Positions 1 through 64,000 of a stretch of 64,000 nt of DNA are shown here, in pieces. Source of the stretch: Chrysomallon squamiferum (lineage: Eukaryota > Mollusca > Gastropoda > Neomphalida > Peltospiridae); the NCBI GenBank assembly GCA_012295275.1, contig CM022677.1, positions 14,365,332 through 14,429,331 on the forward strand. Reading direction: 5' to 3'. Each line of letters begins with the position of its first letter. Position 1 is the stretch's first letter. Made by a program: the position numbers and the translations under genes. The notes below the pieces were generated by a model. That model was not told the origin of the DNA, did no database searches, and saw only the letters and a program-made list of their open reading frames with translations.

Positions 1-678
1 TTTCTTCGTGTAATACGACCTTTAATGCATTGAAAAAGGAAATAATAATTATCAAAAAAAACAACAAAAAAGGAATAGTCCGCTGTGGAGTTTTAGCAGA
101 GTAACGTGTTCACATGGTATGTTCCCAAAATTGGCAGTCTCCAGATTAGGTAAGCGGTGAGGTGTTCTAATCCACTTCCAGAAATGGGAAAACTGGCGTG
201 AATAATTAAGGCCAATTTAGACGCATAGGGATAACGAGATGTGTGAAGAACAGATGGGGCGATTAACGAGATTAATGAAATTAATGTTATATCTCAGTAA
301 AATTTGGAGACAGGAAATACTACTAGAAGAGAAGAACAAGCTCTTCCAGCTGGGACTGGAGTACGTCACGTGTACCCGGGACACGGCTTCCTACTTGTCA
401 GCTTGCGGTGGAGTGTTTTCTGGGACATTTCGTGTATAAAGTGTGACTGAATGTGCTTTCAAATTGTGGACAAAATATTGTTTAACAAAAGTACATCAAT
501 TAAGGTGACGGAACACCAATTAGAAAGGGTGAGCAATAAACTGCCAGAAATGGTCAACAACTGGCGTTTCCCATTAAGATGTGTTATATCTCACTGCCAG
601 AATCGGGAATAAACCGTTCACATCATTGTGCCTAATGAAAACAATCATCTTCATATTCATGCGCCAGTGTCTCTGTAA

Positions 679-709
<31 letters not shown>

Positions 710-1084
710 CTGAAAAGAAATATGTAGTACGACACGTGTACGAGATGATTTGCACTAATAAACATAACGATTGTTGTTCATATTACCAAACCATTTTCAA
801 CTTAATCAAAGTTTTCAAACTGAATTATTTTTCGTACAAATGCGTGCATACTAAACTGAAATTATAATTCTGTAAAAGATTAACTTTTCCAGCTGTAAAT
901 ATTCCCCCTGTCAGAACGTAGCAGAAAAGAACATTCAGGTTTTACTTCTACGCATTAAATCGGCGACATTTCTGGAGGATTTTTTCCGTGACATAATTTG
1001 TCCCGTTACGAGTTATCGTTCCTTTTGGTCCATTCTACCTGCATCTTTTCTTTCAGATTAAGAAATCTGTTTGTAATATAATTG
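1..1084. other. AT-rich stretch, no gene seen
   Basis: No reading frame here has a recognisable domain or plausible splice context. A short ATT/TTA microsatellite lies near 678-707. The frame at 239-439 is open for 66 codons, but I see no motif in it. Confidence 0.5.
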
Positions 1085-1290
1085 TTATTTTAATATTGTT
1101 TAAATATTTCAGACAGAGCATGTGACTAATTACATCTCAGAAAAATGTCCACAGATACTGGATTCAAATGATATAGTCACTATTGAGCCACCACATGTAA
1201 CATTGTCAGATACCCAGTCTGATCATCTTCCAGACGACACAGATTTCCCCACTGTCATAGCCGTAACCCAGCATTAAATCTTCCCAAACA
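1085..1290 (+). repeat. Low-copy block, part 1, copy A
   Basis: This stretch matches 35350-35565 closely. Both copies share the phrase beginning 'atgtgactaatt' and the later run 'gtcagatacccagtctgat'. Read on the plus strand both spell a similar peptide containing SDTQSD and LPDD, so it may derive from an exon. The family is unknown to me. It is the first of three colinear pieces shared with the 35-44 kb region. Confidence 0.75.
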
Positions 1291-1619
1291 TCTCCCCAAT
1301 AATGAGAATCAGTTTTGTAAACCGTAAGTGAGAATGTTGATCGAGTGTTCCATTTACTTGTTGCCCTTGTATTGAGAGCGGGATGTGAATATGACAGCTG
1401 ATGTAAATGCTGCTCCTGTAAGACGCTCATCTAGGTTACGAGATGGTCAGCTTATTAATCCTCATAACCTACCCCTCTCTCCAGTTGCCGAGGATGGCAA
1501 CATTCTAAGTTGTATGGTCATGTGACAAGACCATATATGGTAACTGCTGCCTGGAATTTAAGGGCAGACATTCGCAGAGAGGAAAAGACTGGTGTTCAAT
1601 TCATTATTCTTTTTCCTTT

Positions 1620-1990
1620 TTTATTTGCTGTCATTCTTATTTTCTAACGGTGCCCATCCAATATTAGAATATGTTATTAATATTTCTATCAATTTCGCCA
1701 TCGTTGAGGTCACAGCGGTCCTAGCTTTATTGCGGGTATTCCTTTTTATTCTTTAGCGCTTTTAATTAAGTATTCCTCATACTTTCTGAGGGGGCGCATC
1801 ACCTATTAAAATATATTATTAATATTTCCATTAATGTCGCCGTCGTTGCCGTCGTACCAGCATTGTTCTTAACGTCTTGGTGTACTACTCGTTATTCGTT
1901 TTCGCTTTTTGTTCGCTACTGTTGTTATTTCGTGACAGTGCACGTCCTATATATTTTATATCTGTATGAACCAAAGTATAATTAAACAAA
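1620..1990 (+). repeat. ~140-bp satellite units, plus orientation
   Basis: About two and a half units recur at roughly 140-base spacing. Each has a 'tattaaaatatattattaa' core, then a GC-richer 'gtcgccgtcgttgccgtcgt' section, then 'cattgttcttaacgt'. The same unit occurs at 3185-3800 in this orientation and at 5285-6030 and 39840-40345 in reverse. Confidence 0.75.
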
Positions 1991-2404
1991 TAAGATAATC
2001 CTGGGTTTCTTAATAACCACGTTTTTTATTATTATTATTCAAATGAATAGCCAAATTAAATTTCACATTTAATTATTCATATATTTAAAAATTCAGTCAG
2101 TATAAAGACAAATTTGCTTACCTTGCTTACAGCTGCACGAGTTGTGAAGAAAACAGAGAAATAATTTAACTTTAATAATTCACGAAGGACAAGGAACATT
2201 AGCTGAACAAGACTTGGTAATTATGTTATTACTGGTGATTTGGTTCCACATCTGCCCAATGTCTCAACATGTCACTGAACAAAGGCCAATCTGTTTATAA
2301 TCCATGATGCCCATATTTAACACGACATGATTGATGATCTCTTTGTATCTGTGGACATCTGTCAGCCTTTCTTATTCTCAAGAATATGCTTCTGTTTTAT
2401 TTTG

Positions 2405-3030
2405 TTCTGTTTCAACTTGAGGACTACAATCACCACCACGCAATACATCATTATTACATACTCTTCTTCTAGTCCGAGTCCTTGAACCATTGGGAACACA
2501 TGTTACTGAACATGTACTTGGTGGTATATAACCTGTCTAGGAACCCCAAAAAGGACATATTGGTTTAGTACAAGGTACTCGGCTGGTGTTAGTTTGAGGA
2601 GATTTGGCACCACAACCGTTTTTGGTAGCAACATCATTGATGCAGATTCTGGTTATTGAAGCCGATCTTGTAATTCCTGTTCCACAGTTGGCAGATAAAT
2701 CACCATATGTAAATTCGGACCATGGACCCGTGTATGGGCAAGTATATGCTTAGATTCTTGCTTAGTTTCGTTTTGAGGTTAAGTAGCACCACAAGCATTA
2801 TTGTGGCTATTGTCATTATTGCAGATGCTCATCCGTCGTTCTGTCCACTGACCACCAGGACCACATGTTACTGAACATGGAGTTATTGCTGTGAAGTCTG
2901 ACCAATGTGACCAGTCTGGGCATGGTTTTGATGGACAAGCCACAACAGTTCTGTCTACATCAGGGGACTTTGCACACAACCAGTTTTAGAGGGGATGTCA
3001 TTCTGACACGTTCTTGTTCTTGTCTGAGTT
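2405..3030 (-). pseudogene. Thrombospondin type 1 repeat array, broken
   Basis: Read on the minus strand, three TSP1 domains follow one another without an intron. Repeat 1 (about 2980-2780) has CPDWSHW, CSVTCGPGG and the later cysteines. Repeat 2 has GPWSEF, SANCGTG and ITRICINDV. Repeat 3 has CPFWGS, STCSVTC and RTRTRRRVC. TSP1 domains are disulfide-bonded extracellular modules of matrix proteins and adhesion receptors. The frame is broken by a TAA after repeat 1 with a frame change, a TAG where the second conserved Trp of repeat 3 belongs (WGS*TGY), and a frameshift upstream near 2960-2980. No signal peptide or start codon is identifiable. The absence of introns differs from the single-exon TSP1 module at 53953-54141. 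It could be a retrocopy or a large exon of a dead gene. Confidence 0.8.
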
Positions 3031-3184
3031 CAGTTTATGCTATTACCACATGAGATTGATCATTCGATGTAAATATATCCTGACAATGCTCCCCTGTTTG
3101 CTGTTGATGTTCCTGGTTTCAGTTCTGGTGAAAGTGAACAACAACCTGTTCGTTTAGCTGTAACGTTATTGCATACTCTCGATA

Positions 3185-3800
3185 CCGTTGTCATTGTTAC
3201 AAATTCTGATTCTGCATGTTGTTTCGCTTTTTATAAACTATTGTACTGTGCGCACCCTATATTAAAAAATAGTATTATTATTACTATTACTATTGTCTGC
3301 GTTGTCCTGCACGATATTTATGTCTTTGTCATTATTCTTTTGAGGATTTTTATTAATTGCTGTCCTTAATTTCTTAGTGTGTAGATCCTATTAAAAAATA
3401 TATTGTTGCTATTTGTATTCATGTCGACGTCGTACCTGCGTTGTGTAGTTTAATTATTGTGCTTTTCATTAACTATTATTATCATTTTTGTATGTGCGCT
3501 TCCTGTATTACAATATATTATTATTACCAGTATTATTACTTTTTTCTTCTGTTAATGACGGTATCATTGCCGTCGTGGCTGCATTGTTCTTAACGTTTTT
3601 GGTTTACTTCTCTTTATCCTGTTGCGCATGTTAATAACTTTGTTAAACTATATTAAAATACATTATTATTGTTACTATTAACGTCACCGCAGCTGTTGTT
3701 CTTCGCTCTTTATTATTATTATTATTATTAACGTCGCCATCATTGAAGTCGTGCCTGCGTTGTACTCCTAGTTATGTTGTCTTTTTCAGTAACTGTTATT
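3185..3800 (+). repeat. ~140-bp satellite units, plus orientation
   Basis: Further diverged units of the satellite at 1620-1990, with 'cctatattaaaaaatagta', 'gtcgtacctgcgttgt' and 'cgttcttaacg'-like segments at 110-150 base spacing. The TSP1 pseudogene sits between the two plus-orientation groups. Confidence 0.65.
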
Positions 3801-5284
3801 CTTACTTTCGTAGAGTTAAATACTACAAAATAAAAATAAAATAAAATAAAATAAATAAATAAATAAATAAATAAGAAAGAAAAACGCCTTCAGCTAACAC
3901 CACAGCTGTTTATACGACAAAACTGAGATTGAGCTAAATATTTTAATGTTTGTTATGACTTCATCAAACCTGATCAAAAAGAATTCTCTGTCTTAGAAAA
4001 TACGATATGTCCTTTAGACGAAATATTAACATTAAAATTATATTCACGTTATTAAAATTTAATTCTTAATATGCACATTTTCAATGAAAAATAGGATTCC
4101 TTCGGTAATGTCATTAGCTATACAACACATTACATTGAAACACACACACACACACACACATAGATTTTGTTTTTCCCAAAAATTAATGTCCTCGTTGTAT
4201 ACTGAAAAATGATGGTCTTTCATATTAAGATATTTTATTATTAACAGAAACAGGACTATACCGAAAAGCGTGATATGCTAGATGAAGATTGTAGTTTCTA
4301 CTGTATTGATGTTACTGACAATATGTGGTATTTTATTTGTATGACCATAATAACATGAGATTCCGCGACATAATTTACATCTCTCTCTCTCTACATGAAA
4401 TTACATGATTAACGTAATATTAACCTTCCGTTTTTACAGAAAAAAATAAAATAAAATAATAATCATAAAGAAGCGAGAAGGCGCGATATTAAGGTGTTAT
4501 TATTGTTGTCATTGTTCTATTATTGACAAATACAATGCTTGTTATGTAGATTATTACTGGTGGAGCGGTTATACTAATATCTAATGTAATAAGAGAACTT
4601 CAGGTATAATATGAAATCTAAAGTATATTACACTATACAACTTGCGCTGATGTACACCTTGAATGTAATGAAAAAATAAAATTTCAATTATCATAATAAA
4701 ACAACATGTTAACCTTGTTTGTTCTCAGCTAATCACTATAAACTGTCGTGATTCCAGGGAATTAACTCAGAGATGTTTAAATGTAACCTGTTCGATATTA
4801 ACAAAATCTGACATTAACATTTCTCAACATACTTAACAGTAAAAACCACCGCTCAACTAGCAGTTGATTTTCACCTTTTTTTTTTTACACGTAATTAAGC
4901 CGCTTATTTTCATTATGCCATGCAAAATTATCATTTATGATTGTCATTAATATCTAATAGATTATATGTGATTATCAATATTTTATGTAGTGTTCGACGT
5001 ACAGTAAAATTACACCTTTTTAGTTCACGATTTAGAATTAGTAAAATTATCATATTACATTAAAAAACAACACGGCTGTATTTTCTAAAACAATGTGTTA
5101 ATATTACCGCTACATCTGTTGAGAAACTAATGACCTCTAATGCAGATAGTGATGGCTGCGTTAAAACTGCAAGTGGTATTTTCATGACGCTGAGTCAAGT
5201 ATCTGTGTGTGTCTCCGTGTCTGCTGAACATTAAGCTTACCTTTCAGCAACTTCTTTTCAATGATCCATTTCCTCATCCACGCA
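3801..5284. other. AT-rich stretch without a gene
   Basis: Contains an A/AAAT-rich tract at 3830-3885, a short CA repeat at 4140-4160, and otherwise unremarkable AT-rich DNA. No exon or RNA gene is visible. Confidence 0.5.
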
Positions 5285-6030
5285 ACAATCAGGTGTACAT
5301 CAAGACGTTAAGAACAATGCTGGAACGACGGTAATGACGGCCTCATCAATAGAAAGAGTAATGATAGTTTTTAATGTCGGATGTGGACACGAATTGTAAT
5401 ACTTAATAAAAGGCAAAATAATAAGTTGAACGTTGAAAACAACGCCGTTACAACGGTGATGACGACAACATTAATAAACGTAATAATAATATATTTTAAT
5501 ATAGGACGGGCCGGGTCAGAAAATATAAATAACTGTGAATAAAAAAATAAAAGGAATGATGAAGAGTGCACCAATAACTTTAGGAACGGCGACATTAACA
5601 GAAATCACAATAACATATTTCAATAGGTGATGCTCCTGCTCAGAAAGTATGAGGAATGATTCATAAAAAAAAGCTAAAGAATAATGAGACCTCTACGAAA
5701 GCTAGAAACAACGCCGTTACGACGTCGACGATGGTGATATTGATAGAAATGGTAATAATGCATTTTAGTATAAGATTTAAACACTAAAAAAAGTATCAAT
5801 AATAGTTAATAAAAATGAAAACAATGCCGTTACGACGGTAGCGACGGCGACCTTAATAGAAATACAGGAGGCGCACGGACACAAAATAAGAGAACAGCGA
5901 ATAAAAAGCGAAAAAGAATAACGAGATGTACACCAAGACGTTAAGAACAATACTGGAACGACGGCAATGACGGCCTCATTAATAGAAAGAGTAATGATAT
6001 TTTTTAACGTAGGATGTGGACACGAATTGC
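5285..6030 (-). repeat. ~140-bp satellite units, reverse orientation
   Basis: Five or so units, recognisable by 'aacaacgccgttacgacg' and 'attaatagaaa', are in reverse orientation to those at 1620-1990 and 3185-3800. The open frames here are by-products of the repeat. Confidence 0.75.
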
Positions 6031-6936
6031 CATACTTAATGAAAGGGAAAAGAATATTTTTTATTTTTTTCAGAGCAGATGTTTTCAGATGTATTGGTAA
6101 ATTCCTGCACAATAATAAGCAACTTATTCTAGTGTGAGTTGTAAGCTTTGTGGTTTTATTTGGTGCATTAATATAAATTATAAGAAGAAAGAAAAAATAG
6201 GTTAAAAAAAAATAACAACACCGTTTATTTGAAGTTTACGGTGAACGATTGGCTAATAATAAAAAAAATATAAATAAATAAATAAATAAATAAAAGAAAA
6301 ACCACATCGATTTATAATTTTTTATTTTATTTGTTTTGAACATTAATTTAATACTTTTTTGATTATTTTTTTTTTTAGTATTTTATTTGCAGAAAAATGC
6401 GGGATGATTTCGATCTTAGCGGATTTACTTTCTTGTTGGATGTTCGAAGAATAGTCTACAGAATTGGGATAATCGCATTATCATGCAACAAAAAAGTTGC
6501 TCAATGTATTTCATTTTGTGAAGGAGACAGGTATTACTATTTATTATTATCGTTGTTAATGTGTTTGGATAGTTTTCGTTTTATTTAATTATAATTTAAA
6601 AGTCATACACGTGATGGCAGCCATCTTATTTTGGAATAATATTTATTTATTTATTTATTTTCACTTTTTTTTTTTTTTTTTTTTTGGAAAATAACGACAC
6701 TCGATTAATAATAAAATTCACCAGTGGTTGTATTAATGTGAACAGCATAAACAATGTCATATAAACAAGAAATCATGTTTAGTCTTCAATTTTGTTTTAC
6801 CAATCACTATGATATATCGGGGGCAAATTTTGTGTGACCAGTAATTAAATTTGTTTTAAAATAAACTGACTTGTGTAGCACACATCACACGACTATGTGT
6901 CAACTGTCAAAGAATGTATTTATTTATTTATTTATT

Positions 6937-6981
<45 letters not shown>

Positions 6982-7205
6982 TTGAAATAAACTAATAAAC
7001 CATTTTAAAAAATATGCTAATTTTGTTTCACAGGTTGTTTTCTGTCAGTTTTTTTTATGATTTTTGTTTTTAAATTCATGTTAAATTCATGCTCTATACA
7101 TTATTAAACATATTTAATTGATTTTTTAAACATATTAAAGGTTATAATGGGTGGGGCTATAAATGGTTTCATTATTTAAGCTAAATACCTGTATAGCTCT
7201 ATGTT
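5590..7205 (+). repeat. Low-copy block, part 2, copy A
   Basis: Colinear with 39850-41480. Shared landmarks in order are the satellite end, 'cacaataataag', 'ggtgcattaatataaat', 'acgattggctaataataa', 'aaaatgcgggatgat', 'ggagacaggtattactattt', 'taatgggtgg' and 'ctaaatacctgtatag'. Similarity continues through non-coding and simple-repeat DNA, so this is a duplicated segment and not a conserved gene. The 63-codon frame at 6397-6588 is not preserved in the second copy. Similarity stops at about 7205, where a transposon begins. Confidence 0.85.
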
Positions 7206-9180
7206 AAAACATTGTGCATGGCAAGTGAGCTGTATAGCATCCACACATTGCTGTCAAAGAGGCTGTATCCGTAGCACAACCACACCTTATCATTTCCATC
7301 ACCTCCGGTGGAGCAACACTAATGTTTGGTTGCAATGTTACTGGGATCAAGCATCTAGTGCGTTCGTCATGTTCCCATCCGAACTCGACAGGATCTAATG
7401 CTGGAGGTTCTGAGTTGAGAGCTGATTTCCAAATGGCAGTCAGAATGTGCGCCTGCTTTACATTCTCTTCGAATGCCTCTTTATAAAGTTGGAAGTGACT
7501 TAAGCTCTGGAGCCTGTGTCAAATTTTTTCTACCCATACTTCTCCACGTACCTCAGACATGTTCGATGTCACCAAGCTTTTGACCCCATAGCAGGCAGCC
7601 ATGAATGTTGTCACGTCTTCAATGATGTCAGCTACGTCCTCAGATAATACGCCCAATTTGAGCAGTTCCACACCACTTTTAAGGACTTTGATGATGGTGC
7701 TTTTTCCTATTCCAAAGCACTGTGCCACAGTGTCATAGCCTGAGAGGGCATGGGTGGCTGGCAGTTGTGAAAGCAAGTGCCCATGTTCACTTGCAGTTGC
7801 CCCAATGTCTATAGTTGGTCCTTCCATTGAAAGACGACAGGTCAGGTTCAACTTTGCGTAGAAGTGCAGCAGGAGGACAAAAACGTCTGTGTTCTCACAT
7901 ACGATGTTGATTCTTTTTCACGCCACTTTCAGCTGCCTTAACCATCTGCTGTATGATTATTACATCCACTTCTTCGTCATCAGATCTTCCATACAACTGA
8001 ATTACAACTGGTACAGAGTCAGTAGAGGTAATGACCAGACTGAGTTCATTCGGCTCGTCCTGTGCTTTCTGGATCAAATTGTAAGGACAATGTTCTGGGG
8101 TGGCAATGGAGTATGTAACTGCAGTTTGTGTTGTCGGCTCGCTTCGTCACCAGCTCGAGCTGCCCAAGTTCCACTTTTAATGATGAAGTCGAAGTAGCGA
8201 TCAAAGATCAGGTTTGTGTCCTGGCTTGCCACCTTTTTCATCACATTCCTCATGAAGCCGTTGACAAAATCTGCCACAGTTCCTTGATTAGGCAGGTCAT
8301 AAAATTGTTCAATCAACCCTTTCCTGTTTAAGACAACACCGAGCACAATCTGGAGGGTTGTGAATCTACCACTTATGGCATTAGTAACAATGTTTCTGAT
8401 GAGAGCGGCTGGTAAGGTGTGGTCCAACTTTATAGAAAGCTTTGATAGCAAGGATAACAAAGTGGAACTGACACAGTCTAGGGCAATGTCCATATCAACT
8501 CTGGCATGATAGTTCTTGTCATCAACTAATGATTCCTTTACATCACGGACAATCTAGTGAGCAACCTTTTCCAGTCCAATCTCAACATCATCTTCATCAC
8601 TGCTCGGCACTAATCTCAACAAACTGGATGCTTTACTTCGAAACACGAGCAGACTAGCAACACCTGTGCCACTCAGCACAAGAAGATCCGAACCAAAGTA
8701 TTCTAACAACTTGGAGACTAAGGTTCGGCGGCTAATGTCTCTTCCACCATTGGACTGGTATAGGTCGTATACTTCGATGGAATTCCACACTCGCGATGAA
8801 TCTGCTCTCACTGCACTGACTGTTGTTTCAAAAGCCACATCCTCCACCTCTTGGCTACTACTAGATGCTGCTGAACAAAACTTCTTGTAACAGTCTGTGT
8901 GGTATCTACCATCTGCTGCATGCAGATCACTCACCGCCCCAGCCAAACGTGTCTCTACCTAGCATGCCCAGTCGTCGTGACGAGATTTACAGACATCTAG
9001 AAGGTTTCCTTAAAAGTATTTCTCCCCTCACCATGGTCCGCTGTCCTACAAAGAACAACCCTTCCGGACCAACGCAGACGTTTTCCTGCAGATGACTCTT
9101 CAGAATCTTTTGATGCACTCAGTTTATTCAAGTGTCTCTTGATGTGAGTTCCTTCTTGCTTCCATCTTCTTTACAAAAGA
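7204..9180 (-). pseudogene. Academ-like DNA transposon protein, internally deleted
   Basis: Minus-strand pieces run N- to C-terminus. 9180-8554 includes AVSDLHAADGRYHTDCYKKF, a cysteine/histidine motif. 8493-8310 includes TLPAALIRNIVTNAISGR. 8310-8074 includes NQGTVADFVNGF, FDRYFDF and LPPQNIVLT. 8077-7895 includes a degenerate EEVDVIIIQQMV. 7851-7519 includes ATHALSGYDTVAQCFGIGK. The C-terminal tail (about 7420-7204) has a Cys-rich MIRCGCATD..CGCYTAHLPC ending at TAA. The SGYDT..FGIGK segment resembles the helix-hairpin loop of XPG/FEN1 nucleases (GCDY..GIG), which suggests the Academ superfamily; that family name is an inference. The middle of the protein is deleted between EQFYD and LPNQGTV. 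Several frameshifts make it non-functional. The stop codon abuts the end of the duplicated block. Confidence 0.75.
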
Positions 9181-9230
9181 TGCAGCACCCTTCCATCTTT
9201 CAGCTCTACCCGAAAGAGAAGATGTACGTG

Positions 9231-9902
9231 AGCCACTTTGGCTACTTGTTCATCCGCTAAATTCACCGGTCCAGAGGTAATCCACAGCGAAGTGAAGACA
9301 GCACTAACGCACAGTAAAATGTCATGACATAAACCAAGTATCCATATAAAAAATAAATAAATATATATATATATACACACATTGCGTTCAAATATTAATT
9401 ATGTTCTTAATTACAGCAATTCTTAAGGTGTCCCTGGATCGAGTGCTTTCAATATAGTCTCGAAGCAATACTTCGGGATTCTGTGGCAGTGACGTCATGT
9501 ATATTCTCTAACCGATTCATTTTTATTATATGAATGAATTATAACATAATAATAGCATGCAAAACAATGTAAAAAAATAAACTCTTGTGAATTTGAAAAA
9601 ATTACCAATATATTTACTTAATGTTGTGCGGTGCATACATTAAACAAATGCACTTGGTGAGAAATTAATAAGTTACAGAGAACACGATTATTTTCCCGTT
9701 CCGAATACTTTACTTTGTTATTTCTCTTTCGATTATGTGAGCAAGTAGATTATATTTTCCCAAACAATTTAACAAGATAAAAAAAAAATGCATTTAAAAA
9801 AATTAAAGAATAAACAAATTATCTTGAATGTACTCATTATTATTTATATAAATAAATTAAGTATGAAACAATTTTCCTTTTTTTTTTTCGTCCTTCCAAA
9901 AG
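9231..9902. other. AT-rich spacer between two transposon pieces
   Basis: Separates the two pieces of the Academ-like element. It contains a short TA repeat (9361-9376) and poly-A/T tracts. I see no coding signal and no clear terminal inverted repeats. Confidence 0.4.
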
Positions 9903-10940
9903 TCATGTATCTGCTCGCTTTGTCACCAACTCGAGCTGCCCGCATTCCACTTCTAATGTTGAAGTCGAATAGCGATCAAAGATCAGGTTTGTGTCCTGGC
10001 TTGCCACCCTTTTCATCACATTCCTCGTGAAGCCATTGACAAAATCTGCCACAGTTCCTTGATTAGGCCAGTTTATAACCCAAAGGATAGCACAGCCATC
10101 CAGTATTTCTACCTCTGATTTTTCAACCAAACGCTGGGACACAGTCACCTGCAGCTTCTTCTCCAGCGTTGATTTCGTTGTTGCAATTCTCATTTTGCCT
10201 TCATCATCAAACATTTAGGTAGGCACGGGTGACAGTTCATGCGCAAGGACAGTTTTGATATCGATGCAAGTCAGAAGTTTATCTCATATCTTGTCCCTGT
10301 CCTTGGCATGCGAAGTGATGCGCGATGGCTTCTCTTCTTTATGACTCGTCACCTCCCTCTCCCCACTGTCATCGGACATGTGCGCAATATCTTGAACGAT
10401 CATGCTGCAGGTGTGCATACTGTATGCCCATCGTTTTAGGGTTTCGGGCTTCAGGGTTATGCCTATGATTCCATTTGGACCATGCCCATAATGCATGAAG
10501 GTTGTCTCTATCCACATGTTGGACCAGATCCCGTTCCAGAGTCCCAGCTTGTGTTGCATGGTGTGTTCACCTCTCATGAAGCTCTGAAGCACTTCAGGTG
10601 GAAGATGCTTCATTGTACTCCGGTAGTACAACCCGTATCTCGTGCAGTTGAAGTGAGCAGAGGCAAAAAATACAGCATCATTTGCTCTACTGCCCAGAGG
10701 TGGAGTGGCCAGTCTGCCTTTCGTTCGGCCCGCATGAAGACCATCACGACGAAGACAGGTTTTATCAGGTTCTGAACCCAGGCGAGTTGTGATGCTTCTT
10801 AAGGAGATGCTTTCAAGCGCTCCAAGCATCTCCTCATACTTTCACAACCTTCCAGATGTGCATGCAACAGTTCTTCTGCAACTAACCGAAGGGCTCTAAA
10901 AATATTGGTGTGATCTTGACTGAAATGGCTTAATCTGATT
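9903..10940 (-). pseudogene. Middle section of the same Academ-like transposon
   Basis: The 10829-10284 frame has YGLYYRSTMKHL, GLWNGIWSNMWIETTFMHYG and GIIGITLKPETLKRWA. The 10214-9903 frame has MFDDEGKMRIATTKSTL, VLEIL-type residues ending ILWVINWPNQGTVADFV, then FDRYSTS. These are the middle domains missing from the piece at 7204-9180. About 160 bases (9913-10070) overlap it in content: they repeat 8137-8300 almost exactly. In the coding direction this middle part lies upstream of the N-terminal part, so the order is scrambled. Likely two nested or tandem copies, each partly deleted. Confidence 0.75.
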
Positions 10941-10944
10941 CTTT

Positions 10945-11244
10945 ACCCCTCAAAACATAAGGATAGACACCAAAATTATTTCGATACCATGCATAGTTAC
11001 TGAGATATTGACAAAAACAAGATTTTCAGTAACGGCGGCCTTAATTTGCATATTGTGCGGATTGCCCAAGGATGACAGAGTGGCATCCTCCAGATTCTTA
11101 AAGAGCGCATCTCGGAGGTATAGAAACAGCAAAAAAACTTTGTACGGACTGTATTGCAAGGTTCTCCAAAAATCTGGGGTTTGGCAACCAGACTATGATG
11201 TTGGCTATGAAGTTGTATCAGTAGAAGGTGCTGTCCAGCTCTGA
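10945..11244 (+). other. Unidentified open stretch beside transposon
   Basis: A 78-codon plus-strand frame (11008-11244) encodes a basic peptide with RVASSRFLKSASRRYRNSKK. Its last ~50 bases are part of the duplicated block (match at 42695). The rest has no counterpart in the other copy, so it may belong to the inserted transposon. No domain recognised. Confidence 0.3.
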
Positions 11245-12235
11245 GGAAAAAGTTTGCTGCCATTGGAATTATTCTAAACCTCCCTCTCTCTCTCTATGAC
11301 AGATACATATATAACTACAAAGGTAAATCAATTTAAAAAATAGTTTTTCAGGAACTGCTCTGTACTCAAGAAGAGTTAATTCTGTGAGATCACCACAGGA
11401 GAGAAATGTCATCAAAGAATATGGCAGAACAGGAACATCTGTAGAGGTTGTTGTTATAGTAGTAGTATTAGTCATTGCCATTGTTGTAGTAATGTAGTTG
11501 TTACAGCATTAGTACTTGTAGCATTAAAAATAAACTACTTTTTGCAGCAATGATGTAGAATTGATCTTGGTGATGTTTTACTTGATGATGCTATCTCCAA
11601 AGCTTTGTAATAGTAATGTATCTTGTGAGACTGGTTGTAGTGATGGTAGTAGTAGTAGTAGCAGCAGTACTGACAGTAGTTGTTTTAGAGAAATTGTTAT
11701 GACAAATGTAACAAGAAGAGTAATATAACAACAGCAATAGTAGTAGTAACAGTAGTCATAATTGTTGTTGTTGTAGTAATTTTAATAATATTAGTATAAA
11801 GAAATACAGGCATAGGACTAATAGTGAAGAGAGTAAAAATTATCACTTTTATTATTAATGCATAGTAATTTTAACAATAGGAGTATTATTTTAATAACAG
11901 TAACCCTAGTTGAATAAGGAATAATAGTAAATATTAGTTATAGTAATGATGATAATAAAAGTAGTATAGTAGTGTTGCAGTAAATGTAGCAGTATTTTAT
12001 TTATGTTTTATTTGAGGCAGTGCACCCACCAGTCACTCTGACCAGTGAGTCGTCCAGTCTCTAGTCCAATGTCAGCATCCACTCAGTTGTGTGAAAGTTC
12101 TGCTGATGAACAGCTCAGTTTTGGTGATCTGGAAATGCCGAGGATATTGAAACTAACCATATTTGACAGGATTAACTTGGAGAGTCTTACACCAGGTCAC
12201 CAATCTCAACTGTCAGATGTCAGTGTTTTTATAGA
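11190..12235 (+). repeat. Low-copy block, part 3, copy A
   Basis: Colinear with 42695-43815. Landmarks are 'aaggtgctgtccagc', 'tttgctgcca', 'ttattctaaacctc', 'gtcatcaaagaatatggcag', long GTA/GTT trinucleotide-rich DNA (11430-12000), then 'gcagtgcacccaccag' and 'ttggagagtcttacacca'. In copy A the CT microsatellite is only a few units long, against ~90 bases in copy B. The frame at 12045-12368 is open but differs from the other copy. Confidence 0.8.
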
Positions 12236-12352
12236 TATATCAATAATCTCCATCAAATATAAATATATAACCACAAGTTTTTCTCCTTTTACTGAAAATC
12301 ATTATTTTAGTTCTATTTATATTAACTTTAAGTCTCCATTGTTGGCAGTAAT

Positions 12353-12690
12353 TGGCAAAAAAAGTTAAGATTATGTTGTAGAACATCCAGTGATTCTGCT
12401 AACAGTATTGTATCATCAGCATACAGTAGAATAAAAAGCTTTAATTAAACATTAAATTCTTCACTAAACATTGTTGTGATTGCCCTACGCTTTGCTATCT
12501 ATAAGAAATTCCTCTAAGCCATTTAGAAAAACAGAAAATAAAAATGGTGAGAGATTATCTCTTTGCCTGACACCGATTTCACAATCAAACAAACCATTCG
12601 CTATAATATTAGCCTTAGTATCTTCATACATATACTCTAACAAAAACGAAACGCAAAAGTAGATTTTATTGTCATTGGGAATAACTATCA
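12353..12690 (-). pseudogene. LINE reverse transcriptase, catalytic part
   Basis: The 12691-12485 frame ends with IGVRQRDNLSPFLFSVFLN, the conserved RT block before the second catalytic motif. A TAA lies in the continuation. A few codons on, LLYADDTILLAESLDVLQHN carries the YADD active-site aspartates (about 12420-12370). This matches LINE polymerases of invertebrates. It lies directly against the Tc1-like element. Confidence 0.85.
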
Positions 12691-13880
12691 ACAGAAAGCA
12701 GCAGAATGTTCACATTTTACACACACTTTTACAGTTCATTAATATTGATTGCATTACATTGAAAAGGTTAAAGTTCAAGCTTATAACAGTATAATATCAA
12801 TACCTTGTGTGCCCACCATGGGAGTCCAGAACTGCCTGACATCTCCTTCCCATGGCAATAATGACATTATGAATTACACCTTGTGGAATGGTGGCCCACT
12901 CTGTCTGTAGTAATAATGCCAACTGAGCTCTTTAGGGTTCAAATCCAGAGATTTAGATGGCTAGGGCAGGACCTGAATGTTATTGTTGTGTAGGTACACT
13001 GTTGTGAGTCTGGCTGTATGTGCTGGAATACAGCATTACCATTATTCATAATTGGAGTGAAGTGGTTTCAAAATTTCATCTCGGTATCTCTGTGCCATTA
13101 AGTTGCCTTGGATGTGAACCAAGTTGGTCCTGCCAGTGTATGTGATTGCTGCCCACACCATCACACTACCACTGCCAAATCTGTCTGCTTCCTGTATGCA
13201 GTTTGCAGTAAAACGTTCACCACGATGTCTGTAAACTCGACATCTTCCATCAGCTCAACGAAGCAGAAATTGAGTCTCGTCACTAAACCAGACAGTTCTG
13301 CATCGTAATTGAGGCCAGACACTACTGATGCCATAGGCGATGATGTTGTTAGTCAAAACCACTCTTCTTACAGGCCGTCTGGCTCAAATACCTGCCTCGC
13401 GTAAATGATTGCAGACTGTCTTAACCGATGTTCTCTGCAGAACTGGTATTGCTGAAGCAGTAGAGGTTGCTGTGGTGGTTGTTTCCCATATATGTAGCAG
13501 TTACATGTGGTCTACCTGATCTGAGACGGCCACGTGTTGTTTGGTGTTGCTGGAACTAATATCACATTCTCAAGATGGTGCTTGGGGATACATGGAACAC
13601 CCGGGCTATGGCTGAGAAGGATTTGCCAGCTTGTAAATGGCTGATGGCGTTGTTTCATTGCGGTTCACTCAGTTGTGACATTTGTTTGATGTCTGGTCAG
13701 AACAAAAATAACAAACAGAAGTATTCGAAAACCTTGTATTTTTATAACCCTCATATTCAAGTTTCATGTGCCACATGTGCACATGTACTGGTAACGTGGT
13801 TTGCATTCGGGGACGTTTTGGCTAATGAACATGGTCATAGCCTTTATTTTGTGTTACCTCTTTTTGGTGACTGTATCAAA
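12636..13880 (-). mobile_element. Tc1-like transposon, degenerate
   Basis: Minus-strand transposase remnants, N to C: a helix-turn-helix region SHLQAGKSFSAIARVFHVS (about 13660-13590); a GRLRSGRP linker; a catalytic core with DETQFLLR; SGSVMVWAAITYTGRTN; a decayed 'PAHTARL' segment with the second Asp region damaged; PWPSKSLDLNP; and the terminal CQ..LDSHGGHTRY-like end near 12810. Tc1/mariner transposases cut and paste DNA at TA sites. Several stops and frameshifts are present. The end at about 12634 ('tactctaacaaaaacg') looks like this family's terminus; I could not find its inverted partner on the right. Confidence 0.8.
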
Positions 13881-13929
13881 AGCTATACATTTGAATCACC
13901 AAATGTCATTATATTCATTTCAAGCTCCT

Positions 13930-14660
13930 TTATTTTTATATACCAATCGGATGGTATAATTGCTGTGTCAAGAATAACATTAAACAGTAGTACGTATAAA
14001 AGGTAACATAATATTAGCAGTATACTTAATATATTCATTAATAATAAAATCTTCTCCAACTGATTGATTACAATGGAGTCAGTTCACTGCTCTAGATCTT
14101 TCCCCGGTTGAAAAAGTTTCGTTCAAAATATCATTAGTAGTTTCTTGTCTTTGAGTGTGTAGTTCTAGTAATATGATCAGGCAAAGTTTCATCAACATTG
14201 CTATTAAGAGTTTTGAAAAAGTGGAATAAAGAATCAGTTGATACACATCAGCTTTTGACCGTCTCTGCTTGTTGTTGTTCAGAATTGACTAGAACTCTTT
14301 GGGATTTGAAGTTTTTAGTATCTGAAGTTTTTGTTTAATAGATGTTCTATATTCCCTAACAGCTCTGTTTAATGTTAGTTTATACTTCAAGTCAGCTTTC
14401 AGTATACTTCAACCATACTTCCTGTCTTGTAGCTGTACAAGCTGCATTAAACCAGGCCATATTATAAGGATGTTTCTTTATTGTATTATAGGTGGTTTCT
14501 TTCTAAATGTTTTTTTGGCTGCAGTTATAAATATAACATTTATATCAGATTTTGTATTATTTACAAATCAGAGTCAACATCTGTTTCCTTGTAATTTTTT
14601 AATTTTTGGGGTATTTCAATTAACAAATGTTCTGCTTTTCAAAATTATCGCAAAATTCTT
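13930..14660 (-). pseudogene. LINE linker and early reverse transcriptase remnant
   Basis: Minus-strand translation gives MAWFNAACTA near 14455 (LINE 'W(W/F)N..C' linker), then REYRTSIKQKLQ and LKTSNPKEF near 14340-14290. Near 14000-13930 it gives LLFNVILDTAIIPSDW, the start of LINE RT (usually 'ILD.G.IP..W'). Frameshifts separate the blocks. Confidence 0.7.
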
Positions 14661-14665
14661 GCTTT

Positions 14666-14990
14666 TTAATCATGAAACCATTTCCTTGGGACCTCCTTAG
14701 AGCTTGATGAAATATCAGTTACAGTATTCTCAAGATTTATTTGCATACATAGTTTGATACATAAAGAAGATAGCAAAGAAGAAAATGGCAGAACAGAAAG
14801 GTTTTCTTTTAGGGACAAGAATTTAACATTGGCAGTGAAGTAATCTACAACACTAACGTCTTTACCTACTTTCCCATTCATAACAAACATGTTGTTATAT
14901 ATACAGAAATCAAGGAAAATACGACCATAGTTATTTTTCTTTTTATCCTTTGATTCTGATTGTTTCAACCCTTTGAACCTGATTGTTTCA
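14666..14990 (-). pseudogene. LINE endonuclease, C-terminal half
   Basis: The frame 14968-14666 has SKDKKKNNYGRIFLDFCIYN, NNMFVMNGKVG and VSVVDYF, the conserved end of APE-type LINE endonucleases (grouped around 'NG+.G' and 'S.(V/I)DY'). It continues the fragment at 18330-18000 across the piggyBac insertion. Confidence 0.8.
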
Positions 14991-15169
14991 ACCCTTTGAA
15001 CCCTATGGCACCATCCTTACATGATCTTCACCCTGATTTCCCAGTGAAAATTTGCAAAAGGTCAGTTATGAGTATTTGCATTCTTGTGATGCTACTTTGT
15101 TGTCATTTACAATAAATAAACAAATACAATATCTACTCCATGTTGTTTATTGCATTTTTCACTTCTACC

Positions 15170-16680
15170 TCAAGAACTGAACTTTTGTGTTTCAGTCAAG
15201 CCAGCAATTTTGCTTGATACCCCGATGCACAAAAAAGCCTTACAATAGTTACACCAGTAAACTGTTTTTGACTTTTGGGGAAAGTCCTTATAGGCAGCAC
15301 TGGGATTTTGTTGTCTGGCCTGTTGTGGTTTTCCAGACACACTACACATCCACTGTTTGATGTTGCATGGGGAGGCTGTTTCCAACTTGTGAGGTCCGTA
15401 ATGTTGGAAGTGTTTGTCTGTGAACAGAGGCACTTTAAATAGGCTTTTTGTCACACCAAACAATTGCTGCTACAATTCCATTGAACAATAGTTCAAACTG
15501 CCCCCTTCTGATTTGACTTTTTGATTTGATCAGTTTTTTCAGAAAAAGTTTGAGATTTGTAAGTGCAGTGCCCACTAGGCAGATTCCTCTCTTTTCCAGC
15601 AAGAACTCACACAAATATATACTAGTGTAGAATCTGTCTGTAAACACACAGTAATGCTGGTCACAAAACAGTTCCAACATACAAACAACAAGGTTTCCAG
15701 TCACACTAAGATTTTAAATTGAGTTCAGCATCCTTCCTGTGACCTGTATTTACTTCTGTATTTGAAATGTAGCCATTCTCACTGTCACAAAGTAGGAAGG
15801 TGTTGTTTATCGGTTTATCTTTGATGTAGGGTATTATAGATAAGGAGTTTTTTTTATTGGAATCATTCCCTCGTCAGGTAACAGATGGCTTCTCAGTGTA
15901 TAATGCAACCTGGATTTTTCCAGCAAGTGATTGAAAATGGGCTGTGATTTTGTAAATCTTATCAGATTTGTCTAGCTCTGGGTCTAATTCATTTACACTA
16001 TGTAGCTTAGACTATATTGCTAAACATCTATCTCGTGTAAAAATCTGTGAAAATCCAGGTGTGATGATCATTTTCCTTATCTCACCAAAATTGTTCTTGT
16101 GAATAAGCATTTCCATTGCTACTCTGTCAGTGAACTAAACAATTTTGCATACTAATGTGAAGGGTGTTGCTTCTCTGTTATGTTCTGTCTGCTATCAGTT
16201 TCAACAACGAAGAGCTGCCACAAATCATCATTACAGAATTAATGTCAAAAAGTTAGCAGGGCTGCTGTCATTATTGAGTGAATCTGGAATATTTTTGGGA
16301 CTGGGGTTCTTCAGTATTGAATTGTTTTTCATGATACCCTTTCATGTCATTCATCCACTGACACTGATTTACCTGAAGCTGAGAATTCAATCACACCATG
16401 TCCTCTACCACAGCAACATCCACTAACAGGTTGTAAAACATCAACATCTGGGCTGTGATTATCAGCAGAATCATTTTCATCTTCATTTGCATTCATGTTA
16501 TTACTATTTGTATCATTGACAACATCATCGTCACTCTCTTCGCTTTCAAAATTACTATTATTTCCTCAGTCCAACACTTCATTCTCATCCTCAGAATGTG
16601 TCAAAATAGTCATTTGGTCAAAATGAATAAAATGTTCAATCATTTGGCTAAAGGGTATTTCTTGGGTCTTTTCTAATAAC
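15170..16680 (-). pseudogene. piggyBac transposase, broken
   Basis: N to C on the minus strand. An acidic N-terminus rich in D/E/S/N (16600-16450, SEESDDDVVNDTNSN) is usual for the family. Then come a decayed catalytic N-half (about 16130-15900 with FTDRVAMEMLIHKNNFGE), NTGHRK near 15750, CVFTDRFYTSIYLCEFLLEK (15700-15590; 'TD.FYTS' is the classic block with a catalytic Asp) and IVAAIVWCDKKP. The C-terminal KTVYWCNYCKAFLC is the remnant of the Cys-rich finger. At least one frameshift occurs near 15450, plus stops in the middle. This is a PGBD-like transposase, no longer coding. Confidence 0.8.
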
Positions 16681-16812
16681 TAAACTATGTTTTATCTGTA
16701 TTGAATAATCAACTACATGTAACAACAATTTACCAGTGTAATACATTGGTGACACATACTACACACTTCATTTATTTAAACAATTTACACTGTTGTGACA
16801 TCTGCTGTTACA

Positions 16813-17133
16813 CTAAACATTATTTTTGAAACAAGCACATCGCTTACTCCGACATCTTTTAGGTCCATTACAAGTGCACTTGACAAAACTCTGACCACTG
16901 TGTTGAGGCTGCTTTTTGTTGGCTTGATGAAGTGACACACTGTTAATGTCAGATTCACTCAGGAGTCTCTTAGGACATAAATCAAACTGGTGTTGACTAT
17001 ATTTCCCTTTCAGAATACCAAAAGGACAACCAATGCGTCTTGCATTCTTTCTAACTGCTACTGCTTCCATTTCTTCAGGTAAGAGGTCAACAGACAGAAT
17101 GGGCACAGGTGTTGTTATCTTCAACAGGACCAT
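16813..17133 (-). pseudogene. Integrase C-terminal fragment (KRBA2-like)
   Basis: A 106-codon open frame with TTPVPILSVDLLPEE, a degenerate RIGCPFGILKGKYSQHQFDL and a Cys-rich end CTCNGPKRCRSKRCACFKNN. This layout (chromo-like barrel, 'G.LK' segment, CxC..C..(K/R)RC.C.K tail) matches the end of KRBA2-type integrase proteins common in invertebrate genomes. The integrase core itself is not seen upstream. It lies inside the piggyBac element, upstream of its transposase, so it is a captured piece or a separate insertion. Confidence 0.6.
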
Positions 17134-17334
17134 CCTTCATAATCACACGACTTCTCAGCCGACCGCTCCTACCTTTCACCTGAAGACGTTCAGACAATCT
17201 TCTTTCTACAATTCAACAAGTTAACAACCACTTTGCAAAACCAACATCAGGCAGTATTTATTTTTCCAATACGCAATCAACCATGAAACCTCAGCAGCTC
17301 GAAGAGGATTCCTAACTTTCAGGATAATTGACAT

Positions 17335-17592
17335 GTGTTTCTATGTGTTTTGCATATCAATAGATCTTTGGCCACGAGAGAGAACTCTTTGAAAGATTGG
17401 TCAGAACCAGCCAAGAAACAACTCAAGTTTGATGAAAAAAGAACAGTTCAGTTTCTGAACGTGGTTGAGAAGTTATTGGATGCCTGGGGTGCCATGTCTG
17501 AGAAGGACATAAATGTCTCGATGGGTAATGGCCATCAAAGAAAAAATGAATTGTCAAAGAATTACTGGAAACTCAAGACAGAATGGATTTAG
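17335..17592 (+). other. Unidentified 85-codon open frame
   Basis: A hydrophilic, charged peptide with KKQLKFDEKRTVQFLNVVEK and LLDAWGAMSEKD. It lies within the piggyBac element on the opposite strand to its transposase. No domain recognised. Could be transposon cargo or chance. Confidence 0.25.
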
Positions 17593-17999
17593 GATGACTG
17601 TTCATTAAAATTTCAGTTCATTTATCAACAAAAACTGTTTTGATCTTCCAGACATTCATCCTAATGGCTCATTTTTGAATAAACTACTGACAACTGATAT
17701 CTGCATCAAATATTTATAGGCCAGAAGAATCAAAGCAACAAATCTTGTTTGCTTTTAAGGACACAGGCTGATTAGTACATAACAAAGACAACAAAGTTCA
17801 AAGGAATTGTTCCAAAGGACACAGGATGATTAGTATAAAACAAAAACAAAACATGGCCAAATGACTATTCTCAGAGGCATTTGACCAAATGTGCATTGAC
17901 TAAATCAACACTATTGTTTTGTCGGTCCAAAGGGTTAATATATTTAACCTCTCAAAAATAGAGAATCATGATTAAACCACTATATTCATTTTGAACCAA

Positions 18000-18330
18000 A
18001 ATCATTATCATCAATTGTTCCTGTTGAAGTCACCAATACGACAGATCATATTATACTTATTCACAAATGAAAAATATTCATTTTCAAGCTGGTCAAAATC
18101 ATCAGATGATGAACAATATGAATTATCTGGTGGAATATGTACAGTACAATTAAAATAGTATCATCTGTCCCCAGCCACATAATACATTTACTCTGTGATT
18201 CGACAGTAGATAAATTTTATATATACAGACACCCCCCAGTGATAAAGAAACTTGTTTTTAGCATATGCTTTATATAAAACAATATGAACCTGATGGTTTC
18301 AAGATCTCTGAGCTTACTTATTAATCTCTA
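18000..18330 (-). pseudogene. LINE endonuclease, N-terminal half
   Basis: Minus-strand frames carry RDLETIRFI, GGCLYI, then VHIPPDNSYCSSSDDFD, LENEYFSFVNKYNM and CRIGDFNRN. 'YIPP' followed by 'GDFN' is the signature of APE-type LINE endonucleases. Stops follow GDFN. The piggyBac element begins about 65 bases downstream. Confidence 0.8.
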
Positions 18331-18519
18331 TTACTTTTAAAACTTAAGGGATTACTTCTTTATGATTTTTGTGTGGCGTATTTTTACAAATGAGAGAGTT
18401 TTCTGACATTTGCTCAACACTGTTTTCACTTGGTAAGACTTGTCCTGCTCCATTGTTGTATTGCACTGAGTGAACTGACTCACACATTAATCTTATTAGT
18501 TTTATTTTTGAGTTGTTAT

Positions 18520-18910
18520 GTTTGGGATCTTACTGTCTTTTTGAGTTGTTATTTTGTGTTGGTATCTCTGTTGTCTTGTTTTGTTCAACTGAGTTGTTTT
18601 GTTTTGTTGTGATCTGTGTTGTCTTGTTTCCTATTGGCTGAGTTGTTATGTTTGTGTTGTGTGATCTCTGTTGTCTTGTTTCTGTCACTGAGTTTGGCTT
18701 TTGTTGTGTGATCTCTGTTGTCTTGTTTCTGTTGGCTGAGTTGTTATGTTTGTGTTGTGTGATCTCTGTTGTCTTGTTTCTGTTGGCTGAGTTGTTATGT
18801 TTGTGTTGTGTGATCTCTGTTGTCTTGTTTCTGTTGGCTGAGTTGTTATGTTTGTGTTGTGTGATCTGTTGTCTTGTTTCTGTTGGCCGAGTTGTTATGT
18901 TTGTGTTACT
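18520..18910 (-). repeat. 51-bp tandem repeat inside LINE ORF1
   Basis: About seven units, the central ones nearly identical at 51-base spacing (starts near 18658, 18703, 18753, 18804, 18855). Because 51 is a multiple of three, the ORF1 frame stays open and encodes a 17-residue repeat NKTTEITQHKHNNSANR. The plus strand is also open, encoding a hydrophobic shadow repeat. Confidence 0.85.
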
Positions 18911-19660
18911 AGCTTCTGGTCCGACCTCTCCCAGTGTAAACAGCCTGACCTCAATATACAGTTTATCACCATTTAAGATTGTTCTTTTCCCTTGCTGGTT
19001 TGTAATGTGGATATAGTAATTTTCTCCTCTCATTAATTTTTTTCAGGAATTGTTCACTAACACCATATGGCTTGTTCATCAATTCTGGGTGCAGATCTTC
19101 TCACTATTTCTCTGTCTTTATATAAAATGAATTAAGCAACAATAGGCCTTATATATCCATCGAACTTTCTCCCCAATTGTTCACTCTGTGAAAGTCAGTA
19201 TTATTTTCTACTTTCATTTCATTTTTTATAAACCTTTCAACTCCTCATCTGTGTCTTTCTCTGGTATCCCACTAAAGATTAAATTGTCACGTATGAATCG
19301 AGTTTGTAGATCATTGTGTTTTTCTCTTGATATTCTAAACTCAGTTTTTTGTTTTATACTGTTATTATTATCTCTCTTTTGACAAGTAGAACTGTTCATA
19401 TCTGACACAACAGATTTCAAATCTCCAAGTTTTTTTTATTCCTTTCAAACTTTTAGTGAATGTAATTCATACCTTTTCCATATCTTGTACTTTTTTCTTA
19501 ATATAAGTCAGTTTACCACTGAAATCTTGTAAAGTTATTTCCATACTATTCAGTTGTTTTTCAATCATGTTCAATTTTTCCAGTTTATCACACATTATAT
19601 CTAACTTTCTAGTCAAAGTATCTAATTTTATACTGACATCTTGACAGTTCACAACTAGTG
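18530..19660 (-). pseudogene. LINE ORF1 (coiled-coil, RNA-binding) remnant
   Basis: 19652-19467 encodes a heptad-like coiled coil (KLDTLTRKLDIMCDKLEKLN). 19420-19226 carries HNDLQTRFIRDNLIFSGIPE, the conserved entry into the RRM-like domain of LINE ORF1 proteins. 19033-18900 carries KRTILNGDKLYIEVRLF, matching the C-terminal domain's 'VDKLYI.G..Y'. ORF1 proteins trimerise and coat LINE RNA. The pieces are in different frames, so it is broken. The C-terminal domain runs straight into the 17-residue tandem repeat. Confidence 0.75.
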
Positions 19661-19984
19661 AAATTAACCCAGAATACTGACCATGGGATCATTAGGTTTA
19701 TCTGTATTGTCCATACTGTGACTGCTGCGACTGTTGAATTGGTGTTGACTGATAAAATGGTGCAGATGAACATCCAAGCCCACTGTTCGTTAATTTGATC
19801 CCCTCAGTGTGGCGACTTCTTGACCAGTTTGGCTATTTTTTTCTGTTCACTTTCTCCACTTACGTTCTTACTCTTAGTTTTTTCTCTTTTTACCTTTTTT
19901 ATTTCCACATTGCAAACTCATGTATTTTTGCAATAATTTACATTGAAAAAACAGATAAAATAACATTTAAAACCAATAAACATT

Positions 19985-21198
19985 ATATATTTTCACAGAG
20001 AAATGAGAATCAAAACTTTCATTTCCATGCATGTGCAAAGCTGAATTCTTTTGTTTATCTTTTATGTGAGTATCAGCATCATTTTTCAGTAACAACAAAG
20101 CAAATCATTTCTCTTATAAAATCTTTGCTTTTATAGATTCATGAAGTGCAATTTTTCACTCACTGTTTACTGCATTAACATCAGACTTTCTCTTTATCAG
20201 TGATTTTAACATATATAAGTCACCACATAGAACTGAAATTTGGAGAGGTGAGTCTGAAGTCAACAGTTTGAAGCTAAGTTTATCTTGAAGAAACAATTTC
20301 AATCTAGTTTTGTCATCAGACAACTGTTTCAATCTAATTTTATCATCAGACAACTGTTTGAATCTAGTTTTTTCAACAGACAACTGTTTCAATCTAGTTT
20401 TTTCAACAGACAACTGTTTGTCAAGTTTTGTCAACAGACAACTTTCAATCAAGTTTTGTCATCAGACACCTGTTTGCCTAGTTTTGTCAACAGACAATTG
20501 TTTCAGTCTAATTTTATTTTTATCAAGCAGTTTTAATATAGTTTGCTCTTCAAACAACTCAATCAATTTCTGGTTAATTCCTATATTTACATTAGACAAC
20601 ATCTGCACTGTTAAACATCACTTTCAGTACTTCACTTTTCTTCCAATTGTTCTCATCTGTATCATTATATCTCTGCTCAGTGAGAAAATTCACTTCATCA
20701 GTTCTCATAATTTACAGAGTCAGTTTTGCTATTTCATTTATTAACACTTGAAATGATTTGACCAGCAGCAACTATAACTGTTTCTTTATTTTTGTTTATT
20801 ACATCAGTGGTAACCTGTTTCTTATATAGATAGCTTATATCAACAACTCTAAAAGTCTTTGAATTCTCAAAATGCATGTTACTTGATTCAAGTCTTACCT
20901 AACCAGTGATAGTTTAATGGCTTTTTTCATGATTTCACTGTTGTATTTCTGTGTTTATCATGTCTGCCAACAGACAGGCAATGTTCATGTTACCTGAACA
21001 AATAGAAAGACATAACAAGTGTGAACACACAGTCACTTGTATCTCCTTTTTATACTGTAATAGTTCTTTGAATACTGTAGCACTGTCTGTTCTTATAACA
21101 TGCAGCCTCACAGAATGTATCAAATGTTGGAATAACACCTGATTTGTGCAGTACTTATCACTAAACAAATGAGGAATATCCAAAAGTTGTTTTTTCAT
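19985..21198 (-). pseudogene. Ankyrin-repeat protein, broken, no introns seen
   Basis: Minus-strand pieces: 21198-20935, containing SHLLCLSICSGNMNIACLLA (ankyrin-like helices); about 20880-20740, open but unrecognised; about 20690-20590, open (TDEVNFLTEQRY), reaching FNSADVV; NVNIGINQKLIELFEEQ; a tandem 10-residue repeat (20510-20290); SPLQISVLCGDLYMLKSLI then SDVNAV (20250-20160); and LLLLKNDADTHIKDKQKN, SALHM (about 20100-20020). 'SPL..A...G....+..L...G.DVN' and 'ADTHIKDK..NSALH' are ankyrin hallmarks. Ankyrin arrays bind proteins. Frameshifts and stops interrupt it. The repeat insertion between ankyrin units is unusual. Confidence 0.75.
20285..20515 (-). repeat. 30-bp tandem repeat encoding 10 residues
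   Basis: About seven units of 'acaactgtttcaatctagtt'-type sequence, several exactly 30 bases long and the later ones truncated to 27-28. In the ankyrin frame they read KQLSVEKTRL / KQLSDDKTRL, an amphipathic basic repeat. Confidence 0.85.
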
Positions 21199-21199
21199 A

Positions 21200-23985
21200 T
21201 ATGTTAACTACATTTTACACATATTTGATGTGACAAATCTTGACAATGTTCTTAGTCCATTCACAGTATACTCACTTGAAACAGATGATGAATTTTTAAA
21301 ATTTGGTCAGGTTTCAAATACAGTGTGTAACTAGAGTGAAATTTGGAATGATTGTTAAGAAGACATGAAATACTGCTGAATATTTCATTAGCAGTGCTTA
21401 ACATTTTCTTCAGGTGTAGTTTATCTTTGTCATTTTCCTGTCTTCTCAGTTTTTAAGTATGTCTACTCATGTTTATTTGTATTCAGTTTAATTCTTAAAG
21501 TATTTTATAATATATTAACTTATTTAATACCATAAGAAGTTCTTACTTATATATTTTTGGAATAAATGTGTATAAACATGTATAATATTTTACAACAGGG
21601 TGACAAGACTGTTATATCTGTTAAATAAATATAGTACAGTTATTCTTCTCTATTGTTCTGCTTGTGTAAACATACTTTGAGAATTTGTAGACTTCAGTGT
21701 TCAATAATCTGCTACATTCTTCATCCCAAATCTTGATCACGTCATGATTTCATGTTAATCTTCAGAGACAGTTTATCTGTGTTTGAAACTGTCATCTTGA
21801 CAAACCACCAGCACAGTAGTGACATATGTAAATATTCAACAATATCATACTTGTACAAAGACTTCTTTGTTTACTTTTTGTTTTTTAAATATGATTTCGC
21901 TACACTATATATCTACATGTATTTGTTGTGTTTTAAATAATTCAGTAGTTTCCTGAGTGAGAACTATTCCACAGTGAATATAATAATCTATGACATATTG
22001 AAGATGTTTTTACATAAACACTCAGCTCCACTTGAAACATTTTCTTGGCTAGACTGTCAAGACAAAATGAGTAAAAAATAATGTATTTATGCTTCAAAAT
22101 GTTTGGTTAGTTGTTTGACTAATTACTTGCTGAAAACTGATTAAATATTTGAAGAAACTGAAGTTAAAAATATTCAGTCAAATATAAAAAAAAAAAAAAA
22201 ATTTAAATGAATGACAAGTGACTCAGTAATTTTTGCTGTCTTAGGAAAATAAAATAAATAAAACATTCATCAGAATTTACAGTTAGACACTGTTCACTAA
22301 GTCCTGTTAGTTCATTTTTGAAATGTAAATAAATAAATAAATAAGAACAAAGAAAACAGGTAACTAAAGTTAAAAATTCATTTTATTTAATATCATCTGT
22401 TTCTGGTATCAGAGACAGAAATGAAATTTGGTTATTGAAGTCAGTGTAAGGTATTTTAGGTAAAGATTGAAAACTGCTAAAGAAATGATTATAAGAAACA
22501 AACTACAACAACAGTGAAAAGTTATTTTTTAATAAAACATGAACCTAACCTGAAACTGGCTTTAACAACTAAAGTTTTATCTGTCTTATATTGTACTTTG
22601 AACACTTATAATATAAAATTAAATAAAAATAATAATACAGATTTATTTAATTTCAAAATACTAAATAATACAATTTCATTTATTTTTCACAGGCCATAAA
22701 CATTTCAAGAGCTAACTTCATTGTAAACATATATAATTATTATTAATTCTTGACGAGGTCTTGTGGTTTGTTTTATTATTATTATTATTATTATTACTGT
22801 TGTAATTATTAGTACCATCATTATTAATTATTGTTATTATGATTATTTGTTACTGTATTTTTTTATTGTTACTATTGTTAGTGTTACTGCATTTTAATCC
22901 TGTTGTTATATCTGTAATACATTCTTCTCTTTACTGTAATCTAAGTTTATAAAGTCACTGTCATTGTTAGTATTAATTAGGTATGTTTAAGAGAACATTT
23001 AGTTAACTGTGATAACACTGATTTTTATCTATCATTAATTACTTCTATAATTTTTGTTTGTTTATTTAATTTTACAAATTATATAAAAGTCATTGTCATT
23101 TTTGAACTGATGCTGTTTTTAATACATTTTTCACATTTATATTAATATTGAGCTAAATAAAAAAGAAATGAAGGAAGAAAAAGAAAACAGGAAAAAAAGG
23201 AAAAAAGGAAAAAGGAAAATATTAAAAATAATAAATTGCTTTTGTTTCAGAATTTGAGAATGTAAAAGTCAGGGTTTGATATGGGAACAGATTTGTCAGA
23301 ATGCTGAAGGCAGTTTATGTCACTGTGGTTACTACTTTAAAAAGACAGAAAAAAATGTGAAAAAGGTGAGCAGTTTTTCTCTAAATTGTACTGTCAAAGC
23401 AAAAAGTGCAAACTGTCTTGTCTCAGATGATAATTTTAGAAATAGCAGAGTTTGAAGCAGTAGTAACATTTTTAAAAGTATTAATATATTAATTAAGTAA
23501 AACTTATATCAGTTTTCTCAGTACAGTTTCAGATCCATGTCAGTTTTACTCTCATCTCAGCTGCAGCCATTACTGCACCAATGTGGAGAAACAGGACTTT
23601 ACAGCTGTAACTTTGTATACAAACTAGCAACAAATCTATACTCATGTATTGTGAGTACAGAATATTGTTTTGTACATTTAACTAGAAAAAAGTCCTTGGT
23701 TTCATAAACATTTAATAATCTTTTCTGTTGTACCTTTACTTCTAGTCTTTTTTGTTTCTTTCTTTTTTAAGTTTTATGTTTTTTCATCCTTTACATACAT
23801 ATGAACATTTATATATTAAAACATGAGGCTTTAATTGTATTATATAAATGAAGAAAAGAACATTAAAGTTTGAAATACGATTTTTACTTTATTGTTAATT
23901 AGATTAATTATTATTGATTGTTATTATTTTGAACAATTATTATATTGTTTTAAAATTTTGTTTTATTGTTATTATTATTTTAATG
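21200..23985. other. AT-rich stretch without a gene
   Basis: A/T-rich DNA with short ATT and A tracts. I see no exon with a recognisable domain, no RNA gene, and no transposon protein. Confidence 0.45.
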
Positions 23986-23988
23986 TAG

Positions 23989-25588
23989 ATATGAATGAGT
24001 GTACATCAGTTGATGCAGTATTACTAAATATACTGATGCTTGAATCAGTGGATTCACTTGTTCCTGTATGGCTGGGAAGAAACTTGAAAATGACCAGAGA
24101 ACATTTGTTAGTAAGCAGAATTTCTCATTACAAAATACAATAATATAAAAATAAATGTTTAAATATTTTAAAAATATAATTATATTTTGAAATTTAAAGC
24201 AAGTTATTCTGTAAAATTTAAAATTTTTGGTGATCTTTATATTATATTTTAATACAATTTCATAAATTTTATTTAAAAAAATTCTAACACTAAAGTTTGA
24301 TCTTAATTTAATTTATTTATTTTAAATTTAAATTTTATGTTTTCTTCTCAGACCATTGTCAGTGTAAAGCTGGCTGGGTGGTGTGCGATGTGAAAACAAC
24401 AGAGATGAATGTAGTGTTTCAACAGTTTCATGTCAAGCAAACAGCAACTGCAAAAACCTGCCAGTCTCCTATCATTTGTGTGTAAGACAGGATATCACAA
24501 CTTGTCAGATGAATGTGTAGGTGAGTAGGGTATACTTAATAAATAGTTAATTAACTCAATATTAAAAGTTTTTGGTAACAAGTTGAAATTATAACATTTT
24601 ACATAATAAACAGTTATATGTTACAAATTATTTCTTATTATTTATGAAATAGTTATATGTTATAAATGATTTCTTATTATTTATGAAAGTTATACAGTTA
24701 TTTGTACTTAATAAATGGTTATATGCTGAAAACGATTGCTTGTTACTTTATAAAGAATGATATTCTAAAAAAATTACTCCATTTTACTTTTAAAAAAATA
24801 GTTATATGATACAAATGATTGATGAATTTTGTACATCTTTTGTGATTTTAATTACCAAAGAAATCAGAATGGATGTTTTAGACTGAAAAATTACATAGAA
24901 ATAAGTTAATTAATATCTCAGTCATAAAATTAACATTATCTGCATTAAAATGTAATAAATAAATAAATAAATAAATTAATAAAAATATCATTTTATACTT
25001 GTTAATAATTTTTTATTCAAAATTAAGAGAATGTTTATTTAACATTGAAAATCAGAAAATCAACTTTCAGTGACTAAGAAATTAGCAACAAAAAAGAAGA
25101 ACACACAAACCCTGTTTATTTTCTGCAGTTTGAGTCGCATTAATTTTTAACAACATGAAAAAAAAAAAAAATTCACAGTTCTGGAATTAAGAATAATTTC
25201 AAAGCAGTTAATAATGTTTCAGAAACTTGTTAGAATTTATGAATAATTTTTATGTTCATTAATAATAGTCGTATCCGTATAATTCAAACTTGTCTAATTT
25301 TATAAACTGCTGAAAACCTCTCAGTATCAATGAATTTTAAATTTCGGTTAATCCATACATTTCTTCTAAATAATTTCTGTGTTAATGGTATTTGAGTAAT
25401 TTCAGAAACTTGTGAAAATGTATGAGTAAGTTTAATTGTTGTTAATGATTGAGATGTGATTTATTTGTTTTTCTCTTTCAGATATAAATGAATTTAATTC
25501 AAAAATATTTCTACTCTACTAAGATGGAGGGTACAAATGTGCCTGTGTGGATGGTTATAAATGGGAAACTAACAAAATTACTTGTAGA
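23989..25588 (+). pseudogene. EGF-CA domain gene, three decayed exons
   Basis: Exon a (23989-24110): acceptor TAG, opens in phase 1 with DMNEC, ends GFTCSCMAGKKLEN, donor GTAAGC; a frameshift lies between the halves. Exon b (24352-24520): acceptor CTCAG, HCQCKAGW, RDECSVSTVSCQANSNC, then in a shifted frame KTGYHNLSDECV, donor GTGAGT. Exon c (25482-25588): acceptor TTTCAG, opens in phase 1 with DINEF (family: DINEC, so the first cysteine is lost), then GGYKCACVDGYKW, donor GTAGAC. 'D-(I/V/M)-(D/N)-E-C' is the calcium-binding EGF signature. Phase-1 borders and ~105-170-base exons fit a fibrillin- or notch-like modular extracellular protein. Stops and the lost Cys argue for decay. Confidence 0.75.
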
Positions 25589-25599
25589 GGTAGACATAA

Positions 25600-27958
25600 A
25601 TATTAATATGTCAAACACACATCAACACATGCACATGCAAAGATTATCTCACACACAGTGAAATCAATGAAATGAAACGATACACATTGAAATGAAATAC
25701 AATGAAATGAATGAAATGCAGTGTGTTGTAGAGAAATACAATGAAATTCAGTAAATGAAAAAATAATAATATACAGTAAAATAAATGAAATGAAATAATA
25801 ATAAAATACAGTAAAATAAATGAAATTAAACACAATACTATGAAATACAAAACAATAAATGAACAGAACGAGTGGAACTGAAATAAATGAAATTAAATTA
25901 AATTAAATAATGATAAAATACAATAAAAATAATAAAATAAAATACAATGAAATTTGAATGAAATGAAATACAATATAAGACAATGCTAAATTAAACTAAT
26001 TTTGTTCATGAAATAAATATGTATATTTAACAGTAAGTAAAAATAATGAAAATAATTAAGTCACAATCATCCCATTTGAATCATATCAACCTTCATTTCA
26101 CATGGTAAATTACATGCTATGGTTTATACATCTCTGAATATTTTTTTTAATTTTAATAATTTTGTTTTTCTTCAGGGCCATTTTTCATAAGCTTGTTTTG
26201 AGAATGAAAAAAATGTGAGAAGTGACATTGATTCTAAGTGACTTGTGTTTATCTCCAAGTTCTTCAAGTTTTCTCACTGTACCGAACAAACTAAACAGAA
26301 GAAACAGCAGAAGATAAAACCACAACAAATATGAAGAACTGAATACTTGAAGAATATTGAGAGCTTTTAGAAAGTTCCACACCAAAGTATTATTTTTAAA
26401 ACAGTTACCTGTTATGTGGACTGCACTTACTGAAGAATTTATAAATCTGTGAAACTGTGATTTCAGATTCAAAGTGTCATTCATGTAAGATACAGTCAGA
26501 CATTGACCAGTAGACAGAATGTTTGAACCAGACAAATTGTATAGCTCAAGGGAGATAATTTTATTATTATTATTTTATCTACTTGTAAACATTTATGAAA
26601 AAGGTTGTTACTAAAACAAAATGGAAGATTTTGTTGAGAGTTTTCTAAAATTATCTTTTCATATGCAAAAGTTTTGATGTTGATCTTTTGGTTTTCTTGT
26701 TCAAATTAATGTTTCAAATTATTTAGTTTTCTGTTTTTCATTACACATTTTTAAAAGTCAGACTTGAGAAACAATTTTCTAAGAGAGGAATATTTTTATT
26801 TATATTGTTTTGAAATAATAGCAGAAGTAATAGATGCAACTGTGGAAGTAGTGATACAGATAATGTTACACTAGTCATAGACAAAATAATAGAAGCAAAG
26901 TAATAGATAAATAATAGCAGTTAGTAAACGAATTAATAGTAGTAATAGTAATAGAAATATAATAGTAATAACAATATAAGTAATTGAGAGAGTACTTTAA
27001 TACTGGTTGTATTGTTATTTTTTTGATGTGTACATATTCAGTGAATACTATAAACACTTTGGATAGAGATATATAATGACGGTGTTTCCTGTTGCAGAAT
27101 ATAATGATGAATACATTTCATAATTATTTCGTTTGTGTAATAAATTGATAGATAGAGATAAGGTTGCCTTAACATTATGATAGAGTTAGGACATTTTAAC
27201 AGATGTCAGTCTTATCTGGAAAACGAGATTGAATGTACATTTATGTACACACTGAAAAGCATTCATGTGGGAGAGAGATAAATCATTAACATCTAAGACA
27301 TCTTCTTTCAAAATAATCATCTCTCAGTTGAATTCAACAACAATAAAAAGTCTAACGGTAGGTTTACAATTAAATTTAAGACATAAACAATTCTTTTTTA
27401 GACTATCATATATAATCTAGAATTGAAAACAAATCACATTTTCTCAGTCGCACCAAAAGAAGTTAAAAAAAGAAAAAGTTAAGAGCGTCGAAAACAGCAG
27501 GAACACATTCATGTGCATATATCAGAACCTCAGGGAAGGGGAGATCATCGAAAATGTTTAAGGTTTCTGTCTCTGAATTAGCAAAATTCCACCTAAATTG
27601 ATGATAGTGAAACCAAATTAATAAAAAAGCTCAATGGCGCTCTGTTTCTGAAACATAACCTGTATAATCTACATGTCTGCTCTTAAAGGAGTGATGTCAC
27701 ATTTATTTATTTATTTGTTACATTATTATTATTATTATTATTATCTTTTAATACAACAGATTCGATGAATTCAGCAGTTTGCTTAATTACAATAATACAT
27801 TGTCGTGTAGACTTGAACGTTCACTGCGGATCCACTAAGTATTTCCACGTCACCAGTGAAAACTGTCAAGTGTTATATCCTTGAAAGTTTCTCTTTACAG
27901 CGGGTTTCCTCTCAAGGCATTGTACAAATGATGTTAGCAGTTGTTAATAAAAGTAATA

Positions 27959-28016
<58 letters not shown>

Positions 28017-28685
28017 TACATCTAAACTATTCTATTATTTGAAAGAATGTTGTGCTATTTAAAATATACTTGTACAAACTAAACGGCACTAAAATATTTA
28101 TATGATAATAAATAAAATTCTTCTGTCTTTATTTCATTTAAATTTTAAAACTATTTTACATTGTTTTGTGATCTCTTTATCTGTATAGCTATATCTGTAT
28201 ATTCACCTAGCTGTATGTGTGTCTGTATGTCTGTGTGTATAATATAATTAATGTGTATAATATCAGATTAGTACAAAGTAGTTCACTGTTGAGATTTATT
28301 ATAAATTTATTATTAACGGCAAATACTGATTATTGTTTTGGGGATCCCTGGCATTCTCAACTATTCTTCTCATTTTTCTTTTTATTCTGCTTGACATATT
28401 TTATAAAATTCTCTCTTAGACATGAAGTTAAGTTTTATTTATTTATTTATACAATTATTTTTTAAATCAAAACAAACAAATAAAAGCAAAGAAAAAAAGA
28501 AGAAAGACATGCACACATACACACAGTAGAAATGAAACCAGAGAAACAACCGTAAAAACGAAAAAAAAGAAAAAAAAAAGAAGACAACTGATGTATGAAA
28601 AACGTGACTAGATGTGAAACTGGATACCTCACTTGTGGTCTACAGACACATGTTTTAAATGCGGGTGTTAGCGATCATGTTTCGT
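25600..28685. other. AT-rich stretch, microsatellites, no gene
   Basis: 25600-26000 is a degenerate 'aaatgaaatac'-type repeat. A CT microsatellite lies at 27961-28013. The 116-codon minus-strand frame at 26185-26535 contains a hydrophobic stretch (SSSYLLWFYLLLFLLFSLFG) but matches no family I know and lacks exon context. Confidence 0.4.
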
Positions 28686-28689
28686 CTTT

Positions 28690-28815
28690 ATTTAGTGTGC
28701 ACGTTCAAGTTGGTTTGAGTAGGGAACCAATTCACAGTATTCACGTGATGGAGAACTTCGTGGATGTTGTCGTATCGTGTTTGACCAAACATAAACAGTA
28801 CCCACACAGTAACTA
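28690..28815 (-). other. ErbB-like exon: kinase C-lobe
   Basis: After an acceptor 'tgttgttcag' the frame reads VTVWVLFMFGQTRYDNI, against family 'GVTVWEL.TFG..PYD.I'. The Glu and the Pro before Tyr are changed. It continues EVLHHV and FPTQTNLNVHT, a weak match to the 'LPQP.ICT.DVY' segment, then meets TAA. Confidence 0.75.
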
Positions 28816-29199
28816 CTGAACAACAACAACAACAAAAAAATATATATATTTAAAAAAATTAGTCACACCCATCAGTTTCAAATTTGTTTACATTCTGTAC
28901 CAGTGAAATATTTGTACTATCACAAAGCGAGAAAAGATTCAGTATATCGTTAATGAACCTGTAATATTAATTTTCATGCTTTATTGTTGTTATAAATTAG
29001 TGTTAAAAAATATTAATTTCAAAATGACTCAAAGTAAGAGAAATGTGTTTAGACTGTTTGCTCTTCTAAGTACACTTTATTATATATAATTTTCATTTTA
29101 CAAGCAGGGTGTTAAAATTGATGCATCTTACATATTCAAATGTCATTTCTGCATTAAAATTATAAAAAAAGAGAAAAGATAAAAAGAAGGTTGGACTGT

Positions 29200-29262
29200 T
29201 ATTCCAGACATCAGTTTTGCGTGTGAATATTCTGTCCAGAGCTAGCCACATGACTGGCGTCA
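29200..29262 (-). other. ErbB-like exon remnant: P+1 loop to helix F
   Basis: The frame reads TPVMWLALDRIFTRKTDVW. The family reads '(V/M)PIKW(M/L)ALE..(x)(x)..FT.(K/Q)SDVW'. The invariant Glu of ALE is Asp, and about four residues are deleted before FT. The acceptor AG appears mutated to TG. Confidence 0.8.
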
Positions 29263-29922
29263 GAAACAGTGAAAAAGAATAAAATCTCGTTTCTTATATA
29301 TTTTCAAGTTTATAGCATAACATCTCAAATTTAATCTTTTCGAAATTTCAGCACATCAATGTTCCCAGTTAATAAAAAAAAACTGAATTAAGACTGTTCC
29401 AAGTTTCAGTTTGTAAGTTCCCTATTAATAAGAAAATTGAATTTCAACCATTCAGAATTTCAGTTCTTCAATATTCCCTATTAATAAGGAAACAGAATTT
29501 AAACTTCAATATTTAAAACCTGAATTTGAACCAATTTATCAGTGTTTTTTGATTAGTAAGAAATGTGAATTACTACTGATAAAAAAATAAAATAAATATA
29601 TTATTATTATTATTATTATTATTATTACTACTATTATTACTATTATTATTGTGTGTTATTATTATTGCATAAAATTGTTATAAGTACTATTATTTGAAAA
29701 TGTATTACTTATTTATTTATTTATTGTTTTGTAAAGCCGACTAACGAAGATTCTAATTAACTTTTAAAAGGAAAATAAATATTTGTTTAAATAGAGGAAG
29801 AAAAAAAAACTACTTTCTATTGGATCTAGAAAACTACACCAATTGAAAAAACAAAAACAAAGAAACAAGAAAATGTGAAAACAAAACTTTATTAAAATAA
29901 TTAGCTGACAAAGAATGCTCAC

Positions 29923-29983
29923 CAAGGACATTTTCAGCTAGATCTCTATGGACCATTCCCCTTTCCTCTAAATAAATCATTCC
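29923..29983 (-). other. ErbB-like exon: catalytic loop
   Basis: An acceptor 'gttgttttcag' and a donor GTGAGC bound a 61-base exon reading GMIYLEERGMVHRDLAENVL. The HRD catalytic Asp is present. The following 'AARN' is reduced to 'AEN', so one residue and the catalytic-loop Arg are missing. Confidence 0.85.
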
Positions 29984-30009
29984 CTGAAAACAACACAGTT
30001 TATTTGTGT

Positions 30010-30310
30010 AGTGTATGTGTGTGATTAAGCATGTGTTGGTATGTCTCTCTGTGTTGTGTGCATCTGTGTTGTGTGTGTGTTGTGTAGTGTGTTTGTGTGT
30101 ATGTGTGTGTACTGTATGCATCTATGTGTAGTGTGTGTGTATCTGTGTGTTGTATGTGTGTATCTGAGTGTGTTGTGTATATGTATGTTGTATGTGTGTA
30201 TATGTATATTGTGTGTATATGTGTATATTGTGTTGTGTGTGTTGTGTAGTGTGTGTTGTGTGTATCTGTGTGTTGGGTGTATGGGTGTGTATGGGTGTAT
30301 ATTTGACAAC
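30010..30310. repeat. GT-rich degenerate repeat in ErbB intron
   Basis: Interrupted (TG)n with units like 'tgtgtgttgtgtg' fills the intron between the N-lobe and catalytic-loop exons. All long open frames here are repeat artefacts. Confidence 0.8.
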
Positions 30311-30316
30311 ACTCAC

Positions 30317-30579
30317 ACTGGCTATCTGAGTACATCAGTTGAGGAGGACTTTTGATCCAATGTGATCTTTGTTTTTTCTCACCAGAACACAGCCAAGTGA
30401 CATCAGCTGAGTGATCAACATCATATGTGCACACTGCGAGGATTCTGACACAACAAGGATGCTTCACTGACACCATCACCCATGCCTCCTCCAACAGCTC
30501 CTTGATCTGGTTAGGAGTCCTGTAACTCTTTAATAGCTACTGGAATCTTGACATTTTCTCCTTCTGGTATCCAGTATCC
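30317..30579 (-). other. ErbB-like exon: N-lobe, alpha-C, hinge
   Basis: Acceptor AACCAG; GYWIPEGENVKIPVAIKEL (AIK lysine present). A frame change near 30520 leads to TPNQIKELLEEAWVMVSV (alpha-C Glu region) and RILAVC. A second frame change leads to LITQLMSLGC, NKDHIGSKVLLN, a TGA where Trp is usual, then CTQIA and donor GTGAGT. The 263-base length and the exon border before G(Y/L)WIPEG agree with ErbB genes. Confidence 0.9.
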
Positions 30580-30589
30580 CTGGTTATTA

Positions 30590-30785
30590 ATAATAATAGT
30601 AACAACCACAACAACAACAACAATAATGATAATAATAATAACAATAATGACAGTAATACTAATAACAATAACAATAATAGTAATAGTACTAGTAGCAGTA
30701 GTAGCAACAGTAACGATACCAAAGGTAATAATATAAGTAGTAGTTGTGATAGTAACAGTAGCTGAAGTTGTGGTAGTATTTTTAG
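30590..30785. repeat. AAT/AAC/AGT trinucleotide-rich tract
   Basis: Interrupted trinucleotide repeats lie in the short intron between the glycine-loop and N-lobe exons. The leucine/isoleucine-rich open frames on either strand are repeat artefacts. Confidence 0.8.
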
Positions 30786-30859
30786 TAGGAACATTATAAC
30801 ATTTAACATCCATCAGCTTGTGGTTGGAGGTAGATAAAGATATGTAATTGTATTGTCAC

Positions 30860-30954
30860 CTTATATACCATTCCAAATAATTCGGAGCCAGCAATTCTTC
30901 CTTGTTTCAATTCAGATTCTTGTATCAGTCTAAGCTGGGTTGGGTCAGGTTCAA
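30860..30954 (-). other. ErbB-like exon: glycine loop
   Basis: Acceptor TTTCAG and donor GTGACA bound 95 bases reading PTQLRLIQESELKQGRIAGS then ELFGMVYK. The family reads 'L+I.+.(T/A)E(F/L)+...(V/L)G.GAFG.VYK'. The glycine loop GxGAFG is GSELFG here, so its second and third positions are changed. Confidence 0.85.
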
Positions 30955-31254
30955 CTGAAATAAAAACATTTATTTATAGATGTGCGTGTGTCTTTACCAT
31001 CCTGCGTCATGCATTTGTATCAGATTAAGAACAACTGGATAACAAACGTTTATAATTTTTTCATTAAAAAAACACATCATTTGAAAGTGATATTACTGAA
31101 GGATGTATGTTTAGATAAATGTACAATATAAACATATTACATAGAAAAGGTACTACACACAGAAATGTGACTAAAGTATCTATAATGTATATATATACAA
31201 ATCTGTCTATAAAACAGATAAGTGTGTGCTTAGTATCAGATCAGTCTGATAAAA

Positions 31255-31345
31255 GAAACTCAGTTTCTTCATGACCAGACATCTTAGCTCTGATTGCCTC
31301 AGTCTTCTTCTTCACCTTTGTTCTCTTGTGCCAGTGATATCAAAA
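31255..31345 (-). other. ErbB-like juxtamembrane exon (tentative)
   Basis: The minus-strand frame reads KRTKVKKKTEAIRAKMSGHE then ETEFLL. Insect EGF receptor has a comparable 'K.KKET.....SG.ED.EPL' stretch at the same place before the kinase. Splice borders are unclear. Confidence 0.55.
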
Positions 31346-31454
31346 TTCAGCCACAATACACCTGATCAGAAATAAACCCCTATAACTGAGATTATTACAG
31401 TTTTCTTCTTTTCATCACTGTGAAAATAAAACAAAACATTCAGAAAATCTGAAA

Positions 31455-31560
31455 CTTTGTAAAATAAAAATAATAACAATAACAATAACAATAACAATAA
31501 CAATAACAATAATAATAATAACAAAAATAATAAAACTAAAATAAAAATAGTTCCTCATGA
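31455..31560. repeat. AAT/AAC microsatellite
   Basis: 'aacaat' units repeated about eight times, then AAT-rich sequence. Confidence 0.85.
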
Positions 31561-31618
31561 AAAAGCTGGTAAAGTATTTTCCAAACCGCAGAGCTCCACA
31601 GCTGTTTTATCAAAATCA

Positions 31619-32190
31619 ACACAACACCAAACTGTAGCTGTGGAATTTCTGAAACCATGAAACATTACTTAGTTCTCTGTCCAAAATCTGTCCTAATGTT
31701 CCATTACTTTTTCAATGAAATAAAAATTAAATTTACATTTAAAAACATCTTGATAGAAACAGTGAAAAACTGAGAGCCAAACTTTAATTCAAACAAATAA
31801 ATAGACACAAATTCAAAAACATAACATAAAATAACACAATCATATAGGTCAAAAAAAAATTAAATAAATAGCATACACAATAACAAACAAAACAAAAAGC
31901 AAATACATCAACACAAAACAATTATATAAATTAATTCATTAATAGATTAACTGACCCACCAGCTGATAGACTGGCTGACACAGAACTTCAGAACATATTT
32001 TTAAAATTCCACATTTTCTTGGCACAAGGAAGTAAACTGGTTCTGGCTGGACTGGGCTGTTTGGAATGTGAACTTTTTGTACTGACAAGTTAAACTGAAG
32101 AAGACAATTAGCTTTTTCTTAAAAATAGAAATGAAAACATAATTTAAAATAACAAACAAAAACATGCAATATATAATCAATTAATCTGTT
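31619..32190 (-). repeat. ~575-bp duplicated segment, copy 1, with exon-like frame
   Basis: Nearly identical to 33681-34259. Inside, on the minus strand, 32094-31960 is a 135-base exon-like block: acceptor after a pyrimidine tract (cttcttcag), 45 open codons in phase 0, donor GTGGGT. It reads SPVQPEPVYFLVPRKCG and ICSEVLCQPVYQL. I do not recognise the domain. It lies upstream of the ErbB-like exons on the same strand, so it could be a duplicated ectodomain exon; that is a guess. Confidence 0.65.
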
Positions 32191-33344
32191 TATGAGAAGA
32201 TTCACATAAAATAGCCCTTCCTGCTGATCAGTAAAAACAGACCATGTGTCTCTCATATCAGCTTCAAACCACAATCACAGGCTTAATATTTAATACTTCA
32301 ATCTTCTCAGTGAATCACTCATTTCACTCACTGAGCAATTTGACATTCAACACTGAATTAACTTGTTAATTAACTATCTATGTTTTCTGTTAATATTTTA
32401 ATTATGACTGCTGTTGAGTTAAATCCTATGTTAACAAATACCCAGTCAGATTTATAATTATCTTAGTTAATAACTTAATGGGAATATAAATATCTCAGTT
32501 AATTAGTTTTCTTGTTAATTAACTCAGTTAATAAGGTTAAATTAAAAAGTTAATTAACTCAGTTAATAAGGTTAATCATGTTATTTAGATAACTGACTAA
32601 GATAATAAATTAATTGTTTCAGTTGTAAAAGTTAATTAGCTCAGTTAAGCTGTCACAGGGCCCACACCTTTAAACATCTTGTATGTTTTATTAAGGCTCA
32701 GTCTAGGGTAACAAGGTGCTTTAATGGCCATCAAACAGGGAATATAAACACTAAATTGACAGCAATCTACATAAATCAATAAGTCTGTCTATCCACTAGA
32801 CAAATAAACAGAACACAAGTTAAGGTACAAGTTAATTAGTAATAATACTTGATATCTTTAATGTAATTTGGTCAACAGGTCAGATACCAACAGGCTGGAA
32901 ACTTGCAGAATCTTTTAGTCAACCTAAACCTTACAAAGACCATTCACTACCAATCAACTGCAGACCAGTTACAGTAACATCACAGGTGTAAAACCCCTGA
33001 CATACTGTATACACAAAACATAAACAACAACGATTTAATAAGTAACTAACAAAAGAGCTTTAGAACAAAACACTGCATGAACAACAATTTACTAAATTAC
33101 ATAAATCAAATGAATGAAAAGTAATTACAGTTTTCACAGATTATGGAAAAAGAATTTAATATGGTCACATTTGACAGCCAACTTCAGACGCCACATACAG
33201 AAGATAGTCACATCTTGTAAAAACTTTTACCAAACATCACACATTCTGACAGACTCATGTTAGAATAAAACATACAACACATACTAAAATACTGTGTTAA
33301 AATCCACTCTCAGTAATAAACATCTCATGAAGGATCTAGGCCCT

Positions 33345-33515
33345 GATCAAACCTTTAAAACACCTTTCACTACAATCTAGTTTTAAAACACACCTTTCAC
33401 TACAATCTAGTTTTTAAACACACCTTTCACTACAATCTAGTTTTAAAACTCACCTTTCACTACAATCTAGTTTTAAAACTCACCTTTCACTACAATCTAG
33501 TTTTTAAACAACAGT
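33345..33515. repeat. ~30-bp tandem repeat, five units
   Basis: Units of 'cacctttcactacaatctag' followed by 'tttt(a/t)aaac(a/t)' are almost perfect. The repeat lies between the two copies of the 575-bp segment. Confidence 0.9.
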
Positions 33516-33680
33516 CAGCCATATTGAAATGTAGACTGGATTGGCTGAATGTTGCAACCAGCAAATAGTAAAAAATAAAATAAACATTAGTTACACCTTT
33601 CATCATCAAAACCAAAATCAGTTTACTAAGAACTACATAAAAACCTTACCAGACTCAGAATCAGCTACTCCACCAGTCTA

Positions 33681-34259
33681 AACACAACACCAAACTATGC
33701 TGTGGAATTTCTGAAACCATGAAACATTATTTAGTTCTCTGTCCAAAATCTGTCCTAATGTTCCATTACTTTTTCAATGAATTAATAATTAAATTTACAT
33801 TTAAAACCATCTTGATAGAAACAGTGAAAAACTGAGAGCCAAACTTTAATTCAAACAAATAAATAGACACAAATTCAAAAACATAACATAAAATAACACA
33901 ATCATATAGGTCAAAAAAATTAAAATAAATAAATAGCATACACAATAACAAACAAAACAAAAAGCAAATACATCAACACAAAATAATTATATAAATTAAT
34001 TCATTAATAGATTAACTGACTCACCAGCTGATAGATTGGCTGACACAGAACTTCAGAACATATTTTAAAAGTTCCACATTTTCTTGACACAAGGAAGTAA
34101 ACTGGTTCAGGCTGGACTGGGCTGTTTGGAATGTGATCTTTCTGTACTGACAAGTTAAACTGAAGAAGACAATTAGCTTTTTCTTAAAAATAAAATTGAA
34201 AACATAATTTAAAATAACAAACAAAAACATATATAATCAATATATAATCAATTAATCTA
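33681..34259 (-). repeat. ~575-bp duplicated segment, copy 2, with exon-like frame
   Basis: Second copy of 31619-32190. The exon-like block is 34159-34025, also 135 bases and open, with donor GTGAGT. Compared with copy 1, the frame shows about five amino-acid-changing and one silent difference, with no stop. That pattern suggests little constraint. Confidence 0.65.
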
Positions 34260-34698
34260 AGAATTAATACAATATCCTTAAAATTATATTTACTCCTTTA
34301 AATATGTTTCAGAACAGATTTCAATAAATATCACTTAATCTATTACAAAAATTACACATTATTCAAATGAATTCTTACTTGTCTTTCAAGCTGATGATTA
34401 TGCACGTTATGTCAGTAAGGACAAGGCACGAAATTTAAAAAAACAAACATTATGATTTAGTCGCCTAAAACATAAGAGTCATATTAATAATTTTGTAGCA
34501 AATATTTATGTCACATAAAAGGTTTGTTCGTAGTTCGATAATTTGAAAGTATCGACTTGTCTTAATTTGTCAGCATCTAAAATGAAATACGAAAATTCTT
34601 TATTAATTAAAATATCCACAAACATTTTGTCCTAGTTATACAAATCAACTGGTGAGACATTTTCAAACAAACCTTGACAAAAATGGAATTATATAATA

Positions 34699-34699
34699 A

Positions 34700-34730
<31 letters not shown>

Positions 34731-34743
34731 AAGAAGAAGAAGA
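34699..34743. repeat. GAA microsatellite
   Basis: About fourteen uninterrupted 'aag' units. Confidence 0.95.
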
Positions 34744-34824
34744 ATGTATAGTATTATACTCTTTGATTTTTCAAAAGAAATAAAAATTAAAGGAAAGCAA
34801 CGTGAAATGACATTGAGTAAAGTT

Positions 34825-35335
34825 TAGCGTGGGAAAACGAAAAACAATAGCAAATACAAGGTTATAGAGTTATCTTCCATGATAACTTGTTCCGTTAACC
34901 AACCGATAATTATTAACGTAAAGCTCTAAAAGTTCGCTAAATTTGTTCGTTGGCTTCACTTTAGCCAATTAAAGGTGGAATTGAAAAGGAAAAACAATAG
35001 CAAACAATTAGTTACAAAGCTATCGCCTATGATAACTTGTTCCGTTAACCAACCGATAATCCTTTAACGTACTGTTTATAAATAGATGTTAGCAAATTAT
35101 GGAAGCCGATGCGTCCAGCTTATGGAACTATGGGCACTCGTTTTATGTGAAATAAATATTTGCGATAAAACTATTATAAAATTATTATCTCGTGTTATAA
35201 CTTGTAGAAAAATACAGGTCACCTAAATAATATTTTTTGGGGCGACTAACCATAATATTTCTAACACCCCAGTCGCCTAAACGGAACTTTGGTCGCATTT
35301 GGTGACCTGGCGACTGGCCATTTCGAGCCCTACAT
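34825..35335. repeat. Local ~90-bp duplication and a dispersed-repeat-like tail
   Basis: 'aaaaacaatagcaaa' followed by 'gataacttgttccgttaacc' and 'aaccgataat' occurs twice (34840-34920 and 34988-35070). Beyond it, 35230-35335 has the GC-richer phrase 'gtcgcatttggtgacctggc' and 'gactggccatttcgagccct', which resembles the end of an interspersed repeat. No coding signal. Confidence 0.55.
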
Positions 35336-35349
35336 ATTATCTCTCATGT

Positions 35350-35655
35350 TAACAAATCTGTTTGTAATATAAATTGTTATTTTAATACTGATTAAATATT
35401 TAGTCAGAAGATGTGACTAATTGCTTCTGAGAAAAATGTCGACAGCTATTGGATTCAAAAGATATAGTGACTACTGAGCTACCACATGTAACATATACTG
35501 TAATATTGTCAGATACCCAGTCTGATGATCTTCCAGACGACATAGATCGTAACCCAGGCTCTGGGCAGATTTGCACGTATACACGTGTCTCTGTGAAACG
35601 AACATCATTTAAAAGTAGACTGTTAAGCGCAGGTGTATCGCTTTCTCGAGACTAA
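35350..35655 (+). repeat. Low-copy block, part 1, copy B
   Basis: Counterpart of 1085-1290. The 68-codon frame (35449-35655) reads KDIVTTELPHVTY, LSDTQSDDLPDD and then a divergent C-terminus. In copy A the same start is followed by stops. Unknown family; possibly an exon relic. Confidence 0.7.
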
Positions 35656-36945
35656 TTTTTTTTTAATGTGATAAAATCAAAAGCTAATTAACACAAAGTA
35701 TGAAAGCTAAATGAAATAGGCCGTTATATTTTTATTTCTATGCCAGCTGGTGTTCTTTTCACGGACAATATTTTTGGCGCCTCTTTGTGGTCTTTTGCAA
35801 CGAACGAAACGGTTTTCATTTCTCTATCAAATTTTAAAGCCGGTTAAAATGTATAAGTTGCGCGATGTTTTGCAGGCTCTTTTTTAGCGACAGGTTAAAG
35901 TTGTTTTACAAGCGAAACGGTCGTAAAATAATAACAAAATAAAAAATTGTTATACCGGCATATTTCGGCCGCCATTTTGGCGTTAACTGGAACGAATGCC
36001 ATCGCCCTAGTAATTTTAACGGCCTACTCTTAATGTTTTTATTGTTGAAATTGATAAAAGTATGTAACTCTCTAGGTTATTTCTGATGTATATATCTGAT
36101 ATTTTCAAGAACACCCAACAGTCTTGAAGTTGAATTAATGTGTGTTTGATGATGTAAGTTACATAAGACTATCAAGTTAAAGTTGATTTTAGGTGTTTTG
36201 TTGTCCAGTGTAACTTACAACACTAATGTTGAGAAATGGACTCTAAATTTATTGGTCTGCTATTAATTATTTTATAGACACAATAATGTTCCATATTTTT
36301 GTTTAAATTTGACATTTTTTATATTGTTATATACATTTTATGATGCAAACTGAATATTTAGTTATTGATGATGTTAGCTCCAGAAGACACATTGCTGCAG
36401 AGTTGGTTAAAGTCCTATGTAACTTACATTATTAACATGTAGTTTTAAGTAATTACAGTTTTTATTCCTGTAAATATTACTCTTGTATGAAAGCTTGTAT
36501 TTTAATTTTGAATGTTTGTACCTGCATAATGTGACATCTATTGTTGTTTTTTCACACTTAATTATTTAGGAATTTGTATAGTGTTGTTAGTTACACATAC
36601 CACTTTTTCGAATGCTTGTTGTGGTCTATACATTCTACTGATAGTAAGACATTCTATTAAATTTAAATTATTTTTTTCAAAAGAAAAACAAAATTAGGCT
36701 TATCTAACCTGACGAACAAGAAAATCGACCTTTCAAAATACTTTTGGCCTCTTTTTGGGGAAGAATTATTGTACATTTAAAACAAATTTTTTAACCGGTT
36801 TCAGTTTACAACCAGAAACATTAAATATACAGACACTGATATTCTAAAAAGAAAATATATTTATTTTGTAAGTTTAATCGTAGAAGTATTTTAGTAGTCG
36901 GGAACATTTTACAATGCAGCAAATTCGCAAATGTAGTATTGGTTT
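35656..36945. other. Non-coding stretch upstream of transposase-like gene
   Basis: AT-rich with a locally GC-richer segment near 35950-36010 ('cggccgccattttggcg'). No exon or RNA gene seen. It may hold the 5' end of the element at 36946-39350. Confidence 0.35.
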
Positions 36946-39350
36946 TTGTGTTCCATGTTTGCTTCATTTGCCTATTTGGTTATTTTTGCAGAATTTGAGA
37001 TAAGTAAGGATGGACCTTTGGAGCAAGCAATTGAGCCAGGTCAGACTTCACGTTTTGCAGTGAAGAAAACTGAAATTGTTCAAGAAGAAAATGGCATCAA
37101 GTCAAAGAAAAGTAGTGCAGAGTCTTCAAGAGATTATAGAAATACTATAAAGGCAGACCCAGAAAGATATCGAAACCACTTGGTATATGAAAACAACCGC
37201 GAAAAGCTATTCTTGGCCAACCTGTCACCAGAAAAGAAAGGGCAGTACCAGAAGGTAACAAATGAGCGTGTGAAAAGGTGGAGGGTTGAACAGAAAGCTG
37301 CGGGAATGAGTGTTGCACCAAAAACCTGAACAGAAAAGGAGACAAAACAAACACAATGTAAAATGCAGACGGCTACATGGAGGGCCAAGAGATCTGAAGA
37401 ACAAAAGGCAGCAGAAAAAGAAAAAATTGGATGAAGTGCCTTGAAAATAAAATAAAAAACAATGAGGAAACAGCAGCTTCAAGTGTGGCTGTGAATGGAA
37501 AGAATGTTATCAGTGAACTGTCGACACCAAACCCTGAACAGCCATGTTTCATAGATCCTCAGTGGACCCCTGCAACATCAACCCTTAGTTGTGAAAGAGA
37601 ACCTACCCTTCAGTGTGTAGAATCGGTCCCTGCAACTCCTTACAAGAAAAAGAACACACTCAACAAAGCTGTCTGGCGGATGAAGAAAGCAATGCCAACT
37701 GACATGGTGAAATCTGTGCATGTGTTAGGAACTGTGCAACTCCACGCAGTCGTCGTCTTCTTCACCAGAGATTGGACTTTGGAACACAATCTAGAAAAAG
37801 GATAAATTTTCAGGCTTCATCAATATCTTCACTCAAGGAAAGTATCCATATGCTAAGAAAAAAAGAAATAAGAAGGATCTCAGTGCTAAGAAAACGGTGG
37901 CCCTAATGCTAAGTTTAAAGAAAAAGTACTCGTACTCCGAAAGTAAACGTTTAGGAATGAACTACAGACTCCTCCAGAAGGCACAAAAAGCAATAAATTT
38001 GGTTGACTTTAACATCAGAAAAAGAAAAAATAAGAGATGCTCTGTCATCTCAGACGGTCCAAAAAGTGGAGCAGTTTTATAGGAGGCGTGAATTTCCCTT
38101 CCTCAGCCAGATGCGCGAAGTGCAAAGAAAGGATCCAAAGATGAGTATCCTGTGGCAAGGAGGGTGATGGATATGTCAGTGGCAGCAGCGTATGAAATGT
38201 TTAGACCAGAAAATACACTTAGTCATTTCAAAGACAAAATTTGGACAGCTGAGAACCGAAGATGTCTTGCCCTCAACACGCACAAGAAAACAGAACTGTC
38301 TCTGCGAGTATTGCGCAAATGTTGATCTCAATCTAGAGGGGATTGGTCGCTTTGCAGAATTTCATCGTTTACACAATTTAACGTACAAAGATAGATACGA
38401 CCTGTGTCCAAGAAATGAGGATGGCGAGTACAAGATGGCATGCCTTGACAGGAAATGCACAGCCTGTGGGACATCTGCCATATAAATTAGGCTACACCCT
38501 CTATTAGAGACCCACATTGAACAACAAGTGGTTTTCTTTAAGTGGGAGAACACTACACATATCCACAAAGGTGTCACCAAGAAGAAGCTGACTAGACAGA
38601 GAAAAACCCTACTGGCTCCTGATTTCGTCAAAGAACTGATGGAAGAGGCAATCAAAACACCTCTTCAGTGCCAGATGGCAAGGCAGACAGTATGATGTGG
38701 TCTCCAGTGATGTACCAGCAGGCTGGGTTGTCATCTGCCAGGATTTTGCAGATAATTTTTCATGTTGGTACCAGGATGAGGTTCAGGGAGCACATTCGGG
38801 ACATGATTCGGTGACACTTCATGCCAATGTGTCCTGAAGATGACTGTAACCTGATTACAAATCATTCTTTAATTTTTGTAACTAATGACCTGAAACATTG
38901 ACATGCTGCTGTCCATGCATTCAACTCGCCAACAAAGGACGTTCTACTTAAGCTCGGTGTCTCCATGCAAAATGTTGTGTATTTCTCTGATAGGGCGCCT
39001 ACACACTACAAAAACCAGTCTGCCTTCTGCGACTTAGTGTTTGCTTTTAAAGATTTTAGGGTTCATTGTGAACGACATTTCTTTGGGACACGGCATGTCA
39101 AACGACCATGTGACCGGGAGTTTGGTACGCTAAAGAAACTTATTAATCAGCGGATCAAGGAAAGGAGAGCAGAAATTGTCACCGCTGAGGAATTCTTCTT
39201 GTACTGCCATGATAACCTGAGTAAAGAAGATGTTCACGTCCACTACAAGCGATCCTTTTGCTTCATAGATAGTGTGGACATCAAGAGAAACAGAGAGCGG
39301 GCGAGCAACCTGAAACCTCTACCGCAGACAAGACAGCAGCAGTCTTAGGA
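36946..39350 (+). pseudogene. Transposase-like gene of unassigned family, degenerate
   Basis: The pieces form one intronless gene. N-terminus (37090-37300): basic repeats AESSRDYRNTIKADPERYRN and PEKKGQYQKVTNERVKRW, a DNA-binding-like segment often placed first in this protein type. Middle (38230-38480): Cys-rich QNCLCEYCANVDLNL and ACLDRKCTACG, likely zinc-binding. Core: AGWVVICQDFADNFSCWYQD (38720-38790), NVVYFSDRAPTHYKNQ (38970-39020), ERHFFGTRHVKRPCDREFG (39070-39130). The acidic residues in QDFAD, YFSD and CDRE look like a DDE/D-type site; that is an inference. Similar proteins are common in cnidarian, mollusc and fish genomes, but I cannot name the superfamily. Several frameshifts and at least one TGA (before HAAVHAF) break it. 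It interrupts copy B of the low-copy block. Confidence 0.65.
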
Positions 39351-39839
39351 TGGTGAAACCATACATCATCAGTAACCGAGAAAGGAGCTCCTTCTGTAAT
39401 GTGTGCACAGAGAGGAGGAAGGCAAATGCCAACATGCTGACATTACTGGTGAATGGAATATCGCCAGTTTACTCAAACGCAGCAACGTATGTATAATTTT
39501 ACGCTGTGTGCAGTTTAGTTGTAACATTTTTATTCCAGTTAGTAATACTACAATAAATATTTGTAGGTTTTGTTAATGCTTGATTCAGGAATGTAACCGT
39601 TCATCTGTTTTTGGATCTTCATTTACTATTTTTATTTAAACTGAGCAGTAAAGTGATATTAGCAGTAGTAAAAAAAGAACTGTACAGTAGGAGCGTTAAG
39701 TAAATAAATACTGTACAGTAACGTAATAGTAGCAGACATTAAGCAAAATAAATATGTACAGTAACGCGATATTAAGTAAATTAAAAACTGTGACGTGATA
39801 TTAGTAGTATTAAGTAAAGAAATACTGTACAATGACATG

Positions 39840-40345
39840 TGATATTAACGGCGACATTACTAGAAAGTACAATAATGTATTTGAAGAGGTGATTCGTTCG
39901 CTCAAAACGTTTGTGGAATGATTCATAAAAAGCGCTAAAGAATAATGAGAAGGACTCTAGAAACCTAGAAACAACGCCGTTACGACGGCAACGATGGTGA
40001 TATTGATAGATATGGTATAATACATTTTAGAATAGGATCTGAATACTAAAAAAGAGTGAATAATAATTAATAAAAAGGAAAAGAATAGTGAGAATTGCAC
40101 CGAGAACGATCAGAACAACGCCAGTTCGAAGGTAGCGACAGCGACATTAATAGAAATATTAATAATATATTTTAATTCACGATGGGCACGTTCAGAAAAT
40201 AAGAATAACAGTGAATGAAAACACGAAAAGGAATAATGAGGAGTACACCAATGACGTTAGGAACAATCCTGGACCGACGGCATTGCCGCCTCGTTAATAG
40301 AAATATTAATTATATTTTTTTAACGTAGGATATGGACACTAATTG
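39840..40345 (-). repeat. ~140-bp satellite units, reverse orientation
   Basis: Three to four units of the satellite described at 5285-6030, in the same orientation ('aacaacgccgttacgacgg', 'acattaatagaaatatta'). They belong to copy B of the low-copy block. Confidence 0.75.
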
Positions 40346-40661
40346 CAATATTTAATAAAAGGCAAAATAATATTTTTGTTTTTTCAGACGTATCTCAAAT
40401 ATTGGTAAATTCCTGCACAATAATAAGTAACTTGTAGTGTGAGTTGTAAGTTTTGTTATTTTATTTGGTGCATTAATATAAATAAGAAGAAGAAAGAAAA
40501 AGTAGGGGAAAAAATAATAAAACACCGTTTATTTGAAGTTTACGGTCAACGATTGGCTAATAATAAGATAAAAAAATATATAAATAAACAAATAAAATAA
40601 ATATATTTTAATTGAGATTGTGATGTTTCTGTATTTTATTTTATTTGTTTGGAACATTATT

Positions 40662-40696
<35 letters not shown>

Positions 40697-41480
40697 CGGG
40701 GGGTGATTGTATATGCGGAAAAATGCGGGATGATTGTCGGTCTTTACGGATTTACTTTATTATTTAGTGTTCGAAGAATTTTCTACAGAATTGGTGTAAT
40801 CGCATTAAAAAAAGTTGTTTAAAGTATTTGATTTTGTGAAGGAGACAGGTATTACTATTTATTATTATAAATGTTAATATGTTTGGATTTTTTTCGTTTT
40901 ATTTAATTATAATTTAAAAGTCATAGACAACTGATGGCAGCCATATTATTTGAGAACAATAATTATTTATTTATTTATTTATTTAGAATTTTTTCAAATA
41001 ACGACACTCGATTAATAATAACATTCACCAGTGGTTGTACTAATGTGAACAACATAAACAACGTCATTATGTATCAGCAGATTTTGAGTGGCCAGTAATT
41101 AAATTTGTTTTAAAATAAATTGACTTGTGTAGCATACACCAAAGAAACACCACACAACAAGTCACAGAGAATTTAAAATTATTATTATTATTATTGTTAT
41201 TGTTATTGTTATAATATTATTATTATTATTTTTTTTTATTATTATTATTTTTTTGTTGTTGTTGAAATAAACTAATAAAACTATTAAAAAAAAATATGCT
41301 AATTTTGTTTGACAGGTTGTTTTCAGTCAGTTTATTTATGATTTATTATTTTTAAAGATTTAGGTTAAATTGCTGACTTGCTCTATAATTATTAAACATA
41401 TTAAACTTTATAATGGGTGGGTCCCTAAATGCTTTCATATTATTTAAACTAAATACCTGTATAGCCTATGTTAACACTAA
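39850..41480 (+). repeat. Low-copy block, part 2, copy B
   Basis: Colinear with 5590-7205, including the stretch 'aaaatgcgggatgattgtcg' and the end 'aaatacctgtatagcctatg'. A ~28-base T tract near 40669-40696 is expanded relative to copy A. No intact frame shared by both copies. Confidence 0.85.
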
Positions 41481-41484
41481 AAAC

Positions 41485-42690
41485 AAATAAAGATGAATAC
41501 AAATTTAACAAATACATGACCAGGTTATTTCATATGTAGATGATGCTATAAAATATTAATAAAATTATTTATAAAAAAAATATTTAACACACAAATAAAC
41601 ACTCAAATAATTTGTTATCCTGTTCTTTGTTTCTCTTCTTTTCTTAATGGTCAATTTTAATTTATTTATTTACACTTTGTTTTGTTTTGTTGTAATTCCT
41701 TCTTTTTCATCTTCTTCTTCTCTTATTATTATTACTACTTTTTATTATTATTATTATGTTTTATTTTTATTATTATTATTTTTGTGATCTTTATTATTAC
41801 TATCCATTTTATTTTTCATATCATTACTAATAATTGTTTATTTTTGATGTTTTCCAGGTTATTTGGAGAAAATGTTCCAAATGAATTTAAAGAATGTTTC
41901 TGTGAAAAATCAGATCTGAGTGAAATATTTTATAAATTTCTCATCCAGCTACACAATCATTGACCAGAACCACTGTGTAGAGTACAAGTGCTACTGGAAT
42001 ACTGTAATATGGATGTATCGATGGTTTACATGCAGCATAATCAGGAACAAGAAGGAAAGGGCAGAGTGCCATTGAAGTCTGCTTTTTTTGTGAAAACAAG
42101 CAGATGCTGGTAAAAACACTTCATCTGTTATTCTGCCAAACAAAATAACTTGGAAGATGACTGCAATGGCAAAGACAACAACCAGAAAGTTGAGCAGCAG
42201 GTGATGTCTGAGCTTGCTGCTCTGAGAATGAAGCTGGATGAGAAGATAAAGAAAGGAGTGAGAAGAAAACAGAGGCTGTAGCTGCAGCAGAACAAGGTGA
42301 GACTCAGGAAGGCAACATTCATGAGAGTGATGTCTCGCCATATTGATAGTTCAAAGGACCAAGCTAGTTTTCCAAGAACACAATTCCAAGTTGCAAGTTT
42401 TTTATCTTATTTTTATTTCTTAGCAAATAAAATAAGTTTCATACTGATTGTAAATTAGCATAATAATAATCATTTGTTTGCTATTGTTTTGTTAATTATT
42501 TAAATTATTATCATTATAATGATTATACAAAGTATATCAAAAATATCCCACACCCTTTTGTGTCTGAATAATCCAGTAACTGATAACAGTACATTTTAAA
42601 TAATAACAGAAACATTAGTTATTTATTTTTAACAGTTTATTATTTTTATTAGTTTATTTGTATTTTTATTTCCAGAATGCAGATACAGCT
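41485..42690 (+). other. Insert specific to copy B, with coiled-coil-like remnant
   Basis: This segment replaces the Academ-like element found at the same position in copy A. Near 42150-42340 a plus-strand frame reads QKVEQQVMSELAALRMKLDE, KIKKGVRRKQRL, then with a frame change RKATFMRVMSRHID. Leucine/charged spacing suggests a coiled coil. I cannot assign a family. Near 41880-41960 another open part reads NVPNEFKECFCEKSDLSEIF. Confidence 0.4.
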
Positions 42691-42694
42691 CTAA

Positions 42695-43815
<1,121 letters not shown>

Positions 43816-43878
43816 AAAAAACGTGCTAAAACCAGGCAAAGAAAAACATTAAAGTGAAATCTCTTTCTGGTTTTGCAG

Positions 43879-45690
43879 GTGATTTTGAGAAAAAAAACCT
43901 GAAGATGACAAATTCTTCTGATACTGTTACTAGCCAGTCAGAGGAATTCAATCAAACAGAAAACTGTTCTGAAGTAAGAGGTCTCGATATCTTTTATAAT
44001 AATAACTAATAATAACATTATTTGGGCAACCGTTTCTTTCGTTCCATATGTTTTAAAACAAGAGCCACTAATAATTATTTTATGGGAAATATTTATTTCA
44101 CACAGACTTAGTTAAAATGATAGAATTATCTTTATTTTGTTCTCAGTAATTCACACCTATATCCAGATAAATAAAGTCAGTATTAAAACATTGTTAAAGT
44201 ATAATTCATAATAATTTTTCCATGACTGAAATTTTTCTTCCCAAAGATTTTTTTATTGTGCAAATTAATCAAATGCTCCTAGCCTGAAATAGGTAAAAAA
44301 AATAGTAATTTAAATAATGTACGTTAAGATTAGAATGATAAACTTGATGCTTATTTTTATTTATTGTTATTTTAGTTTTCTTTTATTAATTTTTCTTTCT
44401 ATATTTGTTTATTTATCTGCATTATTTTGTTCATTTATTCTTTTTCTTTTTTTATCAGCTGGATGTGTTCCTCATTCAGGATTCAAATCTGTTAACTTTA
44501 ATAAACATAGATTTGTAGGTGATAAAAGTTCAGTTCAGATCAAGATAACACTTCAGCATTTTAATCACTGCAGTTTTGTGTTAGAATAATATACATAAAC
44601 TAGCTGATGAACTGAATGATATTCACAGATAATGTTTATTTTTTAAGAATTTATTCAGCTGTAATTTAATGTTATAAAAATAAATATATCTTTTTTCTTA
44701 AATATAACAAAAAGATCTGTAGGTATAAAGGACTTTTTTATGGTTTGAATTAATTATATCATCACATTTTAAAATGTTAAATATTTGTAATTAATTGGAA
44801 TTCTCTTGATCTTTTGGGATTAAAAGATTATTATTGTGGATAAATTTATTGTTGTAGCCAGATTATTAACTTATAATTTTAATCAAATCTAAAATTAGAT
44901 GTATAGAATCAGTTCTAAGTGTTCCAAAAAAGTAATGCAGCTTGTAATCAAAATGACTGAATTCACATACCTAGTGGAGAGTGATATTAACAGTTTGTTA
45001 TTAGAACTGAAAAGCTTTGGTATCTATTAGTAAACTAATAAATAACAGAACTTATCAATTAGTTATTTTTATAGGCTGGTGACAATGAATTCTTTTCAAT
45101 TTACAGGTGGAAACTGTCAAGTCCATGTCAGATTTTGTATTTCTTTTAAACACTTGGTCAAAAACAGAGTTTTTCAGATCTCACTCTCTCCCTTACAGTA
45201 CAAGGCAGGTCAGTGCTGAAGATTCAGAGGAGAATTCACAATTTTATGGATTTCAGCTTTGAGAAATATTTGTATTATTATTATTATTACATTTTCATGT
45301 TATGTTTGTATTGCTTAACTTTAAAATATTTTGATCTAATCAGAGCATTCTTGTTTACTATTGGAAAATCTTTCATAAAGAAATATTTTCACATATTTTT
45401 ATGAATTTAATTATAAAAAACATTTTTTTTTTTTTTAAATTGACCAGAATGTAAAATGTATAATGATACTTTTTTATAGATATATATTTTTTGTTTAAAT
45501 TATTTGTGATTTATTATTAAAATCTATTACAATAAGAGAGACATGATGTTTATTTATAATAATTTCTTTCTAACATTACAGACAATTAAACACAATGACA
45601 GTGCAAAAGCTATGTGTGTTTCTACATTACAAATTATAGAAGAAATGAAAATATGTGGAGCAATGATATTTACAGATAGACAACAAGCAG
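43879..45690 (+). other. Four exon-like pieces, unknown gene
   Basis: Blocks bounded by acceptor AG and donor GT: 43879-43973 (SDTVTSQSEEFNQTENCS; donor GTAAGA), 44459-44518 (CVPHSGFKSVNFNKHRF; donor GTGATA), 45107-45208 (GNCQVHVRFCISFKHLV, then QISLSPLQYKA; donor GTCAGT), 45582-45690 (HNDSAKAMCVSTLQIIEEMK, then MIFTDRQQAG). The phases do not join into one open frame. No family recognised; could be a decayed gene or chance. Confidence 0.3.
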
Positions 45691-46139
45691 GTTCCAGCTT
45701 AATGTTGTTTTCATAGACAATATTAGCAAGTTTAGAGCAACTATAAGTGATTTAAAGGAAAGGATAGACGACTGACAGAGATATAAGACTGACTGTCTGA
45801 TGGGAGGTTAACAGATAAACAGATACACTGGAAGAAAGAGAGAGATGTATATAGACTGATAGACAGTTAGATCAGTAGAAGTTAACAAATGAATTGATAG
45901 ATGTAGATGAATTTAGGCAGATAGTTAAACATGTCAGTGTCTATCTATCTATTCTGTGTTTTCTTCTTTCTGTCACGTGTGTTTGTGTGCCAGGCTGAGA
46001 GTGTAGACATACAGTAAAATGCATAGGTTGTAATGTAGCTATCTAGACATAGTTAGTTATGTATGTAGGTAGTTTGACAGGGAATTAGATATATGATTGA
46101 TGGATGGTTATTGATCTGTCAGAATGTGGATAGATAAAC
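45691..46139. other. Simple-repeat-rich spacer
   Basis: GATA/GACA-like sequence without a regular unit. No gene seen. Confidence 0.4.
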
Positions 46140-46760
46140 AAATTGGTAAGTAGGACAGTAGTTCAGTAGGTTGATATGTAGATATATGTAGATAGTTATC
46201 TAATAGATATCAGACACACAGAGGGACAGATAGGTAGGTAGGTCAGTAGTTCAGTAGTTGATATGTAGATATATGTAGATATTTATCTAATAGACAGCAG
46301 ACACACAGAGGGACAGATAGGTAGGTAGGTCAGTAGTTCAGTAGGTTGATATGTAGATATATGTAGATAGTTATCTAACAGACAGCAGACACAGAGAGAG
46401 ACAGATAGATAGGTAGGTCAGTAGTTCAGTAGGTTGATATGTAGATATATGTAGATAGTTATCTAACAGATATCAGACACACAGAGGGACAGATAGGTAG
46501 GTAGGTCAGTAGTTCAGTAGGTTGATATGTAGATATATGTAGATAGTTATCTAATAGATATCAGACACACAGAGGGACAGATAGGTAGGTAGGTCAGTAG
46601 TTCAGTAGGTTGATATGTAGATATATGTAGATAGTTATCTAATAGATATCAGACACACAGAGGGACAGATAGGTAGGTAGGTCAGTAGTTCAGTAGGTTG
46701 ATATGTAGATATATGTAGATAGTTATGTAGCAGACAGACAGATAGGTGACAGATAGGTAG
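46140..46760. repeat. 88-bp higher-order tandem repeat
   Basis: Six to seven units, each made of 'ggtaggtaggtcagtagttc', 'agtaggttgatatgtagata', 'tatgtagatagttatctaa' and 'cacacagagggacagata'. Successive starts at 46233, 46320, 46496, 46584 and 46672 give an 87-88 base period. Confidence 0.9.
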
Positions 46761-47108
46761 GTATGTCAGATGATATGTAATATATGTGAGAGAAGACTGA
46801 TGCATATGATGGTAATGTGGAAGACTGAATATATAGCTACAGGTGAAGGTATGTCAGCTGGAGCAGAGAATAGTATATAGAAGGAAAAGTCACTTGTCTT
46901 TTTTGAAGAGTGAATATATTGAGTAAATATGTGTGCAAACATACAGAACAATAGGGAGGTTTGAAGGTATGTAGACAAGAAGATGTTTAAATGACTGATA
47001 GATGTTATTGATATATAAACTGTTAGGTAGGTTGATTATGTAGATAGAATGAGAAATTGTGTACTTATATATACATATAGAGATACATATAGATAGGTGA
47101 CATAGAAA

Positions 47109-47150
<42 letters not shown>

Positions 47151-47499
47151 TTGATAAGGATCGCTAAATAAGGGAATTGTGAATGAGAGTTATAAATGGA
47201 CAGTAACACAGAAAGATAGATATAAAAAGTAGTTACAATAATTTAGGGAGATAGTCAGGAAGATGAATATCTCATTCAAGGGATTGTTATTGATGGATAG
47301 AGAAATATATATAGGGAGGCATTTCCTTAGAGTTCAATGGATGGACAAATAGATAGGTGCAAGAATATATGATGGTGAAGTGGATATGATCATGTATATG
47401 TACATAGATAAATACACACAGAGGCAGACAGAAAACAGAAAGGATTGGATCTGTGTTTGAGTTAGTGATGAACTGATAACTTAAAGGTAGATATCCAGA
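46761..47499. repeat. GATA-type degenerate repeats and GT microsatellite
   Basis: Loosely repeated 'gata'/'gtag' sequence with a pure GT run at 47111-47149. No gene. Confidence 0.6.
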
Positions 47500-47960
47500 G
47501 ATAAATACAGATAGATTATATATATATATAGATATATAGAAATAAATACAGATAGATTATATTTATAGATATACAGAAATAAATACAGATAGATTATATT
47601 TATAGATACAAATAGATTATGTCGATATACAGAGATAAATAGAGATTGATTATGTAGACAGATACACAGAGATAAATACAGATAGATTATACAGACGGAT
47701 ATACAGAGATAAATACAGGTAGATTATACAGACAGATATACAGAGATAAATAGATAGATTATACAGACAGATATACAGAGATAAATACAGGTAGATTATG
47801 TAGATAGATATACAGAGATAAATACAATCTATAGACAGATATACAGAGATAAATACAGATAGATTATACAGACAGATATACAGAGATAAATACAGATAGA
47901 TTATATAGATAAAAGATATAAATACAGAAAGATGTAACTTTATCTCTGTATAAATACACA
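47500..47960. repeat. ~37-bp tandem repeat
   Basis: Units of 'atacagagataaatacag' plus '(a/g)tagattatacagacag', mostly spaced at 37 bases (for example 47701 and 47738). The 103-codon minus frame is a repeat artefact. Confidence 0.85.
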
Positions 47961-48507
47961 CACAGAAATAAATACAGATAGATAGCGAGGTTTGAAGTAG
48001 TATATAGTTAGATATTCAGGGAGCTGGACATATATTTGATAGATGGTTATTGAAAAATAGACGTATAAGCTAGAGAGATAAACTGATAGGTAGGTATGTT
48101 ACTAGTTTGGTAGATTGATTTGTAGACAGACTGACAAACATAGATAGACGTGTGTTAAGAAATGGGTATGTGTATATATATATATATATATATAGATGTA
48201 TACACACACACACATAATGTGTATAGTAATGATAATTTATTTGTGTGTTTAAAGATGATTAGTATGTGTATGTGTGTGCATGTGTAAAAAAGGGTGGATA
48301 GAGAGATAAATTGATAGACAGAAGAAAGCTAGATAGATGCAAGGAGGCATGAGTATATACTGCATCCTGTAAGAAAGACTGAGTATGTTGCTTATGTATA
48401 TGGGATAAATAGATAGATAAATAAATATATTTATAGATAGATAAATAGATAAAAAGAATGTATTTAAATAATTAAATATGATATAAATAGAGAGAGTGTA
48501 TACGTAA

Positions 48508-48545
<38 letters not shown>

Positions 48546-48817
48546 AAAATAGACTGTGCTATTTGTAACCGAGAGGGTAAGATAGCTTGATGTAGAGATA
48601 GTTAGATGTATTGATCGCTTGAAAAATAGATTGATAGGTTAGGAAACTGATTTGGAAAGAAAAATTCATCTTTTATGAATAATAATTGTTCCATATCAGT
48701 AGATACCTCATCTGTTTAAATTTTTCTCCCTATTCTTGTAACTGAAGCTGATTCCAGAATGTTGTCTTTCCTGTACATACAATAATAAAATGTAATAGAA
48801 ATAATCATTATTTTTCC

Positions 48818-48858
<41 letters not shown>

Positions 48859-49180
48859 TAAATGGATATAGTGATGAATGAATGGTTAGCTAGACAGGTA
48901 ATACGATTCAGCTATACCACAGGTTGATCAACAAACAGACAGATACATAGATAGAAAAATAGCCAGAGAAATTGATGATGAAATAAAACAAATATATAGA
49001 TAGACAGATAGATAGATAGAAATATGCAGGTAGGTAAGGATGAGTAATTTGGACAGTGAAAGCCAGAGGGAAATATTTATATGTCATAACTTATTCTTAA
49101 GTACATACACTTCTGTCTATGCTCTGTTGGCCTGTCTGTCTATCTGTATATAGAAAGAGCTTTCAAAGTAATGACAGTGT
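47961..49180. repeat. Mixed microsatellites (TA, GT, GATA)
   Basis: TA runs at about 48173-48194 and 48820-48856, a GT run at 48510-48543, and GATA-like sequence elsewhere. No coding or RNA gene seen. Confidence 0.7.
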
Positions 49181-50205
49181 ATTCAAAATTAGAAAAAGTA
49201 GCAATACCCTATGTATCCATCTGTTCATCTATCTTCAGTAACTATATCTGTATGTAGGTATTTCTATTTGTCTATCATAATCTATCTATCTGTCTATCTA
49301 AAAAATAATGTTATTATATTAATGTACTAATTAGCCATTCCCGTTGGAAATGTTGCCACACATACACCACGGTGTGGTTTAGTACATGAAGGGGATGTTA
49401 GTAATGGTTAGTATTTGTTAAATGTTAGTATTTGGTTAATGGTTAGTATTTTGTTAATAGTTGTATTTGTTAAATGCTAGTATTTGCTTAATGGTTAGTA
49501 TTTTCTTAATGGTTAGTATCTTTCTCTCTGTCTCTCGCCTTCTCTCACTCTCTATCTTTCTCTTATCTCTCTTTCTCTCTCTGTCTATCTCTGTCTCTCT
49601 GTGTGACTCTCTCAGTCTCTGTGTCTATCTCTCTCTGTCTGACTTGCTCTCTCTGTCTCTCTTTCCCACTATCACTGTCTCTCTTTTTCTCTCTCTCTCT
49701 ACAAAAATGAAAGACTCTGTCTCTCACACACACACACAAACTCTCTCTAAATCTCTCTGTCTCTCTCTGAATCTCTCTTTCTCCCTCTGTCTCTGTCTCT
49801 CTCAGAATCTCTCTTTCTCTCTCTGTCTCTATCTGTTCTGAGTCTCTCTTTTTCTCTCTGCTATATCTCTTTATCTCTCCATCTCTCTCTATCTCCCTAT
49901 GTCCCTGCCTCTTTTTCTCTCTGTCTCTTTTTCTTTGTCTCTTTCTCCCATTTCTCAGTCCCTGAAATCTCTCTTTATGTTCATGAAAACTGTCTTTCTC
50001 TCTTTATTTCTGACTGTCTATGTGTCCCTGATCTCTTTTTCTCTCTGTCTTTATGACACTAAATAATATATGTCAATGTTTCTCTGTCTGTAAAATGGAA
50101 TGTTTTTTAATAAATTTAAATTCTTATTTTTATTCTGAATAGTGTGAATGAATAAAAAATTAACCAACAGTTTTTAGTAATGAATCGATAATACATTTTT
50201 AAATT
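49181..50205 (+). repeat. Long inverted repeat, left arm
   Basis: Matches the reverse complement of 62360-64000. Landmarks in order: 'attagaaaaagtagcaata', 'tgtatccatctgttcatcta', 'ttagccattccc', 'ccacggtg', 'ggggatgttagtaatggtta', a ~20-base GTTAGTATTT repeat (49390-49515), a CT-rich tract (49515-50050), then 'aatggaatg' and 'tttaaattcttatttttatt'. The arm is non-coding. Confidence 0.9.
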
Positions 50206-51275
50206 AAATATTTTCATAAACTTTGATGAATCTTCTATTCAAACCAGAAATTGATTTCATATCAAGTAATTCTGATAAAACCTTTTTAATGTAATAATTT
50301 CATTAACTCCATCCGAGAAAAGTATTCGTTTTCATATTAAAGGGAAGTAACTATTTGTGAATATATTCGCTGGTAACTATTATTAAGAACTATTTTATTC
50401 AATATAACAAATATTCATTTCTTTCTCCTTTTACCATCGGACAAAACTATACTGTAGAACACAATTCTTGCATTTTTAAGTTTCCACTATCCTTATCATA
50501 TTTCAAAAACGGTCAGAGTTATATCAAAATATACATTTTCTTTTTGTAAATTTTAGATTTCAACAAATTAGATATTTTCAACATTGAATTATTATTATTA
50601 ATATATAAAAAAGATGTTATATTAATATAACAAATAAAGAATACACTATAAATATTTCCATTTGATCTTTTGATAATTTTTAATCTAAAAATAGCATTCA
50701 TTATTTAAAATGCTTTTTTAATGATTTAAATATTTCCATAAACTTTGATTCTTCTATTCAATATTTCCACAAATTGATTTCATATCAAGTAATTCTGATA
50801 AAACCTTTTTTAATGTAAGAAAGGGGAGATAACTCCATCCGAGAAAGTATTCGTTTTCATATTAAAGGAAAATAACTCTATTTGTGAATATATTCGCTGG
50901 TATCTATTATTAAGAAATATTTTATTGTTTATTATATTTAATATAACAAATATTCATTTGTTTCTCCTTTTACCATCTGACAAAAGCATAATGAAGAAAA
51001 TAATTCTTGTATTTTTAAGTTCTCACTATCCTTATCATATTTCAAGTTCAGAGTTATATCAAAATATAAATTTTCTTTTTGTAAATTTTTGATTTCAACA
51101 AATTAGATATTTTCAACATTGAATTATTATTATTAATATAAAACAGATGTTATTTACCTTTTAGATATTGATATATTAATATAACAAAAAAAAGAATATC
51201 CTATAAATATTTCCATCTGATCTATAATTTTAATGTAAAAAGCATTCATTATTTAAAATGCTTATCAAACGATTA
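50205..51275 (+). repeat. ~522-bp tandem duplication
   Basis: 50205-50726 and 50727-51275 are two copies; a third partial copy is at 52302-52445. Shared landmarks include 'ttgatttcatatcaagtaat', 'gtattcgttttcatattaaa' and 'gtgaatatattcgctgg'. Copy 2 and the partial copy contain 'aaaggggagataac'. Confidence 0.9.
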
Positions 51276-51389
51276 AGCAGTGTCCATTAATTAAATTCAA
51301 TTAAATTATTGGATTCCATTGGTTGAAAATATACCTGAACATTAATCACAAGCGAATATATTGATATTCTCTCCCTTTAACATGAAAAA

Positions 51390-52305
51390 GAATAACCTCT
51401 CGGATGGAGGTATCTCCCCTTTATTACATTTTTCTCTTGATTATTCAGGTTAAAACGAACATATTCCTATATAGAGTTAAGTCCCCTTTTTGGATTTTCC
51501 TCCTTGATTATTCAGGTTAAAACGAACATATTCCTATATAGAGTTATGTCCCCTTTGTTAGATTTTCATCCTTGATTATTCAGGTTAAAACGAACATATT
51601 CCTATATAGATTTATCTCCCTTTAACATGAAAACGAATATATTCCTATATAGAGTTATCTCCCCTTCGTTACATTTTTCTCTTGATTATTCAGGTTAAAA
51701 CGAACATATTCCTATATAGAGTTATGTGCCCTTTGTTACATTTTTCTCTTGATTATTCAGGTTAAAACGAACATATTCCTATATAGATTTATCTCCCTTT
51801 AACATGAAAACGAATATATTCTCTATATAGAGTTATCTCCCCTTCGTTACATTTTTCTCTTGATTATTCAGGTTAAAACGAACATATTCCTATATAGATT
51901 TATCTCCCTTTAACATGAAAACGAATAACCTCTCGGATAGAGGTATCTCCCCGTTGTTACATTTTTCTCCTTGATTATTCAGGTTAAAACGAATATATTC
52001 CTATATAGATTTATCTCCCTTTAACATGAAAACGAATAACCTCTCGGATAGAGTTATCTCCCCTTTGTTACATTTTTCTCTTGATTATTCAGGTTAAAAC
52101 GAACATATTCCTATATAGAGTTATCTCCCTTTAACCTGAAAACAAATATTCTCTAGGATAGAGTTATTTCCCCTTTGTTAAATTTTTCTCCTTGATTATT
52201 CAGGTTAAAACGAACATATTCCTATATAGATTTATCTCCCCTTTGTTACATTTTTCTCTTGATTATTCAGGTTAAAACAGACATATTCCTATATAGAGTT
52301 ATCTG
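51390..52305. repeat. Minisatellite with alternating ~67- and ~110-bp spacing
   Basis: The core 'gattattcaggttaaaacga' recurs ten times at 51439, 51505, 51573, 51683, 51751, 51861, 51972, 52082, 52193 and 52261, giving spacings of 66-68 or 110-111. The longer units hold an extra segment of about 43 bases, 'atctccctttaacatgaaaa'. Units also carry 'gttatctcccctt', i.e. GGGAGATAAC on the other strand. Confidence 0.9.
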
Positions 52306-52445
52306 ATAAACCCTTTTATAATATAAGAAAGGGGAGATAACGTCATCCAAGAAAGTATTCGTTTTCATATTAAAGGGAAATAACTATTTGTGAATATATT
52401 CGCTGGTAACTATTATTAAGACATTTTTTTTATTGAATATAGAAG

Positions 52446-53950
52446 ATTGTAACAGCAGAACAATAATAATAAAAAAATAGTTTAAGAAATAAAAATGCAT
52501 GGCCCCTACCCCTGCCCTAGTACCCCACCCTCACAGCTTGTGAAGATCCTGAACCAAGTTCGAACTTTAATGTTTCTTGTAAGCATGTTCATATGTGTGA
52601 GATCGTGGGATCGAATCTCAGCGTTTTTGGAGACATCAGCAGTACTTTCCGATTCCAGATTCATCTAGAGTGATATGTGCTCACAAACCTGGATTAGAGT
52701 TAGGTCCCTTACATGAGATGTAAATAAATTAAAAATTAGACTTATCTCCCTTTAGTGATATGTGTTCACAAACATAGATTAGAGTTATGTCCCTTATGTG
52801 AGATGTACTCACTAAGCAAAGTGAAAATTGTATCGATTACAGTTATCTCCCTTACGTGAGATGTACTCACTAAGCTTACGTACGCTAATTATCCATATGT
52901 GATAAATGGAATCTCGAAAAATGTCGGGGTAGGGCGGGAGGGCTTGTGTTCAACTCACCTTTTCTGTCCGGGACCCTAAGCTCACCCGTTTTTATCCTAT
53001 CCACCCACACACCGACTGTCTGTCCTGCATATGGATGGAGCTACTGATAAACAGGCTGAAGTTTGTACAAGCACTAGGGGCTTTTAAGATTAAACTGGTA
53101 ATTAAATATTTAAAAAAGTAATATTGTTTTTGTTTACCGACTGAAAATATAGAAACTTATCTAGTGATCATATATTGCAGTTACTGATAGTGACTTCAGG
53201 ATATATCTGATCTATCTGTCTATCCGTGCATACACATACATACACATGCACGCATGCACTTGCACACTGTCTGATAGAGGTAAACCTCTGAAAATCGACT
53301 GAATATTGACGAGTATAAATAAAATATATATGAATCCATGTGTGTTTACATTGGTGTGTGTTGGTGCACACATTTGCATACAAAAACACACATACACACA
53401 CAAACACATAAATTAACCTATGCATTTCTTTATTTATTTTTTTATTTTTTATTTGTTTTTCATCCATTTTCCAATCCAGTGCCTCCTGCAAGCATTATTA
53501 GAGATTTAAAAATTAATTTTCTAATATGATTTTAAATTATTACATATATTTATCTTAACAAACAATTTATATTTGTTAAACAGTTTGAGGTATAAATAAT
53601 TTTTATCAATATTGTGCCTTATGACATGATCAGTATAACATTAATTCATAGATAATTTTGCATATCTGATCAATAACCTGTCTCAAAGACATTAATATAT
53701 CTTGGAATTGGATCCTCACCAACTCATGTATTGACAGCAGCAGACTATTCTGTACTGGCAGAACAACTGAAACACTCACTAAGCTTTGTGCAGGCAAGTT
53801 AATCTGACATTCAACTTACATGAAAGCAAATCATTTTAGTACTAGATTTCAAGTACAATTAAAAAGTATTTGTCATTTTAAATTAATTAATTAATTAATT
53901 AATTAATTAATTAATTTATTATATATTTATTTATTTAATTTCACACTTAC
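52446..53950. other. Mostly non-coding; possible tRNA-derived SINE piece
   Basis: Near 52600-52620 'gtgggatcgaatctcag' resembles a tRNA B box, but I see no convincing A box or tRNA fold. 'gttatctccctta'-type repeats occur at 52740-52870. A TTAA microsatellite lies at 53883-53928. No gene recognised. Confidence 0.3.
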
Positions 53951-53952
53951 AG

Positions 53953-54141
53953 ATGGTGGTTTCTGGTCTGCATGGTCACTTCAGAGACTGGGTAGTTGTA
54001 GTGAAACATGTGGTAGAGGCACTAGAATAACATTTGAGATAAGAGCATGAACAAATTCTGCACCTAAGAATGGAGGCAGAGACTGAGGAACAGATGACAG
54101 TAATATTCAAGAAGCATGTGAAACAAATGTCTTATGTGGAG
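53953..54141 (+). pseudogene. Thrombospondin type 1 exon with TGA at two cysteines
   Basis: Acceptor CTTACAG, donor GTAACA, 189 bases, phase 1 at both ends, the usual form of a single-module TSP1 exon. It reads DGGFWSAWS, LGSCSETCGRGTRITFEIRA, stop, TNSAPKNGGRD, stop, GTDDSNIQEACETNVLCGG. The Trp pair, CSETCGRG and final cysteines fit TSP1. Both TGA codons fall exactly where TSP1 has conserved cysteines ('R.C', 'C.G'), a one-base change from TGC/TGT. It is most simply a pseudo-exon. Confidence 0.8.
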
Positions 54142-54497
54142 GTAACAAGCAATAATTAAATCAAATATATGTAATTTTCCTGTTCAACAAATTATGTAGG
54201 TGGGCATGTTATTTCCTGTGAGGCATTTATGCATCTGTTCTAAGATGACAATAAATAACAATCTCTATATTGTGAGTAAAGCTGTTGTCACTAAATAATC
54301 TGAGGAATAAAATTACTTCTCTGCCTAAGAAGTGAAGAATGACTCAAATAATAAAATATTTATTTAATGATTTCTCTAAAATTCAGTTGTTAATGATTTG
54401 GTGGAACTTTAAGGCCAATGAATTACATTAAACAGCACATTTCTAAAGTTATAATGTATATTTGTTATTCCATTTATACAAAACAATTTTTTTTTAG

Positions 54498-54600
54498 TGC
54501 TTATGTTTATGGTGCCTGGTCTGCAACATGTGGATCTGCTACACAGACTGGTATAAGGTTATTTAACAATCTAGCTGATTATCCATGCCTGATATATGTA
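54498..54600 (+). pseudogene. Second TSP1 exon fragment
   Basis: After 'ttttttttag' the frame reads YGAWSATCGSATQTGIRLF, a shortened 'W..WS..CS.TCG.G...R'. Most later cysteines are absent. It follows the TSP1 exon by about 360 bases on the same strand. Confidence 0.55.
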
Positions 54601-54827
54601 TAACATTATGGTATATGTTTGTTTGTTTTGGGGGGGGGTTGTGGAAAGATGTATATTAGAAAAATATTTTTAGTTGTTTGTTTAAAAGGGTGCCACTTCA
54701 TATTTCATGTTTCTTTTTCATTATCTCTGTAGTTAGTTCCCTTTTAAGATATTAAAAATAGTAACAAAAACACATGCTGTGTATGTTCTTAAATAAAATA
54801 TGTTTTCTTTATTTTAGATTTGGTCTG

Positions 54828-55970
54828 TTTTAGCAATTAGTGACCAGCTTGAAGTAAGTCTTTATTAAATCAACAAATATAATGTACTTTACCAGACCAG
54901 TTGATTTAATATTTTGTTAAGATGCTATAAAGCATCTTTTTACAATGTAAATATACTGTCCTAGTTATCAATATTTTATTTAATTCCTTTACAGGTCTTT
55001 CCTTTACTAATACAGAAACTTTTCTTGCTACTTAACTTTCAGCCTGAAGAACATCTCATCAGACTGATGAACAAGATCATCAAAACATGGATTCTAGACC
55101 TTAACAATGTGAAAGGGTAATAACTTAATGAATAAAAAAACACATAAAAACACACACATTACACTCTTATGTTATAATTAAACAATTAACAGATATTTTG
55201 AATTTATTTCAATATTTTATTTACAGAATTTACAACAATTTCAATAATGTAAAATGCTACTTGCACTATATTTTATGTTTTTTTTATTAATGAATATTAT
55301 ATTTTGTTGTAGGATCCTAGACAACAGATTCAAGCTGCCTTAGCCAGCACTTCAGTTGAAAATGTTGTAAGACCCATTTTTTTAATTTTGTTATCCTGCT
55401 CATTTTATTTGAAGAATAAGAATTATTTTTGTTATTATTATTGTATGTTTGTGTGTAATTATTTTATTATTATAATTTTAATTTAAATTTTGATTTACTA
55501 ATTAATTAATTAATTTATTAATTTATAGTATTAATATTTTCAATCTTAACTGCATCTTCATCGTTCTAGTTATTTTTCTACATTCTAATAATTCAAATTC
55601 GTTTATTTTATTAATTATTTATTATTATTATTATTGTTATTATTATTTTTTTACAAGCTAGTTACAATTCTTTTTATTATTATATTTCTTCTTCATGTTT
55701 CTTGTTATACATATATACATATATATTTATATATTTTTCCTCTTTTGTTATTTCCACAGAGCTGACATGGGTTTCAAATCATCAAAAATGAAACGGCAGT
55801 CAGCACCAACAACACCAGTACCACCATTAGACCCGAGACAAACTGAAATCAACACACCAACCACTAAAAACTCAAACTCCTGTGCCAAGAAACATCCAGA
55901 CACACTAGAAAAGAAACCAGAAACACCACCACCCATACCCAGTGGTTTTTCAGTAAAAAATAATGTCTAA
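54828..55970 (+). other. Exon-like pieces, unidentified gene
   Basis: Candidates: 54828-54853 (IWSVLAISDQLE); 55043-55116 (PEEHLIRLMNKIIKTWILDL); 55313-55366 (DPRQQIQAALASTSVENV; donor GTAAGA); 55760-55970 (acceptor TTCCACAG; DMGFKSSKMKRQSAPTTPV then a Pro/Thr-rich part with PETPPPIPSG, ending TAA). The last is the most convincing coding frame here. Phases of neighbours do not join cleanly. No family recognised. Confidence 0.4.
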
Positions 55971-56430
55971 GAAAGAAAGTGAACAAACTGCTGAAACAAT
56001 TCTGACAAAAGAAAAGAAATTAGTTTCAAAACTTTCTTTCTGTAAGGGTGACAGCATGGAAGATGTGCATCCACACATGCAGAAAAAGTTTGATCATGTC
56101 TGATCTTCTTGTGAAACTGGAGTTTTTGTTGAAAGCAGCCAGACCAAGACAAGCTTTACAAGCTTTACAACTCAATCACTTAGTCAGATTTTAAAATGTT
56201 TAAAAAATATTCAGGTAATTATGTCTGTAAATATGTCTTAGTCTATCTGTCTGTCTCTCTTTCTGTCTGCCTCACTATTTATTTATTTTATTTCTATCTC
56301 TCTCTGCTTTTCTATTTGTCTTTCCTTAAAAATGTGTTCTAACACAACAGTGATCTTCCTTAGCCTCACCACCAACAAAACAGACACTGAGAGTGCTGTG
56401 AGTAATCTTAATTATAACTGTTATAAAATG
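55971..56430 (+). other. Possible continuation of coding remnant
   Basis: After the stop at 55970 another frame reads KLSFCKGDSMEDVHPHMQKK (about 56020-56095) and then breaks. Near 56355-56400 there is ASPPTKQTLRV before a GTGAGT. Too short to identify. Confidence 0.25.
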
Positions 56431-56900
56431 TTTTAGAATAATAATAATAATAATAATAATAATTAATAATAGTACTAATAATAATAGTAATAATAATAAT
56501 AATAATAAAAAACCAATAACAAGAAATTATTTTTATATTTATATGTGTATAACTGTGAAAAACATATACTTATTTTCTCTTCTTCTTCATTTTCTACTTC
56601 TTCTTCATCATCTTCTTCTTCTTATTATTATTATTACTGTTGTCATTATTATTATTATTATTGTTATTGTTATTGTTATTATTATTAATAGTATTCTCCA
56701 GTAGTATCAGTTAACTACTAATATTGCTACTTCTGCTCCTACCACTGTTATTCTGTTACTGAAACAAATAGTTACTGACAGTGACTTTCAACACACTAAA
56801 GCTATTACCAATAACTATTATATATCTGTTACTGCTATTTCTACTGTTGTTACTTATACTATATATGTTAATTATATTATTTTTACTACCATTATTACAT

Positions 56901-56937
<37 letters not shown>

Positions 56938-57520
56938 AACTGAGATGGCTCCAGTTATTTACTACCTCTTCTTGTTGTATTTACTACTACTATACAACCT
57001 AAGCTAATTCTACTACAGTTACAACTAGTACTAATACTACAACTATTACCATATTACTACTACTAGTACTGTTAATACTAAAACTATTACTACTTCTAGT
57101 ATTGTTACCACTAATAGCACAACTACAAATTCTGCTGCCACTGTTACTACTACTACAACAACTACTACTACTACAACTACTATTACTACTACAGCTGCTA
57201 CTACTGCTACCACTGCTGTTGTTACTAATGTTACTAATACTAAACCTACTACAACTACTGCTGTGTCAACTACTACCACCCACAGTACCACTGTTACTAC
57301 TAGTTCTATTGCTAGTATTACTACAACTACTACTACAGCTGTTGATATTATTACTATTGTTAAAACATGATGATGTCTTCTACTAACTACATTTTAATAA
57401 TAACAAATACATTATTTTCTGCTTATGTAGATTCTACATATTGTAAATTACTATTATTATTATTATTATTATTATTACTATTATTATTTGTTATTATTTG
57501 TTTTAATGACCAGCTGGGAT
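56431..57520. repeat. Trinucleotide-rich region (AAT, ACT, TTA)
   Basis: Long interrupted (ACT)n and (TTA)n, purest at 56898-56938 and 57448-57490. Open leucine- or valine-rich frames on both strands are artefacts. Confidence 0.85.
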
Positions 57521-57728
57521 CACTAAATCATGTACTCAGTTTTTGTCTGCTGTTTTCAATCATCTTTTCATCTGAATAATGCAAAAGTTAACAACCAAAC
57601 ACTTACTGTTGATGGTTAATTTAGATTTGTTTATTATTATATGATATTAATCTCTCTCTCTGTATATATATATAAATCTTACATACACACACTTGTACTT
57701 CATTTTCAAAACTGCTTGTTTCCTTTTT

Positions 57729-57730
<2 letters not shown>

Positions 57731-57807
<77 letters not shown>
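57731..57807. repeat. CT microsatellite
   Basis: About 38 uninterrupted CT dinucleotides. Confidence 0.95.
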
Positions 57808-57809
<2 letters not shown>

Positions 57810-58137
57810 ACTCCTGCACATACTTTCTCTCATTATATTTTTGTTTTCTATTTTTTTCTTTATCCATAATTATCAACCTCATTCTACTTAACACTCTCTC
57901 TTTCTTTCTCATTCATTCTTTGTCATTCTATTGGTGTCTGTGTCTGGCATCTCAGTGTATTTGTCATCTGTTGTTGGTATTTAGGGTTATTTGGTGTTTG
58001 TTTCTGAGTTTCTGTCTGTCTGTGTATGCGTGTCTCTGTAAATGTACTTGCTAGCTTTTTCTCTGTGTGTTTCAGTAACTGTTGTGGTATGTTTATGAAA
58101 GATGAATGATTTTTTTGATTTTTTCATTTTTAATCAA

Positions 58138-58370
58138 GATGAATCAAATCAAAGTTCTGTTGAAAGGCTCACGTATGGCATGAATGAAGCTGATGGACTC
58201 ACAAAGAAACTGTCCACAGAGAAATTTGAAATATGTCAGTTTAAGAAAAGCAGAACTAAACTCTAGTACTTTTGGACAATTGCCTTTGTTGACTCAGCAA
58301 GCAACCATTAACTTAGATGGGTTAAGAACAGCTGGCACAGATGCAGTGAAAGCCATTTGTGGTCAGTAGT
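58138..58370 (+). other. Coding-like remnant, unidentified
   Basis: One frame reads NQSSVERLTYGMNEADGLTK (about 58142-58210). Another reads FGQLPLLTQQATINLDGLRT then AGTDAVKAICGQ, ending at TAG (58367-58369). They look like two halves of one helical protein separated by a frameshift. Family unknown. Confidence 0.3.
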
Positions 58371-58899
58371 AGCCAGTTGATTCTTTAAAAGTAACCATTA
58401 CTGATTTTAATTTTGGAAATGTTTTTAACTAATTAATGTAATTTGATTATTTCTGCATTAAGAATATAAATATACACACACACAGATAACCATTAATTTC
58501 CATATAATATAAATTCAGTTTATAAACCAAGTTTCTTGATTAATCTAATTTTAGAAACTATACCAGTCATGTGACACCTTTAAGTGTTGGCTGATGCAGG
58601 CCTTGACCCTGTCTGTCAAGCAATCAGAAATCCTGCTCACATGCTAGAGCTTAGTTAATAACTCAGTTTGCGGAGTCCATGTTGAAACATAAGAAACGTC
58701 CACTCAGTGTTCTTGATTTATCTGATATTCGGTATGTTGTTTCTACTTATCATAGTTACAACTAATCTTCTCTTTTTTGTGGTTCATTATCTGTTCTTGT
58801 TTGTTTCTGGTATATGATTTTTATATTATTATAATTATGTAAAGAATACTTTCTTAGATATTATTTTAATTCTGGAGAGAAATCTGACAATATTATTTC

Positions 58900-58959
58900 C
58901 AGATATATGTGTGAGTGAGTGTTTATCAGCAATAGTGATAATTACTACTACTCAGATAA

Positions 58960-59008
<49 letters not shown>

Positions 59009-60001
59009 TGACTGTATGTATCAGCAATAGTGAAAATTGCTACTCAGGTAATGTGTCTGAGTGAGTGTATCAGCAATAGTGATAATTGCTACTACTTGGA
59101 TAAGTGTGTGTCTGTGTGTGTGAGAGTGAGTGAGTGTTTGTATCAGCAAAAGTGAAAATTGCTACACAGGTACTAGTGTGTCTATGAGTGAGTGTATGAG
59201 TAATAGTGATAATTGCTACTATTCAGATAGTGTGTGTGTCAGTGAGTGGGTGTGTATATCAGCAATAGTGAAAATTGTTACTATTCAGATAGTAGTGTGT
59301 TTGTGAGTGAGTGTGTGTGAGTGACTGGGTGTATGAACAATAGTGAAAATTGCTACTCAGGTAATAGTGTATGTGTGAGTGAGTGTGTATGTATCAGCAA
59401 TAGTGATAATTGCTACTACTCAGATAATACTGTGTGTGTGTGTGTGTGTGTGTGTAGGGGTGAGTGAGTGTGTGTGTATCAGCAATAGTGGTAATCGCTA
59501 CTACTCAGATAACAGTGTGTGTGAGTGTATCAGCAATACTGATAATTTCTACTGAGATAGTGTGTATGTGTGTGTGTAAGTGAGTGTGAGTGTGTCAGCA
59601 ATAGTGTTAACCGCTACGACTCAGATAATAGTGTGTGTGTGTGTGTGTGCATGAGTGAATGAGTGATCATTGCTTCTCAGGTAATGGTACTGTGTGTGAG
59701 TGAGTTTTGTGTATCATGAATAGTGATGATTGCTACTCAGATAATCTGTGAATGTATGTGAGTGTGTGATTGACTGAGTGTTTGTTTATCAGCAGTAGTT
59801 AAATTGCTACTGCTCCGATAATAGTTTGTATTTGTGTGAATGAGGGAGTGTATATATATCAGCAGTAATAGTGGGTGTTTCTGAGTGTATCAGCAATAAT
59901 GATACTTGCTACTGAGATAATTTGTGAGTGTGTATGTGTGAGTCGGTGAGTCTCTGTGTGTATATCAGCAATAGTACTCAGATATTTGTGTGTATGTGTG
60001 T
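58900..60001. repeat. GT-rich minisatellite, 60-90-bp units
   Basis: About fifteen degenerate units of 'tgtgtgagtgagtg' plus 'tatcagcaatagtgataatt' plus 'gctactactcagataata'. A further unit of the same family lies at 61728-61802, on the far side of the 60003-61634 insert. Confidence 0.9.
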
Positions 60002-60361
60002 GGTGTCGTCCCATATTGTCAAAATTAATACAGAAATAACAACCTGACCCTACCTTGCTGCTGAATGGATTAGCCCAATGCTGTAAATGTATTATTTGTT
60101 TTGTGTCTTGTTTGATCTTTTATTTCTTGAAAATTTGTTAATTCTTCTTTGTTTCACAAATTGATTTGTTTAACCTATTAATCCAATCTTCTCTGTCAGT
60201 TACAAACAGTCAAATCTTGTGCTATCTTTTCAGGAAAATTGGTTAATCTTCCTTTGTTTTACATAGTTTTCTTTAGACTATTGGCTTGTTTAACATTTTC
60301 AATTGCATCCCATGACATTCTCCTCTTGACATTCTCCCTTTTGTGTTTGCGTCGTTGCCAG

Positions 60362-60617
60362 GTTCCATTCAAGGCTCAACAGATCTCTACCCCACCAGCA
60401 CCCAACATCTACAAGTTTGTAGACCTCATCCAAGGAATTGAGAAGGCAGAGCAGGCCAAAAGGATTCAGATCCAGTTTGGAGGTGCAGCTCCGGCTCAAG
60501 AGACAGTTGTAGGCTGGAGACAAGACACTTCTCCAGTACCTCGATGCAGTTGCGCACCTCGTCAAACTTGAACTTCGTAACTCAGTTGATTACAGTATCC
60601 CTGAATATAGTGCTTGA
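60362..60617 (+). pseudogene. Transposase C-terminus, MULE/FLYWCH-like
   Basis: The frame reads STPPAPNIYKFVDLIQGIEK and AKRIQIQFGGAAPAQE. After a one-base frame change it reads DKTLLQYLDAVAHLVKLEL then RNSVDYSIPEYSA, ending TGA at 60615-60617. 'P.P.I..F+..L......A.......G..P' followed by '..L..++..+' resembles the ends of MULE transposases in animals; this rests on overall pattern, not on a catalytic motif. No upstream catalytic domain is present, so it is a fragment. Confidence 0.45.
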
Positions 60618-61556
60618 ACTTTGAATAATACTATCCCTGAATATAGTGTTTGAACTTTGAATAATACTATCCCTGAATATAGTGTTTGAACTTTGAATAA
60701 TACTATCCCTGAATATAGTGTTTGAACTTTGAATAATACTATCCCTGAATATAGTGTTTGAACTTTGAATAATACTATCTCTGAACATAGTACTTGAACT
60801 TTGAATAATACTATTCCTGAATATAGTGCTTGAACTTTGAATAATACTATCCCTGAATATAGTGCTTGAACTTTGAATAATACTATCTCTGAACATAGTG
60901 CTTGAACTTTGAATAATACTATCCCTGAATATAGTGTTGAACTTTGAATAATACTATTCCTGAATATAGTGCTTGAACTTTGAATAATACTGTCCCTGAA
61001 TATAGTGCTTGAACTTTGAATAATACTATCCCTGAACATAGTGCTTGAATTTTGAATAATACTATCCCTGAATATAGTGGGCTTGAATTTTGAATAATAC
61101 TATCCCTGAATATAGTGGGCTTGAATTTTGAATAATACTATCTCTGAACATAGTACTTGAACTCTGAATAATACTATCTCTGACTATAGCTTGAACTTTG
61201 AATAATACTATCTCTGAATATAGTACTTGAACTCTGAATAATACTATCTCTGAACATAGTACTTGAACTCTGAATAATACTATCTCTGAACATAGTACTT
61301 GAACTCTGAATAATACTATCTCTGAATATAGTGCTTGAACTCTGAATAATACTATCTCTGAACATAGTGCTTGAACTTTGAATAATACTATCTCTGAACA
61401 TAGTGCTTGAACTTTGAATAATACTATCTCTGAATACAGTGCTTGAACTCTGAATAATACTATCTCTGAACATAGTACTTGAACTCTGAATAATACTATC
61501 TCTGAACATAGTGCTTGAACTTTGAATAATACTATCTCTGAACATAGTGCTTGAAT
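60596..61556 (+). repeat. 36-bp minisatellite, ~27 units
   Basis: The unit is 'tatccctgaatatagtgctt' plus 'gaactttgaataatac', with variants (tctctgaacatagt, gaactctg). The first unit overlaps the last codons and stop of the transposase-like frame. As 36 is a multiple of three, minus-strand frames stay open, encoding a 12-residue repeat (SIIQSSSTMFRD) that is an artefact. Confidence 0.95.
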
Positions 61557-61802
61557 GTGCTTGATAGTGCACAAATTCAACTTGTTTTGTTTTCCTGTGT
61601 GGCTGGTACATGGGATTTGACAGGATGGGATGACACTCAACCCTTTGTCAACTAGTCCATTGTCTTATTTGAGTACCGTGAATGGGATTAGTGATTTATT
61701 TATGACTTCCACAAGATGGATAGAACCATGTGTGTGTGTGTGAGTGAATGTGTGTATCAGCAATAGTAATAATTTCTACTCTGATAATAGGGTGGCTGTG
61801 TG

Positions 61803-62002
61803 NNNNNNNNNNNNNNNNNNNNNNNNNNNNNNNNNNNNNNNNNNNNNNNNNNNNNNNNNNNNNNNNNNNNNNNNNNNNNNNNNNNNNNNNNNNNNNNNNN
61901 NNNNNNNNNNNNNNNNNNNNNNNNNNNNNNNNNNNNNNNNNNNNNNNNNNNNNNNNNNNNNNNNNNNNNNNNNNNNNNNNNNNNNNNNNNNNNNNNNNNN
62001 NN
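61803..62002. other. Assembly gap of 200 N
   Basis: Exactly 200 undetermined bases. It lies beside the GT minisatellite, so the order and distance across it are uncertain. Confidence 0.99.
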
Positions 62003-62359
62003 ATATGAATGAAGATTCATCAAAGGTTTGTGAAAATATTTAATGTAATAAAAAATGTATTATTGATTCATTATGCCATTATTTGTTATTTTTCATTTAC
62101 TATTATTATCAAAATTATCAAACAATTATTTAATAATTTAAAATATATTCTTAAAATTTAATTTCGTATCATTTTCTTAAGCACTTAACTAAATGAATTA
62201 AATGAAACAGAAATCTAAATTACAAAATACATCATTATTTTTTATTTCCTTTTTCAAAATTTGTTTTGTTGTTGTTAATGTTGTTATATTCATTCATTAT
62301 TAATTGACAACAGTTATTTCTCTATTTGTGACATTCTTAGTTTATTTCAAATTTGTGCA
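62003..62359. other. AT-rich, no gene seen
   Basis: Short AT-rich sequence between the gap and the right arm of the inverted repeat. Confidence 0.5.
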
Positions 62360-62715
62360 TTCTTAGTTTATTTCAAATATTTAAAATGTTTCTTTACTAA
62401 AAACTTAATATTTATTCATTCATACTATTCAGAATAAAAATAAGAATTTAAATTTATTACGACATTCCATTTTGATACGTGAAAAATTGTATATATTATT
62501 TATTATAATTAGAGAAAGAGAGATTTGGGTTTCACTATGACTAAGATTGTACGTTTTCATGAAAATTTCATTTCACTGTAAAAATGTAGCATAAAAATTT
62601 CAATTACATATAAATACTGTTTTTCTGCCATTTCATACTGAAACATTTAAATTTCACAGATATGATTTCTAGAGTGCGGAATGTAACATCAATTCAGGTG
62701 TTTAACAGTGTAATT

Positions 62716-62758
<43 letters not shown>

Positions 62759-64000
62759 ATCTTTCTTTCATTTTTGTTGTTGATATTATTGCTAACACTT
62801 ATTTTTTTTTACTGTGGTACATAATTATTACTATTTTTATTATTGTTATTATTGCTAATATTGGTGTTATAGCTGTTGCTTTTGCTGTTGGTTAATTTTG
62901 CTTTAGGCAGAATTGATAAGTTTGTGTGGAGAGAAGAAAGCAAGTTACAGAGAAAGTTAGAGAGAGAAAGAGAGACAGAGACACAGATAGAGTGTCAGAG
63001 AGAAAGAGTGAGTCAGAGAGACAAAGAGAGAAAGACAGTGAGAGACAGAGATAAAGAGGGACTGAGAGACAGAGGGAGAAAGAGACAGAGAGAAAAAGAC
63101 AGGGACATAGGGAGACAGAGAGAGATAGAGAGAGGGAGAGAGTCAGACAGACAGAGAGACAGAAATACCGAGTCAGAGAGAGAAAGAGACAAAAAGAGAT
63201 TCAGAGACAGATAGAGACAGAGAGAGAGGGATTCTGAGAGAGACAGAGACACAGGGAGAAAGAGAGATTCAGAGAGAGAGACAGAGAGAGAAACAAATAT
63301 AGAGAGACAGGGAGATATAGAGAGAGACCGAGAAAGAAAGACTGAGAGAGACAGAGTCAGAGAGTGGAAGAGAGAGACAGAGATAGACAGAGAGAGAAAG
63401 AGAGAAAAGAGAGACAGTGATAGAGGGAAAGAGAGACAGAGAGAGCAAGTCAGACAGAGAGATAGACACAGAGACAGAGAGTCGCATGGAGAGACAGAGA
63501 TAGACAGAGAGAGAAAGAGAGAAAAGAGAAAGAGATAGAGTAAGAGAAAGAGAGAGACAGAGAGAAAGAGACTAACCATTAAGAAAATACTAATCATTAA
63601 CCAAATACTAACCTTTAACCAAATACTAACCTTTAACAAAATACTAACCATTAAGCAAATACTAATTTTTAACAAATACTAACCTTTAAGCAAATACTAA
63701 CATTTAACAAATAGTAACTATTAACAAAATACTAACCATTAACCAAATACTAACATTTAACAAATACTAACCATTACTAACATCCCCTACGTGTACTGAA
63801 CCTCACCGTGGTGTAGGGGTGGCAACATTTCCATAGGGAATGGCTAATTAGTACATTAATATAATAACATTATTTTGGTTAGATAGATAGACAGATAGAT
63901 AATGATAGATAAATAGAAATACCTACATACAGATATAGTTACTGAAGATAGATGAACAGATGGATACATAGCGTATTGCTACTTTTTCTAATTTTGAATA
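62360..64000 (-). repeat. Long inverted repeat, right arm (reaches window end)
   Basis: Reverse-complement counterpart of 49181-50205. It includes the GA-rich tract 62930-63575 (matching the CT-rich tract) and the 'aaccattaac' repeat (63580-63780). About 62480-62930 is an insert not present in the left arm and carries a GT run at 62720-62758. The match still holds at the last base, so the arm continues outside the window. Confidence 0.9.

Follow-up and report, generated by a model that had tools for sequence, protein, structure and literature searches.

A published study reports an expansion of EGF receptors (EGFRs) in molluscs, with two EGFRs each for Lottia gigantea and Crassostrea gigas, and calls the kinase of a Lottia gigantea EGFR potentially inactive or highly divergent (PMC4914847). 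By this description the Lottia gigantea paralogue resembles the locus analysed here, being a molluscan ErbB with a potentially inactive kinase; it differs in being a listed EGFR sequence, whereas the copy described below cannot encode a full receptor. Among the titles listed in literature searches, none dealt specifically with an ErbB pseudogene of a mollusc.

Among individual sequences, the protein P0001 of the limpet Patella vulgata, which NCBI names 'LOW QUALITY PROTEIN: epidermal growth factor receptor-like', shares with the window (the whole stretch of 64,000 nucleotides that was analysed) an identically ordered series of juxtamembrane, glycine-loop, WIPEGENVKIPVAIK, hinge and HRD segments. 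Where the window shows stops and frameshifts and lacks a DFG segment, P0001 has an open frame with KITDFGLAKLL preserved, although the listed P0001 sequence also breaks off shortly after that motif. Unprocessed (duplicated) pseudogenes generally combine kept introns with scattered stops, frameshifts, small deletions and missing exons, and compared with these the window copy shows nothing unusual.

Results

Six blocks of an EGF receptor gene lie in order on the minus strand

The ErbB-like blocks noticed at this locus in a sequence-only reading were confirmed. Six blocks, spaced 278-665 bases apart, run on the minus strand from 31369 to about 28700 (Table 1), and the segments named in that reading, i.e. 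juxtamembrane, glycine loop, AIK lysine, LITQLM hinge, HRD loop, WLAL and VTVW, follow one another in this order. The locus is thus real, but its earlier extent of 28690..31345 was too short, as the juxtamembrane block continues past 31345. The statement that all exons are present in order went too far: HMM searches found neither the DFG segment nor the end of the C-lobe, and partial probes revealed no extracellular exon. In the bin of the glycine-loop exon 118 tblastn matches were counted. The HMM match of the VTVW block, the top match of that model in the window, covers the first 18 positions, and homology in this block is clear to about 28760 and doubtful past that.

Table 1. Segments of the EGF receptor remnant and the evidence for each (positions in the window)
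Feature	Position	Strand	Evidence
Transmembrane/juxtamembrane remnant (..YHWHKRTKVKKKTEAIRAKMSGHEETE..)	31253..31369	-	tblastn to P0028, 38.5 bits, E 2e-5
Glycine-loop exon (VEPDPTQLRLIQESELKQGRIAGSELFGMVYK)	30860..30957	-	tblastn up to 40.8 bits; HMM 15.3 bits; splice edges; alignment
Beta3/AIK-lysine-to-hinge exon	30319..30581	-	tblastn up to 66.2-66.6 bits
HRD-loop exon (GMIYLEERGMVHRDLAENVL)	29923..29984	-	tblastn 40.8 bits; top match of HRD-segment HMM, 25.5 bits
WLAL/DVW block (PVMWLALDRIFTRKTDVWN)	29201..29257	-	tblastn 32.7-35.4 bits; HMM 11.7 bits
VTVW block (VTVWVLFMFGQTRYDNIHEV..)	28700..28815	-	tblastn 28.5-31.6 bits; HMM 5.8 bits
Interval expected to hold the DFG/activation-loop exon	29258..29922	-	none detected by HMM

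The stitched translation of the blocks matches the tyrosine-kinase family PF07714 at 3.5e-30 (Pfam). Since stitching is steered by the expected answer, the unstitched DNA was tested too. Taking the best of three ErbB queries, eight tblastn blocks scored 66.2, 50.4, 45.4, 40.0, 39.3, 38.5, 32.7 and 28.5 bits. The same three queries were run against 50 dinucleotide-preserving shuffles of the whole window, in which N was read as A, and gave a highest single match of 27.7 bits, the mean of the shuffle maxima being 23.6 bits. Every one of the eight blocks scores above that value; the smallest margin, 0.8 bit, belongs to the VTVW block, which on score alone is marginal (28.5 bits, or 31.6 bits with P0096) and which is also supported by its position. 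Outside the locus, tblastn of 143 proteins yielded no match below E 0.26. A Pfam search of the two open frames that hold kinase parts in unstitched form, 30514-30855 and 30000-30536, returned no kinase match. Six of the eight tblastn blocks share a frame modulo three, but as a hand estimate from the coordinates puts the chance of this at about 1 in 17, we draw no inference from it.

The remnant descends from the ErbB family

Summed over the locus, tblastn gave 266, 303 and 291 bits for the ErbB queries P0001, P0025 and P0028, as compared to 82, 50 and 78 bits for ABL1, INSR and FGFR1, whose probes consisted of the kinase domain only, whereas the ErbB probes include the juxtamembrane part. As the ErbB sums exceed those of the other kinases, comparison with other kinase families leaves the ErbB identity proposed earlier in place. 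In the PDB all 60 sequences listed, out of 833 matched, are named epidermal growth factor receptor. The top of 24 protein matches is the EGFR-like P0001 (66% identical to the stitched query along 73% of its length), and with this as the nearest named relative a molluscan host is likely; among the other 23, P0002 carries the source label 'L1 cell adhesion molecule' and 22 have no label. In a tree of 31 rows, comprising the window and 30 chosen of the 143 proteins, with 12 rows covering under half of the columns, the window forms a separate branch with a length of 0.67 changes per column and is closest by path to P0001 (0.86), a placing without strong support.

A W-x-PEGE-x-VKIPVAIK stretch is a mark of ErbB receptors, and a stretch of this type, GYWIPEGENVKIPVAIK, is present from 30581 downward. 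Where an intact glycine loop and HRDLAARN are expected the locus reads GSELFG and HRDLAEN, and no DFG segment was found; these features concern activity and not descent, so that we speak of an ErbB pseudogene rather than of an ErbB kinase.

Introns are retained

The glycine-loop block is flanked by both an AG acceptor and a GT donor; it ends in YK followed by GT, and the next block begins with GYW after an AG. The HRD-loop block is likewise bordered by an AG and by a GT that comes after NVL, and an AG directly precedes both the beta3 block and the VTVW block. No GT donor adjoins the 3' edge of the juxtamembrane block, and clean splice signals are absent at both edges of the WLAL block.

We compared these borders with ten relatives, which are predictions and possibly spliced ones. 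At the GxW border seven of them break: P0004, P0005 and P0024 start there, and P0006, P0007, P0009 and P0012 enter from unrelated residues, while P0001, P0002 and P0003 are continuous across it. After NVL, six of the ten (P0002, P0003, P0004, P0006, P0007 and P0009) switch to unrelated residues. At the border between QIAK and GMIYLEE only P0012 and P0024 break, the other eight being continuous; P0008 and P0019 also diverge there in tblastn alignments. Human EGFR presumably has an exon border at QIAK before GM(I)YLEE as well. Of the two exon borders that had been said to fit ErbB genes, the one at G(Y)WIPEG is thus borne out by the majority of relatives and the one at GM(I)YLEE by a minority. 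With AG/GT edges and with breaks at the same places in some relatives, introns have been retained as proposed, and the copy is therefore not a retrocopy.

The DFG segment and the end of the kinase were not found

An HMM of the DFG/activation-loop segment had no match in 28600-29930, its best score in the whole window being -4.7 bits, and an HMM of the C-lobe end found nothing above -2.1 bits. All four control HMMs, for glycine loop, HRD, WLAL and VTVW (15.3, 25.5, 11.7 and 5.8 bits), had their top matches at the right places, and a joined DFG and WLAL HMM matched in its WLAL part only. By tblastn no extracellular exon was seen in the window with probes that hold only the membrane-adjacent part of the ectodomain. 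When stop-masked minus-strand frames covering 21500-60700 were scanned with Pfam, no receptor domain was found, but as these scans also missed the known kinase blocks in 28700-31370 they provide no evidence on extracellular L and cysteine-rich domains; the only matches were weak ones under the curated cut-offs, namely Atrophin-1 (3.2e-5), DUF3915 and FOG1-like_PR. Neither a tRNA scan nor an Rfam scan of the window gave a match.

Lesions are spread over the remnant

The juxtamembrane block has an in-frame TGA at 31342-31340. The beta3-hinge exon is spread over three reading frames (about 30582-30517, 30536-30429 and 30430-30320) by two frameshifts, has lost two codons in frame at the hinge, and carries a second in-frame TGA at about 30337-30335 in place of the Trp found in the LLNW of relatives. 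In the glycine loop the second glycine is replaced, in the HRD-loop exon one codon of HRDLAARN is lost, and in the WLAL block four codons are lost in frame. All five indels seen shorten the sequence, and three of them preserve the frame. Where a single stop was noted before, there are two TGA codons in addition to the two frameshifts. Together with the in-frame losses of one codon (in the HRD loop), two and four codons and the missing DFG segment, these lesions bear out the earlier view that the copy is dead as a kinase; they rule out a full-length active kinase.

We also counted changes at near-invariant positions, defined by a conservation of 95% or more among 118 relatives. The window is changed at 15 of 75 aligned positions, with the stop counted as one change, although the alignment is poor at the distal end of the VTVW block, so that one or more of these changes (C to N), and possibly a matching position, are misaligned. 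For the 118 relatives the median is 0 changes and the maximum 11; these proteins are the top matches to an intact-type query, a choice that favours low counts. The alignment took 118 of the 143 proteins, namely those numbered P0025 or higher with DFG, and left out one other protein as well as the 24 protein matches, among them P0001; a separate listing gave the best 120 of 4895 matches. In the row of the window another 32 near-invariant positions are gaps, many of them in the segments that were not found.

Four blocks keep 67-85% identity to P0001. This identity, together with the five good AG/GT signals at the edges of the glycine-loop, beta3 and HRD blocks and the good AG before the VTVW block, suggests that decay is recent or partial.

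Surroundings of the remnant

A direct repeat of about 570 bases (31618-32187 and 33681-34258, 95% identical) lies just upstream of the receptor remnant. Two longer same-strand repeat pairs, 5585-7210 with 39847-41477 (75% identical) and 11300-12223 with 42914-43811 (78% identical), occur in the same order, which suggests two old mobile-element copies or a segmental duplication. Clusters of open reading frames at 36937-39348 on the plus strand and 7204-10841 on the minus strand give the impression of transposon-protein remains; seven open reading frames of these clusters had no Pfam match at E 0.01, and a protein search with the open reading frame at 38902-39348 gave no match at E 0.001. The window further holds a tandem array at 60596-61555 (36-base unit, about 27 copies, 93% matches) and simple-repeat tracts at 34700-34745 and 57003-57386, which are typical of a repeat-rich animal genome and the latter of which yields spurious open frames.

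Discussion

The locus is very probably a partial pseudogene that kept its introns, an unprocessed copy of an EGF receptor gene from an invertebrate and probably from a mollusc. The simplest account is that a molluscan ErbB left an ordinary pseudogene of the unprocessed kind. In the proposed course of events a genomic copy of at least the juxtamembrane-to-kinase exons would have escaped selection, would then have accumulated stops, small indels and some loss of splice signals, and would also have lost the DFG exon and the end of the kinase. The ErbB pseudogene of the sequence-only reading is thereby supported; that it arose by duplication at the DNA level, with an intact copy elsewhere, we infer.

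Without that duplication step the same account becomes one of its sub-cases, a unitary pseudogene, in which the only EGFR of the species, or a second ancient one, died in place with no recent duplication. We regard this as possible but rather unlikely. The pairs of EGFRs in Lottia gigantea and in Crassostrea gigas and the potentially inactive limpet kinase (PMC4914847) would fit with it, as would the separate branch of the window, whose closest neighbour by path is P0001. However, loss of a sole EGFR is unexpected for a bilaterian, and the lack of extracellular exons upstream within the window, as judged with partial probes, points rather to a partial copy.

A divergent pseudokinase receptor that is still alive, its exons departing from the expected model, has a precedent in the limpet EGFR that PMC4914847 reports as potentially inactive, and several splice signals at the locus are intact. 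Two frameshifts and a TGA within one exon of high identity, a second TGA in the juxtamembrane block, and a DFG segment and C-lobe end that the HMMs did not find nevertheless make such a receptor very improbable.

We give as little credence to a processed retrocopy or a kinase fragment borne by a virus or transposon. The 95% identical repeats nearby might hint at mobility, but introns are kept where some relatives break, the eight inverted pairs of at least 40 bases listed in 26000-40000 are simple repeats, and a scan of viral contigs with a P0001 pattern gave five stretches, none of them a relative; a plasmid collection had no match to 28600-32000. That an intact gene appears broken through errors of sequencing or assembly is hardly credible either: the assembly is a draft with 200 N in the window, but read errors do not account for the absent DFG segment or for amino-acid changes at 15 of the 75 near-invariant positions.

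Starting again from an unprocessed ErbB pseudogene, it is most unlikely, though conceivable, that the remnant might be transcribed from its surviving splice sites and give rise either to an RNA with a regulatory role or to a short peptide of the juxtamembrane and glycine-loop part, damping the intact EGF receptor. One more dead receptor copy is of little importance in itself. Recognising the remnant would keep annotators from naming it a gene, and it could help to date the gain and loss of EGFRs in molluscs. If the species has lost a whole ErbB paralogue, this would bear on molluscan EGF signalling after duplication.
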